DNA of 64,000 nt, from NCBI RefSeq assembly GCF_030463565.1, contig NC_134649.1, positions 31,149,044 to 31,213,043 on the forward strand, written 5' to 3'. Positions 1 to 64,000 of this stretch are shown here, one piece after another (position 1 is the first letter of the stretch; every line of letters begins with the position of its first letter). Position numbers and translations under genes: made by a program. A model generated the notes under the pieces. It worked only from the letters and a program-made list of their open reading frames with translations. It did no database searches and was not told where the DNA came from. This stretch comes from Pelecanus crispus. Its lineage: Eukaryota > Chordata > Aves > Pelecaniformes > Pelecanidae.

Positions 1-526
1 CTTTTTTTTTTTGCTGTTGCACTAGATAGTATAGCAGCAGCAAAAACATTCACACACACTTTTCAGATGATTGGAGATCCTAGATAATTAATTAAAAGGA
101 GAAGCTCTGAATCTACTTTCTACCTCCTGTTCGTTACTACAGAGACATGTCTAAAGAGATTGCTCAAAGACTTCCCATTATTTAGTTCAAAGTTTCTTGT
201 AATTTTCTGAAACTTCATAGTGTTCCTGATCAGCTATTCCATGGGACTACTTGTTTCAAACCGAAGCGTTTGATGGAGATTCTTGCTGTTCTCTTTTTGT
301 TTAAAAAGTTAATTTAAAAAAACTTCTGAAAGATTATTGAAAAGTGTGCTGGTTTATCTCCTTAAAGATTAAACTTTTTATGAAGAAGCATTAGCATTGA
401 AACGATCATGGAGAATTTAGCAGGAAACAGTATGAGGTAACAGGTCACACTGAAGTTAAAGATGTATCTTTTGCCGTATTTTTAGTCTCAATGAGATTAA
501 AATCTAAACTTCTGCTAATGTACACG
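1..526. other. AT-rich stretch, no gene seen
   Basis: No open frame of note, no splice-consistent exon and no recognisable repeat was found, apart from a T-run at the left edge. It ends at the left target-site copy of the solo LTR that begins at 527. Confidence 0.5.
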
Positions 527-1085
527 TGTCCTGGTTTTGGCTGGGATAATTTTCTTCCTAGTAGCAGGCATAGTGCTGTGTTTTGGATTTAGTAGGAGAA
601 GAATGCTGATAACACACTGATGTTTTAGTTGTTGCTGAGTACTGCTTATGCTAGTCAAGGACTTTTCAGCTTCCCATGCTCTGCCAGGTGCACAAGAAAC
701 TGGGAGGGGGCACAGCCAGAATAGTTGATCCAAACTGACCAAAGGGCTATTCCATACCATATGACATCATGCTCAGTATATAAACTGGGGGGGGGTTGGC
801 CGGGGAGCAGCGATCGCTGCTTGGGAACTGGCTGGGTATCGGTCAGCGGGTGGTGAGCAATTGCATTGTGCATCACTTGCTTTGTATATTATTATTGTCA
901 TTATTATAGTGTTATTATTATCATTACTATTTTACTTTATTTCAATTATTAAACTTATTCTTATCTCAACCCAGGAGTGTTTCTCACTCTTACTTCTCTG
1001 ATTCTCTCCCCCATCCCATCGGGGTAGGGGGAGTGAGCGAGCAGCTGTGTGGTGCTTAGTTGCTGGCTGGGGCTAAACCACGACA
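527..1085 (+). mobile_element. Solo LTR, avian ERVL-like, copy A
   Basis: This 559-bp block begins TGTCCTGG and ends CCACGACA, the TG...CA ends of an LTR. It matches the blocks at 51219-51778 and 59335-59901 almost throughout. A TATA box (TATATAAA, about 777) follows a CRE-like octamer TGACATCA (762-769), which sets the transcriptional direction as plus. An ATTAAA that may serve as poly(A) signal lies near 950. The flanks are ACACG (522-526) and ACATG (1086-1090): a 5-bp target duplication with one CG-to-TG change, as expected from CpG decay. No second LTR or internal retroviral region is next to it, so it is a solo LTR left by recombination. Open frames inside it are not genes. Confidence 0.9.
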
Positions 1086-4000
1086 ACATGCAATACTAAT
1101 GTTGCCATCAACTTACTTCTGAGTGACTGACTTTGCAGTCTCAGTATTCTTACAACATTCATTTAAAAAACAGCAGCAAAAAAACCCAGATAGTTACATC
1201 TATTCTTAAAGTGTCCCCTCCTCATCTGCTCTTACAGATAAGCTGCACTCAGGGCCCTGAGCATATCGACAGGCTGTAATAGCTCTGACCAGCCTCCACC
1301 CATCTTTCTCAGTAATCCTCCTCTGCAAGCTCTCCCCAGCCCCCCAGAAGTTTAGGTGCAGCTCTGATACAGCACAGCTGTGTGGCCTTAGACCTGGTGG
1401 ATAAGCCTGATGAGCTACAGCTGCGAGAAGCCACATTTGGACCTCTGCTGCTGGCTGGGGAGCTGCACATCAGCTCAGGTCCTTGCCCCTGCCCCAGCTG
1501 CGCTGTAGCAGTCAGGGAGCAAGCAAGAGTGGCTGCTCTGCAAGGGAAGGCTAGCCAGGAGCTGGGGTGACAGCAAGGCACCCCAGCAAGGCACAGCATT
1601 AAGGGTGCAGTCCTACAGTACCTGAGCAAGAGGAGCAGAGCAGGTCTGGTGACAGTGACCAGGGATGGCCCCAGCTGGTGACTGCCAGGCCATCTGTAGT
1701 GATGAGGCAGTCCAAGGTCAAGCCAGGGAGTTAAGTCACCAATGCAACTTACAAGGCCAGGCACAAGTGTACCTACAACTGAATCCAGTGTCTCTTCCCT
1801 CCTGCAGGCTGTCCCTCTTCTACCTTTCCAAACAACTGGTCATTACCTTTATTGCTGTTACGTGTCTTGCACACGTTTTCTTACTTGCCAAGGCCAGGGG
1901 ATCCTATGCATAAGTATTTTCCATATCCTTGTGTGGCCCATTAGCCTCATGTTCCCTCAGGATACTAGTCTAAAGTTAATATAATTTGATTTTGCCAAAG
2001 TTAAAGCTATAATGACTCTGTCATTATTCCATTATCTTGATTGCAGAAAGTATTTTAAAGAACATGGGTCACTCGGGTTACTTAAATTACCTTGGCTTCA
2101 CAATTGCATACTTCCTTGAGACAACGCTGACTTCACTCATTTTCAAAGGGCTGATTGGTTCCAGTTCCCATTCAAATCAGAAGGCTCTGCATTCACTTAC
2201 CATTTCTGAAAGTCAGGCCACTATTTCAGTGTCTATGCTCAGATGGGAGACCTTAGATACACAGAAAGAGGTTAAAAGTCAATGGAAACAAACAAAAGGA
2301 AAAACTTAAATTAGGAATGAGCATACAGATGGCAGTTATGAAGATGCACTTAAAAAGTGGAAGAAAGGAAAACAGAAGCAAATAAAACAAGAAATGTGCA
2401 GAATATCAAAGGCCATAAGCCTGAGCTGTTATTTTTGCATGCAAATTGCATTTCAGAGATTAGTCCTAGAACATAATTTATTCTGATGTGAAAATCATAC
2501 CATGACTAATTCTTTATCAAGGGCATGACACTACTAAACACAATTGTGTAAAGAGGCTTTACAGGAGACTAGATCCACATTGATTCAAAGGGAAAAATGC
2601 CATTTCAGGAATAGCCTGTATTACCCACCAAAATCTGACTCACCAGAAGTTGCTCATAGCAATTACTTAAAAAAGGAACCCAGCCTAACCAGTACTTATC
2701 TGTACTCTGTATAGCTATACGAGCTACATGTATTTTTAACCTTCTTGGACAACTCATAATCCCCAAGAGGTGTAAAAATGATTTATTAGAAGATCCTTGT
2801 ATAAGGATCACTCTACGATCATTCAAAGTAAAAGGGCAAACATGGATCTTATCCTCTAAGCGTTTAGCTTTCCCCCCAAACGTATTCCTTTCAGTTCATG
2901 AACTTTTCCCAAGGGCCCTTCTGAGTTTTGAGAAGAGTCTCAATCTCCTGGTCACTTCTCTTCCCCATCACCTCTGTCTCCCTCCCCTGCCCTCCCGCCG
3001 TCCACCTACAAGCATCATTTTACCACACTGGGCTCTTTCTGCAGGGGATACTTTGCAAGATCGACAACACCATGTTTCACTTGAATTCCGAATAATCCTG
3101 CTTACGCATTATCATTTTACAGATACAAAAGATCATTGGAACACAATGACAGAGCAAAGAGCTAACTGAAAAAAAAATACACATATATAGATTGATCTAT
3201 CACAAATTTTCTCTTACTACAGTAGATTTTAGAAGTGATGTTTTATTTCATAACCAAAGGTACTGTACTGAATGAGATATATTTTCCTTTCTGCTGGATT
3301 ATTCTTGCTATATCATATTCTAGAAGGACAGTATGGTGTAGCTTTGTTATTTTTTGTTATCTGTGTACATAAATAAGCTTTACAAGATGTTGAGGATTCT
3401 CACAACATTTTCAAAAGATAGGCATGTCCATGTACATACGAGGTTCAAAGTGAAGTGACAGCAATCTTTCACAAGCACCATACTGTTCTCTTAGACCATG
3501 ATACATGATGGAAAGTTAATTGTCCTTTCTTGCTATCAAATTTTCAGTCCCACTCCTTCGTATTACTGCCAACTTAAAATACCCATTTGATTTTACAGAT
3601 ACTTTAGCAGAAATTAAGAACTAGAATCTTTGGTTCTAACACATACTTACTTTTACCAAAAATTTACCTTTACCAAAAGTAACCATTCTTCTGCCACCAA
3701 TTTCCTAAAGCAATCATTCCAAACATGATGTCTCGAGTAAAAGAACTGTTACTGATAAGTCATTCAAATTAAAACAAACACACAGGAACCCTTTTATATG
3801 AATGGGGAGTTTATATAGTATGTATGAGAAAGAACATTGACCTACTGCTTTATTTGTTTTTATCTGAAGATATCCACAAAGGCACCAAGTGTATTACATA
3901 AAAATATTAAAAATAGTCTCTCTTCCAAAAAGTATAAACAAAGATGCAAACAATAGCTCCATAAATAAAGCATGAAAGTAGAAAAAAATTTCCCAAGACT

Positions 4001-7000
4001 GTTAATCATTACAAAGTAAGCCCGCTTTGTCTTCTTATAAAAGGGGCTTTAGATTTTGCATACAGGTTTTTCAGTTCCTCCATTTTTCTGCAGCACAGTG
4101 AAATGTTTGTCAGAACGTAGGATTATAGCCTGTAAATGGTAACCCTTTGCATGTTCTACATAACGAACACTATCTCTTTACGTGAGAGGCCTCCTTTCAG
4201 AGGAATCTCTGAAAAAGGGAAAACATTCAACAACTGGTGAAAAATGTTGGTGGGACAAGGTGAGAGCCATCACTGATGCGACACACATAGGAAAGAATAA
4301 TACGGGAAAACCCAGAGAACAGTTTGATTACAACCACATTAATTCAGATACTCAATGAATTTCAAATAAAAATATAATCAAATGCCAATTAAAGACTTCA
4401 GCATATACTCATGGAAAAAAGGTTAAAAAGTGGAAACTAAGCATGAAACAGGAGACAAAGGTATAATAAATGAAAAAGACATACTGGGAAAAAGACCAAA
4501 GGATGTATTTTAGGGCTACTAATTCACTGGCAGTTTTATGTATGAATAATACTAGCTGTAGATACAGGCATAAAGCTTAGATGCTGTTGCTGAAAATGGA
4601 ACTTCAGCTTCTATTTGTTTAGTTAGGTGTCTGAAGCAGTGGAAATAATGTGCAGTTCATCACAGCAACATGTTAAGTAATTAGTTTATAGGCAATGAAC
4701 CACACCAGGAGATATGATACTAGACGAACAATAACCCAGTACTGCTACGCCAAAAAATCCAATCTTCAGAAATATTGAAGTAATCACCAAAGGAAACAAC
4801 TGCTGCAAAAAATGGAAATATTCTAAAACATATTAGCAGAAGGTATAGAAGAAAAAGTTATATGGCTGTTTAGGACCCTGTGATATGCTGAATATGTTAT
4901 AGGTAACTTTTTTGAAAATCATAATTGTTTGCTCCCCACACTTAGTTAACAAAGCTGATACCAGATTTCAATATTCTTAACTATGGATCTTTGTGAAGTG
5001 ATACTGGAACAGATAATTCTCTTCGCAAAAGCAACTTCCAGGTCATTTAAAATACTATTACAGCTAACAACAGAATACAAAAGGTACATTGCAGTATAGC
5101 ATTACACTTGCCAATCTGGTAAGAAAAAAGAGCTGTAATAAGGCTGGAAAGAAATGCCTCATAAAAGCTCTGGATTAATCTTCCCTTTTTAATCCAGTGC
5201 TGGTTACTATTCCAATTCTTACGTTCATTGTCAAGACATGGTGTCTGCCAATAAACAAGCATTAATCTCTTTTCACTTCATGTCGATGCAAAGGTTTAGC
5301 AAATGTAATGAGAAAAGATTATTTGAAGGACAGGGAAAGCACTGAAAGATAAGAAGGAACAAGGAGAGGGCCACAAGAAGTTGTCTTGTATGGTCTTTTC
5401 CAATTTCTAGTCATGTAAACTGAGATACACAGCCTACTCTGGATCACAGCTAAAAAGAAGCCCTTTAACCTCAGCAAACTTTTGCTCCCAGACTTCTTAT
5501 TTCAGTTTTCATTCCATAGTGTTCAACATTCAGTGTTTTAGAACACATTTAGAAAAAGAATCATTATTAAAGGCTTGTGGGGAAAAAGACAAGTATCTGT
5601 TTATTTTAGAAAATACACACAGCTTTCCCTGAATATACCATGAAGACATATAGCACACACATATAGTTGTGAGTGACACTTAACACAGACAAACAAATTC
5701 TTTTCTCGTGAAGTGACTCACAGACAGAATGGCTAAGGTTTCAGCTACAATTAAATCTTCATTTGATACTTCAGAAACTAAAAGGAGCTCTATGAAGCTA
5801 ATACACAGGACTCAGTTAAATAGTGTAAGTGCTTGAAATGTTCATCTAGGCCTGAGCCAAAAGGCTTTTAATGTTAAACATGTGAGTAATTCTACTGACT
5901 TCTATAGAAGCAACAACTTTCTCTTACTTAAAATGTGTAGCACTGAGTCACTGAACAGGGGGCAGGAATCTATCTGAAGACTGTCAGAGATATTGGCTAA
6001 ACATAATTTAGTGAAAAGACTAGTGATAAAATCAAGTGTTCCATAAATACTGCAGTTCATGACTCTGAATTAATTTTGTTCAGCAAAACATCCATCCATC
6101 AAAATACCTAATTCCACATTAAATGTTTAGCACTACTACTAAATTCAAGTACATATTTAATTACTCTTGACTGATGTCTTAGCATGCATACTTCAACCCC
6201 TTGAAAAAAATAGCTCACAATCCACATCAAAATATTCAACACCTTTGAGTTCAGAACCAGCCCATTACACTGTGGGGCAAAAAGAACAAGACAACCCTCT
6301 CCCAAAACATTTGTACATCTTTTTCCTCCCCCAGAGGAAAAACCCTTTGACAAAACCCTTCTATCAACCTTTAACATGCAGTCAAGCAAGACATGCATTT
6401 GATGACCTCTGGTATATCAGGGGAGAAAAAAAAAAAAAAACCCAGCATACTTTCCGGAAGAAAGGATTTGTATGAGTAACACATTATTTTGAGCACTAGA
6501 TAAAATGTTATATCGTCATACACAGTAGAAGAATTCTGTTTTCATTTATACTTCTGCAACCTTAGAAATACAGTCTTCCTAACAACACATGATAATCCAA
6601 ATTAACAGAGTAAGAGAAGGCAAGTCTAAGGGGTCAGCTTTTGTTGTAATCTATTCCAAGAATATATAAAAGCATAAACCACTATAGTTTATATTCTTTT
6701 CCATCACTCCTACGTGTGCCTTTATGCAAATCTAACCCTCAGGTTGCACATTTGCAACAGAAACATTCACATAACACTGTTTTTAATGCTTATGATGCTG
6801 TATAAATGATATGTAGGGGACTAGTGCAAAGTGTCAATCGCATATTCATATCATACATATGTACAGTTATTAAAATAGAATTGCATATAAAGATGTTGTA
6901 CACTAGGAATACTCATTAGTATTTTACTCACATATGCAGCATGCAAAATAAAGTTTAGAAATTATGTTATTTGCAAAACCTAAGTATTTGTAAATATTTA

Positions 7001-10000
7001 TAAATAACAGGCAAGTTCCTTTCCTCCTCAGAGCCCCAGTGGAAGAAGGCAAGTTCCATGTTGGCACTCAGTGTAAAATGGAGTAAATTTAGTAGTCTGA
7101 TGATACAACAACCATGGTTTTGTGCAGCGCTCTCTTCTGACTACCTCGGACTACTGGAAGAACCAGGGCTCAGTGTTCAGACAGTTTACAAATTTCCGGT
7201 ACAACCTACCTTTTTCCCCAGTTTTCTTGTGTGTTTGTTCATTCTTCATTCATGTAGCAGACAATCCTGGAAATGGTGCACAGAAGCAGTGTCAGTTATC
7301 TGAGGCCAAAGTCACAGATGTCAGCTGTGTAAAGATGATCAATTTAACAACAGCCTGCACGACTTGGCTCTACACTGCATTGTCCCAAACATCATATTGC
7401 AGTCACAAAAACTCTATAGTAAAAATTGCTTTATAAAGTTGATTGTACTTGCTACTACTGAACTACAAAAAAAGTTTATAAGAGTTTATGTTCATATTCA
7501 AAGCTGCTGCATTGCAGCATCTACAAAGACTGCATTTATACTTTTATACATGCATTTTTCTTTTAAAAATATGCTCCATTTCAAAGATGAACTTTCATAT
7601 TTGGCATATCTCCAGGATTACAAACTTATTTTTCTAAGCTGGGTATTTATTTAGCACGAGAGGTTTGCTTGAAACATTATAGAACCATTTTGTGATATAA
7701 TTTTTCTTCTTCCTACTAAAGCACAACAAAATTATTTTATCAGAAGAGGTATTTGCAACTGTCTTTCAGTGACTCAAGACTGATTTGCTGTTTAATTTAA
7801 CTGAACAGACGTTTATCTTTTACAGTTTTTGTTTCTCTGGATTTTTAAGAACCACTGGTGAGAATAACTGATACTATATAGCTTCTTCTGCTAACAAGGC
7901 TATGCAAATATTATCATCAATAATCTGGGGGCAAATAGTTTAATAATGATAAAACCAAGTTTGTCACAAATCACAATTTAATTTACATTCTCATTGCTTC
8001 CTGACACTTTTTAGAGATCTATTTGTCATCCTAATGGCAAACGAGGGGCAGCTGAATCTCACAGTGCAATGTGACTCTCCCAAGCAGATGAAAGATTCAT
8101 TCATGCAATTCTGTTTCAATTAAAATATATTGCACCCCCAAGAAGTTACCCAAATTACAAGCTAAAATCAGTAGTTTAGTTCTCAATGAAAATTTTACAT
8201 AGCCTTATAATGGAAAGCAAAATATCACTTGTTATTACTGGAATAAATTCAGTCCTCAGCAAGAAAACAATGAAAAAAGATGGGCCTATTACTCTTACAG
8301 CATAAAAATTATCAAGAGTGATTCTGGCACCACAAGAAAAAAATAATTTATAAGAAGTGTGGTGACAGTAAAAAGTATCAACCTTACTACTCAAGAACCA
8401 GAATGCCTCTATTAACCCAACAATACAAGTCTTCCCACTCTGCCATGACAATATGCATCAGCCTGGAGGAATCGCAGAAAGCAGAACTGATGACTGTAGT
8501 GATGCTACACAAGGCAGAAATTAAGATGAGATCAAAGTTTTGAGTCACACCCCTTACCACATGGTCAGGGGGGCAGGGGCGGGAGTGAAACAGAAAAAAG
8601 CCAACACACAGGGATTATTGTGAAGTATAAAAAGAATCAGAAGTAAGCTAAAAATGGGAAAGGAAAATCCATGGTTAAAATAGCTAAGAAAAACAGCGAT
8701 GCAAAGGCAACGACCTTTTAAGATACATCAGCACATAAATGAATTCTAGTACTGAAAAGATGAAGACGGTAAAATTGCTGAAATGAGGCAAAAAGCTCTA
8801 AGTGTTCAATAAATATTGCCTATCTGTATTTGATAATGTGGATAACTTTGTACACTACATGAGGATAATGAAATACTTCCAATATACTTATGGCTGAAAC
8901 AGATAATATCAAGATAATCACTTTCAGGATTTCATGAGGAAAAACACAACCACAAGGCCTAGAAAAATGCCCAAGAGATATCAGCAGGACCCCAGTGTCT
9001 GTCTCCAGTGCATGTGGGAATAACTAGAAAATTTCTCCAGAACAGGTATCCCAATATAAAAAAGTAACAACTAATAATTGCAGGAGAGGTAGAACGCTTT
9101 TAATGATTGATTAAACGTAAAAAGAAGGTTAATTAATGAAGTATTAATAATTAAAAGGAGAACAATATCATTACTGCCAGTCAGCATGGTTTTATAGAAA
9201 AGCTATCCTGTTAAACAAACCTGGGGTTTGTCCTTTGTGTAATTGCAATAACACTAACTATGTAGGCTTTTAGAAGGCACTCCACCTAAAACACATGGCA
9301 TTCTAGACAAAATAAAAATAATACAGTGAAGAATGCATTATGTGAATTAAAAATAAGTGAAAGACCTCATATTTAGCAATTATGTCAGTACTAGATCTGA
9401 AGTAATTTTACATTGTTCTCAGTAAAGTGAAAATCACACACTACTGTCAGTGCTGGTGGAATGGCAAAAAAACAGTGGGAACAGTGTGATCTGGATCATT
9501 TCATTTCACTGCACTCATTTCTTCAGAACACATTCTCATGCACATATTAAAAAAATGGAATGAGTATTTACAGAAAGCATGTATGTAAATCCCAGCTAAA
9601 AGAAAATGATTTATGCTCAAACTTAAAATCTTAATCTTTTTAATCCTTTAAATAAAAAACAGACTTAATTTGATTGCAGTATAAAGTGCACACAAGACAC
9701 CATACTGAAAGGCTCTTTCATCTCGAGGCTAAAGAAATAGGGACACCAATATTTAGAAATTAAACACACCAAATTTCGTATTTGAACTTACCTAACACTA
9801 AAGGTAATAGTATCTGAAACAAATACAGACAATACCCTTATCTCTTGAAGTTTTCAGATCAAAACTATACCCCTCTGTATTCTTAGGTGCAAATAATGAG
9901 TCAGGGGTGCGATATATAGGAATTGCAGTACATAAGTGGTCAGGCTATATAAACTAATAGGACCTTCTGTCTCATTTTGATTTTACAACTCAGAAAGACA

Positions 10001-12714
10001 AATGTTATTTGTCTTCGCAGCAAGGCAAAGTTTTGGAGAAACAGGTAAATGTATGGTTTTTTCCCCTCTATAAATCATGTTTCTTCCTTCACCATTACTT
10101 ATCCAACAGTTAACCCATCCTCATACAAACAGGCATGAGAACAAATATACCCTTCCTCCATATATTTTTACTGCTTCAAGGAGGCTAGCATGCAATAATT
10201 CTTCCTACAGAATCCAAACCATTCTATTATAAATCGTGACTGATCAGATACAGTCAGTCTTGTCTGGCAAGTACATCATTTTAAATACATTAAGATTTTG
10301 GCTCATTTGTTGCGATGGCAGAATGCAAAACTTACCACCTTTTAGGGAAAATACAAAGTTAATTTTATTTACCTCCTCTAAATAACAGCAAATAACAGAA
10401 AGCTTACTACCAAGAGCTCTATTCCCTCAGAACAGCCTTTATGCTACTAATAGGTCTTTGACATTTTTTTATAGCAATGGAATGTAGTTCTAGATGTCAC
10501 AGATATTACAGTGTATTTAATTGCAGCTCAAGTATTTTATTTGCCTCAGTGGGTTTTCTTCAAGCTCCCCAGTCTCCTCCACCTGCTTGTCTGCAGAGTA
10601 ACTTCACAACTCTATGCCTGTAGCTTAAGTATATGAAATTGAACTTGAATTACACTAACAAAAGTGTCCTGTTCAGTGATAAATATCAAACTTGCAGAGC
10701 GCATAGGATACTTGAGACATGACATAACATATGAAATAGCCCACTGAATACGGTAGGATTAATAAATAAGAAACAACAGAATTCACCATGGCTGGGATTA
10801 ATCCAGGCTTTTTTCTACTCTTATACCAAGACACACCAGGCAAGAAAAGAACATCCGAAAAACCTGCTGTACCCTACTTCATGTCAAACCACACCCAGTA
10901 GCTGGAAATCACACCCTGTGACCCATGTCACCTTTAATTCCACTGTAGGTGTTTACTATTACATAAAATCCACTGTTAAGCTAAGAACTTCACACTACAT
11001 CTTTTCAGACAGGCTGTTAATATAATGTGCAGCAAGGCCAGTTATTTTTCAAATGAAATGTAATCAAAGAGGGCATCTCACCCTTAGCAGATTTAAAGTT
11101 ATTCTGTTCAATTACTGACAAATGTGTCAAATATGTCCCTTAGAGGTCCTGAGGAAATAAATATTCAGTGCGTGTAATTCTATCGGACCAAAAAAAAAAA
11201 AAAAAAAAACCCACACATAAAGTCTTACTATCTCCCCAAAAGAATAAAACAACGTCACGAAAATAGATTTTCAATCTTGTATAATAAAAAGGCAGTTTGT
11301 AACAAGACCTTTAACACCCATTTGTTAAAGTAACCCAGAAACTTATTTATTGGGAGTGATAGACTAGAAGCACACAATCAATTTGTACAAAGTTTTAATT
11401 ACCAAGAAAATTGCACTATGCATTTTATTCAGATTAAACAAACACTACTACACAAGCCTGCCTCCAAGATAATAAGGCAAACAGCAAGAAGCAAGCCACA
11501 GCTTTTTCTAATGCAAACAAAGAAAAAACCTCTTTATGCGAGCTGGAGTTCTACCCCTTCCAGTTTGCCCAGACTTGCCCCTTCCTTCACTGTATGTTCT
11601 ACCATGTTATTGATATAGCGTAAGATATTTTTTTTTTTTGCTGACATACTAACACTAGACAAAGCTCTCTTTCATCAAGTATTCAACTGTGCTCGAACAC
11701 CAGGCTACCAAAAAACCAGCAATACTAGACACTATGGAGTCTTCTATAGCTAGATTACAAACCACTGCCTCTTAGGCTAGGAATCTCAGTATCTGTAAAT
11801 TGAATCCTTTACTGGAATATCAATACTAAGAGTCTCCACGTAAACCAGCAACACAAAGTTTTGTTATTACATCAAATCCACTGTATTTGATACTTTTACT
11901 AAACTTGTACCAAACTGATATTAGAGACGCTAGAGAAAGAATTCAACGTAACACCAGAAATGGAAAGTTTTTACCTTCCAGAGAAGTCAAGGTAGTTACA
12001 CGATATTGACGATCAGTGTTTCACTCTGTTTTAAGTTGAAGTTGCAAACTTCATTTCCCAATAAACTCAAACATTTTTTGCAATAGATCAAGTGTTAGAA
12101 GAATACTTTTGCTGCTATTCAGTTTGATACAGCACACACTGAAAAAAAACCCCACCAAACCACATAGCTCTACAGAAACTAAACTCTACTCAGACACACA
12201 GCCAGCAAGCTTTACCGAAACTAAGCATTTTGTGGTGATCTGAAATAAAGATGAATGTTCAGAACTACACCTTTCTAACTGTGAAGCAATGATTAGAAAT
12301 AGCTAGTGCAAGCTTTGAGAGCAATGTAAAAAGCTGGGGGGGGGGGACGACACGACACCAAGTCAAAAACAGTTTGAGCAAGTCTTCATTGTTCTACTTC
12401 AATAATTAGAAATAACACAAACTAATTCCCCAAATCTTTTTGTCAAAATGTTGGGGCATGATGGAATCCAGCCCTCAAATAAATGCATGCTTTGAAAGAG
12501 GAAAAAAAAAAGAGTTATTTTTGTGATTTGTGCCTCACAGCCAAACTGGAATGACCCTGAGAGAAGTCTGTGCAGACAAGTCACTGGAGATTTATGTGCA
12601 GCTTGTTAGATGTTTCCTACCCCGCTTCATGTTATTGCTCTGCAAACTGAGCAATGTTTTAGCAAGTGTTAATCTTGACTAAAATCCATCATAAAGAGTG
12701 CTACAATATTGCTT
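1086..12714. other. Long AT-rich intergenic stretch, no gene supported
   Basis: About 11.6 kb without a recognisable coding exon on either strand. The longest open frames (around 90-150 codons) look like no known protein and lack splice-phase support. A relatively GC-rich block at about 1200-1765 is open on the minus strand for 151 codons but has no recognisable motif. A 20-base A-run lies at 11190-11209. Part of the right end may be distal 3' UTR of the BTG-type gene if it uses a poly(A) site beyond 12715. A non-coding RNA gene cannot be excluded from sequence alone. Confidence 0.45.
11190..11209. repeat. 20-base poly-A tract
   Basis: Uninterrupted run of A in AT-rich intergenic DNA. No target duplication or retrocopy body was recognised beside it. 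Confidence 0.9.
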
Positions 12715-12720
12715 TTTATT
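12715..12720 (-). terminator. Candidate poly(A) signal of the BTG-type gene
   Basis: TTTATT on the plus strand reads AATAAA on the minus strand, 272 bases past the stop codon at 12992. It is the first canonical hexamer that I see downstream on the minus strand, so it is a plausible end of transcription. BTG1/BTG2 mRNAs often have longer 3' UTRs, so a more distal site is possible. Confidence 0.45.
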
Positions 12721-12991
12721 GCAAATAGCCAAAACTTCTTTGAAAATATAAATGTGTAAACCAATCAACTGACTGTACAGTGCATTTACAGTACACAATC
12801 CGGAAAGTTACATGTAGTGTAAAGAACTGCTTTATACATTAGCCCTTGGCCACAAAGAACTTGGCAGTACTACTACAACTTTAATGACTATAATGTGAAA
12901 AAAAAAACAATTAAAACCCAAAAATCTCAGTTACACCTAAGTTTACCATGAGATTGGGATACATACATCATTGTACAAGGAATAGCAATTT
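12721..12991 (-). other. Probable 3' UTR of the BTG-type gene
   Basis: AT-rich sequence between the TAA stop (12992-12994) and the first canonical minus-strand AATAAA (12715-12720). No open frame of note. Confidence 0.45.
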
Positions 12992-13344
12992 TTAACTAGA
13001 AACTGTCATCATGTTGTAATTCTTGGAAGGGCTGGATCTGCCAGTTCTCCACTCCTCCTTACAGCTGGTCCTACTATCCAGTGGTTTGGTTGTCTTCCCT
13101 CCAGGCTGGGGACTTTCGTAAAGGACACAGATAGACCCATCTTCACCTATGCGATAGGACACTTCAAAAGGGTCGACCCAAAGAGTTAATTCGCTGGGTA
13201 AGAGCTGGAAGAGTCTCTCGTGGCTCAGTCCAATCATCCCGGCTGCCTTTCCTATCAAGGGGTCCATCTTATGGTTGATCCTAATGCACCGGTACCCGGA
13301 GCCCTTGGAGGGCACCAGGGGGAACCAGTGGTGCTTGTAGTGCT
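12992..13344 (-). CDS. BTG-type gene, coding exon 2 (last)
   Basis: The acceptor CCGCAG precedes position 13344. The exon carries residues 40-156, that is boxes A, B and C, and ends with TAA at 12994-12992. 353 coding bases. Confidence 0.93.
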
Positions 13345-13621
13345 CTGCGGGAGGGAACAAAGAGGAGCTTTACCGCAGGCCCAGGGCCCCACCGCCCTCT
13401 AGCCCCGCGGAGGCTGCGCTCCGCCGGACCCCCGCGGGGCAGAGGCGACCGGCCGGGCTAGGGAGGCCCCCCCGCCGCGCCGGCTCCCGCCGCCCCCGCT
13501 CACCGCGCAGCGCCTCCTGCAGGCACTCCCGGAAGCACCGCAGCTGCTCCTCGCCAATACCGCCGGCGGCCCGCAGGAGGCGGGTGACGAACGCCGCCGC
13601 CGTGGAGATCTCGGTCCTCAT
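12992..13621 (-). CDS. BTG1/BTG2-type antiproliferative protein, two exons
   Basis: Two coding exons on the minus strand, 13621-13504 and 13344-12992, join in phase (G|AG gives Glu) to a 156-residue protein. Box A is at residues 40-61 (EHYKHHWF, then [13 protein letters not shown]). Box B is at about 87-106 ([23 protein letters not shown]). A C-terminal [11 protein letters not shown] (about 144-154) corresponds to box C, found in BTG1 and BTG2. Established knowledge: the BTG/TOB domain binds the CAF1 (CNOT7/8) deadenylase of CCR4-NOT and slows proliferation, and box C is linked to PRMT1 binding. The single intron after the helix-rich N-terminus and the length (158-171 in BTG1/BTG2) fit the family. 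The start ATG at 13621-13619 has G at -3. Residues 1-39 are clearly diverged from both BTG1 and BTG2, and several box A-B residues differ, so it is a separate paralog. I do not assign a symbol. Confidence 0.93.
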
Positions 13622-14200
13622 GGCCGCCCCGGCCGGCGCGCACCTCCCCGCCGCCGCCGTCCCGGCCCGGCCCGCTGCCAGCGCTGCCGCTGCCGCCCCG
13701 GCCCGGCCCCCGCGCCTCCGGCCAATGGCGGCGCCGCGCAACAGCCGCATCGCACGGCGGCGCCCCGCCCCGGCCCCCCGCATCGGCGTGCAGGCCGAGG
13801 CCCCATTGGCGGCGGCGGGCGCGGGGCGGGGCGGCCTCGGCGACCCCGGGCGGCCATTGGCCCGCCGCAGGAGCCAGGACGTGTTTGTTTTGTTGGCGAG
13901 GGGGCGGGACCTGCCCGCCGAGGGGCGGGGCGGGCACGCCCGCCGCGGGAGGAAGCGGCGCAGGGCCCGGGCCCGGTCAGCGCCCCGCCGCCTTCCGCAC
14001 GCGTAACGAGCGGGAGCGGCGATTCGACGGGCAAGACACGACGGCAGGACCAGAGCACCAGGCTTGGGCTTCAGTCGGCCACGCCGCGAGTCTCCGCCGG
14101 GCCAGCGGCCGGCCCTGCTTCATGTCCCGCCTCACGGGCGCTCGGTGGCCGTGCCTCTGCCGAGCACCGACCTCTCCCCGAGCACGCAGGGCTGCAGCGC
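13380..14200 (-). promoter_or_regulatory. CpG-island promoter of the BTG-type gene
   Basis: Dense CpG and GC-rich sequence covers exon 1 and about 600 bases upstream. Three NF-Y-type CCAAT boxes lie 100-240 bases upstream of the start codon: 13722-13726 (plus orientation), 13805-13809 and 13856-13860 (both read CCAAT on the minus strand). Several GGGGCGGGG-type Sp1 sites lie between 13818 and 13935. No TATA box is evident. Open frames through this island on both strands are Ala/Arg/Pro-rich composition effects. The right side could also start a divergent transcript, but no coding exon supports one. Confidence 0.75.
13504..13621 (-). CDS. BTG-type gene, coding exon 1
   Basis: 118 coding bases from the ATG to the donor G|GTGAGC. 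It encodes residues 1-39, including the conserved pattern [10 protein letters not shown] and the LQEAL that precedes box A. The frame is also open upstream of this ATG for about 50 codons of low-complexity Ala/Arg/Gly. The chosen ATG is the one that aligns with the usual BTG start region. Confidence 0.88.
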
Positions 14201-15878
14201 TTGTTCCTCTTCCCCTCATTTCTCACGTTTCCTCCTTTTTAGTTCATATTTACAACCCAACAGAAAGAATAGGTTAAATACACATCTCCTGTCCAGCGTT
14301 TACAATTTCGACCGCATTATACTCTAATTTGAACTCCACCACTTGCCTATTTGGCACACCAGATTCCTACCCCAGGCTGCTGGCAGTTCCTCTCATTTCC
14401 CTACAATCCCGACCGCCGCAGGACATCCACTCCATCGCTAACAGTATTCCAGGCAGATGTGATGGCTATCTTGCCTTGCGCCCTTTTCACTGTATCTCAA
14501 GACCCAATTATGAGCAAAATCCAAAAATACCTCACCATCTCTTTTTAGACATACAACTCCAAGGCCAAGATGCTCTTACATGACGAAACAGCAAAGCAGT
14601 CTTAAAGATATGCCCTCCTTATTTAGCTAAGCACAAAAACAGTTTTCAGTGAGAGCGATGCAAGAATCTATACGTTATTTTCAGGAAAAGAGGTGGTCCA
14701 GAAAGCACCAGTTTTCTTTCAAAAACCTGTTTACCTGCCAAGTGGTTGGGAATTTGGCACACTTGAAAATACATGCAAGAGTCAAGTAAACTGAATTCTG
14801 TTTAGTGTATGAACTACGCAATTAAATTTGTTGTCAAATGTATCACAGTGAAAGGATACATCTTTGGCCTCTATTTAGAGTACTGAATCGCATCTTTTAA
14901 GTGTAATACTTGCCACTCTGGAAAGATTATTGTTGTTAGAAATAAAGACAAGCCTAATGCTTACTTGACCATAAAAAAACAAAAAAAGAACCGTACGTAC
15001 ATTGCACAAGTATCTAGCTTCTCAACTGGCCCTGCAGGTCACACTGCAGATATCACCAAGAGGAACACAAACGGCTGGACCCTGGAGCAGCATTTTTGTG
15101 GAGCATAAAGGTTAGAGCCATGGAAACGTTCGGTTGAACAGTTTGCGTTGGCACAAACTTTGTATTATTCTGATGAATAAAGTACATTGCTTGTTTGAGA
15201 CCAGGAACTTTGCTGATGATTCATTAGCATCATCACTGCTGAGCCTCCGAGTTTGAGGAATAACTACAATTCATCTCTTTATGGTAAAAGTTTTCTCTTG
15301 ATGACAGTTGTCCTGGCAAGCCAGTTTGCCCAAGAGCTCCAAAACAGTAATATCGTCCATTAGCCAACAGACCCACTTCCTCTACGCAACTGCCAAGCAT
15401 CAGCTGAGTTTCACAACAGTTTCAGTGATGTGGTACCGACTCAGTTGTGACCTTCAGTGCAGTAAGTGACAATATTTTTCAGCTATTTAAAAGCTTTAAA
15501 AAATTGGCTGTGTTAGGTATAGCCAGAATTCCCTGAGTTTACAAAAAGCTTTCTCTAGTTCAAAGTCTAAACGCAAACTTTTTTCCCCCAACCCTGAAGT
15601 TCTGTTTGCAAGCAATTCCTCCAATCACTTTTCCAAGAACAGTGACTAAGGTCAGGATTTTACCACCAGGACTGCCTGCAGTCGTAACTGAACACACTTC
15701 TCAAAAAGTAGTCTTCTTTCAAAAGTTTATGCAATGCCCCAACCATTTTTTTTACCTCCTGGCCTTGTTTAAATACATCCTCTCCCTTCATTGGTTTTGT
15801 GTCTTAAACCCACGTCGGATGTGTGTGTGTGGGGGGGGAAGTACATTCATTTCTTTACACTGTTGGCTAGGCTCTAAG
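14201..15878. other. Intergenic, no gene seen
   Basis: AT-rich sequence after the CpG island. Short open frames are not supported by conservation-like motifs or splice phases. Confidence 0.45.
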
Positions 15879-15982
15879 AATCATAGAATGCTTTGGGTTG
15901 GAAGGGACCTTTAGAGGTCATCTAGCCCAACCCCCCTGCAGTGAGCAGGGACAGCTTTAACTAGATCAGGTTGCTCAGAGAC
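15879..15982 (-). mobile_element. CR1-type LINE 3'-end fragment
   Basis: On the plus strand it starts AATCATAGAATG, followed by TTTGGGTTGGAAGGGACC, CATCTAGCCCAACCC and a GAGCAGGGACAG motif. This is the reverse complement of the conserved avian CR1 3' UTR, so the element reads on the minus strand and its 3' end is at 15879. It is a short 5'-truncated copy, as most CR1 copies are, and has no coding capacity. Confidence 0.85.
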
Positions 15983-18900
15983 TTCATAACCTCCTTTGTT
16001 AGAGGGAGCTAACAGCTCCTTTATTCTTTTCTGAGGCCTGCCATATGCCAAAGGACCCCTTCTTCAGCAGGATCTCACCTTTGAGAAAACTAAGTAATAT
16101 CCTGTTTCCCCAACTGCACATCTTAATCCTTTTCACCTTCCTTGTCTCTTAGCTTTAAGAGACTGACACCACCTCTAGTTCACCAGCTGCAAAAGCCATG
16201 CCCAGGGAGTTAAGGGGAAAAAGCCTTGTCTGCAGACCTTTAAAAATTAGATCCAGTCCTACTGCTATTTAGAGATGACCAGATAGTACTCATTCATCAG
16301 TAGAAGTGTAAAGAAAACACTCGGTCTGGCTACTGTTTTAGCTGTTACTAGTTTAACACAGATTTATAATTTACAGAAGGTATTTACAGGAACTTTCCCC
16401 AAACCTCTGTCCCTTTAATCTAAGGGTCAAAAATCATTAAGGCTGTAATTACAGGGGTACAGGAGAACAGCTCATCACACAGCCAAACCTCATTCCACAC
16501 AGGAAGAGTTCCCAGGGGAATGCCCAGTTACCTGCAATAGCAGGACAGTTTGTTCATTAAACTATTAGTGAATTACAGTTCACTCCCAACAGTTTATTTT
16601 TTGCTAGGTTCTGCCACCCAATATGCTGAAACATTAAAATAAAAGTCTCATTACATTTACAATTAAAGCTTCTTCAGACTCATTCTGTTTAAATCTACTT
16701 CAAGAAAGCAAGTACCTATCCAATTTGGACAAAAGTATTTGTAATGGTATGACATTAGAACTCCTGTAGTGCCTCCTTACTTGATGTTACTCAACTAAGA
16801 TGGTTAAGACTTCTTGTCCTCCCTTTCCTCTAATAGCAAGCAACAGGACCAAGACAAAAGGGCCAAGAACCTCAAATGACAAAACTGTAGACATTTATCC
16901 AAAAGTCAGATGCTATCACCTAGTTTGACAGTCTAGAGCATAGTTCTGTATGCCATTTTATAGCCTACACCAGAGAGATTTTTATCAAAGGAAACCAACA
17001 AAACCCACAAAACCACCTTCCTTCATCTCCTCTTCAAGAAGAGACAGCAGATTTCTGTGCTTCCTTTTCCTCTCTCTCACTGCTGTTAGCTCTAGACTAC
17101 TTCCTTTCCTAATCGAGTCCCAGACCTGGATCAAGATGCTATTTTATTAGAAGAACTTTTCACTGAAGTCCAGTTGCATTTCAGTACCTCAAACTTTAGA
17201 AATTAAGCTAAAAATATTAATTTCTGCTGGGACCTGGACATATCAGTCACCTAGTTACTTCAGTCTTCTTTTATTCAGTGTCTTGACAATCAGAACACAA
17301 AACCCAATTCTCCAGCTTTGGAGACTTCAACAGTAAAGCTACCCAGGTACACATCAACTCTATCACCCCACATTTGAGCAGACAGAATCACCATTTGCTA
17401 GTTATGTGAAGGCAATTAAAAAAAAAAAAAAAGGAGTAAGCCTGCATTATTTGTTACTTGGTCTAGACCATTATTCCCGCACAACAGAATTTTACCATTG
17501 CTTTAAGAATAAGCCATTGCTGGGTTTATTCTGCATGTTGTCAGGTGCTTATCTCAAACACTTCCCCACCTCGTTCACACCCCTTCCCTTTCATTTGTGA
17601 AATACAGGCTTCCCCTACCATATCTACACTGCATGACTTCAAAGCTTCCAAGAACACCCTGATAGCACTATCACAAATGCAGTAAGACAGCTACTCATTT
17701 CCAGATTCATTAAAATAAGGGACAAAGAAACAATGTTTGCACTGAAGTTATGAAATTCTTACTAGTATTCAGAATAAACATTACTGTTAACAGCACTAAG
17801 AACTGTACAAATCCAGACATAAGTTATTAAACTTCATGCTTAATTATGCTAAAGAGCTTCCCTCTTCCAGGCTGCATGTGTCCACATGAATATACACACA
17901 AATTCCCAATTATATACCATCTGATTTTACTGTCAGTCAGTCAGACAAGGTTCTGCTAAAGCCAGGACAGATATTAAGGGATCTGATTTTAAGTCTCTTG
18001 TAAGAAACTTCAGTAAAGATCAGAGTAGAAACGCTTTCTAAGCAAGCAAATTAAAGGTAGTTACATAATTTCTTGCAGAAGTACTGCAAGAGTAAAAAGA
18101 TAAAGTTGTAACACTCCTAGCACAGATTAACACTCACTAGATTGAGATCTGGCACCTGGATCCACTAGTCCTAAGTAGACCATTCAATTCAAGTAAGAAG
18201 GTCTGGCTACAAAAATAGAAGATGCCACAGTTGTCAGGTAATGCTAAAAGTCACACTTTGATTTCCTGTGTTCTCCTCAGTGAGTTTCACCTTTAAGGCT
18301 CAAGGTAAGCAAGCCACAGAAAGACAAAAAGAAATCAATAGATATGTAACTATTTGACTTTCATGTCCCTGCCAGAAAATGGTTCCATAGGCAGCAGTAT
18401 TTAAAACAAACTCTGGGAAGGGTTCATCAAGAAACTAGTTATTTGCCAATTATTAATCTAACCATTTATATAAATAGGCTGTTTTAGAGAGTACTGGGGG
18501 TTCCAGTAACACAGCACTGGAGATGGTAATTAAACAACAATTTGGAAACACTGTACCAGCACAATTTAGCAGTAACCATTGAAATATGTTATTTTTCATT
18601 AGAAACAAATTTTAAGTACTCGGACACAGAGGAAAAAAACCACAAGCTTCTAGTCTGGCGTTTGATTTTTCTTTTTCCATTTGCTGGAAGATTTCTATGG
18701 CTCTGAGAGTTGAGAAACCTCACCACAGACAGCAAAAGCAGGTAAGCTACAACTACTGTGAGAACTGTTAGGATTAACAGCCTTGCTTAGCACTAGAAGC
18801 TGAAGTAGTTGAAACCTTAGGCTGCAAGAGCTGACAAGGAGTAAACTTTTTAACAAAACTAATGTTGCAAATACAAAACTAGCTGAAACCAGTAGATACA

Positions 18901-21300
18901 AGCAGAATGAAGAAGAAAAGGACAAAGGAAACAATTCCAAGGGAATGAGGTAACATCAGAAGGCGGCCAGCCCAGCGACCAAGAAAACCAATAAGAAATC
19001 AAGAGACCACCAGCAGAATGAAGGGATTGGACTTGCAGAACAGGTGATGGGTGGTATGTTCCAGGAAATCTGTCTGTAAGGGTATAATTGGGGTGCACAA
19101 TCTGCAGTAGAGATCCCTCTTCAGAGGCATCCAGCTCAAACTGCTCCACATATCAGCTAAATAAACCACTTATTTACGCAGCAGATTGCCAACTTGTCTT
19201 CTCCAAGCAGGAACCTAGGGCCAAGCTCTGTTGAGGTAGCATCCATGTAATTCCTAACATGGACTAGCTGGTGGCTGCATAATTCCTGTGACAGCTACCA
19301 TACACATAACCTTCTTTCACAAAGAATGTTTTAGCTCATCAACTCAGACTTACTTTGTTGTTCTGTTCACCTGCAAGTCATTTCTCTTTAGCAGGAACAC
19401 CTGGAGTAGAGGCAAACAGAGTCAGTATCTTGGTTTATCTTGTTAAAAAGAAGCTGCCTGCAAGTATTCTATCATTCCATTTCTCTTCAACTTCAGCTAG
19501 AGGAAAAGGAGAAAGTAAAGCTGAAACTATATCACTTATACAGTATATTGTTATTTAAAAGTAGTAATAATAAAAAACAGTAATAATAATAATGATAGCA
19601 CAAGCCTATTCATTTGTAAAAAAAAAAAAAAAACCCCAAAACAAAACAGCATTAAAACCAAATAAAGTCTAAATCAAGTTCCTTTTAGATTACTTAAATT
19701 AAGCTCTTAATACACATCTCTACAAACAGATGGTTGAAACAGAGCAACAGAACCTACAAGAAGAGATTTTAAACAAAACAAGCAATTTTGGTTTTATTCC
19801 ATCTCGTAGAAGCATCTCTCTCTAAACGTAATCAAATAAAACTATTCTTAAAAGCAAGAATTACCTTTTCTTTATCACTAGACTACAAAGACAAGCATTA
19901 TGTTACCACTCCCACTACAGGGAGAAAAAGAGTGTCTCCAAACACAAATAAGGGTACCTTCAATGATTTAAGCATCAAATCCCTCCATAATTTCCCCAGT
20001 TTGGTGCACTAATTAATAAAGCACAACTTCTTAAAGAAACAAAAAGAAAACCTTAAGCCAGTACCTCAGAACTAAAGTGATAGAAGTGTTCTCTCCCTCC
20101 AAGACTACCCCTTTTTTGTGCACCTATGCTGACTAGATGCAGCTGCTCAGCCTGCTTAAGGTCAGAGGGATCACCTGGAGTCACTTCAGTAGCAAAGCTG
20201 GGATGAGATAGCACAGCTGAGAACACTGACCCTCAGGGCTTTCTTTTGGCCTTACTAGCTGATCACAGGCTACTGCTGCTTATGCCACAGCACTGCATAG
20301 ATAAAGCAAATTACAGTCTAGTCATAATTTAAGTTTGCTGCGCATAGAGAGAAATGAATATGAGAAATCAGAATTCTCTGACAGAACTGGAAATATGTCA
20401 TACTAACAGCTCAGTGTTTTTCACTTAAAGACCACCAAGTGATTTGTAAACTGATTTATAGCACTGAAAATTTTTACTAAACCTGTTTTAAAAATGTGCT
20501 GCGAGACTATTGTCTAGTCTACACTTAAAAAGTTTATCAACATAGCTGTGACCTTACACCCACCTAAGTTATACAGAGCTTACATCAGCTGGAAAGTATA
20601 TTTTTCAATCCACTTTATAGAGCTTTTAAAAACAGACTAAGGTATGATTACAACAGCAAGTTAATGCTAGTAAATTAATAGCTAGTTTTTAGTACAGAAT
20701 TTTTGCAAATATTGCACTTCCTTGACACTATTATCTCTTATTGGTCCCACTTCATTGGGAAAAAAAAAAAAAAACCAACATTAAAATAACCTATTTAAGA
20801 TCCCATTTCCTTTACTAAAGCAACTAAACATTTAACCAGTAAACAATGTGGTTGCCAATGATTTAGCAGAGCAAGTGAAAAATTACTCTGATTACTACCT
20901 TTACAGCAATACTAACACAGGCAAATATTACAGGGCAAAGTGTCTTTTTTGTAATGGGCTGTTCTATAGACTTAAGTATTAGATTAGAACTGCAATTAAA
21001 AAAAAGAAGACAAATTTTGAGGACATAACACCCCCTTGAGTCTGCAACAGAAAATCAGAGTAAGCGCTTTCCAGTCTTCAAAAGCATTTTAAGTTTCTTG
21101 AGTAAAAATAATTTCCTTTCCTTACAGTCTTGTGTCTCATATCCCCATGGGGTACAAGCAATACACCATTGCGTATTTGTAGTCTCATGTTCCTCTGCAG
21201 CTACCACAGGATGTCCTCACAGAGAAAGGATCAAGACTACAAACAGCCTACCGGGACAACAGCTAGGATCCATATTTGTCTAAATATCCATAAGGTTTCT
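15983..21300. other. Intergenic, no gene supported
   Basis: About 5.3 kb with many short open frames, none of which I recognise. A minus-strand open stretch at 18695-19149 was examined and has no known motif. A-runs occur at about 17418-17432, 19617-19633 and 20759-20774. The human neighbours on this side of ATRIP (TMA7, CCDC51) were looked for and not seen. Confidence 0.4.
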
Positions 21301-21540
21301 CCACGAGCCTGTGCCAGAGAGACAAGAGCACTGTCCGGAAATCTCCAAGAGAGGCAGAGGCAGCAGAGGTGGCCCTATCTGATGGCTGGCAGGGCCACGA
21401 CCATGCACTGGCACCCACCCAGCACACGGCCCGGTGCCATCTTGCCACAGAAAAGCTCAGGGCCCTGGCCACAGCCTAGGCCAGCACCCAGTCTGGCTTC
21501 CAGCAGCCCACCAACCCTGCCCTGCAGAGTCTGTACACCA

Positions 21541-21762
21541 TGACATCACCAGGTGCTGCTCATGACATCACTGACCCGACACGGTGGCCCTGCTGCAGCC
21601 TGCACCTGTGATGTCACATGAGGCGCAGCTGCCTCGAGTGACCCCACCCACCCACCCAAGTGCCACCGCCACCACACCGTAGCGTAGCGCCTGGTATTAC
21701 ATCAGCAGGTCAACCCCTCACCACGACGTGCTGTGGCATCACCTCCTAACGGTCTGACGTCA
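21541..21762 (+). promoter_or_regulatory. Cluster of CRE-like octamers upstream of ATRIP
   Basis: The octamers are TGACATCA at 21541-21548 and 21563-21570, TGATGTCA at 21609-21616, TTACATCA at 21697-21704, TGGCATCA at 21734-21741 and a perfect palindromic TGACGTCA at 21755-21762. The last is the consensus CREB/ATF site. The others differ from it by one or two bases, most by CpG loss. The cluster sits 360-580 bases upstream of the ATRIP start codon. Binding is inferred. Confidence 0.5.
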
Positions 21763-21779
21763 GCAGCCTCTCCCTCACA

Positions 21780-22690
21780 CTGCTGAGAGGACGAGGCTTC
21801 CCGCCGTCCTCAACGGCCCAGCTCGCCGTCCGGCCAATCAGCGAGGCGCTTGCAAGCGAGGGTGGCCGCGGCCAATCGCGGAGACGCGTACCGCCAGCTG
21901 CTGCGCGGCGGCGCTGGGTTTGACCCTCGGGGGCCGCCGTAGGTCCGGCGGCTGTCCCATTGGTCTGCGGCAAGCCTTGCCCGCCGGTGATTGGCGCGCG
22001 GCACGGCGCGCGCGGGGTAGCGCGTGGTGGGGCGTAGCCGGGCGGGGGCCGGCGGCGCGTGGGCCCGGCCGGGGTCCGCCAGCCGTTCCGGTGCCCGGCG
22101 GGGAGGCCACCGGCGCCCCCCGCCATGGCGGCGCAGCCCCCCCTCGGGCCGCGGAAGCGGAGCGGCCCAGCGCTGTGCGGGGCGGGCTGGGTCGGGGCCG
22201 CCCCTCCGGCCGCGGCGGGCGACGGCGCCCTGGAGAACGGCTTCCCGCCCCACAAGCGCCCTAAGAGCTCGGGGGCGGCTGGGCCCGCCGAGGGGCCGGA
22301 AGACCCCTTCGGGGACAACGACGACTTCACGGCGGACGACCTGGAGGAGATCGACATCCTGGCTTCGCAGGCGCTGTCGCAGGAGGCTGCCGGCGGCGCC
22401 GCGCCCCGGGCGGGCCTCCCGAAACACGCGTGGGGCGGGTGGGGCGCCTTCGGACCCAGCAGCGCCGAGCGGCAGGCGGCGGCGGGGCTGCCCCGGGGCG
22501 GCGCCCCGGCTGCGGGGGGGAAGCGGAAAGGTCGGTGCGCCTGTGCGGCGGCCGGGGAGCGCGGTTCGGCCTTGGCAGGTTGGGCGGTGTGGCGGGAGTA
22601 GCGGCGGCGGCGGCGGCGACTGCCTCCTCCACGGCGCAAGGCGGGCGGGCGTCTGCCTGAGCGCTCCGGTCGCGGGTCAGAGGCGATGCG
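21780..22690 (+). promoter_or_regulatory. ATRIP: CpG-island promoter of ATRIP with four CCAAT boxes
   Basis: GC-rich, CpG-dense sequence spans the promoter, first coding exon and start of intron 1. CCAAT boxes lie at 21834-21838 and 21872-21876 (plus orientation) and at 21959-21963 and 21990-21994 (inverted). The last is fused to an E2F-like TTGGCGCGC. There is no clear TATA box. NF-Y plus E2F sites are typical of S-phase and DNA-replication genes, which suits a replication-stress checkpoint gene. The transcription start cannot be fixed from sequence. It should lie between about 21990 and 22124. Confidence 0.75.
22125..22530 (+). CDS. ATRIP: ATRIP coding exon 1
   Basis: Residues 1-136 (last codon split after its first base). 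GC-rich. Contains basic KRPKS (44-48), a possible nuclear localisation signal, and the acidic RPA-binding motif. Donor AAAG|GTCGGT is acceptable but not consensus. Confidence 0.93.
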
Positions 22691-25600
22691 GCCTTTGCTG
22701 TGGCCTGGGTTCCTGCAGCCGCCCTGCGCTATTCAACTCTTTGGGAAAATGCTTGTTACCCCTTTAGGAAGTGCTTCTGATTATCCCGTCCGGCTACCAA
22801 AACTTCACGGTGGCATGCCGAGTGTTCAAAGAGCTAGTTAAGGTTCGAAGAAATAACGTCCCAGCAGTCACGTAGCATTAAACTAACAGTACTGGGAACC
22901 TGTTCTCTGGTAATACGTGTGGTAATGCTTACCTGTGACGTTGATACTGCATGTTAAACGTGTTAAATAAAAACAGACGCGTTCCATAAACTTTTAACAT
23001 GCTTTAAGTATCGTTTATAGTATCACGCATGTTGGCCACCAGATTTTTTTTTTCCTCACTGTTAACTTTCACTAGTAAATGCATAACATGTCTTATATTA
23101 ACAGTTGGTTTTCAGATTTCCTTTCAAAAAGCATACAGGATACAGGGTTTTGTTCGTAATTCAGCACAGAGGGCTCAAATCCTGTATGTATGTTCTAGCA
23201 ATGCTAACATTTGTAATCTCTCCAGGTAAAAAAGTTTTCAGTTAACCCTTATTTGTGCAGGGTGCGTGAACTAAAATTATCTTGGTGGAAATGCTTGCGC
23301 TTACGGTGGGTCATCTTACTGGTTTAAGAGACTGGAAACGTTTGGGGGGAGGGCTTTCTTCTCTGTTTTAAGGATTGATGCACAAGCTCTAAAAAGTTAC
23401 TGTTGTGATTAGATATGTGCAATTTACCTGTTTGTAGTGACAGTATAAATATTAAGATACTCTGACATATGTAATGGCAAATAACAAAATCATAATGTTA
23501 AGTCATTGGTGATGTACATACATCATCTGTGCTTCAGAACAGATCTTGGCGTTTTTCCTGCAACAGGAAGCAGTACAGAAGATAGTCTGATGAGAGATGC
23601 ATTCCAGTTTGAAGTACTGCAAACACAGCATGAAGAAATTAAACAGAAGGTTAGCAATATCTTGCCCTCTAAATACCACATTTTTTGACAGGACTAACTG
23701 AAACGTGGGATAAGTTTGGTTCCAAGTACTTATTTCTAATCAAGTTGATTAGTACTCTTTGAAATCCATGGATCTATTAAAGGCATCATACTAGAAACAG
23801 CTCTGGTAATATTAAGAGTGAGAGCAATATTTTATTTCTTGGTCATTTCAGATTAGCAAATGCTAATTGGTCAGTTTTACTTGTTTCCTATCAAATCCAT
23901 TCTCGTTTGTCCTGTCAGCTAGTCAGCAAGAGTGGTTTTGTGCAATTTAGATTTGAGAAAGTAAAGTGGCTTTTAAGTTGTGTTATGCTAGTTTACCTTC
24001 TGATGATCCCTTATGGAAACATACTATGGGGAAGAAATAGATGCGGAAAAGAAGGTACAAATGCCTGTACTGAGTCCGTCCTTTTTTGGCAGGCAGTTTA
24101 GGAAGAACATAAGACCTGAGCAAACTTACAATGGTATTTTACCAGAATAGTCTTTTAGGTTCTGCTAAAATTTCATGTAGATACTTCCTGATCCAGCAAT
24201 ATTATTCGTGTATTTAATATTCTATAGTGTATTTTTTTAAAGGCTTGTGTATTTGGTTTTGGATACCTTTTAATGTGAAAGAGGTCTACAGCTTAATAAC
24301 ACATTGTATCAGGAAATTTGTTCTTTGATTTTATTTTGAACTTTGCACCTAGTGATTTTCAGAGAATGGGTCTTGGCTGTTATGAGAGGCAGTAAACAAG
24401 GAATAACTTGTGCATAGCTCTCACACCTTGATGGACCTTTGTTTCCTCACAGTTGTGTTTTCTCCCAGATGGGAGGGTCCTGCTCTATTTACCTTTCTCT
24501 CATCACCCTTCTTCTGTTCTCTGAACCTTTCCCAGCTCTATTATATCCTTCTTTATTGGGGAAGCTCCTACCTGAACCCCACGTTCAACATGGGGGTAAA
24601 CCATAATTTTATGTAGCAGTATAGAGGTGTCTTTCTGCTTTTTTCTCCGTGCTTTTCTGAGTAACTCATTTATTATCTCTCCAAAGTCTTTGAGTGGTGG
24701 TGGCTGTTCAGAAAGTATTAGAGGCTATGTATGTTGTGAAGATAACTGTCTGGGGGGTAGCCTGTTTTAGGACAGCATGCTTGTTGGCTGCCATGCTAGA
24801 TGAAATATGAGCATTAAATTACCGTTGTTATCATCCAAACAATTAATAAATTATTGATGTATGTGACTAGAACACTTCTCAAAAAAAGAACATAATCACA
24901 GAGAATGGGAAAGAGAATGGTCTCTGGCAAATACCAGGATCTTATATGAAGACATGCCTTCGCTGTCATTTTATAATTCTGTTAGAGAAAACAGTAGCTG
25001 AGCCTGATTTAATCAGAAAAAGATTAGAAGCAACATTGCAGAATTTCTGAACTGGGTTACAGGAGCATTTTTTCCTCCCTTGAAATTATAAATATACCTA
25101 ATTTTCAACCGCATAATGATATAAATACATACGTTTGGTTGAATACATCCTTTAATGGAATTCATCTGTTTGCAGCTGAAAGAAATGCAGGATGAAATTC
25201 TTAGTAAAAATGGAGAAATTAAAATTCTGCGTGACTCAATGCAGCAGATGGAGTATGCTATGGAGGAACAGAAAAGATCGTACATGCTATTGGAACAGCA
25301 AAAATCTCAGACCTTAAGTGAAAAAGAAAGAGAGTTCTCCAAAAAGGTTTGTAAATATGTCGATTACCTGCACATCACATGCAGAAGCTAATTTTATGAC
25401 TTAATGATGTCACAGACCATCTAGTCAAAGGAAGGACATTTCTGTGAAATTTCCAAACGATGTACGCTTTTATTTTCTTATCTAGAAGAAAGCATTTGTA
25501 AGAACTTACTGAGAGCTTTTCTTCTGCCAAATTAAGAGAGTAAAATTCAAGTGGTAGAGGTTTTTGTTTACTTGTTGCTTTTTTTAAGCAATCCCAAGAG

Positions 25601-28600
25601 CATTAACATTGGAATGTATTTTAAAATGGAAAAAAGCAACAGAATATGCTTTATGACTCTGATCAGATTGCTATTCCTGTTGCAGTCATCTTTCCGAAAG
25701 CCCTGAAGAGGACAGTGGCTGCTTTTGTCCTGTTTACTCTGCTGTTAACGGCCTCACTATAGTCATGCTCTGTGTGGCACTTGGTCTGTCTTAACAAGTC
25801 ACATGCTTCTTGCCTGAAATTTTGACACTTGGCTCTAAGATAGTGTTAATTGGACTAGCATACATAAAAATGGAGATCTTATGCAGAGTTCACAGTAAGT
25901 AGATGATAATCTTGAAATCTTATGGTAATCCTAGTTGCTCTGCAGTTATAACACCTCTAAATTACTTGGTAACTGTAAAACTGTCTCTTTAATTCCTCTT
26001 TCAGTTACTGTCATTACAGTCAGAGTTGCAGTTCAAAGATGCAGAAATGAATGAATTAAGAACGCGACTTCAGAACTGTGAAAGAAATAAACATGTTGCT
26101 CAGATGGTTTTAACGCCAAGGTAGGAGTTTTGGAAAATGAATTTGCGTTCCTTTTTACACTATGTGTGCTTAAACTATTAAAGAGGTTTTCTTTCTTCAT
26201 CTAACTCTTAGCTCTGTTGTCTTTAAAACATACAACCAAAAAAGTCTGTTGACCTCTATGGAATTTGCTCAAAAAGAGCCTTCCTTGTATCAGTGACAGA
26301 AATGCAAAGAGTATATAGTGAAGTGCCCTTAAAGCATCAATGTAAAAGGATCCTTGTTTATTGTTTAATAAAATAATCACAAAAGAAATATTGATTCATC
26401 TAAGTGTTGATTTTTATTTTAGCCCTAAAAAGAATTCTGCAATACAAGTGAAATCAGAAGGATGTTCTCCACAGCGTGGAAAAAGATTTTTTCCTACAAA
26501 GGAATCTTTCAGTGCTGAAATGTCCATTAGGCCATCGTGTTCTTCAGGAAATTTGATTGCCCCAACTACTTTGATCAGAGAAGGTAAACCCATGTACAGT
26601 GTGCAACATTTTTAGCTCCATATGAACATTCTGCCTTAGATAAGGATTTTTGTACTATGTGACTGAGCAGTTTCGCTAAGTTCACTGTAGAGAAAAGCTA
26701 GTATTTGTTTTATTTTGGTTTTGCTTAAATTTCTTTACATTTTATACCAATTAGCATTAAATAGCTATGATTGAAATTTGGATCAAGATAATTTTAATTC
26801 ACACCTTGGTAATGCCAAGATGTCAACAATGAAGTGGCTGTTGGCCATAATGAAAAACTTTCATTTACTATGTGATGAACTAAAATGGCCAAATTATTAA
26901 TCTGCCTTTCTCATTGAATAAAGAATAACAGGAAATAATTTGCCTATTTCTTGAATTAGTCTGCTAGTCAGCTAATGCATTTTTTGTATTCTTGTGATTT
27001 TGGCTTTAAAGCTGACCTTTTGGGGTATTTTATTTTAAAGGGTACATATTCAGCCGTATTGAAAGAATCAACTGAAACAGTATACTCATTTCCTCTTTTA
27101 TGTGTAGGGCAGTAATTCTCACAAAATTTTATCTTGAAATTCATTGAGTAAAGCTTAGGAAATTAATATATGCATGTATTTGAAGATTGCTATAATATTA
27201 AACAAAAATGGTGGGTTTTTATAGCAGCCGAATGCCATGATTCCAATAGGAAATAATAAACAGCACAAATTTGTGTATCATCAACTAATCCTTACCGGAA
27301 GAGTCATGAAAAATCTGAGATGTTACTGTCAGTTAAAGTATTCAATCTGAAACTGTATGGGCAGTATGAACTCCATCAAAACGAAAAATACAGTTGCCTT
27401 AAAGCATTAGTATTGCTATTTTTTCAGCCTCCTGACTGTTCATTATGATAACAACACTAAATATGCCTGTTTGTTTGAAAAGCACACTTGATTATTTGTC
27501 TTCTGAACCCTGCAAGGCTTTTTGGCTTCAGTTTGGCTAGTAATTGTGGCATATATAGATGATCAAAAGATTATCAAATACTCAATGGTTTTTAAAAAAA
27601 TTTTTTTTTTTTTTTTTTTAGAATTTTGTGTTGATTTTTAACTAATGTAGTCATGTAAATCTCTGCTAGTAGTGGGAATTCAACTTAAGGTATTGGTTTT
27701 TTCTAAAAGAAAAGTTGAGAGCGATAGCACTGAACAATCTGGAACATCAGACAGTAAAGGTTAAATTGTATTCACTTTTCTAATTTATTTTTGGGAGCAA
27801 TTCTACTTGCATCACAGCTCTTAACTATTGTTTGACATATCTGAGTTATACAAGTCAAGTGTTTTTTACTGGTCTACTGTCTGTTTACTTACTATATAAC
27901 AGCTATGGTCAACTCAATGTGTGTAAATGATAGGTACAGATAGATAAGCAATGTTCTCATCTTAGACTCATAATTACTGTTTGGTTTAGACAGTAAGATA
28001 ACCCATCCTGAAGTTTTATCCATGAAGCATGAAGCAATGGGAAAAAACGGTTCCTACAACTCTGTACCTAAACGAAATGCACAAGGTAACTTAATTCTGT
28101 TAATACAGAAATAGTGAGCATTTCTGAGGAACAGCTCAGGTGTCTTTACTAAGCAGTGTCATGCTGAGGAGCCTGCTACGTACAATGCCGCTGCACAGAA
28201 TAGTGGTGTGCAGCTTGTCGCTTTTTGCTTTGAATATTGTGATTCTGCAGTAAACCATTTCAGATTATATTATTATCTTGTATCCTAACAACACTCTTAT
28301 GTTGTTATCCTATTTAAGAAAAAATTTTGCCTGGGTTTTGCTTTATGGAAGGATATGGATCAAGAGGCATCTTATTACAAGGCTGGCTCTTTCAGTATTA
28401 ATATATTATGCTTTTTATTGTAAACTGATATAAAAACAGGAAATATGTACCTTTTTTTAAATTAAAGTAAAAACAATAAAGTAACATTTACAAGGAACTC
28501 TTTGGGGTACTCTTATTTCCAATTCAGAATAGAGTTGCATTACATAATTTTAATGTCTGGACTGGAACATGGAGGGCAAGTCATCGGGATAGCTGGGATA

Positions 28601-31600
28601 TACGATCATCTGGCTCGAGCTATTTTGCTAATATGGAATTGTAATTAAAATATCTCTAAATATAATTTGGTTACTATTTAAATCATGTCTTAAATTCATT
28701 TTTCTGAAAATCATTCTCTTGTGGAGAAAGATTTGTAATGAAAAAATTATTTTGAGGTTGAGAGCACCATAAATAAGGCTAATCTTTTGAAATACTAATT
28801 TTTTGATGTTGTTGATTTTGCAGTTAATGGTAAAGCTACTCCAAAGACAATTATGTATCCTTTCAGGTTCTATCTTACTAAATGCACTGATGAAGCAGCC
28901 CATTGTCCCTGGGTCATTACTAGGACTCTGCCATCTTCTTAGCAGTAACTCTGAGCATCTACCTGGGGCTATATTACAGCCTAACTATTTGGAATCGTAA
29001 GTTGTTTTGGTTTTTTTTGTTACACTTTATCTAACATGTTCTTAGTATAGTGGCATTCTCTATACTAAGAAATGCTTATTCATGTAGGATAGCTCATTCC
29101 TTGTCTTAAATGCTGTTTTGCTTAGGCCATTTAATGCAAAATTTGGAACATCATTCTGCATCTTTGATGATTAACCTTCGATTATCATAGATTCTAAACA
29201 GTGGAACAACACTAAGAGATAAACTAAGTTAATTATATATTAGGGGAACGCACAGAAATATGTTTTGTAAAACCTGGTAGTAACTGTTAGCAGCTGCTGT
29301 TGTTAACCACTTAAGGACATAAAACTTGCATCGCAATGCAGGAAGCATATAAACATGATAATGAGTTAAGTGGGAAGAAAATGAAAATGTGATCAAAAGA
29401 ACAGTAGGCTTTATATCTTCAAAGTCTAAACTACGGTCAACTTGTAATGTACAATTTATATGCAGTTTTCCAAGATATATTTATAGTGACCAGTAAAGCA
29501 TTTTAAATATGAGTATTGGATATAAATTGTAATCGATTTTCACTTTAAAGAATCAGGCTGTAGCTCCTGAAATACCTTTGCTTTCCTGATATGTTACTTT
29601 ATTAGTAATTCTTGTGTTTTGTGGGTTTGTAGCAAGGCTCGTGTCTCATTGCCCTTGCCATTTATGCAAGTAGAGGTGGTGCATTTGGCCTTTGTAGCTG
29701 CAGTTTGACTATTTAATAGCTGAAATATCTCTCTCTTTCTGGCCAAGAAAATAATTTTTTACTGTTGTAGTCCTTTAAAGGCCCCCATATTACAGATCAG
29801 TAATGTACAGATACTTGTTCTTCCCAGAAGCTACCAAATAACATTGGGGAAGTTAGGAATATAGGGCAGGTTATCAAAAGCATGAAATTGGGAAGCCAGT
29901 GTTTGAAATGTAGTTTCAGACAATGGCTTAGAGTGAGCTGCTGAAGTTACTCGGCTGTAAGCTCTGACTACTTTCACAAGACCTCGGAATGCTTTGAAAT
30001 TGCTCTTCCATGCAGGTATCGAGGAGTAGGATTCCCCCCCCCCCCCCCCCCAAATTTACATTTTATTTTGGGAACAGACATCTCTTATTACTCTAGCCTT
30101 TCTATTATTTGATTCAGAATGTGGATAACTCAAATTTCAACTATGTTCTCTGCCTTTTCTTCTGAAGTATTTCCCTTCTTTTAATTTTATTTGGATAGGA
30201 AGTCCACACAACTACCCAGCAGCAGGACAACTCAAGAAGAAATTCCTCCTTTTGTATCCCTGCAGGAAGCTCAAAAACTTGCAATAACAGGATTGAACTT
30301 GATTGCTATGGACGAAGGATTATCTGAAGGAACCCCACCAGAAAGCCAGAGAGAGTTCTTGCACCTCACACGCTGCAAGATCCAAGGCGCTGTGCATCTC
30401 TTGCCCTTGGTAGAACACCATATTGGTGCATACTGTCAAGTGGTACAACTGGCAGACAAGTCAGTAAATGGTTCTTGTGGAAACCACTCAGTTGTTTCTT
30501 CCAGAACCAACACAAATATGGTGTCTAGTAAGGAGGACTTCAGGTTGTCTCTTGAAGAAACTACAGTTATATCACTGGGTATTCTTTATTATTTGGCATT
30601 TTATAGCTGGGATGTTGTCCACACATTGCTATCTACTGAAGTGGAAAAAAGTTCTGCTGCTGGAGATGAACAGGCTTCCAAGATGGACAAAAATATGTTG
30701 TGTGATAATCAGTGTGATAATAAAGAAGATACCAGGACACAAGGAGGGCTGCATGTAGCTCCACAGGATGCTCCCAATAGCGATCGAGCTCAGCATTCTT
30801 TGTTTAAAAAGCTGCTTCAGGTTTTAGCTTTTTCTGCTGCAAGAGGCTCCCAGACTGATAGTATACTGCACCAAACTCTAAAAGTTTTGGTGAAATTAGC
30901 TGAAAATTCAACAATGGACTTGCTAATAAAGTAAGTCAGTAATAGCTTTAAAATTATTTCACTCTGTTGTTTAGCAATTTCCATTCTCTGTTGAAACTAA
31001 TTTGTGCAGATGACAGTAGAAAGTTTTGACATGTATGAGAGAATATCACATTTCTCAGATCACCTTTGAGAAGCAGTTGAAGATCTCTTTCTACTGCCTT
31101 TGCTGCTAATGAACATGATGATCGCCCCTGATCTGTAACAGGATTTGCTTATGATGTTTATATGAAGCAGATGCTGTTGCCTTATTGCCTAGCTGTCACT
31201 TTAAAGTGAGAAAACTTCTTAAGGTCATATGCAGTTGATCAGAATATCTATAACATTCATTTTGGGGTTTTTGTGATTGTTGGGAGATGCATAAGGAATG
31301 AAAGCATAGGGTCTCATTCTGGTAGGTAAAATGCCACTCTCAAAAGTGAGACATTTCATCTGCTAACAGTCTAATACACACCACCATAGTATGAATTGCA
31401 GACTGACTGCCAAATGTAACAGAATATGTTTTTCAGTATTCTTGGTATTTATGACACGTAAGTTGAGATAGGAATGTTCTGAATAGTTAAAAAAGCACAA
31501 ATTACGATGCTGTGTACAAGAAATAGTGTATTTTCAACTTGTTGGTGTCTTTCCCATTTATAACTGAGTTTTCTCTTGAAGTTTTCAGCACTTATTGAGT

Positions 31601-34600
31601 AACCAGATACTGCTCCATTGTCTGTGTCCAGAGACCCCTTTGCCTGCTGTCCTTTTGACCGTGAGACTGTTGTCTATTCTTGCTCAACACCACATGTTGG
31701 TTGCTCAACTTTGTTCTCATTCAGGTAAAAGACTGCATAACACAGAGAACTGTTATCAGTTGAATGTTAGTTAGCATGACTAAAAGTAATGCAAACAGGC
31801 CTTGTTCCAAGGTGTTAAAACCCCAAAAGGCAAAAAGCCTGCTGTGTTACCTGAAAACTTGTTTTCTAGTGCAGTGTTTCAGTTACTGTCTGAAGAGTAT
31901 TTTGTCTTGTGGTATCTGTACACATACAGTGCTTTTGATACCCATGTGGATTTTTAAAACTACTTGCCAGATTGTTTATTATATTAAAGGTTGATGAGGA
32001 AAAAAGGGCTTTTGAGGAGTTTTGAAGTTAAATTTAGCTGCACTCATGATACTGTTGAGTTTAGGGATTCCAGTACTCTGCATGACAAATAGTCTTAGTC
32101 CAGTTCCTTATGAATGAAGTAGGACACTACTACCACAAACGCATATATAAGTTTAGGGATACTAGTTTCTTCAGCACTGCCTAAGATGTCTGAAGTAAAG
32201 CAAGAAGTTGAGCCCGTATCTCATGAGTCCCAGGATAGTACTCTACGTATTTTCTGAAATGTTTTCTTTTGTGACAAAATTAATTTTTGTCATAAACAAC
32301 TGACTAGTTGGGAAAAGAAAATGTTATCTCTATTTCAGACACCTGCCTTCTTCTTGCACTGTACATGTATATTACATCAAGACCAGATAAATCAGCATCT
32401 GAAATGCTTTGGCTTCAGCTGGAACAAGAGGTAACCACAGCTGTTCATTCATATGCTTTTTCCTGCTATTTCCAGTTGAGGGAGTGGGAGGAGCAGAACA
32501 ATGCACAAATTGTCTGAAACAAAGTTCTTTCTCCAGCTGAAATAGAACACTGAAAGTATTGGCTTGCAGTAAAGGACTATGTTGATTTTTAAGAGTAGCT
32601 GCTTGAAGCTGAATCAGTAACTATTCTTAAAGAGAACATCAGTCATAATAGTCATAGTTAAGTCACTGAAAAAGCAAGAAAGATCCTAGGATGGCTGTAA
32701 ATGTTCAACACTAAGCTTTATTTTGCTTTTAGATTGATAGAGGAGTAAAAGGAAGCAAGATCTGAGATTCATTTCGATTGTATTAATAACTTCTGAACTG
32801 TATCTTATGAGTTATTAAATATAAAAGCCAGTCTAGCAACTTAGGATTATAGTCATTGTATTAAGTGGAAATGCTAGCTTGCTGTATAGTAGTCATCATA
32901 TATAGGAAGAATAGCTTTTGAACTTAATTGTATTGTTTGTACTGACAGTGGTGGCTTGTTTAGAAATGGAGCAACTAGTAGAACCTTACTCCCATATGAA
33001 AGAGTTTTGAACCATTTTCATTATCCCCCTACCTACATTGTTATATTAAGTGTAAACATATTATTTGTATACAGTGAACTAAGGCCCACTGCACTTCATT
33101 AGCCTTTCTTATCACAAAGTCTGTGCAAGGTAAATTCTATGTCTGTAAAGTTTTATGGGGAAAAAACTTTTAACAATTTTTGGGGGTAAAAAAGATCAGC
33201 TCTTAAGAAAAAAAAAAGAATATTTGGAACTAGTAATGAAATATCATTTCTACCTCCCTTTATTTTCACCTTAATCATTTGATAATTCTGCAGAACCCTA
33301 GTACTCATTATAATGCAATCTATGTGTTTTTGTAATAGACAGTTAGACTCCTGACAAGGTATATGCGATGTTCCAGTCCACCAGTTTTGTTACCTGGTAC
33401 AGACTGCCAATGTAATCTCGAGGTACGTCACTACAGTGGCTGAGTTTAGTCTACTGAGAACTTAAAGGTACTCAATGCTGAAATAGCTTTTTGCCCTTTT
33501 TTTTTTTTTTTTTTTTTTGCTACAATGAAACAGAAGTGTACTGTATTTTAAAGGATGCCACCTTCTAGGAAGCTTGCTTTTGCTTGCTAGAAAATATTCT
33601 GAAATTTGGAAGTTTGAAGAGAGTCAGTAAAGTGCACAATAAAATTTAAGTTTTCCGCTAGTATAATTTTACTTTGTGTACTGAGGCACTTTTTTTCCTC
33701 TTGCAGGTGGTTAAGGCACTAATAATTATGTTACATAGACAGTGGATGAAGATTAGAAGATCTGAGAACAGCTTGTGTGCATATAAGGAACAAATCATTC
33801 AGTTTTTACGGGATGCTGTTTTACTCTTACACAGCCTGTCTCAGAAAGATAAACTGTTTCATGAACACTGTTTGGAAGTTCTCCATCAATATGACCAAGC
33901 CATGCCGGGCATAAGAGCCATTCTAAAAAAGACTCAAAAATTGAGTGCCTGTGAAGGTAAAATGAGTCAAATGATAATGTTGGCTTTTTTCTGTGCTGTA
34001 GAAATAGAAATCCCACTTCTGTCCCTTTCCTCATTTAACAAGTACCATGTACCAAATACCACAGATGTTTGCTGCTCAGGCCTCTGAAGGCAGTCCATAG
34101 TCTAGTGCTTTTAAACCTCCATTACACTGAATCACTACTCTACTACTGTTCTTTAAGTTTTGTTGTTCTCTCCATAGAAATATGCCCCTACTATCTGATC
34201 AAACAAAATCCTATACCCTAGCTCTCTTTAGTAGAACAATCTGCACTATATGTTACCTTATTTAGAAAAAAAAAAATTTCCCCATCTCCAACTAGATTAC
34301 ACCTTCTCTCTGCAACTGGTTTTTTTTTTTCCCCCTGCATCCTTAACATATCTCTTTCTTCTTCCTCTTCCCTCTTCCACCTCCAGCCTTCCTCCATTAC
34401 CCCAAAAGCTTCTCTAGCCCATGTCCATCAGAACTTGCCCCTTGCTTTGCACACTTCTGGTGTCCGTTTCCTTGAGAGAACCAATCTTGTGAAATTGCCT
34501 CTCCTCTTTGTACCTTGATGCCATTTCTTCATTCACTCATGGCATTATTTACATGCACGTTGTAGAGCTGATGTCAAGATTGTGCTCTTATGTCAGTATG

Positions 34601-35374
34601 TGGTTTGCTACAAGATACCAGACAAGCCATCTGGTCTTATTCAGAGCCAGAGTGATTAAATCCTTCATTGCTGGTGTACACATTGCATCAGTGAGGCAGG
34701 TCATGCAAGCATGCCGCTATTAGTTACAGTGACTTTTCTGGAGATGCTAAACAGCATGCCATGTATTTGTTCTACTCCGATTGCTTAGAGTATCCCAAGG
34801 TTTTTTAGAACTTTGCCTAACACCTTGTCTAGTTATGCTCAGGAATGGACAAAACACTGTAACAGCTTGTGATTTTGGGGGATGGTGGTGCACGCATGTG
34901 CTTGCAAACCTGTAGCTAGCATTCAGGTTCTTCCTTTAAAACAAAATACTATGCTTTTGTCCTAGTGGATTTTTAAAATTAGTTAATAAAAAATGAGGTT
35001 TTAAACTCAGTAAGTAGTCAGAACTAGTTGTAAAATAACAAAGTGCCCTTTACTGTTTTTCCACTAATAGCCAAATTGAATTCACTGGCCAAGATAGTTC
35101 TCTCCTTTAATGCCTTTTTAGTCATTAAAGAGAAGTTTATATGACAAAACATGTATCTAAGGACCTGTTTGCATTGAACCTTGAAAAAGGATATTTGCTG
35201 TAGCCTTCTACAGTCAGAATGTTTTCACATGCAAACAGATACCAGCTATAATTATACTATATCAAGTAGAAAAATGACTCTCTGAAACATGATGTTGTTG
35301 TTGTTGCAGAGCTGGTTTTGGACGAATTGTATCCTGAGCCAGAAGCAGAAGACCAAGGAATGGACTCCAGCTAG
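22125..35374 (+). CDS. ATRIP: ATRIP, ATR-interacting checkpoint protein, 14 coding exons
   Basis: ATRIP binds RPA-coated single-stranded DNA and carries the kinase ATR to stalled forks and resected breaks in the nucleus (established). Coding exons: 22125-22530, 23567-23649, 25176-25346, 26005-26120, 26423-26583, 27715-27759, 27990-28085, 28867-28996, 30199-30930, 31582-31724, 32339-32430, 33339-33422, 33707-33956, 35310-35374. All have GT-AG borders and matching phases, and total 2574 bases, 857 residues (human 791). The acidic DDFTADDLEEID (residues 66-77) is the RPA70N-binding motif. Residues about 145-245 form the coiled coil (EIKILRDS, KEREFSKK, FKDAEMNELRT). A polar linker spans about 255-360. 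The helical C-terminal part includes LNALMKQPIVPGS, LYMYITSRPDK and LLHSLSQKDKLF, and ends in an acidic tail. The start ATG has a good context (CGCCATGG). No frameshift or missing segment was seen. Confidence 0.97.
23567..23649 (+). CDS. ATRIP: ATRIP coding exon 2
   Basis: Residues 136-163, phase 1 to 0. Acceptor CAACAG, donor AAG|GTTAGC. It encodes FEVLQTQHEEIKQK, the start of the coiled coil. Confidence 0.92.
25176..25346 (+). CDS. ATRIP: ATRIP coding exon 3
   Basis: Residues 164-220, phase 0 to 0. Acceptor TTTGCAG, donor AAG|GTTTGT. It encodes the best-conserved part of the coiled coil (SKNGEIKILRDS, KEREFSKK). Confidence 0.95.
26005..26120 (+). CDS. ATRIP: ATRIP coding exon 4
   Basis: Residues 221-259, phase 0 to 2. 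Acceptor CTTTCAG, donor CAAG|GTAGGA. It encodes SELQFKDAEMNELRTRLQ, the end of the coiled coil. Confidence 0.95.
26423..26583 (+). CDS. ATRIP: ATRIP coding exon 5
   Basis: Residues 259-313, phase 2 to 1. Acceptor TATTTTAG, donor GAAG|GTAAAC. Encodes a Ser- and Lys-rich linker with FPTKESFSAEMS, conserved in vertebrate ATRIP. Confidence 0.95.
27715..27759 (+). CDS. ATRIP: ATRIP coding exon 6, 45 bases
   Basis: Residues 313-328, phase 1 to 1. Two AGs compete as acceptor, at 27708-27709 and 27713-27714. Only the second keeps the frame into exon 7. The first would add 5 bases and bring a TAA early in exon 7. The encoded stretch is polar and disordered (ESDSTEQSGTSDS). Skipping this exon would keep frame. 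Confidence 0.75.
27990..28085 (+). CDS. ATRIP: ATRIP coding exon 7
   Basis: Residues 328-360, phase 1 to 1. Acceptor TGGTTTAG, donor CAAG|GTAACT. Polar linker; the opening DSKI corresponds to the human DSIK region. Confidence 0.85.
28867..28996 (+). CDS. ATRIP: ATRIP coding exon 8
   Basis: Residues 360-403, phase 1 to 2. Acceptor CCTTTCAG, donor ATC|GTAAGT. Encodes SILLNALMKQPIVPGS and LCHLLSS, strongly conserved with human ATRIP. Confidence 0.95.
30034..30051. repeat. 18-base poly-C tract in ATRIP intron 8
   Basis: Uninterrupted C-run about 150 bases upstream of exon 9. Its length may be affected by sequencing or polymorphism. Confidence 0.85.
30199..30930 (+). CDS. ATRIP: ATRIP coding exon 9, 732 bases
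   Basis: Residues 403-647, phase 2 to 2. Acceptor TTGGATAG, donor AAA|GTAAGT. The largest exon. It carries LQEAQKLAITGLNLIA near its start and LKVLVKLAEN near its end, with a faster-changing Ser- and Asp-rich stretch between, which accounts for part of the extra length over human. Confidence 0.96.
31582..31724 (+). CDS. ATRIP: ATRIP coding exon 10
   Basis: Residues 647-695, phase 2 to 1. Acceptor CTTGAAG, donor TCAG|GTAAAA. It encodes CPETPLPAVLLTVRLLSILA, helical and close to human. Confidence 0.95.
32339..32430 (+). CDS. ATRIP: ATRIP coding exon 11
   Basis: Residues 695-725, phase 1 to 0. Acceptor TATTTCAG, donor GAG|GTAACC. It encodes LYMYITSRPDK and WLQLEQE. Confidence 0.96.
33339..33422 (+). 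CDS. ATRIP: ATRIP coding exon 12
   Basis: Residues 726-753, phase 0 to 0. Acceptor TGTAATAG, donor GAG|GTACGT. Includes DCQCNLE, matching human NCQCNVE. Confidence 0.93.
33497..33518. repeat. 22-base poly-T tract in ATRIP intron 12
   Basis: T-run about 190 bases upstream of exon 13. No retrocopy body was recognised beside it. Confidence 0.85.
33707..33956 (+). CDS. ATRIP: ATRIP coding exon 13
   Basis: Residues 754-837, phase 0 to 1. Acceptor CTTGCAG, donor GAAG|GTAAAA. It encodes MLHRQWMKIRR, LLHSLSQKDKLF and CLEVLHQYDQAMPG, part of the C-terminal region implicated in ATR binding. Confidence 0.96.
35310..35374 (+). CDS. ATRIP: ATRIP coding exon 14 (last)
   Basis: Residues 837-857 and the TAG stop at 35372-35374. 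Acceptor TTGTTGCAG follows a short TTG repeat. The encoded tail ELVLDELYPEPEAED is acidic, like the human C-terminus. Confidence 0.93.
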
Positions 35375-36381
35375 CTAACATCTAGCAAAGATCTCTGTCC
35401 TTCCTCGTTTAAATCAATAATCATTGCCAGTATAAATCTGAAATTTAAATAATCTATTTTATTAAGTGATAATCTAAAGGTTGCACTCAAATGCAGCACA
35501 ACTAAGACACATTTCTTTGTTGTGATTATTTTATTTAAGCGCCATCTAAATGTAGCTGAAAGCAAAGAAATTTTGCTGTAAGAATTATACTGCAGTGTAC
35601 TGTTTTGCTATGCAAAACTGCTCAATGGCTTATGACTGGTTCTGTTTATGAATTTCATTCTTTATGAAATTGCTGTGAATGGAATGGAAATTTCACTATT
35701 GTGTTCTCCATTTCACTGTGACTACAGCTGAATTTATGATGCGGAATGTGCTGAGATGTTTGGGATCTCTGAGTTCATATGAAAGTCTTTTGAACATGTT
35801 TGTTTCTCTTGCAGCTGTAACACTTTCTTGCTTGATTTCCAAAATTTTCATGTTGACATTAGTAAACAGTTTACTGTGATTTTAAAAACCTTTCTAGAAA
35901 TAACTACTAGTTGGCAGTTCAGTTCTGAGCAAGAAATTCAAAGCCCTGTAATGATCATCTGAGTTCACTCATTTTTCTTAGTGTCATGAATCTGCTGAAA
36001 CTATTGAGATGCCAAACCAAAAAATACTAGAACTTATTCTTTAAAAAGTTACCTTACAGTAGTAAGATATTAATGTTGAGGAGAGCATTCTGTCTTACTA
36101 GGCGAGAGAAGGATATTTAAATGTGTACAGAATGACTGGATTTTTTTGGTTGTAGTATCTGGATAGGCACTGCAGTGAAGATGAATGAGCATCTCATTCC
36201 TATGATACAGCACTGATGGAGGACGAACTGTTGCTATACCCTTTCAAGTGTGTATGATTTCTCAGCTGGCATTCTCAGCTGCACCTTAGACCCTAAAAAG
36301 GGAAGTGTGAGTGCTACTAAAATGAGCCTACAGGTTTCTGTTTTTAAAGAATTTGGAAAGCTTTTTTCATTTTTTTGACAG
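35375..36381 (+). other. ATRIP: Probable ATRIP 3' UTR
   Basis: AT-rich, with no open frame of note. I see no canonical AATAAA or ATTAAA here. The first lies at 37086-37091, so the ATRIP transcript may use a weak signal here or run on through the open exon at 36382-36780. Confidence 0.4.
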
Positions 36382-36780
36382 ATACTTGATTCAGAACAAG
36401 CCTGGCTCCAGAGACAGAAGGAGGAGGAGAGACAGTGCTACAGTGGGAAGGAAGCCCTTGGAAAATTGGGAAACATCTGGTTCTCTGGTCATAACCCAAA
36501 GAGGCTGTGTCCTGCCCTGATGTGCCTGGGCAAGGAGCCCCACTCCAGTGTGCTGAATGAGCTCTTGGCTTTCACTTTTGAAGAGAACTTTCCCAGAAAC
36601 CACTATGCTGGAATAACCAGTGCAATAATCCAGCATCTCCCTAGGGCCAAAGCTTCACTCCTCCCAGAACACAGCTCAGGGCTAAGCCTCCCCCTCTTTG
36701 AGCAACAGCTGGCAGAGCTCCACAAGGCATGGCCTGTTCCTTTCTGTAAAACACAAGCTGCCAACTGCTCCTTTCGGTAA
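36382..36780 (+). CDS. Unassigned open exon between ATRIP and SHISA5
   Basis: I do not recognise this protein. The frame is open for 132 codons to a TAA at 36778-36780. It is closed just upstream by an in-frame TGA at 36376 that would lie inside a strong acceptor (T-rich tract, then GACAG ending at 36381), so an exon starting at 36382 in phase 0 is the natural reading. There is no early ATG, which argues for an internal or terminal exon rather than an intronless gene. The predicted product is soluble and begins Glu/Arg-rich (QRQKEEERQ), followed by a mixed region with LGNIWFSGH and LPLFEQQLAELHKAW. No membrane segment is evident. Poly(A) signals follow at 37086 and 37192. It could be an alternative last exon of ATRIP (phase-0 donors at exons 2, 3, 11 and 12), the end of another gene, a decayed element or chance. 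It does not resemble TREX1, which sits here in human. Confidence 0.35.
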   Translation: MLDSEQAWLQRQKEEERQCYSGKEALGKLGNIWFSGHNPKRLCPALMCLGKEPHSSVLNELLAFTFEENFPRNHYAGITSAIIQHLPRAKASLLPEHSSGLSLPLFEQQLAELHKAWPVPFCKTQAANCSFR

Positions 36781-37085
36781 CAGGTTTCAAGTTTGTTGTA
36801 GCATCTGGAGAACTGCCATTTTTCTGCTTAAATGCAGCAAGGAAGGACACCCAGGCACATAACAGCACAGCCTTCTGAGTCTGTGTATGCTTGCATGGTA
36901 ACTACCCTAGAACTGCCACCAGGGCACTGGACAAGACATGTTACAGAAGTTTCAGCATGATAAAACCATTTGACTTGTCCACTTAAAAAAAAAATACTAC
37001 ACAAACCAACACAGCACTTCCTGGCCTTTATAATTAGAAGAGCTTGAGAATGTAAGTTAAAACCCCCTTCCTTACTCAAAACCAA

Positions 37086-37091
37086 AATAAA
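37086..37091 (+). terminator. Candidate poly(A) signal AATAAA
   Basis: First canonical plus-strand hexamer past the ATRIP stop (about 1.7 kb downstream) and 306 bases past the end of the unassigned exon. Confidence 0.4.
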
Positions 37092-37191
37092 CATTAAGAT
37101 AATTCTTTGATAATAGCCCTATGAGTATGAGCAGTGGTAAAGCAGTATCTGGCAGTTAGACTGCTCTGAGTGGCAAACTTAGAGCTGTCTT

Positions 37192-37197
37192 AATAAA
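37192..37197 (+). terminator. Second candidate poly(A) signal AATAAA
   Basis: Plus-strand AATAAA 100 bases after the first. Either could end ATRIP or the unassigned exon. Confidence 0.35.
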
Positions 37198-40100
37198 GAT
37201 AAAATAGTCACAATATCCCAAAATGCAATGAGCTGCCATCACTTTTCAACTGCACTGTGCTTTCTCACCACCTAATTTCTCTAAACAAAATTTTGAGTTT
37301 ATACAGGTAAGATACATTTAAACTCCTTCTTTGGGTGAATAGACTAAACTGTTAAGAGGAGTTTGGACAAAAACCAGTTAAGGAATCCCAAATTGTTGAA
37401 GCAATCCAGTTATAAAAGCTTGTTTAAAAAATTCCTGGCCTCATCTAAAGGGCATATGTATGGCAACTTTGTAAAAGGGAGAAATGTATTACTGCTGAAC
37501 TTTATATAAACTGAAGTGTTATCTGTGGAAGAAAATGCTAGGAAAATACCCCTAACTATTCCCTTCTGGCACTGCATCCCTTCCCATCCACCCACTCTAA
37601 CAGACAACACCAGAACATGTACATGTACACTCTGATTGTTTTCTTCCCACTTTTGACTTTAAAGTGGTATAGCCCAAGCTATATACAAACAAACAAACCC
37701 AAAACCTTACACCGTCACCAGTAGAAATGACAGTAACATCACGGTATTATGAAATTAAACCATTGCTTTTAAAAATGAAAGCATTTTCTGTAACCGAAAA
37801 GTTCACACTCCTAAGGAAAAATAAGGCTACACTCCTAAAGAGAAAAGACTCATAGGTATACTTGCAGAACTGCCATAATTCATTATTTCTTGTCATTTAC
37901 AGTGACCAATCTTTTGTCAGGATTATTGCAAAATTGTACTGACCTTCAGTAATTCTTCCCTTTTTACATTCTCTTGGGATTTTTTCTTGGGATTAAAGAG
38001 ATCCAATCATGTACGCAACAGCTGATCATCCCCTGAAAAAACTAAAGCATAGCTACTGGTTTGCTATCTTCATGACCTAAAAATAACAGAACTCAGACTG
38101 TTCTCATCAGACAGTCCCTGAAGAATTCACAGCATAGCAGCTTTTTTCCAAGGCCAGTTTGCATTTTCCCAACATGTTTAGATAAGCTATACCTCTCTAT
38201 TAACTGAGAAAAGGAATTTACTCTGGCACCAAGCAGTTGCAGGACTGAATAATGAAGTATCAAGCAACAACAAAAAAACACTAATCATGTTCTATACATG
38301 ATTACCACATTCCTCAGTCAGCAGCAGCCATCTGTTTTCTTGCCCATGAGGATGGCAACTAGAGTTTCCCCTTTGCTGAAAGCTGAGCTAAGTATAGCTC
38401 GCTTTTTCCTTCTGTACTGAGCAGACAAGACTAAAGCTAGACAGGAGCTGGATGAAGAAAGCAATCACCTCTACTAGCTTACCCATTGCTCAGGCAACTT
38501 TATGCAAAAAGGAGGATGACAGCCTTGCTGACTTGTATTTTAAGGTCTACTGACACTACCCCTTGAAGGGTCACAGCATAGGAGGAAGTATCATTGCATT
38601 GCTAAGCATCTTCCTGTGGTGATTCAAGGACCTGAGGATGGATCCAAACACACAGCAGTTTATTTCTGCTAAAGCCATGCACAGAGATAAAGTAAATAAT
38701 GCTTCATTGACTGAAATATTTAGGGAATCTGCAGAGGTAACACCTTATTTTCTACAACTCATAGAATCATTGACTAGTTGAGGTTGGAAGGGACCTCTGT
38801 AGGTCATCTAGTCCAGCCCCCAATCAAAGCAAACTTCCACCAAGACGACAAACAACTTTTGTGTCATGTCAGGCCTCAAACACATTTTTATAAACCAAGC
38901 TATAATAGGTGAAGATGGCAAATACAAAACACCTCATCATGTAGCATGCAACATCTGACCTGAGTTGGTTTTATTCATATTAATCCCTCTAGTGTGAACT
39001 ACTGCTTAAGAAAGTTTAGCCTGTGCTATTAGAACAGTACATTATTTTAACCATTGAATAGTGGGGTTTTATGTTAGTTACAGACAGTAATATTAATTAT
39101 TTATGGTTATATTAATTCAGGTCAAATGCAACAGTTCTGCTCTGCCTGTGTAAAGATTGTGTTTTACCTGCTGTGAATGTAATAGCAAATGCAAACTTAT
39201 GTTTACAGTGCAAATTGTTAAAAATAAAAACTATACATCATTGATTATAATTTAGCAGACTGATAAGAAAAGGTGGTCTGTGAGCTTTATAAAGACCTAC
39301 AAACCCACTGTGGCTGAAGTTTATCAAAATGCTTCCAAAAGCGAGGGCCGACACGTTCAGTACGAAGTTTAACGGCAAACAGCTAAGAATATGCTGAGCA
39401 CCTTGTCCCTGCAGCAGGTACATATAGCTCACCTTGGACTAATCTTAAAAGTTATAGTCCTAAAGCTTGTAAGTGAATAGTGCTCTGAATAGCCGCTCAA
39501 GTGGTAACCTGCTTTTGAAAATACCTAGAGGAAGCAGCTAGTTTATTTTCATATTGGTTATTTTATTCCAACCACGTAACTGCAGTCTCCTAACAGATTA
39601 CACAGAACAGTGATTTTTTTTGTCTACCCATTAGTCATATTGTAGGTTAGTATTTTGAGAATGTAGATGAACAATTTGTTTTGCTAAAGACCTCCTTTAC
39701 AGCACAGCTGCACTGCAACACCTGTCCAGCAGCCTGTAAAGCAGATCCTACCTGATTCCAGAGAGTGAACCACGAAAACCAACTGCAGGAGCAAGAAATA
39801 CTAGAATGGAAAGTCTCCAACTGATTCAAAAGTTATTTTAACTGCAGTAAGAGAAATGAGATATCAGAGGTTGATTTATACGTATCTTGAACTGTTCTTC
39901 ACTCTAGTGAAACAAAAAGTGAAACAGCCACCCAACTTGTCCATTTGCAGGAGAGGAGGAACAGCACTGAGACAGAAACAGCGCTGCTTCCAAACCCACA
40001 GAGCATGCTGCAGCCCCAGGGGAACCAGGGAGATCCTGTGCCTCACTGCACCAGGCAGTCTCCTCGCTACCCAGTACTGACAAAAGTAGTTAGTTGTGTC

Positions 40101-42044
40101 TCAAACCTAAAGAAATCACTTTACAACAGTTTATAACAGAAGGACGTCCTTTATAACATGGCTAACTCGCCCTTAGTGGAGACTGCCTTAAAAAGGTGAA
40201 GCAGAGGGGACCACTCCATCAATACACATGCCTGAGCTCTTAAAAGGATAAAATAACTTATTCAGCTTTATCTCACCTCTAACACAGGTTTAACTCAGGT
40301 ACTTTTTTTCCCTCCTATACGGCTTACTTAAAAGCTGTAAATCTGACCAGGCTCCTGCAGTGCAGGCTATACGAACAAGCAGATGAAATCAAATAGTAAC
40401 CAGGGGGAAAAATAGGCCCCAAACCACTGGCTAAAGCAAACCTGGCAAGTTATCATACATGCCTAGGTATGATACTAAGTTTCCATACTTGGGGCGAGGT
40501 GGATGGGTTGTGGGGAATAGCTTGTTTGGCAATAATTACTACAGTTTTTCCCTCCTTTGTGTCCAGCTCCTCCATGCAACCCTGCCATGGGTTTTAAGAT
40601 GCACGCCAAGTTTTGTTCTAGAAAACACTACCATGAACAGCTGCTGATTAAACATTACAAAAACATAACCAGCAGTATTCCTCACCTCACCCTGGGCTTT
40701 CAACTTTTTAGTTCAGCAGTTTGCTCTCCCATACATTTTGCTGCAATATTAGAGAGTGAAGGTACCTTTGAAACCCTATTTGCTCATTAAAGGAAAACTG
40801 AAGGTTTTAAACAAAACACTAGCTCCTGTTCCTCAGACCTGTGCGCAGAAGAAGGGAAGACATACAGCTTTTCTCTGAACAACAGGCTTCTCTGCATGTC
40901 ACTTCTCCAATTCAGCCATATTGCACAAATGCACCTGCTAAAAAGTCAGAGGAAAAGGAAAACAGACGAACTAAAAAGTAGTGGCAACAAAAATATCAGA
41001 AATAACTCTGCAATTTCCTGGTATAATTTCTAGCCCAAACATTAATTATAATTGTTTTCTAGATTTAGGTTTTTAGGAGCATATATTTTGTCTGCTGTCC
41101 CCAGTTAACTAATAGAAGTTCTGTTGAGAAAATGTGAAATAAAATTGGAAGTGAAATGATCTACATTTCACCTGCAACACATTTCAGCCTGCAGCTGAAA
41201 CTCCAACAAATTCAAGAAGTAGCATTACAAAAATACCTGATTAATCCATGATAACTCTTTTAGAACAAGTCTGGAGGAGTAGGGGGGGTTTGACATTTCC
41301 GCCCCCCATTGGAACTAAGCTGCCAATTCAGGGTAATAATCATTATATACTGAACACCCTCAACCAATTCAGTACTACTTGGTGTCTTATAAAAAGCATT
41401 CTTGACCTACTCAAAGAAAATATTTTCAAGTGAAAGACTAATGAGTCAGGGGCATGAATACAACTTTTCAAAAGCATTTGTTTCAAAACTATTGAAAGTA
41501 CACAAAAACATCAGCAAAAATGTTTTCACAGAGTAGAAAGCATCACTCACCACACGTTGAATTGGTCAAGTTGATAAATGAGGCATGATATTCAACACAC
41601 AAGTCAAAATACATGTTGAGAAGATATTAAACTTTAATCAAATGATAGACTTCTTTGAAGTCTACCATCTTGTCTACACTGGACTTTTCAAATGTCTTGG
41701 AATTTGTTAGCTAGTGCATTCAAACTTCATACATTTAATTTACTCCTTCGGCTAGACAAGGCCTTAGAAACAATCCTTTTAGATTAGCTTTGAAGCATAC
41801 TGTCAGAATTTAATTCAGGAGCTTATATTGGCCTTGCTTTCTGTTGTGACCTGTAATTTTAGTTAGGCTTCAGTCTCCACTACCAAAAGTGATATTCATG
41901 ATACAAGATGACTTAAAGTACACTTGGTAACACTAGCTGTCAAACACAACGAAGTGAAAATGTAACTTTGCAAATACACTCCTAAATAATACTCAAATTG
42001 AGGCTAAGAAAACAAAATTGATAGAATATAATTCAAACACTGCA
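37198..42044. other. Gap between convergent ATRIP and SHISA5, no gene seen
   Basis: No coding exon was recognised on either strand, apart from short unsupported frames. It holds one CR1 fragment (38759-38835). An intronless TREX1 frame of about 300 codons, expected here from the human order, is absent. Confidence 0.5.
38759..38835 (-). mobile_element. CR1-type LINE 3'-end fragment
   Basis: Plus strand shows TCATAGAATCATTGA, then GGTTGGAAGGGACC and CATCTAGTCCAGCCCC, the reverse complement of the avian CR1 3' end. Short 5'-truncated copy reading on the minus strand, more diverged than the one at 15879. Confidence 0.8.
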
Positions 42045-45000
42045 TTTATTACAAAGGTGCATAGAGTTTATGCCATTTCTTCTGAATACTTATGTTTAAA
42101 CTACAAACAACATACAAAGCTAGGTTACAGTATGTAATAAAGTCAACAATGATTATCTAGTAAATTCAGTACAACAGAATATTCTACTGTATTTAATTTC
42201 ACAAAACATTTCTGAAACAAAGGCACTTACAGAATTAAAAAAAAAAATTAACATATACTCTTTTCAACATTTAAAACTTTAATTCCATTCCCGCTCCCCT
42301 ACGGCACTGTGGATAACTAGTTTCACATGAAGCTACTTGGACTGACACATCAGCAGTGCTTAAATTAAAAGTTTATGGATCAACTTCTCCATCTTTTGTA
42401 TAACCATCCCATTCTCTTAACCATATGAAAACAAGTTTCAATAGGTTGCATGGCAACAACTAAATAAAATTTGGTCCTACGCTTTATTGTTAATGTTGAT
42501 TAATACAGTAACAATAAGAAAAGATCTGATTATGTGCTCCAATTACGAAATGAGGTAAGTAGACCATTTTCTCTTTTTTCAACAAGTTTGTAACTGAAGT
42601 AGTAATACTACTACTAAAGTAGTTCCTTGAATATTAACGATTCATCTCTTCACTTGTATATAGTTATCATTAGCATATGTTCACTGAAGGCAAGGTGTAA
42701 ATTTTCAGGCTCCTTAACCCTATCCCTCATATCCTCCCACCGCTCCACATACAGTGGCGTTCAGGGCAATTTATTTGGTCTGTACACATCTACACCAAAA
42801 CTTCAGATTTGGTAACCTCTCTTATTGTTGCCACTTTCCTACTATCTTTTCCTTAGGGATGATAGCAGGTGACTGAGCCAACTTCTCGTGAAATTGCAGA
42901 TTTTCCTTTCATAACCAAAACATAACCCTACTAACACTGCCACGAACTGTACTCTTTGTCACACCAGATGGAGGAAAGGAAGAGCGGTGCAGAGTAACAA
43001 CCTCATGAAGGTTGAACCCTAGGACGCTGTACCTGTGCTCCGAGAGCTGCAGGGCAGCTGTGCTTGCTGGCTGCATTTCACTGGCCAGACTCTATCCAAG
43101 CACCTGGTCAACAAAGGTACTGGAATAGTCTCTGCCCTCCTTCTGTATGAATAAACACACAGGGGTAGGATCGATACCAAAGGAATCATTTCTGCAGTTA
43201 TTCAGTGCCCTGCCACACATAAAAATTCCAAATTTCTAGGGAAATGCTTCATCCTCCGTATAGAAGACACTGTCCATTTTTCGTTGTTCTCACATAACTA
43301 CTAACAGCGTCACGAAGCATTGTCCAATTTCTCAGCTTACAAGGCAGGAAAGAGAAGGAACACACAGATACAGGGCACACATGCTCTGTGAGTGCCTCTT
43401 GGCACCATTTCATGCTGTTAACTTCAACACTCTTATAGAGGTATAACAGAGGGGCATAGGTTGTCATGAATCCCAACACTAAAAACTTCTTACAAGTTTC
43501 TTCTGAAATGCCCTGAAGACTTTATTGAAAAAGTGATTGGAATAACCCAGAAAGAGACTCAAAAATCAGGAAGAGAAATAAGGCTGCCCTTGACAGCAGC
43601 AGTTTCCATTCATCATGTGAGGTAAAACAATGCCACCATCAATGTTTTTCAAACAGTAATATACCCCAAATGTAGAATTGGAGGACCAATGGTTTAACGG
43701 CCTCTCTAAAAGAGTAAAATCAGTGTATGAGATGTCAAAATTATTTCACTAATTATGTCACAGTGATATATACAATAGACTAGATAGCTCTACTGAGGAA
43801 TAACAAATTGTATTTCAATGTCAGAAAAGACCGAATTGTAGAGGACACTAAAAAAATCATGATTCGTTCAATCAATACAAGCTGTATAGAGCCAAAAGCC
43901 TTGCAAACACTGGTAATAGCGATGAGGATGTCTCAAGACGTTTCATGACTGCAAGAACTACCTTCTTAAAAATACATTACCTTGCTGTGACCAAATCCTA
44001 CCACTCTTCCTTTCGCTGACTTCTCGTTCTCTGCTCAGCTTTAAGGGAATGTTGAAGGCAAATGGGAGGTTTCATCTCTACTGTGTGTTTGGCTGAGATT
44101 TTTCACCCGCCCTGTATACAAATGCAGACTGAGTCTATAAAGATCTATCATTCCTAGGTTCCTGCCATCTACAGTTCCCACTAGAGGTGGACAGTGACAA
44201 ACCCTAAGCATTTAAAAACCCCAATCTATTTCTGACATCCTATCTCGCCTGTAAAATAAATTCCTTCCCTATGATGAGGCAGGACTGAACACTGGCAGGT
44301 ACTTCTGCTTAACACATGAATAAGGTGCTAATTTTTCTTCCAAACTCATCAACAACATATGACTTAAGTAAGCTTGTCCAATAATACTTGGACAAAAAAT
44401 ACTTGTCCAATAATTTTTATGAAGATTTTTCACATTTTCAGCTTTTGATCTATTTGTTCTACTAAGTGGCAGAGAGTTTGGTTTTGTTGTTAATTTCTAG
44501 TTATAAATTAAAATGGTCTGAGAAAAACACCCAATGAAGGCAGTTTTAAGCCTTAAAATTGGGAAAGAAAACCAGGAAATTATCAGCTCATGTTATTTAG
44601 CACAGAAAAATGCAACTAGTCTAAAGACAATTAAACATGATTTGCTACCCCTTACTGAAGGCAAATGTGTTTCCAAAACAGAAAATTCCCTTTTGAATGG
44701 TAAATGAAATGTATTACATTGTAGCTTACCTAACAATAGTAGCTTCAAAACAGACAGAATGTACATAACATATATCAGGTAGTTTCTTAGAGATTAAGTT
44801 TTTATGTATTAATACTGTGCAAAAGATTGCTACAGCTTTGGGTGTTTGATAATAACCATTGCTTTCAAAATTATTGCACAGCAAATGTTATTGTGGTTCT
44901 TATTTCTGAAGTACTACTTCTTCATGTTTTTCTCATTATATATAGAACAAAATCTTTTTTTCTATTTGCTTGAGGTATAAATTAACAACTTCTGCAAGAA

Positions 45001-45176
45001 AAATACTCCTTCCTTGTACTCAAAGCATTTAAAAAAAAAAGATACTGAATTAACTTTCACTTTACTTAGACAAAAGATTGCCGTCTTCCACAAAAATATA
45101 ATACAGCTGCACGGTGTAAAGAGCACAAATTATACTTTAAAAAGTTTTGTATGCAGAAGCATAATAGAAGATCTTT
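42045..45176 (-). other. SHISA5: Probable SHISA5 3' UTR region
   Basis: Minus-strand sequence after the SHISA5 stop without a recognised gene. Canonical AATAAA on the minus strand (TTTATT on plus) lies at 43521-43526, 42483-42488 and 42045-42050, so the 3' UTR would be about 1.65, 2.7 or 3.1 kb. Which is used cannot be told from sequence. Confidence 0.35.
44373..44411. repeat. Short inverted and direct repeat
   Basis: TTGTCCAA is followed 6 bases later by its reverse complement TTGGACAA, then by a second copy of ACTTGTCCAATAAT. Looks like a small local duplication with hairpin potential. Confidence 0.6.
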
Positions 45177-45256
45177 TCAATAGGTGGGCTTCTGAGGATC
45201 CACATAAGCAGGGTTGTAAGGGGGCTGGCTGATTGGGTAAGGTGCTCCAGCACCAG
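45177..45256 (-). CDS. SHISA5: SHISA5 last coding exon
   Basis: Acceptor TTTTGCAG. 80 coding bases, residues 114-139 ([14 protein letters not shown], ending PTY) and TGA at 45179-45177. Matches the human C-terminus pattern [14 protein letters not shown]. Confidence 0.95.
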
Positions 45257-48200
45257 CTGCAAAAGAAAAAAACAGATTTGTAGAATTTACATTCCAAATT
45301 CTACATCTATAATGGTAACTTCTGTTTTGAGCACACGGTTAAGAGGTTCAACTTATCTAGCATCTTAATTGGACTTGAGAACAGTTTGTGCTAACTCAAA
45401 GCATCCACATTTCAGAAGTAAGATCACAAAAACCTTTGTTCTTGTGGTTTGGCGCTTTTTTTTTTTTTTTTTTTTTTTTGGATGCTTTAGTGTACATGTG
45501 TATTATGGCAGCCACGAGCACATGGTCAGCCTTCAGGGGAGAACATAGTCTAAAAAAAAAGGAACTGATCTGGTCCAAAAAACAGCCAGCGGAAGTCAGA
45601 GACAAACAACTGGATATACCTGATAGTATGCTGAGAAGTGAAAATAAACCACTGGGGGGGGGAAGAAAGGGGAAGAAAGGACTAGAGAAAGCATCTTAGG
45701 ATTCCTTCAGGTAAAATGCTTTCCTGGTAAGTGTCGCAGAGTTAATTAAAAAATTAAAATAAAAGGGAAAAAAGTATTCCACCACTACCAAGCACATTAA
45801 AGAGTTTGACTTATATACTAGATGTATATAACTCAGAAGTTATCCTTATTTTCTAGTATTCTGAGACAAGCTGCTCTCAAGCAGCATCTTCATTTTCCAG
45901 TCTGTCAAATAGCACAAGTTAGTTCAAATAACACAGCACCTGATCAGATCCCTGGAATGTGTAAGTGTGGTTGTCTTTTGCTGATCTTGTAAAGTGAGTG
46001 GGTTTGGCTCCTGTGTGACAGAGCAAGTATTCTCTCCCTTGTGTGTGACCTAATTAAGAGACCTCCCCTTGGTTAACGGACAAGAGAAATAAAGGAAAGA
46101 GCTCTCACTTTGAGGTGCTCTCAGCTGGCAACACAGGAAGTGCTTCAAGATTTTCCCAGAAAAAAAAAAATATTTCCAGAACTAACAAACCAGCAACAGT
46201 TTGAGAAACCAGAGTAGGAGAAGCAAAATGTCTAGTTTATTGGCTCTCTCACATGCTAAAGATGAAGCCAAAGCACTTTGGGGTAATCCCATAAAACCCA
46301 CAGCTGCTTCAGAGTTTACAACAGAAAAATAAAGTCAGCAGGCCTGCCAAGTCAGTGTTTTTACATGTGGGGCTGGTTTGCACATGGTTAATATACAATT
46401 TCTAACTGGTTTACAAATGCTTAAGACCATGAACAGGCATTCTATATTTGAGTTGTCATGAAAGAGTTACTTTCTAAGGGCATTATCTACTATTCAGGAC
46501 TATACTTTGCTTGTTACTTAGAAGGATTAACAGTGTGGTTTGTAAGAAGGCTTGAAGACCCTAGGACAGATAACAGCCTAGTTTTGGCCTCTCCGAACAG
46601 CCAGGAGCCAATTGTTCAGAGAACAGCTAGTACCAGCAGAAGTGGGAATTAGTAATAGCGACAATAAAGCTGCATGAAAACAATGCTGTGAAAGAAGTAA
46701 AGCAGAAGAAAAAAAGATTCCGATAATTGTAACTGCGAGTCATCAGCAAACTTGTCTGAAGTTGATCAGAGACTTGTTATTCTATAAACATAGCGACGAG
46801 CTACTAGAAAATGCCACCTGTGTATAGATTAAAACATCTAGCAAATATTAGATAAGAAAGGGTATGTAGAAACACCCAACTACTATACATATGTTAATTG
46901 GATTTTGCTTTTCATATGAATTAGCAAAACATTCTACTGGATCCACCGATAGTCACACATACCACCAAACTTTGCCAATACAACTCCAGCTACATCTCCT
47001 CTCGCAATGCTTAATATAGGAGTGGTGATGGGGAAACTTCAGCAAGGGTGAATTACAACATCCACCATCACTTGCATTTTATATAATTTGTTTACATTTA
47101 CATTAATATAGTCACAGAAATTAATAAATGTAAGTAATACAAGATTGACTCCAATGCAACGGTCTCTTTAGCCACTTAGAGATGAAGAAACACTCAGCAT
47201 TGCCTTACCTGCCACTGTTTCATGATAAGCTGGGGGCCCTGATGGCTGCATGGGGTAAGGAGGAGGATACTGTGCAGGGTACGGCGCTACCGGCATTCCC
47301 GGTTGTGGCTGGACAGCCACAGGCTGATATCCTTGATATGGGGCTACTGGGTAGTTGGGTGGCACTCCCTGTTGTTGCGGATAGGGAGCATGAACCACTG
47401 TAGTGGAAGTAGTGGTGGTCACAACAGCTACAAACAAGCAAAACGAACATGGTTAGTGCTGGTGGTTCTAGGAGATCACCTGGGACAGCCAACAACAGTA
47501 ATGTAAAAAACATCCTCTCTTAAGATCAGTTTCTCATTCCAAAATCTAGGTAATTTCATTTTCAAAGTTCCACAAAAGATTTAGAAATGTATGCCTCCAA
47601 ATATTCTTCCACTGATCTCAGTGGTAATAAGAGCCTTCAGATACTGGGATAGCAGTCAACTTATCTCTGTTTCTTAACCACAAAGAGCAAAGAATTTTCT
47701 TCTTGGACTCTTCAAACACCAGGAACTCAACCCTGCAGCCAAGTTATCTATCATTTAGTATGAGAATGGAAAAACCGCTCATTTTTTAAATGTTATCTGC
47801 TTTTAAGGATTAAGGTGATAAAGGTCTCCTTTATCAGGTAAGGCGCTTCCTACCATGACTGCCCAAATGAGTTTCCTTTTGTATGTTGTCTACATGCTAA
47901 TACATCCATGCATTAGTATGTCTTTAAATAACAGTCAGAAAGGCAAATACACAGTAAGTCATCGATTTTTGTAGGACTTGACCTTGGATCGTTGGTTCAT
48001 ATATCTTATTAGAATAAGGGAGTATTAACACTTTCTAATAAACTGCAATATTTTTTTTTCCCTCTTTATGCTACAATCACACCCTTTGTTCAAGATTGCA
48101 CTGTTGCAGTCCTGGGCCTTTGGTGTATTTTTCAGGTACATTTTTAAGAGACTGGGAAAACCCTAAAATTTCATTCTATCCCCTGCTTTTTTTTAAACAA

Positions 48201-51200
48201 AAAAAAAAAAAAAAAAACCCAAACCACCCACCCCCAAAAAACCACACATTGGGGGGGGTAGGGAAAGAGAACTTCTAAATGCTTAGAAAATATTCCAAAA
48301 CATTTCTCTGCAACTTCACATTCTGAAGCAGCTTAAATGCTTATTTTTAATGTTTAGGTATTGCAACTTTTGTAGCAGAGAGGTAAGGCAAAATTATTTT
48401 CACCTTTTATAGGAACACAGTTTTCAGGGGGGCGGGTGGGGCACAGGAAGAAGAAGAAAGTCTTGTTCAAAGATGTGAAAAAGAAAATTAATATACAGGT
48501 ACTTACGCCGTGGTCTTCGACATGCTTTATACAAACAGCAACACGAACAGGTGAGGCACAGAACAATAGTAATTACAATCACTGCACAAACAGTAACTCC
48601 AATCGCAACAAGGGTTCCAAAACTGCAAGAAAGGTAACACCAGAAGTAGTAACAGTCTTTCACACAAATTTATTACTCTTTAACCTAACCTTCTGTAGCA
48701 AACACATTGGTCCACCTCCAATCTGTTACTACTTCATGCATTTGAGTAAGAAACAACTGTCAGACACAGGGCTACAGGAGGTCAGGTCTGCTAAATCAGT
48801 GGAAACTGACCAACTGCTATCAAGGACTGTGCTCCCCGTACATGAAAAGGACCCAATGGGAGTCTTTGGCCCCTTTCATTTTAGTGTGACTGCGATTCTT
48901 GTTATTTTAGTGCAGCTGTGTGTCCCTTTATGTATTCCAAAAGGTAACAGCAATAAGGTTTCAAAATCACTAGTTTGATGACTTAATTTTCCAAGCATTA
49001 CTTGACTGCTCTGAACACACAGGTAGGCACGCCTGAAATGAAGCACCCCAGACTTCAGGGTGATACCAAGTTCCTGAAATGGAGCACCCCAGACTTCAGG
49101 GTGATACCAAGTTCCTGAAATGGAGCACCCCAGACTTCAGGGTGATACCAAGTTCTTCACACATTCGTAAGACCTCCCAGGCCCAATCTCGAGACAATCT
49201 CAGTACTGAGCAGACCTCTCCATGCTGCAGGTTCTGTGGCATTTGAAAACAGTTGTTTTAGAAGCCACATTTCACATGGTTTGGAAGATCTGAAATTCTG
49301 CCAACTTTACTGCAACAGCAAGTATGTTATGCTACATTATGGGAGACAGAAACACTGCCTAAACCACCAAAACCTAGTACAGAAAGGCCAAAGATTACAC
49401 CAGCTTTAACCCGTGATGAGTACCAAATGATGGAGGCAGGCATAAAGCTTCTGGAGATGACTGTTCATAAGTTCTGTTTACCACACAGGGAAGAAAAAGT
49501 AACACTGTAAAGCATTAAATGCCAAGTGACAATTCCCTTTTAAGTGTTAATTCACATGATCTATTTCCTACTGTCTGAAATCAATAAAGCCCTTCTTCCA
49601 TAGAAGCCAAAGTCTCCAGCACTTTTATTTCTTAAAAAATGCACCATGCATCAGTTTCAGGAACAATTGCAGGAAGTCAGTTTTAATGAACAACAAGCTC
49701 TAAAATAACAAGTAGAGAGCTGGTTTTATATCCATCCTGTTTCTGCTTCTTCGTAGAGATTTTGGCTACAGAACTCTCTATTGTTTTTCCTGCTCAGTTT
49801 CCTGTTAACAGCTTTAAACAAAATGACACATCTCCAGAATCTCCAGCAATTTTCACTTGGCTACCGAACAGCCATCAAATATGAAAATTGGTTTTGAGTA
49901 TCAACGACACTGGAAGGTTAAATCACTGACAAAAAAAAAGCAAAGTGCTCTATCCCTAGCCCAAATTTGGACAGCCTCACCTCAGTCTTCTAGAGCAACT
50001 TAACCCTCAGTAAGCACTGAACATAAGCATTGACAAATAAAACAGGTTCCATTTAAAATGCTTTTTTTTCCCTCTAAGAGAGGTTCTATCAATTTTATTG
50101 TTTCTGCAACAGCTAGAAGAAAAAGTCTGGGTCAAATCTCTTTCAAGAATCTGAGCAACAGTTTTATCTAACTGTATCTAACTTGTACTCTGATTTTGTG
50201 AAGTACTAACACTATGGATTTACTCCTTAAGTACGAAATCTAATATTGTGGGTTGCCTTCAGTCACTACACCTAAGTATTTACAAGTAAAACAGGAAGCA
50301 GGAACTGCTGCAGCCTCCTGAAGTCACAGAGGTCAAGTCAGAAACACTGCCAGGAAAGCAAACAGATGATTGCAACACAGCTGCAAAATGTAAAGATGCA
50401 TGCATGCTTTGTCACATTTATTTGCACCTTTACAGAATGTCTTTCAAGCCTAGTATAAAAAGGAAGATACAAATGCAATTGAGGCGGGGGTGCAGTGCAG
50501 AACATGCACAACAATACCACATGCTGAAACACAGGCTGCCTCCTGTCCATGAGGCCAACAGCAAACATACTTCAAGTTAGTTTGAAAACACAAACTGAAT
50601 ACTTGTGTATGCGGAAACAGATTAGATTTAAGAGTGACCTGTGGAATTTAGATTAATTATACAGGGTCCTTACTAGATACTCATTATATAAATTCATATA
50701 TACATTAGAGAAGAGAGAGAGAGAAGTGTGCACAATGGATTCATACATTAGACTTAACTATCCTGATTGCAGTGTTCACAAGAAACAGCATGAATGCCTA
50801 TGACAAACTACGGACACCTCTAAAAACTGCAGGACGACAAATGTTAACTACAATTACTGCTCCTTGTGGAGTACCAACAGCATTTTCCTTGCTCTTGTTC
50901 CCACTTCTGCATCAACCCTAAGAAAGCTCTCTCACTAGGAAAGTTAACATTTCCATTACACACAGTTATTACCAAGCAATGTTAGCAGAGACAACAAAAG
51001 ATGAGTTAGTCCTCAGGCTTTTTCCCCAGTAAAGAAGGAAAAAAAAAAAATCCGTTTTTGCTAGTGAACTATGCTAAGGAAAGAAATTCTTGTGTCAAGA
51101 AATTCTTGTATTCAAGAGAACAGGCCTGACAAAGACAACTGAAATTCTTCAATTCTACAGACAATGAACCTCTTTGAACTTTAGCAGAGGCTGGGCAAAA

Positions 51201-54200
51201 AAAAAAATCGAAGAAACCTGTCCTGGTTTTGGCTGGGATAGAGTTAATTTTCTTCCTAGTAGCATAGTGCTGTGTTTTGGATTTAGTAGGAGAAGAATGT
51301 TGATAACACACTGATGTTTTAGTTGTTGCTAAGTACTGCTTATGCTAGCCAAGGACTTTTCACCTTCCCATGCTCTGCCAGGTACACAAGAAACTGGGAG
51401 GGGGCACAGCCAGAACAGCTGATCCAAACTGACCAAAGGGCTATTCCATACCATATGACGTCATGCTCAGTATATAAACTGGGGGGGGGTTGGCCGGGGA
51501 GCAGCGATCACTGCTCAGGAACTGTCTGGGTATCGATCGGCAGGTGGTGAGCAATTGCACTGTGCATCACTTGCTTTGTATATTATTATTATCATTAATA
51601 TATTGTTATTATTATCATTACTATTTTACTTTATTTCAATTATTAAACTGTTCTTATCTCAACCCAGGAGTGTTTCTCACTCTTACTCCTCCGATTCTCC
51701 CCCCCATCCCATCGGGATAGGGGGAGTGGGTGAGTGGCTGCATGGTGCTTAGTTGCTGGCTGGGGCTAAACCACGACAAAACCTAAGAAATGGAGGGAAT
51801 AGATGAAGTGGAGAAACATCTACTCATCATAAATAAACTAGCACAGGAAACTGGCAGAGCGCCCTTATCTTTCAGGACCAAATTCAGTTTTGATGTGACG
51901 AGAAAACAGCACAAGCCCATCTGCAGCCAAGCTGGCCACCAACAGACAAACACTAGTCAGTTTGAAGCATGGACTCCATTTGCTTATTTTTAATAAAATT
52001 TTCTGCTCACTGAAGCACGTATCTCATTGCGTATTTACTACCTCTAATAAGGAAAGCAACAGAAGCAAAGCTCAGTGCAAAAAAAACCCCACCATATCCT
52101 TATTTTCACCAAGTTGTTAGAGACACCCTGTGTGTTTTCATAATTTGTCTGTGTCTTTGCTAAAATAACATGACCATGGCATGACATTTTGCATACATCT
52201 TTTAAAGAGCTAAATGGAGACACATATTTAAGGTACAGGCGTGTCAGGTGTATACACTTTAGAGTGCGGTTCTGTGTTTGTGTTTGTAAACACTGTGATT
52301 CAGTTCTACCCACTGAAATACTCTGTAATTACTACAGACCAAAATTACAAGCCTTCAGAAACAGCACAGTGAGTAAAATAGGAGTTAGCTCTTCCCAGTG
52401 TTTTCTAAGGAGTGTACACACCTGGTTACTGTAGGCATTTTTATTACCTACCTCACAGCAGAAGCATAATTTTCCTGCTATTGCTTGGGCTCGTGCAGGC
52501 TAATCATATCTTGAAACAGCAGAAGGTAGCATGACATTTACAAAAACCAAAACAGTATGTGCTATGAACTTGCAACTCGCAGTATTAACACCCTCTTTCA
52601 ACACTGCAACTCTTCAGAAATAATTTTTTTCTAATGATTTCTATTGACAATCAAAACTAGCAATACTCTTTTGGAATATGTCAATGGTCAGGCACTACCT
52701 TACTGTAACAATGTCTGCCCTTTTACTGCCCAAGCAGTACTGCCCTGAGCACTTCTTCCTGAACATTCAGTAATATCCCACTAGTAAAACTACTGAAAAA
52801 AAGTGCAGGAAGGCTACCACTGATAGAAGGCGTTACTCAAGTGAGGCCAGAATGGCACTCAGTATACTTTACTCAGTGAACCACCTAAGCTTCAGGAGAC
52901 AAGATATTCCAGATACTGTATAAAGACTCTCTTGCAGTGTGCTAACTCCAGAAAGCCTATACTCCTTTCTTAAACAAAACTATTACTTCATTTGATTGCT
53001 TTCACTTGATGAGTCTGTCTAAAAGGACTTTGAAAATATTTGGAAAAAAATATATTCACATTAAGTGATAATTTAATTACCAGCTGTTAGCATATACATA
53101 AATGAAAAAGAATAGACATGAGAGATTGTAGCTTAAAGATTCTTCCCGTAAATGGTTAACCAAGGAGGGGGGGAAGGAGAGATCAAACAAAACCCAAACA
53201 AAAAAACACACCTTACCCCCTGCATTCTGCAAACAAATGTCAGAGTTCAGAAATCAGGATGGCCACAGCACCAGATCAGAATGCTCTACTGGCATCACAG
53301 TTTGAACACGGGTTTCCAGACTCCCACATTATCTATACCATAGTCTCTAAATAAAGCACACACTGCTATAAACAGCTTGAGCTCATTCACTGCCACTTCC
53401 TGCTTCTTTCTCTTCACAAAAAAGCTAACTTTTGCCAATAATTTAATAGAAAACAGAACTGAGAACAAAACCAAACCTAACAGCAGTTCTACTGCAGGAA
53501 CGATAAAGTGCAACTTCTCATAAAATCCATGGGAAAGTAAATATGAAGAGATGACTCCCTACCCTTTCCTACCACCACCTCTATCCTTCCTTGCCTTACT
53601 CCACTTCTACCCCTATTCTCTCACCTTTGGAAAGCACTAAATTGTATGTGTAATGAGCATACCTCGCAGATTCACCTTACTTTTAAAGTCGTCTAATTAT
53701 TCAAAATATGTATCAGTTCACGTAAAGGGAGTTACGTGATTAGTGCCTGTTTTACCCCTTTTGGTACTGAATGAGACACAATGGACATATTAAAATGTGA
53801 GAATCAAACCCAGGATCTAAATAGTACTATTTGTAGAAGTTAATTCTCAAGGCATTTGTCATTCATATTGGAGATCTCAATGTTAAACACTGTCAAGTGG
53901 AAAAAAAAAATGTAAAATGCTTTGACTGTACTTAAGGCCTTTTAAAATATCCAAGTTTCAATTCCAGCGACATATTTTTAAACCTCCTTAATAGTTTGAA
54001 TCACTTAAGTTGGTGACCTTTTGTAAGCTCTGCTGTGAAGAAAGTTTTTGCATATCTATGTGTTCATGAGAATGGGACACATTGCACCTTTTGTCTTTAA
54101 AAAAGAAAATATACCCAAATGAACAACAAGACAACCATCTAGTTCTGCAAAATTACTTCAAGCACCCTATTTATTTCGCAAGTTTTAATCTATTCCAAGA

Positions 54201-57200
54201 TTTGTTGCATGCTACAAGAAACATGTTGGCAGGGCCCTTTTCAAAGGCATGGCTGGTTTTAAAAACAAACATTTACGAATTAGTTACGGCTGTAACACAT
54301 GGTGGTCTGGAAAGACTTAAGAAGATAATTTAAGCCATTCCTAAAAGTCTAAAAGAAAGGAGTATGCACATATCATTCTTTACTGCTCCAGAAAAGGATA
54401 CAGTTCCCAGAAATGTGACAGAATGATAAATGTCCAGACTTGCACTGACTCAGGTATAGGGCATGACCAAACAAGTCCCCAGACTGAGATGCTTTCCGTA
54501 AGTCCAACATTTTAGTGACAGCCATACAATGCCATATACTGCCTCCAAAGCTTAGCAGGAAAATAAAGGACAAACTTTTTTTTTTTTAAACAGATAAAGC
54601 AATATGACTTCCCAAGAGTCTTTCAGAGGGATTAGTTTTTACAACTTTACAAACACACTTCCTCAGTTTAATGTTTTAGCATGACGATTCAAAACATAAG
54701 AACCAATTTGCTAGAGACTCAAAAGAAACATTTACTGTTACACATAAAGCAAACTTCTGTGAGGTTAATACTCACAGGAAAACATTAGCATGACCTTAAC
54801 ACTTGATAGACTGACCAGACTACTCTAGCACAGACGGGTTTTGGCCCGCAGGAACTTCAGCCCATGCAGACAATCCAAACAGACACCATATAGTTAAGCC
54901 CCATAGTCTGGGTGCAATCACTGTAATTGCTGGTGCCAGCTATGGCCTGCTCCAGCCATTTTACCCAGGGGCCACCTCCCCAAAACGAGATCTCTACATG
55001 ATCAAGAAGTGTCTAAGAAACCAGGGCCCAGTGATTCCTGCGGTGGGCCACAGGCAACTTAAGACTCAGACTGATTAGCATGGTTTCACAATTATGAAAT
55101 CTTGACAGTTTCATCAGACTGGCAGACGTGAGGAGCTGCTAAGTCATTTTACAAGCTATGCAATGCAGTGAAGTGTGGACTGGAACGGTGATGTCTGCAT
55201 TTGTCTTTCAGACAAATGTTAACTCAAGTTAGCACTCGAGAGTGTCCCTTCTAGGGTCCCGCCTACGTACAGTTCCTTAACATGAAGAAAATGGTTTCAT
55301 CTCATTTTGGCTAAACCATCAGTGCGGTACCAGATCAACTCATCACTAATTATAAACTGCTAAACTGCTCTAGCATGGACACAGATTAACTGCTACTGAA
55401 AACCACTAAAACTTATCACAACTTTCCATAGTTCTTTCTGGTTACCCCTAAAAAGAAGGAAAGTTCACAGCAGGAGCCCCCCCAAAAAATCCCTGGGACA
55501 TGTCTGCTTACCTGCAGTCTAAACAACCCTGAGCTACTTCCCTGAAGTCAGGACAAGCCTACACAGCTGAGCACAGCCCAGCGACCCTTAGCATCAACCA
55601 AACCAGCTCTGGCATAAGAACCAATACTAAAGGAACAACAATAATGCCATGGTAAGCCAAGAAGCCCTGCAACTGCAAAAGTGTTATAGAAAAAGAATGC
55701 AAGAGTCTTTTGAGAAAAAGTTTGCTAAATATGTCCTGAATGGGTCCTTTTTCGATTTGTTCAAATAGGAAGCTGATGTGGGTTACTTTAAGCCCAAAAT
55801 AATAAACTTTAATTTAATACACAAAGACCAACTGGAAGTAAAATTCACTACTACTTTTTTAAAAGACACTGCCTTCTCTATTTTTTCAAGTAACATGTAA
55901 CAGGTTTAGCACAACAAGTTCTTAAACAGCCTATATGAGAAAGTGGCAAGGAGGGAACTTCCTGGAGTTTGTGGTTTTACTCAGACATCCGACACCTGGA
56001 TCTAATAGGTGATTATGTAAGATGTATACAAGCACCTCTTCTTGATCTATGAACAGTTCACTTGTACTAAGTATATCTATTTACATAAATTCCTTTGTAA
56101 TGCATACTAAACCCACAATTTTCCAGGGTAGTTTCCCAGGAAATCTACTATTGTACACTTTGTAGACATTTGAGAATAATTGCTATAGGTAACTGACACA
56201 TTGAAAATATGCATGTAACAAGAAGGGGAAAACTGAGAGCTGCATTGAGAGGGACTAAAGTCTTTCATCAACAGTGCAAGAATTAACACTGCAGCTTCAT
56301 GCAGGTCACAAGACAATTTCAGACAAGTCCATTGGACCCTCAGCATAAAAACTGTCCTTAAACACAATACAAAGCACTTGCTTCTACAGACAGTAAGTAA
56401 ATTTAAAATGCTCCTTTAGTGGCAAAAAGAGAATGTAGATTGATTACAGGCACAGGTATTTCAGGCAAAGTCAGTCGGTTCCCCTCCTACCATTAGGGTC
56501 CCAGTTCAACGATAGAGGATGTTACCCCTAACCCTAATTAAAATATGGGACCAACATAAAGGCAATGGGAGGGATTTTTCTGAAATGGTTAACTGAATTA
56601 ATAGAACAAGTTTAACTGAAAAAAATTAAGTACCACAGAAAATTTGCCCCACATAAACAACGTTTTTGTTGTTTATAGCAATACTATGAATTTGCTACTG
56701 CCAATACCATACTAATTCTAGAAAGCAGATTTAAGCAACTAATTAGAGACTAACTTGGCTAAAGAGTTAAAGTTTTAAATAAAATTTTTAAAACAGCAGT
56801 TTTTCTGGCAAATTGCAACCCAGTGTATGACTTTGGGCCAAACACACTGAAACTGCAATCAAAGGAAGTTTAGGCTAGGTTACACCCACCAGATTTGCTT
56901 CCCGTATAACCCAGCTCTTACATGAAACCCACGTTACTCGTACGTCATCACATATATAAAAGTTAGAAACACTGTGTTCAGGCAGGAGCAAAGTTTAAAT
57001 TAGGTAAATTAATTATCCTATACTACTATGAACTGACATGCTGCTTCACTCTCACTCTCTTCAGGAGAAGTATTACTCATCCAGCACAATGAGGATTCAT
57101 CAAGGAAAATCTATCACTGCACAAATAAGAAGAGACCTCTGCAGCAGAGGTCGCATCTGGCCAACCACTACTTCTCCTTTTAAATGGTATTTATCATTAA

Positions 57201-60200
57201 CAAGACCTTCATAAAAAAGTTACAAAAGTGACTTTGATGACCGGTTTTTAAGTTTACCTCTCAGTGGAATTGAGAGCCAGAGATCATGCTAGCAAACACA
57301 GAAAAGACTATCACATTAAAATGTGTATAAAATGTTTTTAATAAAAATAGACTTTGTCAAAAGACCAATCTTTGCACAATTGCAAATTTCCTGAAATTAA
57401 ATTAATTTGTTCATTTCACAGAAGACACTACAACTGCAGTTTTAAAAGGCTAGGCAATTTAAGGACTTTCTGGCTACACCTCAGGCCATGGCTATTTTAT
57501 GGAAGCATATGAAACGGCAGAGTTGGAGCTAGCTTTGGAACCCACATGCGCAAACTTTTGTAAGATCTTACTAAGTAACAATCATGGTCTTTTAACCATG
57601 TTTTCAAGGAAGGCTTCTCTGTTTCTCAGGCTACAGGACCCTTCTCTGAGGGTTACCCTCCCTGCAGCTGCTTTGACAAGCTCTCTTCAGAGTCAACCTG
57701 TATGTTAAAAATTTACTGTTTTCAGAGTTACACTGTATAGAGGCACAGCAAAGCCCACAGCGTTACAAGAAGGAACACCCTACCCTAGTAAGTACATACA
57801 GTCAATGAAGTACACACCCACAGAAAAATGAACTCCTGAATGTAATCCAAGTGATTAACCTTATTGTGTCTTTGCATGTTTAGGCCAGATTTTCTTGGGT
57901 TTTGCCGTGAAACAGTCTTCTGTAGTTAGAAGGGCATGCCAACCCAACCATGCACATCTGCCTCTTGAGCCAGGACAATATTTTTCAATCTCTCCTTCCA
58001 TCTTGGTTTCAGAGCAAATGAACCTGCACAAGCCCACTGCCTGAAGCAGGCAGCTGAGAAATCATTAAGGGCAATTCACAATTGCTTTGTCAGCTTGAAG
58101 TAGCCTCTTCACTGAGGATACAAAGAATACAAAACCAAGCGCTCTATAATGCAAGTTGCAATTACAAATTGTGCAAGCTTGTATTTACTTTTCAGGCTAG
58201 TAAAAAGCATAGAACAATTTTTTAAATAGCTTCAAATCCAAATCTCAACTGTTTCTAGACAAGAAGCTTACATTCCTTGGTGAGATTAGCCTGTGTCTGA
58301 ATGCAAGCCTTACAGAAAGGGCTCTGTATGCAGTTTAATTCATTTATTACAGAAAATATTGAGGACCAGTACTGGAAAAGAAATCCTCTGTTCATTAACT
58401 AGAGACTGCTTACATTTCTAAAAGTTCTTTTCCAATGAATAATCTTCCTAATTTTTTTTCTTATCATTGGCAACCTATTACAGATGCTGGAGCATCCAAA
58501 TACACTGTAAAGCGTGAAGTCCCCAATAGTGATGGGGAGAAGAAGGAGAAATGGGATATAGTTCAACATCACAGTATTTTTCTACCTTGTCTATGAAGAA
58601 AGCATATGTTTAAAAACATCTAAATTGAGAGACAGCAAATTAGGGTAATCACATCTTCCACACTTAGAAATTTACTGGTTTTGACAACTTATGCACACAG
58701 CAGACCATTGCAGATGCTGCATTTCAATCACAGGCAGGCAGAATGACATGGATTTTCTCCATTTCACAAAAGGAGAACCAAGTCACAAGAGAACACATTG
58801 ATCAGCCCATGACAAAAGCCAAATGAGCACATCCCCAGTCTAACAAGGCTGTCCTGTCTCTGCCAGCTGAGGCTTCCCAGAAAGACTGTCATTCTACCTC
58901 CTTCTCATCACATCAGGATGAACAGCCTTTTCTCAAGCATTACTGTATCTGCTACACAATATGCTGTAACTTCAAGGCAGAAACTAATTCAGAAGGAGTC
59001 CAATTAACTGTGTACAAAGACAATTTGAAGTTTTGCTTCCATTTAGACAGACATCAGCTGCCCCAACTGCATTATTTTCTTCTGTAACTCTGATACAGAT
59101 GTTCTGAATTGCTCCACCTCCTTAAACACTCAAATACTTCACAATTAGATGAGTTGTGGATGTGAGTCATCTAATTTCCTTTTCCAGTAAGGGTCACTGT
59201 TGGAAAATTGGCATACCAAGGCCAAATAACCACGTTACCAACGCAAATTATGACAACTGCTGTACCAGTGAATCAGTGCTCCACTTTTTGCAGTTTCTTA
59301 AAGCAATACTACTACATAGTGCAGAATGAAAGGGTGTCCTGGTTTCGGCTGGAATAGAGTTAATTTTCTTCCTAGTAGCAGGCATAGTGCTGTGTTTTGG
59401 ATTTAGTAGGAGAAGAATGTTGATAACACACTGATGTTTTTAGTTGTTGCTAAGTACTGCTTATGCTAGCCAAGGACTTTTCAGCTTCCCATGCTCTGCC
59501 AGGTGCACAAGAAACTGGGAGGGGGCACAGCCAGAATAGTTGATCCAAACTGCCCCAAGGGCTATTCCATACCATATGACGTCATGCTCAGTATATAAAC
59601 TGGGGGGGGTTGGCCAGGGAGCAGCGATCGCTGCTCGGGAACTGTCTGGGTATCGGTCGGCAGGTGGTGAGCAATTGCATTGTGCATCACTTGCTTTGTA
59701 TATTATTATTATTATCATTATTATAGTGTTATTATTATCATTACTATTTTACTTTATTTCAATTATTAAACTGTTCTTATCTCAACCCAGGAGTGTTTCT
59801 CACTCTTACTTCTCTGATTCTCTCCCCCATCCCATCGGGGTAGGGGGAGTGAGCGAGCAGCTGTGTGCTGCTTAGTTGCTGGCTGGGGCTAAACCACGAC
59901 AAAGGGGAAAAACAATTAAATTAACCTTACTACTCACAACCCATCTTTGAAACCAGGGAAAAGCAGGGGAAAATTCAGTAATCCAATTAAAAGGGAAGGA
60001 AAAAAAAAAAAAAAGCAAAACACCTTCCAGTAGTAAATCCTTGCCACAATGCATTCACTAGCAGCAGAAGTTGTAGAAATGGCATACAGTCATCTTACAT
60101 GCAAGGAAAAATGATGGCAAATTTAACAAGTTCAGTGGTATGAAACCTATGCCTATGCTCTGACCTAAAAGCCCCAAATGATCTTTAAGGACTGATCAAC

Positions 60201-62985
60201 AATGGAAAAAGCCTGAATCTGAGTTAATGCTTACTTTTTTCTTTTCCTAAAATGCTTACATTTGCTTCCAGATGCAGTGTTCTGGGAAGCACAATGCTTC
60301 CAAGTACTTGAAAGTACATTATTAAGATGCTCCAAAGGAATGTCATTTATTGTCTTTAAAATGTCCAAAAGATTACAGGACATGAACTGCTTGCACAGTT
60401 GGGTTGCCCAAAGTGCCTTGCACCCCTGCCTCAAAAGCACTTGATACTCAATATTGAATACTGAAAGATATTAACATTAAAGGATACTAATAAAAAGAAA
60501 CCTACTAAAAAACTGGTGCGTCGCTTGCACTTCTGCAGAAGACCTCAGAATAAACACAGCAAAATAAGCAAAAGCACAAGCAAACTAAAAACTCCTCAGC
60601 TAGACAAGACAAGGAAGAACATACATACCACCACTAACCATTCCCTAACATTGTCCCATAGAATTCGAGTGCAATTGTGGCAGGTTTTCCAAGCAGGGAG
60701 AACAGACACCCCAGCTGACTCAGCTCAGTGGCAAGTCCACAGGCAGTTTGTGACAAGCCCTCAGAGAAGTGAAACTCCCTTAAAAAGCCAGGAATTATGA
60801 GCAATGTGCCAGAGTAGTAACTTGATCTAGGAATAAGCCCAATGCAAGAATGGGGAACTAAATGCTTTCTGACGCTTAATGCCAGGAAATCATCACCACC
60901 TCCTTTTGAAGGGCAGTGTCAAAGGTAGTATTTGCAACTCGAGAAAGAACAGGGCACTGAAGGCAGTTGCCCTTTGTTGCCTCTCCTCCTATTATAAATT
61001 GTTCAAAGACTATGCTCACCTTGCTCGAGATACAAAGAAATATCTCGAGTGACATCAGCCGTCCCCTCCACAAAGTATTAAACAAACATAGTCATCAAGA
61101 AACAGTGTAAAACTTGTCTTTTAAAAGAAATTGGCATGGAGCAAGAGGGTGGAATATACCTTGCAGGCAGAAACCAGGGACAACTATTCCAGAAGGAATA
61201 TAGCTTACTGCTTGGGGGAGTTGGGGGGGGCAACACCAACACATACCACACCAAAACCTGGGCAAAGTCTGTAATGAAACAGCAACTGACTTGCTGTCCC
61301 ACTGACTGCAGTCACAGAAAGTCCTACTCGCTCTCATTCCTGATGTTGAAATACCCCAAATCGGACACCCAAAGTCATTAGACACTTTGGAAAGTTCTGG
61401 GATGTGGTTTTCCCCTGGAGTCACATCCAAGTGGCTTTTCAGGGGCAACATTTCTGTGAATAATTACCATCTTTCTATTAAACTTGCCTAACCAGAAAGT
61501 AAGTTTAATGTTAAGTCTAGGCCTTCACACAACACATTAATTTTTCAAAGCTGTAACATAATTGAAAGGAAAAAGAGTCACTAATGACCCATTTTCTCAA
61601 GGTGAGACATCAATAATTCTCTTTTTAGACATTCCATGGTTGAAAACAAAGATAATTAAAGCAACTTAGCTGCTACTTCCTAAATGTTTTCTGTCATTTA
61701 ATGTCCTGGACTTTTTCAGCTTCCCATGCTCTGCCAGGTGCACAAGAAGCTGGGAGGGGGCACAGCCAAAATAGTTGATCCAAACTGGCCAAAGGGCTAT
61801 TCCATACCATATAACATCACGCTCAGTATATAATGGGGGGAAGTTGGCCAGTGGGCATCGATTGCTGCTCGGGGACTGGCTGGGCGTTGGTCTGTGGGTG
61901 GTGAGCGGTTGCATCACTTGTTTTTCCTAGGTTTTGCTCCTTTTCTTGTTGTTTTCCTTTTCACCATTTTTAAAATTATTATTTTATTTCAATTATTAAA
62001 CTGTTCTTATCTCAACCCACTAGTTTTCTTACTTTTACCCTTCTGATTCTCTCCCCTATCCCACCGGGGCAGGGGGGGAGAGAGTGAGCGAGCGGCTGGG
62101 TGGTGCTTAGTTGCTGATAAGGGTTAAACCACAAGATTTACAAATGCACCTTTGTGGACTGTGGGTCTTGGTTACAATTCCGTTAACAATTGTGGGGATT
62201 TCTTTGGTTTTGTTTGGTTTTTAAAAGACTATATTCTTTCATTTTCTGTGCTTTTTAATGACTATGCTTGCTGGCATGGAAAAAATATATTTATTACATT
62301 CTTTATATTTAACCTTTCTTACTCCAGCAGATTCAATATCTGTGCAGCCCCAAACGAGGGAAATAGAAGGTATATTTCTACCAAAAATGCATCAAGAGTG
62401 GACGCTGATCCAAGTTGAGGTTCACATCTGCTGTACTTGAACCACACATTTGAAGCAGATATGTAAGACAGCTCCATCAGCCTAGCAGAGAAGGCGGCGC
62501 ATCCCTCCTCCAAATTATTTGTTACATCAACCCTTTCCTTGTGGAAGACTATTGGGTCAAAAGAGACCAAGGATCCAAGACGTTCATTTACCCTCTTCAC
62601 ATCCATGCCCTGGCGTCCACCACGGCAGCACTACCATTAGGTGCCTCTAGCGAGGCTTCCTTCCCACCCTGTGCAGAACGCGGAGATACATCGACAGGCC
62701 ACACAACGTGGAGTAGCTCCACTCAGCCCGGTCAGAGAACGAGCACGGCCCCGAGCGTCCGCCGCGCCGCGCCGCGCCATGCCCAGGATGCGCGCTAAAG
62801 GCTGCCGAGCCCGCGCACAAGGGTCGCTCCGGTGCGGGTGGCGGGCGGGGGCGCAGGGCGGGAGGCACGCTCCTGCCCGGGCTAGCCGGGCTTGCCGCAG
62901 CGGCACGCTGAGCCCCGCCGCGGGCTCCCGGAGCCCGCGTCCCCCCCCCCCCCCGCCTCCGCCCCGCGGCGCCCGCTTACCCCAT
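45177..62985 (-). CDS. SHISA5: SHISA5 (Scotin), short transmembrane isoform, four coding exons
   Basis: Coding exons on the minus strand: 62985-62981, 48622-48507, 47427-47209 and 45256-45177, with GT-AG borders and matching phases; 420 bases, 139 residues. Established: SHISA5 is a p53-inducible endoplasmic-reticulum and nuclear-envelope protein that promotes apoptosis. The short form here starts MGFG directly before one hydrophobic segment (about residues 4-25), as in a known short human isoform. It is followed by a Cys cluster (TCSCCCLY, 26-33), a basic CRRPR and a Pro/Tyr-rich cytosolic tail with PPNY (63-66), PPPY (95-98) and PPAY (105-108), all PPxY motifs of the type bound by WW domains. 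The tail ends [12 protein letters not shown]. The Cys-rich ectodomain exons were not found. They probably lie beyond the right edge. Intron 1 is 14.4 kb and carries three LTRs in the opposite orientation. Confidence 0.94.
45257..47208 (-). other. SHISA5: SHISA5 last intron
   Basis: No exon or named element recognised. It contains the 24-base T-run at 45456-45479. Confidence 0.7.
45456..45479. repeat. 24-base poly-T tract
   Basis: Longest homopolymer in the window, in the last SHISA5 intron. It reads as poly-A on the SHISA5 sense strand. Confidence 0.9.
47209..47427 (-). CDS. SHISA5: SHISA5 exon for the Pro/Tyr-rich tail
   Basis: 219 bases, residues 41-113 plus one base, phase 1 to 1. Acceptor TTTGTAG, donor GCAG|GTAAGG. 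It encodes [16 protein letters not shown], identical in pattern to human SHISA5, and the three PPxY motifs. Confidence 0.96.
47428..48506 (-). other. SHISA5: SHISA5 intron before the tail exon
   Basis: No exon recognised. A 19-base A-run lies at about 48199-48217, followed by a C/A-rich stretch. Confidence 0.7.
48507..48622 (-). CDS. SHISA5: SHISA5 transmembrane exon
   Basis: 116 bases, phase 2 to 1. Acceptor TTCTTGCAG, donor GGC|GTAAGT. It encodes [20 protein letters not shown] and the following [17 protein letters not shown], that is the membrane helix and juxtamembrane Cys cluster. Confidence 0.96.
49032..49154. repeat. 41-bp tandem repeat, three copies
   Basis: Units at 49032-49072, 49073-49113 and 49114-49154 are identical, except that the first has A where the others have G (GAAATGAAGC against GAAATGGAGC). 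Each unit starts CCTGAAATG and ends ATACCAAGTT. Such near-identity suggests recent expansion and a possible length polymorphism. Confidence 0.95.
51219..51778 (+). mobile_element. Solo LTR, avian ERVL-like, copy B
   Basis: 560 bp, TGTCCTGG to CCACGACA. The exact 5-bp target duplication AAACC flanks it (51214-51218 and 51779-51783), which proves a complete insertion. CRE octamer TGACGTCA at 51456-51463 is intact. TATA at about 51471-51478 is followed by a run of G. ATTAAA is near 51643. No internal region. It lies in SHISA5 intron 1 in the antisense orientation. Confidence 0.95.
59335..59901 (+). mobile_element. Solo LTR, avian ERVL-like, copy C
   Basis: 567 bp, TGTCCTGG to CCACGACA, flanked by the exact 5-bp target duplication AAGGG (59330-59334 and 59902-59906). 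Intact CRE TGACGTCA at 59577-59584, TATA just after it and the palindrome GCAGCGATCGCTGC at 59621-59634. Slightly longer than copies A and B in the ATT-rich repeat near 59700. Antisense within SHISA5 intron 1. Confidence 0.95.
61702..62133 (+). mobile_element. Diverged, internally deleted LTR of the same group
   Basis: 432 bp. It starts TGTCCTGG like the others but jumps directly to the ACTTTTTCAGC segment, lacking about 126 bp that copy A has after its first 8 bases. The middle matches (CCATGCTCTGCCAGGTG, GGGAGGGGGCACAGCC, a decayed CRE and TATA). The part near 61920-61980 differs, with TTTTC-rich sequence in place of the ATT repeat. It ends TTAAACCACA. I could not find a clear target duplication. 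Probably an older or sister subfamily. Confidence 0.85.
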
Positions 62986-63180
62986 GCTCGCCGCCGCCGC
63001 CGCTCGCCCCGCGCCCGCCGCCCGGCCCCGCCCCTTTGACGTCACGCCGCTCGCCCCGCCCCTCACGGGGCGCCGCAGCGACGGCGGGGGCTGCCGCGCG
63101 CCTTCCGCGGGCCGGCCTCTGCTCCGCCCGCGGCGAGTTTGAATCCCCCCGTCCCGCGATCGCATTAACCGCTCAAACCT
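62640..63180 (-). promoter_or_regulatory. SHISA5: CpG-island promoter of short SHISA5
   Basis: GC-rich, CpG-dense island around the Met-Gly first exon. A perfect CRE TGACGTCA lies at 63037-63044, 52 bases upstream of the start codon, between GC boxes (GGGGCGGGGC on the minus strand). No TATA box is seen. In human the short forms come from an internal promoter, and the same layout is inferred here. The island also contains a 14-base C-run at 62941-62954. Confidence 0.7.
62981..62985 (-). CDS. SHISA5: SHISA5 first coding exon of the short isoform (ATGGG)
   Basis: Only five coding bases, ATG GG, before the consensus donor GTAAGC. Joined to the T at 48622 it gives Met-Gly-Phe-Gly. The frame is also open upstream on the minus strand, up to about 63369. 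The Met-Gly start is preferred because it matches the known short isoform. Confidence 0.8.
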
Positions 63181-63668
63181 ATGCAGAGGCCTCAAATATC
63201 CACCGCTCAGAATTAACCCGCGTCCCCTCTCTGTCGTCTTCCACGCTATGAAAAATAGAAACGTCTTACAGCAGGGCTCATCATCACCAATATAATGCGT
63301 AGACCTAAAAGAATTTATTTTGCCCGAGACTGAAATACAACACGAAATGTTGATAAAAACTAAGCGCAAAACATGCTAAAAATCAAGGAGAGACTTCAAA
63401 CAAAAGCAGCTTCTCTTACTGAGCCACTACGGACTTAACCTGTCAGCATCAAAGAGCACAGAGCAAGCGTGCTAATGCTTCAGCGGACAACCTCCTGTTC
63501 AGTACCGAGAATGCAGACTACTACACGCAGCGATCGTTACGGTCTAAACGGCACCATCCAACCTCCTCCTCACAGCTCTACTTCTTCAAACGTTCCGACA
63601 CGTACATGAGTTTGAGTGCTCCGCATTCTTAACACACAAATCAGTATTTCTATTTTCATTTTCTATTG
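63181..63668. other. Upstream flank of the SHISA5 CpG island, no gene seen
   Basis: No coding exon or named repeat. It ends at the start of the LTR at 63669. Confidence 0.5.
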
Positions 63669-64000
63669 TGTCCCGGTTTCAGCTGGGATAGAGTTAATTT
63701 TCTTCCTAGTAGCAGGCATAGTGCTGTGTTTTGGATTTAGTAGGAGAAGAATGTTGATAACACACTGATGTTTTTAGTTGTTGCTAAGTACTGCTTATGC
63801 TAGTCAAGGACTTTTCAGCTTCCCATGCTCTGCCAGGTGCACAAGAAACTGGGAGGGGGCACAGCCAGAATAGTTGATCCAAACTGCCCCAAGGGCTATT
63901 CCATACCATATGACATCATGCTCAGTATATAAACTGGGCGGGGGTTGGCCGGGGAGCAGCGATCGCTGCTCAGGAACTGTCTGGGTATCGGTCAGCAGGT
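63669..64000 (+). mobile_element. LTR, avian ERVL-like, copy D, cut by the window edge
   Basis: Starts TGTCCCGG and matches copy C for all 332 visible bases. CRE-like TGACATCA (63911-63918), TATA box after it and the palindrome GCAGCGATCGCTGC (63956-63969) are present. The right end is outside the window, so whether this is a solo LTR or the 5' LTR of a provirus cannot be told. Confidence 0.92.

Follow-up and report, generated by a model that had tools for sequence, protein, structure and literature searches.

A TREX1 relic and a separate 132-codon open frame between ATRIP and a SHISA5-like gene in Pelecanus crispus

A TREX1 relic downstream of ATRIP

TREX1 almost certainly stood at its usual place in this DNA and died there in situ, leaving its exonuclease domain as a relic in two reading frames at 38052-38694. 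We analysed a stretch of 64,000 nucleotides of contig NC_134649.1 (the window). The original prediction put an unassigned exon where TREX1 would be expected; TREX1 itself is present as a broken copy, on the same strand as ATRIP and about 1.3 kb downstream of the 132-codon open frame that begins at 36382 (the 36382 frame). This frame is a separate feature, distinct from both TREX1 and the ATRIP end, and we suggest that the interval from ATRIP to the SHISA5-like gene contains a dead TREX1 and, upstream of it and unconnected with it, the open frame.

The relic was recognised in two parts on the + strand. Part 1 (38052..38393) matches TREX1 residues 21-139 (PDB E 0.007) and has four stops in 114 codons. 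Part 2 (38458..38694) matches residues 160-237 (PDB E 0.0079), is shifted in frame and has two stops in 75 codons, counted up to 38682. Together the parts carry six stops over 189 counted codons, in two frames with at least one frameshift. The parts are collinear with TREX1 and are separated by 64 bases, compared to the 60 expected for the 20 intervening residues.

We searched these short stretches, with X at stops, against 177,635 PDB sequences, and TREX1 was the top match for both. Eighteen of the 19 matches to part 1 were TREX1 and the last was TREX2 (E 0.49 versus 0.007 for TREX1); TREX1 accounted for 26 of the 29 matches to part 2, and TREX2 was absent from the 29. The relic is similar to the TREX exonuclease domain and nearer to TREX1 than to TREX2. 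When the corresponding pieces of TREX1 were run by tblastn over the whole window, the relic was the best place for each, with a score that was equalled anywhere in the window by 0 of 200 shuffles (part 2) and 2 of 200 (part 1).

Against the relic stand the silence of Pfam, which recognised neither piece, and the E values of longer searches, at best only 0.23 and 0.68. These searches used the long + strand frames that start at 35375. The frame containing part 1 gave 14 PDB matches, 13 of them TREX1 (best E 0.23) and one a protein of ubiquitin conjugation, the frame containing part 2 gave two, both TREX1 (best E 0.68), and the third frame gave none. Pfam had no match in the three + frames of 35375-49776 and one weak match, to a DUF (E 0.13), on the + strand of 49775-64000.

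The relic is a pseudogene because its frame is broken and four of the five DEDDh catalytic residues, which we take to be D18, E20, D130, H195 and D200, are lost. By ungapped extension, the residue at presumed position 18 is a stop and that at 20 is I; in the alignment, D130 (numbering again presumed) falls in a gap, D200 is S, and H195 alone is kept.

The place and strand of the relic argue for loss in situ. It lies in the syntenic position between ATRIP and the SHISA5-like gene (a tentative name), on the ATRIP strand. The coding sequence of TREX1 is without introns, so the loss of introns cannot tell a retrocopy apart; synteny does. We also saw motifs resembling CR1 3' ends, which point to a bird genome, on the + strand at 15896 and 38782, the second about 90 bases beyond the relic.

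ATRIP and the neighbouring genes

ATRIP, as modelled from its sequence, is complete here: the 12 exons placed on the + strand span 22125-35374 and together form an open frame of 810 codons. Exons 1-10 (22125..33422) were placed by PDB matches to solved ATRIP, reading frame and splice sites. Most of the ATRIP exons match solved ATRIP (frames read with X at stops), exon 2 weakly. Exon 11 (33707..33956), the conserved C-terminal part, aligns well with solved ATRIP. Exon 10 and the last exon (35310..35374) are too short for matching and were placed by frame and splice sites, with the help of what we take to be a likeness to the human ATRIP C-terminus.

The donors of exons 1-11 have phases 1, 0, 0, 2, 1, 2, 2, 1, 0, 0 and 1, and therefore only exons 2 (donor 23649), 3 (25346), 9 (32430) and 10 (33422) can join 36382 in frame. 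The exon 10 donor has the highest score (9.1) of the 11. The exon 11 donor joined to 36382 is out of frame and reads two residues before a stop. The in-frame donors had been given as those of exons 2, 3, 11 and 12; the first two held, and the others are replaced by exons 9 and 10 of the 12 placed, to which the earlier exons 11 and 12 probably correspond.

The SHISA5-like gene is on the minus strand, with C-terminal coding exons at 47168-47452 and 45177-45256 (the last), and its stop is about 6.5 kb from the relic. We presume it to be SHISA5 from its C-terminal end; the name is tentative, since a Pfam search of the minus strand over 37001-64000 gave no family at E 0.05 or better and the exon at 47171-47452 gave none either. 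Opposite this gene, at 48376-48978 on the + strand, is a 200-codon open frame that is probably non-coding. Its best Pfam match (ECSCR, E 1.5) is not convincing, and its 187 codons from 48413 follow an acceptor scoring 8.8, just under the threshold (8.9 at 36382).

Three further features were seen upstream of ATRIP. A gene of the BTG/TOB family lies at 12992-14119 on the minus strand, with its 5' end inside a GC island at 13-14 kb. One of its two exons matches the Pfam family BTG at E 5e-30 and the other at E 9e-5 (22.6 bits, just below the cut-off of 23). A 143-codon open frame at 21112-21543 on the + strand, in the GC-rich stretch before ATRIP, has no Pfam family; 137 of its codons follow an acceptor-like site at 21128 (score 9.5), inside the mask 21000-22800. 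A 176-codon open frame at 1309-1839 on the minus strand (57% GC) likewise has no Pfam family.

The open frame at 36382

Re-reading the sequence bore out the description of the open frame. It has 132 codons (36382-36777, + strand, TAA at 36778-36780), is open in phase 0, and follows an acceptor at 36380-36381 with a polypyrimidine tract ending in AG (ttttttcatttttttgacag|ATACTT). It was said to be without an early ATG, and its sole in-frame ATG is codon 47. Its location, between ATRIP upstream on the + strand and the SHISA5-like gene and on the ATRIP strand, was also given correctly. The frame is 52% GC with 1 CpG in 399 bases and has a weak donor near its end, at 36776 (score 3.3). Further downstream, at 37304-37312 on the + strand, is CAG|GTAAGA (score 11.2), the strongest donor-like site of 35375-38100; it is in no recognised exon, and roughly 600 bases separate it from the acceptor-like sites (37903 and 37921) that precede the relic.

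The 36382 frame exceeds chance only moderately. It stays open in 0.4% of 4000 dinucleotide shuffles of its own sequence. Of 120 block-wise dinucleotide shuffles, 6 produced a comparable acceptor with a frame of at least 132 codons outside GC islands, a mean of 0.05 per window, and none of the 120 placed such a feature at 36000-37300. Only the GC islands were masked in this count, and the mask 21000-22800 also hides the example at 21128. The reversed window had 0 comparable features with GC islands masked and 6 without proper masking. In the real window outside GC islands, those qualifying were the 36382 frame and two AG sites within ATRIP exon 7. The acceptor itself scores 8.9, and 167 sites on both strands, 36382 included, score equally well or better.

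The coding status of the frame is, from its sequence features, at most that of a candidate. With GC islands and known ATRIP exons masked from the backgrounds beforehand, its codon periodicity was equalled or exceeded by 24% of 1015 non-coding segments, and its codon score was above that of every one of 842 non-coding segments, each taken at the best of its six frames. Among 300 shuffles that were just as open, 5.3% scored as high, placing the frame at the 94.7th percentile. The remaining frames and the reverse strand at 36382 had codon scores that were nearly equal or higher (0.166 for one reverse frame versus 0.159), and its amino-acid composition was no better than that of the shuffles. The frames following the acceptors at 21128 and 48413 show similar behaviour, likewise lack a convincing Pfam family, and so weigh against a coding role. 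The codon tests have little power because ATRIP's own exons also score poorly, and the splice, codon and composition scores are rough because the splice-site weight tables, the chicken codon table and the mean amino-acid composition are approximate.

The frame sits within a GC-rich (51%), CpG-poor block at 36400..36932, to which no strand applies (log-likelihood gain of 23.7). Support for the left edge of the block (36375-36408) includes the acceptor, and that for the right edge (36920-36967) is about 150 bases past the TAA. The block is an unreliable exon mark here because the same computation placed the best block inside the exon for only one of three ATRIP exons tried.

Searches with the product of the 36382 frame found no Pfam family, no relative in viral and prokaryote contigs, and two PDB matches, both to beta-klotho (E 0.88 and 0.9) and neither convincing. 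The PDB search gave no match to TREX1, which rules out TREX1 as the identity of the frame. We rejected a minus-strand retrocopy or mobile element whose poly(A) would be the T-run: it had no convincing relative elsewhere in the window, where the best other protein match of the frame had an E of 0.082, and 36301-36380 has no word of at least 8 bases in common with 36851-37020. The three minus frames at 36382 had two weak Pfam matches, both below cut-offs (E 0.068 and 0.13), and the one searched in PDB matched BMP3 (E 0.46). No RNA family reached its gathering threshold in the window, no tandem repeats were found in 33000-40000, and a scan of 35375-40000 for direct and inverted repeats gave nothing beyond short two-copy pairs. 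A scan for bacterial promoters and terminators is not meaningful for this DNA.

We favor, with moderate confidence, the reading that the 36382 frame is fortuitously open and probably untranslated sequence of ATRIP downstream or read-through RNA. It would be a GC-rich, CpG-poor part of the ATRIP 3'-untranslated RNA or of an ATRIP-to-TREX1 read-through RNA. Transcripts of ATRIP would extend across it as far as one of the AATAAA signals (37086 or 37192). Its acceptor may be used in splicing of non-coding or read-through RNA, and the frame would be open by chance and untranslated. A motif scan of the + strand found these two AATAAA signals (37086..37197) as the first after the ATRIP stop, 306 and 412 bases past 36780 as had been claimed. 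There is no AATAAA or ATTAAA on the + strand from the ATRIP stop to 37086, so the frame is probably in ATRIP downstream or read-through RNA. Weaker poly(A) variants in this interval include TATAAA at 35431 and AGTAAA at 35861, and TATAAA as an alternative ATRIP signal could leave the frame outside ATRIP RNA.

The points for this untranslated reading are that ATRIP is complete without the frame and that its exon 11 donor is out of frame, together with the absence of a Pfam or PDB relative, the unremarkable periodicity, and the lack of a convincing upstream phase-0 donor. Against it are the rarity of such features (about 0.05 per window), the small fraction of its own shuffles (0.4%) that stay open, the high codon score, and the GC block that starts at the acceptor. 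Coding DNA decaying at the rate of the relic (6 stops in 189 codons) would be free of stops over 132 codons with a chance of about 1%, which also counts against it.

A possible but doubtful alternative places an uncharacterised gene between ATRIP and the dead TREX1, with the 36382 frame as a coding exon of it, either final or internal, with small upstream exons that were missed and a protein of at least 132 residues without a family. The frame would then be translated as part of a sauropsid gene that has escaped recognition, kept open while the neighboring TREX1 decayed, which we regard as rather unlikely. A good acceptor with 132 open codons is rarer here than in the shuffles, the GC block starts at that acceptor, the codon score is at the 94.7th percentile, and the weak donor at 36776 makes an internal exon possible. 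However, there is no Pfam family or convincing PDB relative, periodicity is weak, composition is at the level of shuffles, and only one in three ATRIP exons tried has a GC block of its own. In addition, there is no convincing phase-0 exon in the preceding 2.4 kb (33957-36330), where, of three donors scoring at least 5, just the lowest-scoring one (34690, 5.0) is preceded in phase 0 by an in-frame ATG. A gene interleaved with ATRIP on the same strand would also be unusual.

It is quite unlikely that TREX1 once used the frame as a 5' leader or N-terminal exon, spliced toward the TREX1 coding exon and now useless. Human TREX1 has upstream exons, and the 36382 frame precedes the relic on their common strand; the strong donor after 37306 (CAG|GTAAGA, 11.2) lies between them, followed by acceptors at 37604, 37903 and 37921. 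However, the frame has no sequence relation to TREX1, and a coding exon that had decayed together with TREX1 would be expected to carry stops as the relic does, with a chance of about 1% of carrying none.

Most improbable is that ATRIP uses the frame as an alternative terminal exon, joined to exon 9 or 10 (or 2 or 3), which would give ATRIP a new C-terminus: the frame is on the same strand about 1 kb past the ATRIP stop and four donors, including the best of the 11, could join it in frame, but the phase 1 donor of exon 11 leads to a stop after two residues, the route from exon 9 or 10 drops the well-aligned exon 11, that from exon 2 or 3 loses most of the protein, and ATRIP has its own last exon. 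The place and strand proposed for a terminal exon spliced to ATRIP were thus right and the splice is disfavored, since the last exon is at 35310-35374 and exon 11 is out of frame; the frame as ATRIP's missing last exon is ruled out.

Comparison with known systems

In mammals, cGAS-STING is kept quiet by TREX1 as the main exonuclease for cytosolic DNA. TREX1 clears excess cytoplasmic DNA, and its loss causes interferonopathies, according to PMC7901977. Orthologues are known in amphibians and reptiles, as described in PMC12206365, a text in which the word birds is absent. Among the matches listed, no title or opening of an abstract reports TREX1 loss in birds, and TREX1 was not found in the main text of PMC3458909. 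A dead TREX1 at its own locus indicates that the lineage had TREX1 and lost it, as opposed to its never having been present, and the restraint of cytosolic DNA sensing in birds can be tested by surveying the TREX1 locus in birds, crocodilians and turtles.

Like TREX1, the relic sits after ATRIP, on the ATRIP strand and before the SHISA5-like gene, and is collinear with TREX1 over residues 21-139 and 160-237. It differs in its stops, frameshift and lost catalytic residues, and the 36382 frame is outside the match. Human ATRIP and TREX1 share read-through transcripts, although no literature on this read-through was among the matches listed. The arrangement here is similar in that ATRIP is directly upstream on the same strand with no AATAAA or ATTAAA until 37086. 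In contrast, ATRIP is already complete here and the 36382 frame is out of phase with its penultimate exon. Unitary pseudogenes and gene losses have been described for birds and other amniotes (PMC4894405, PMC13299143), and the TREX1 relic resembles these in being a broken copy at the syntenic place.
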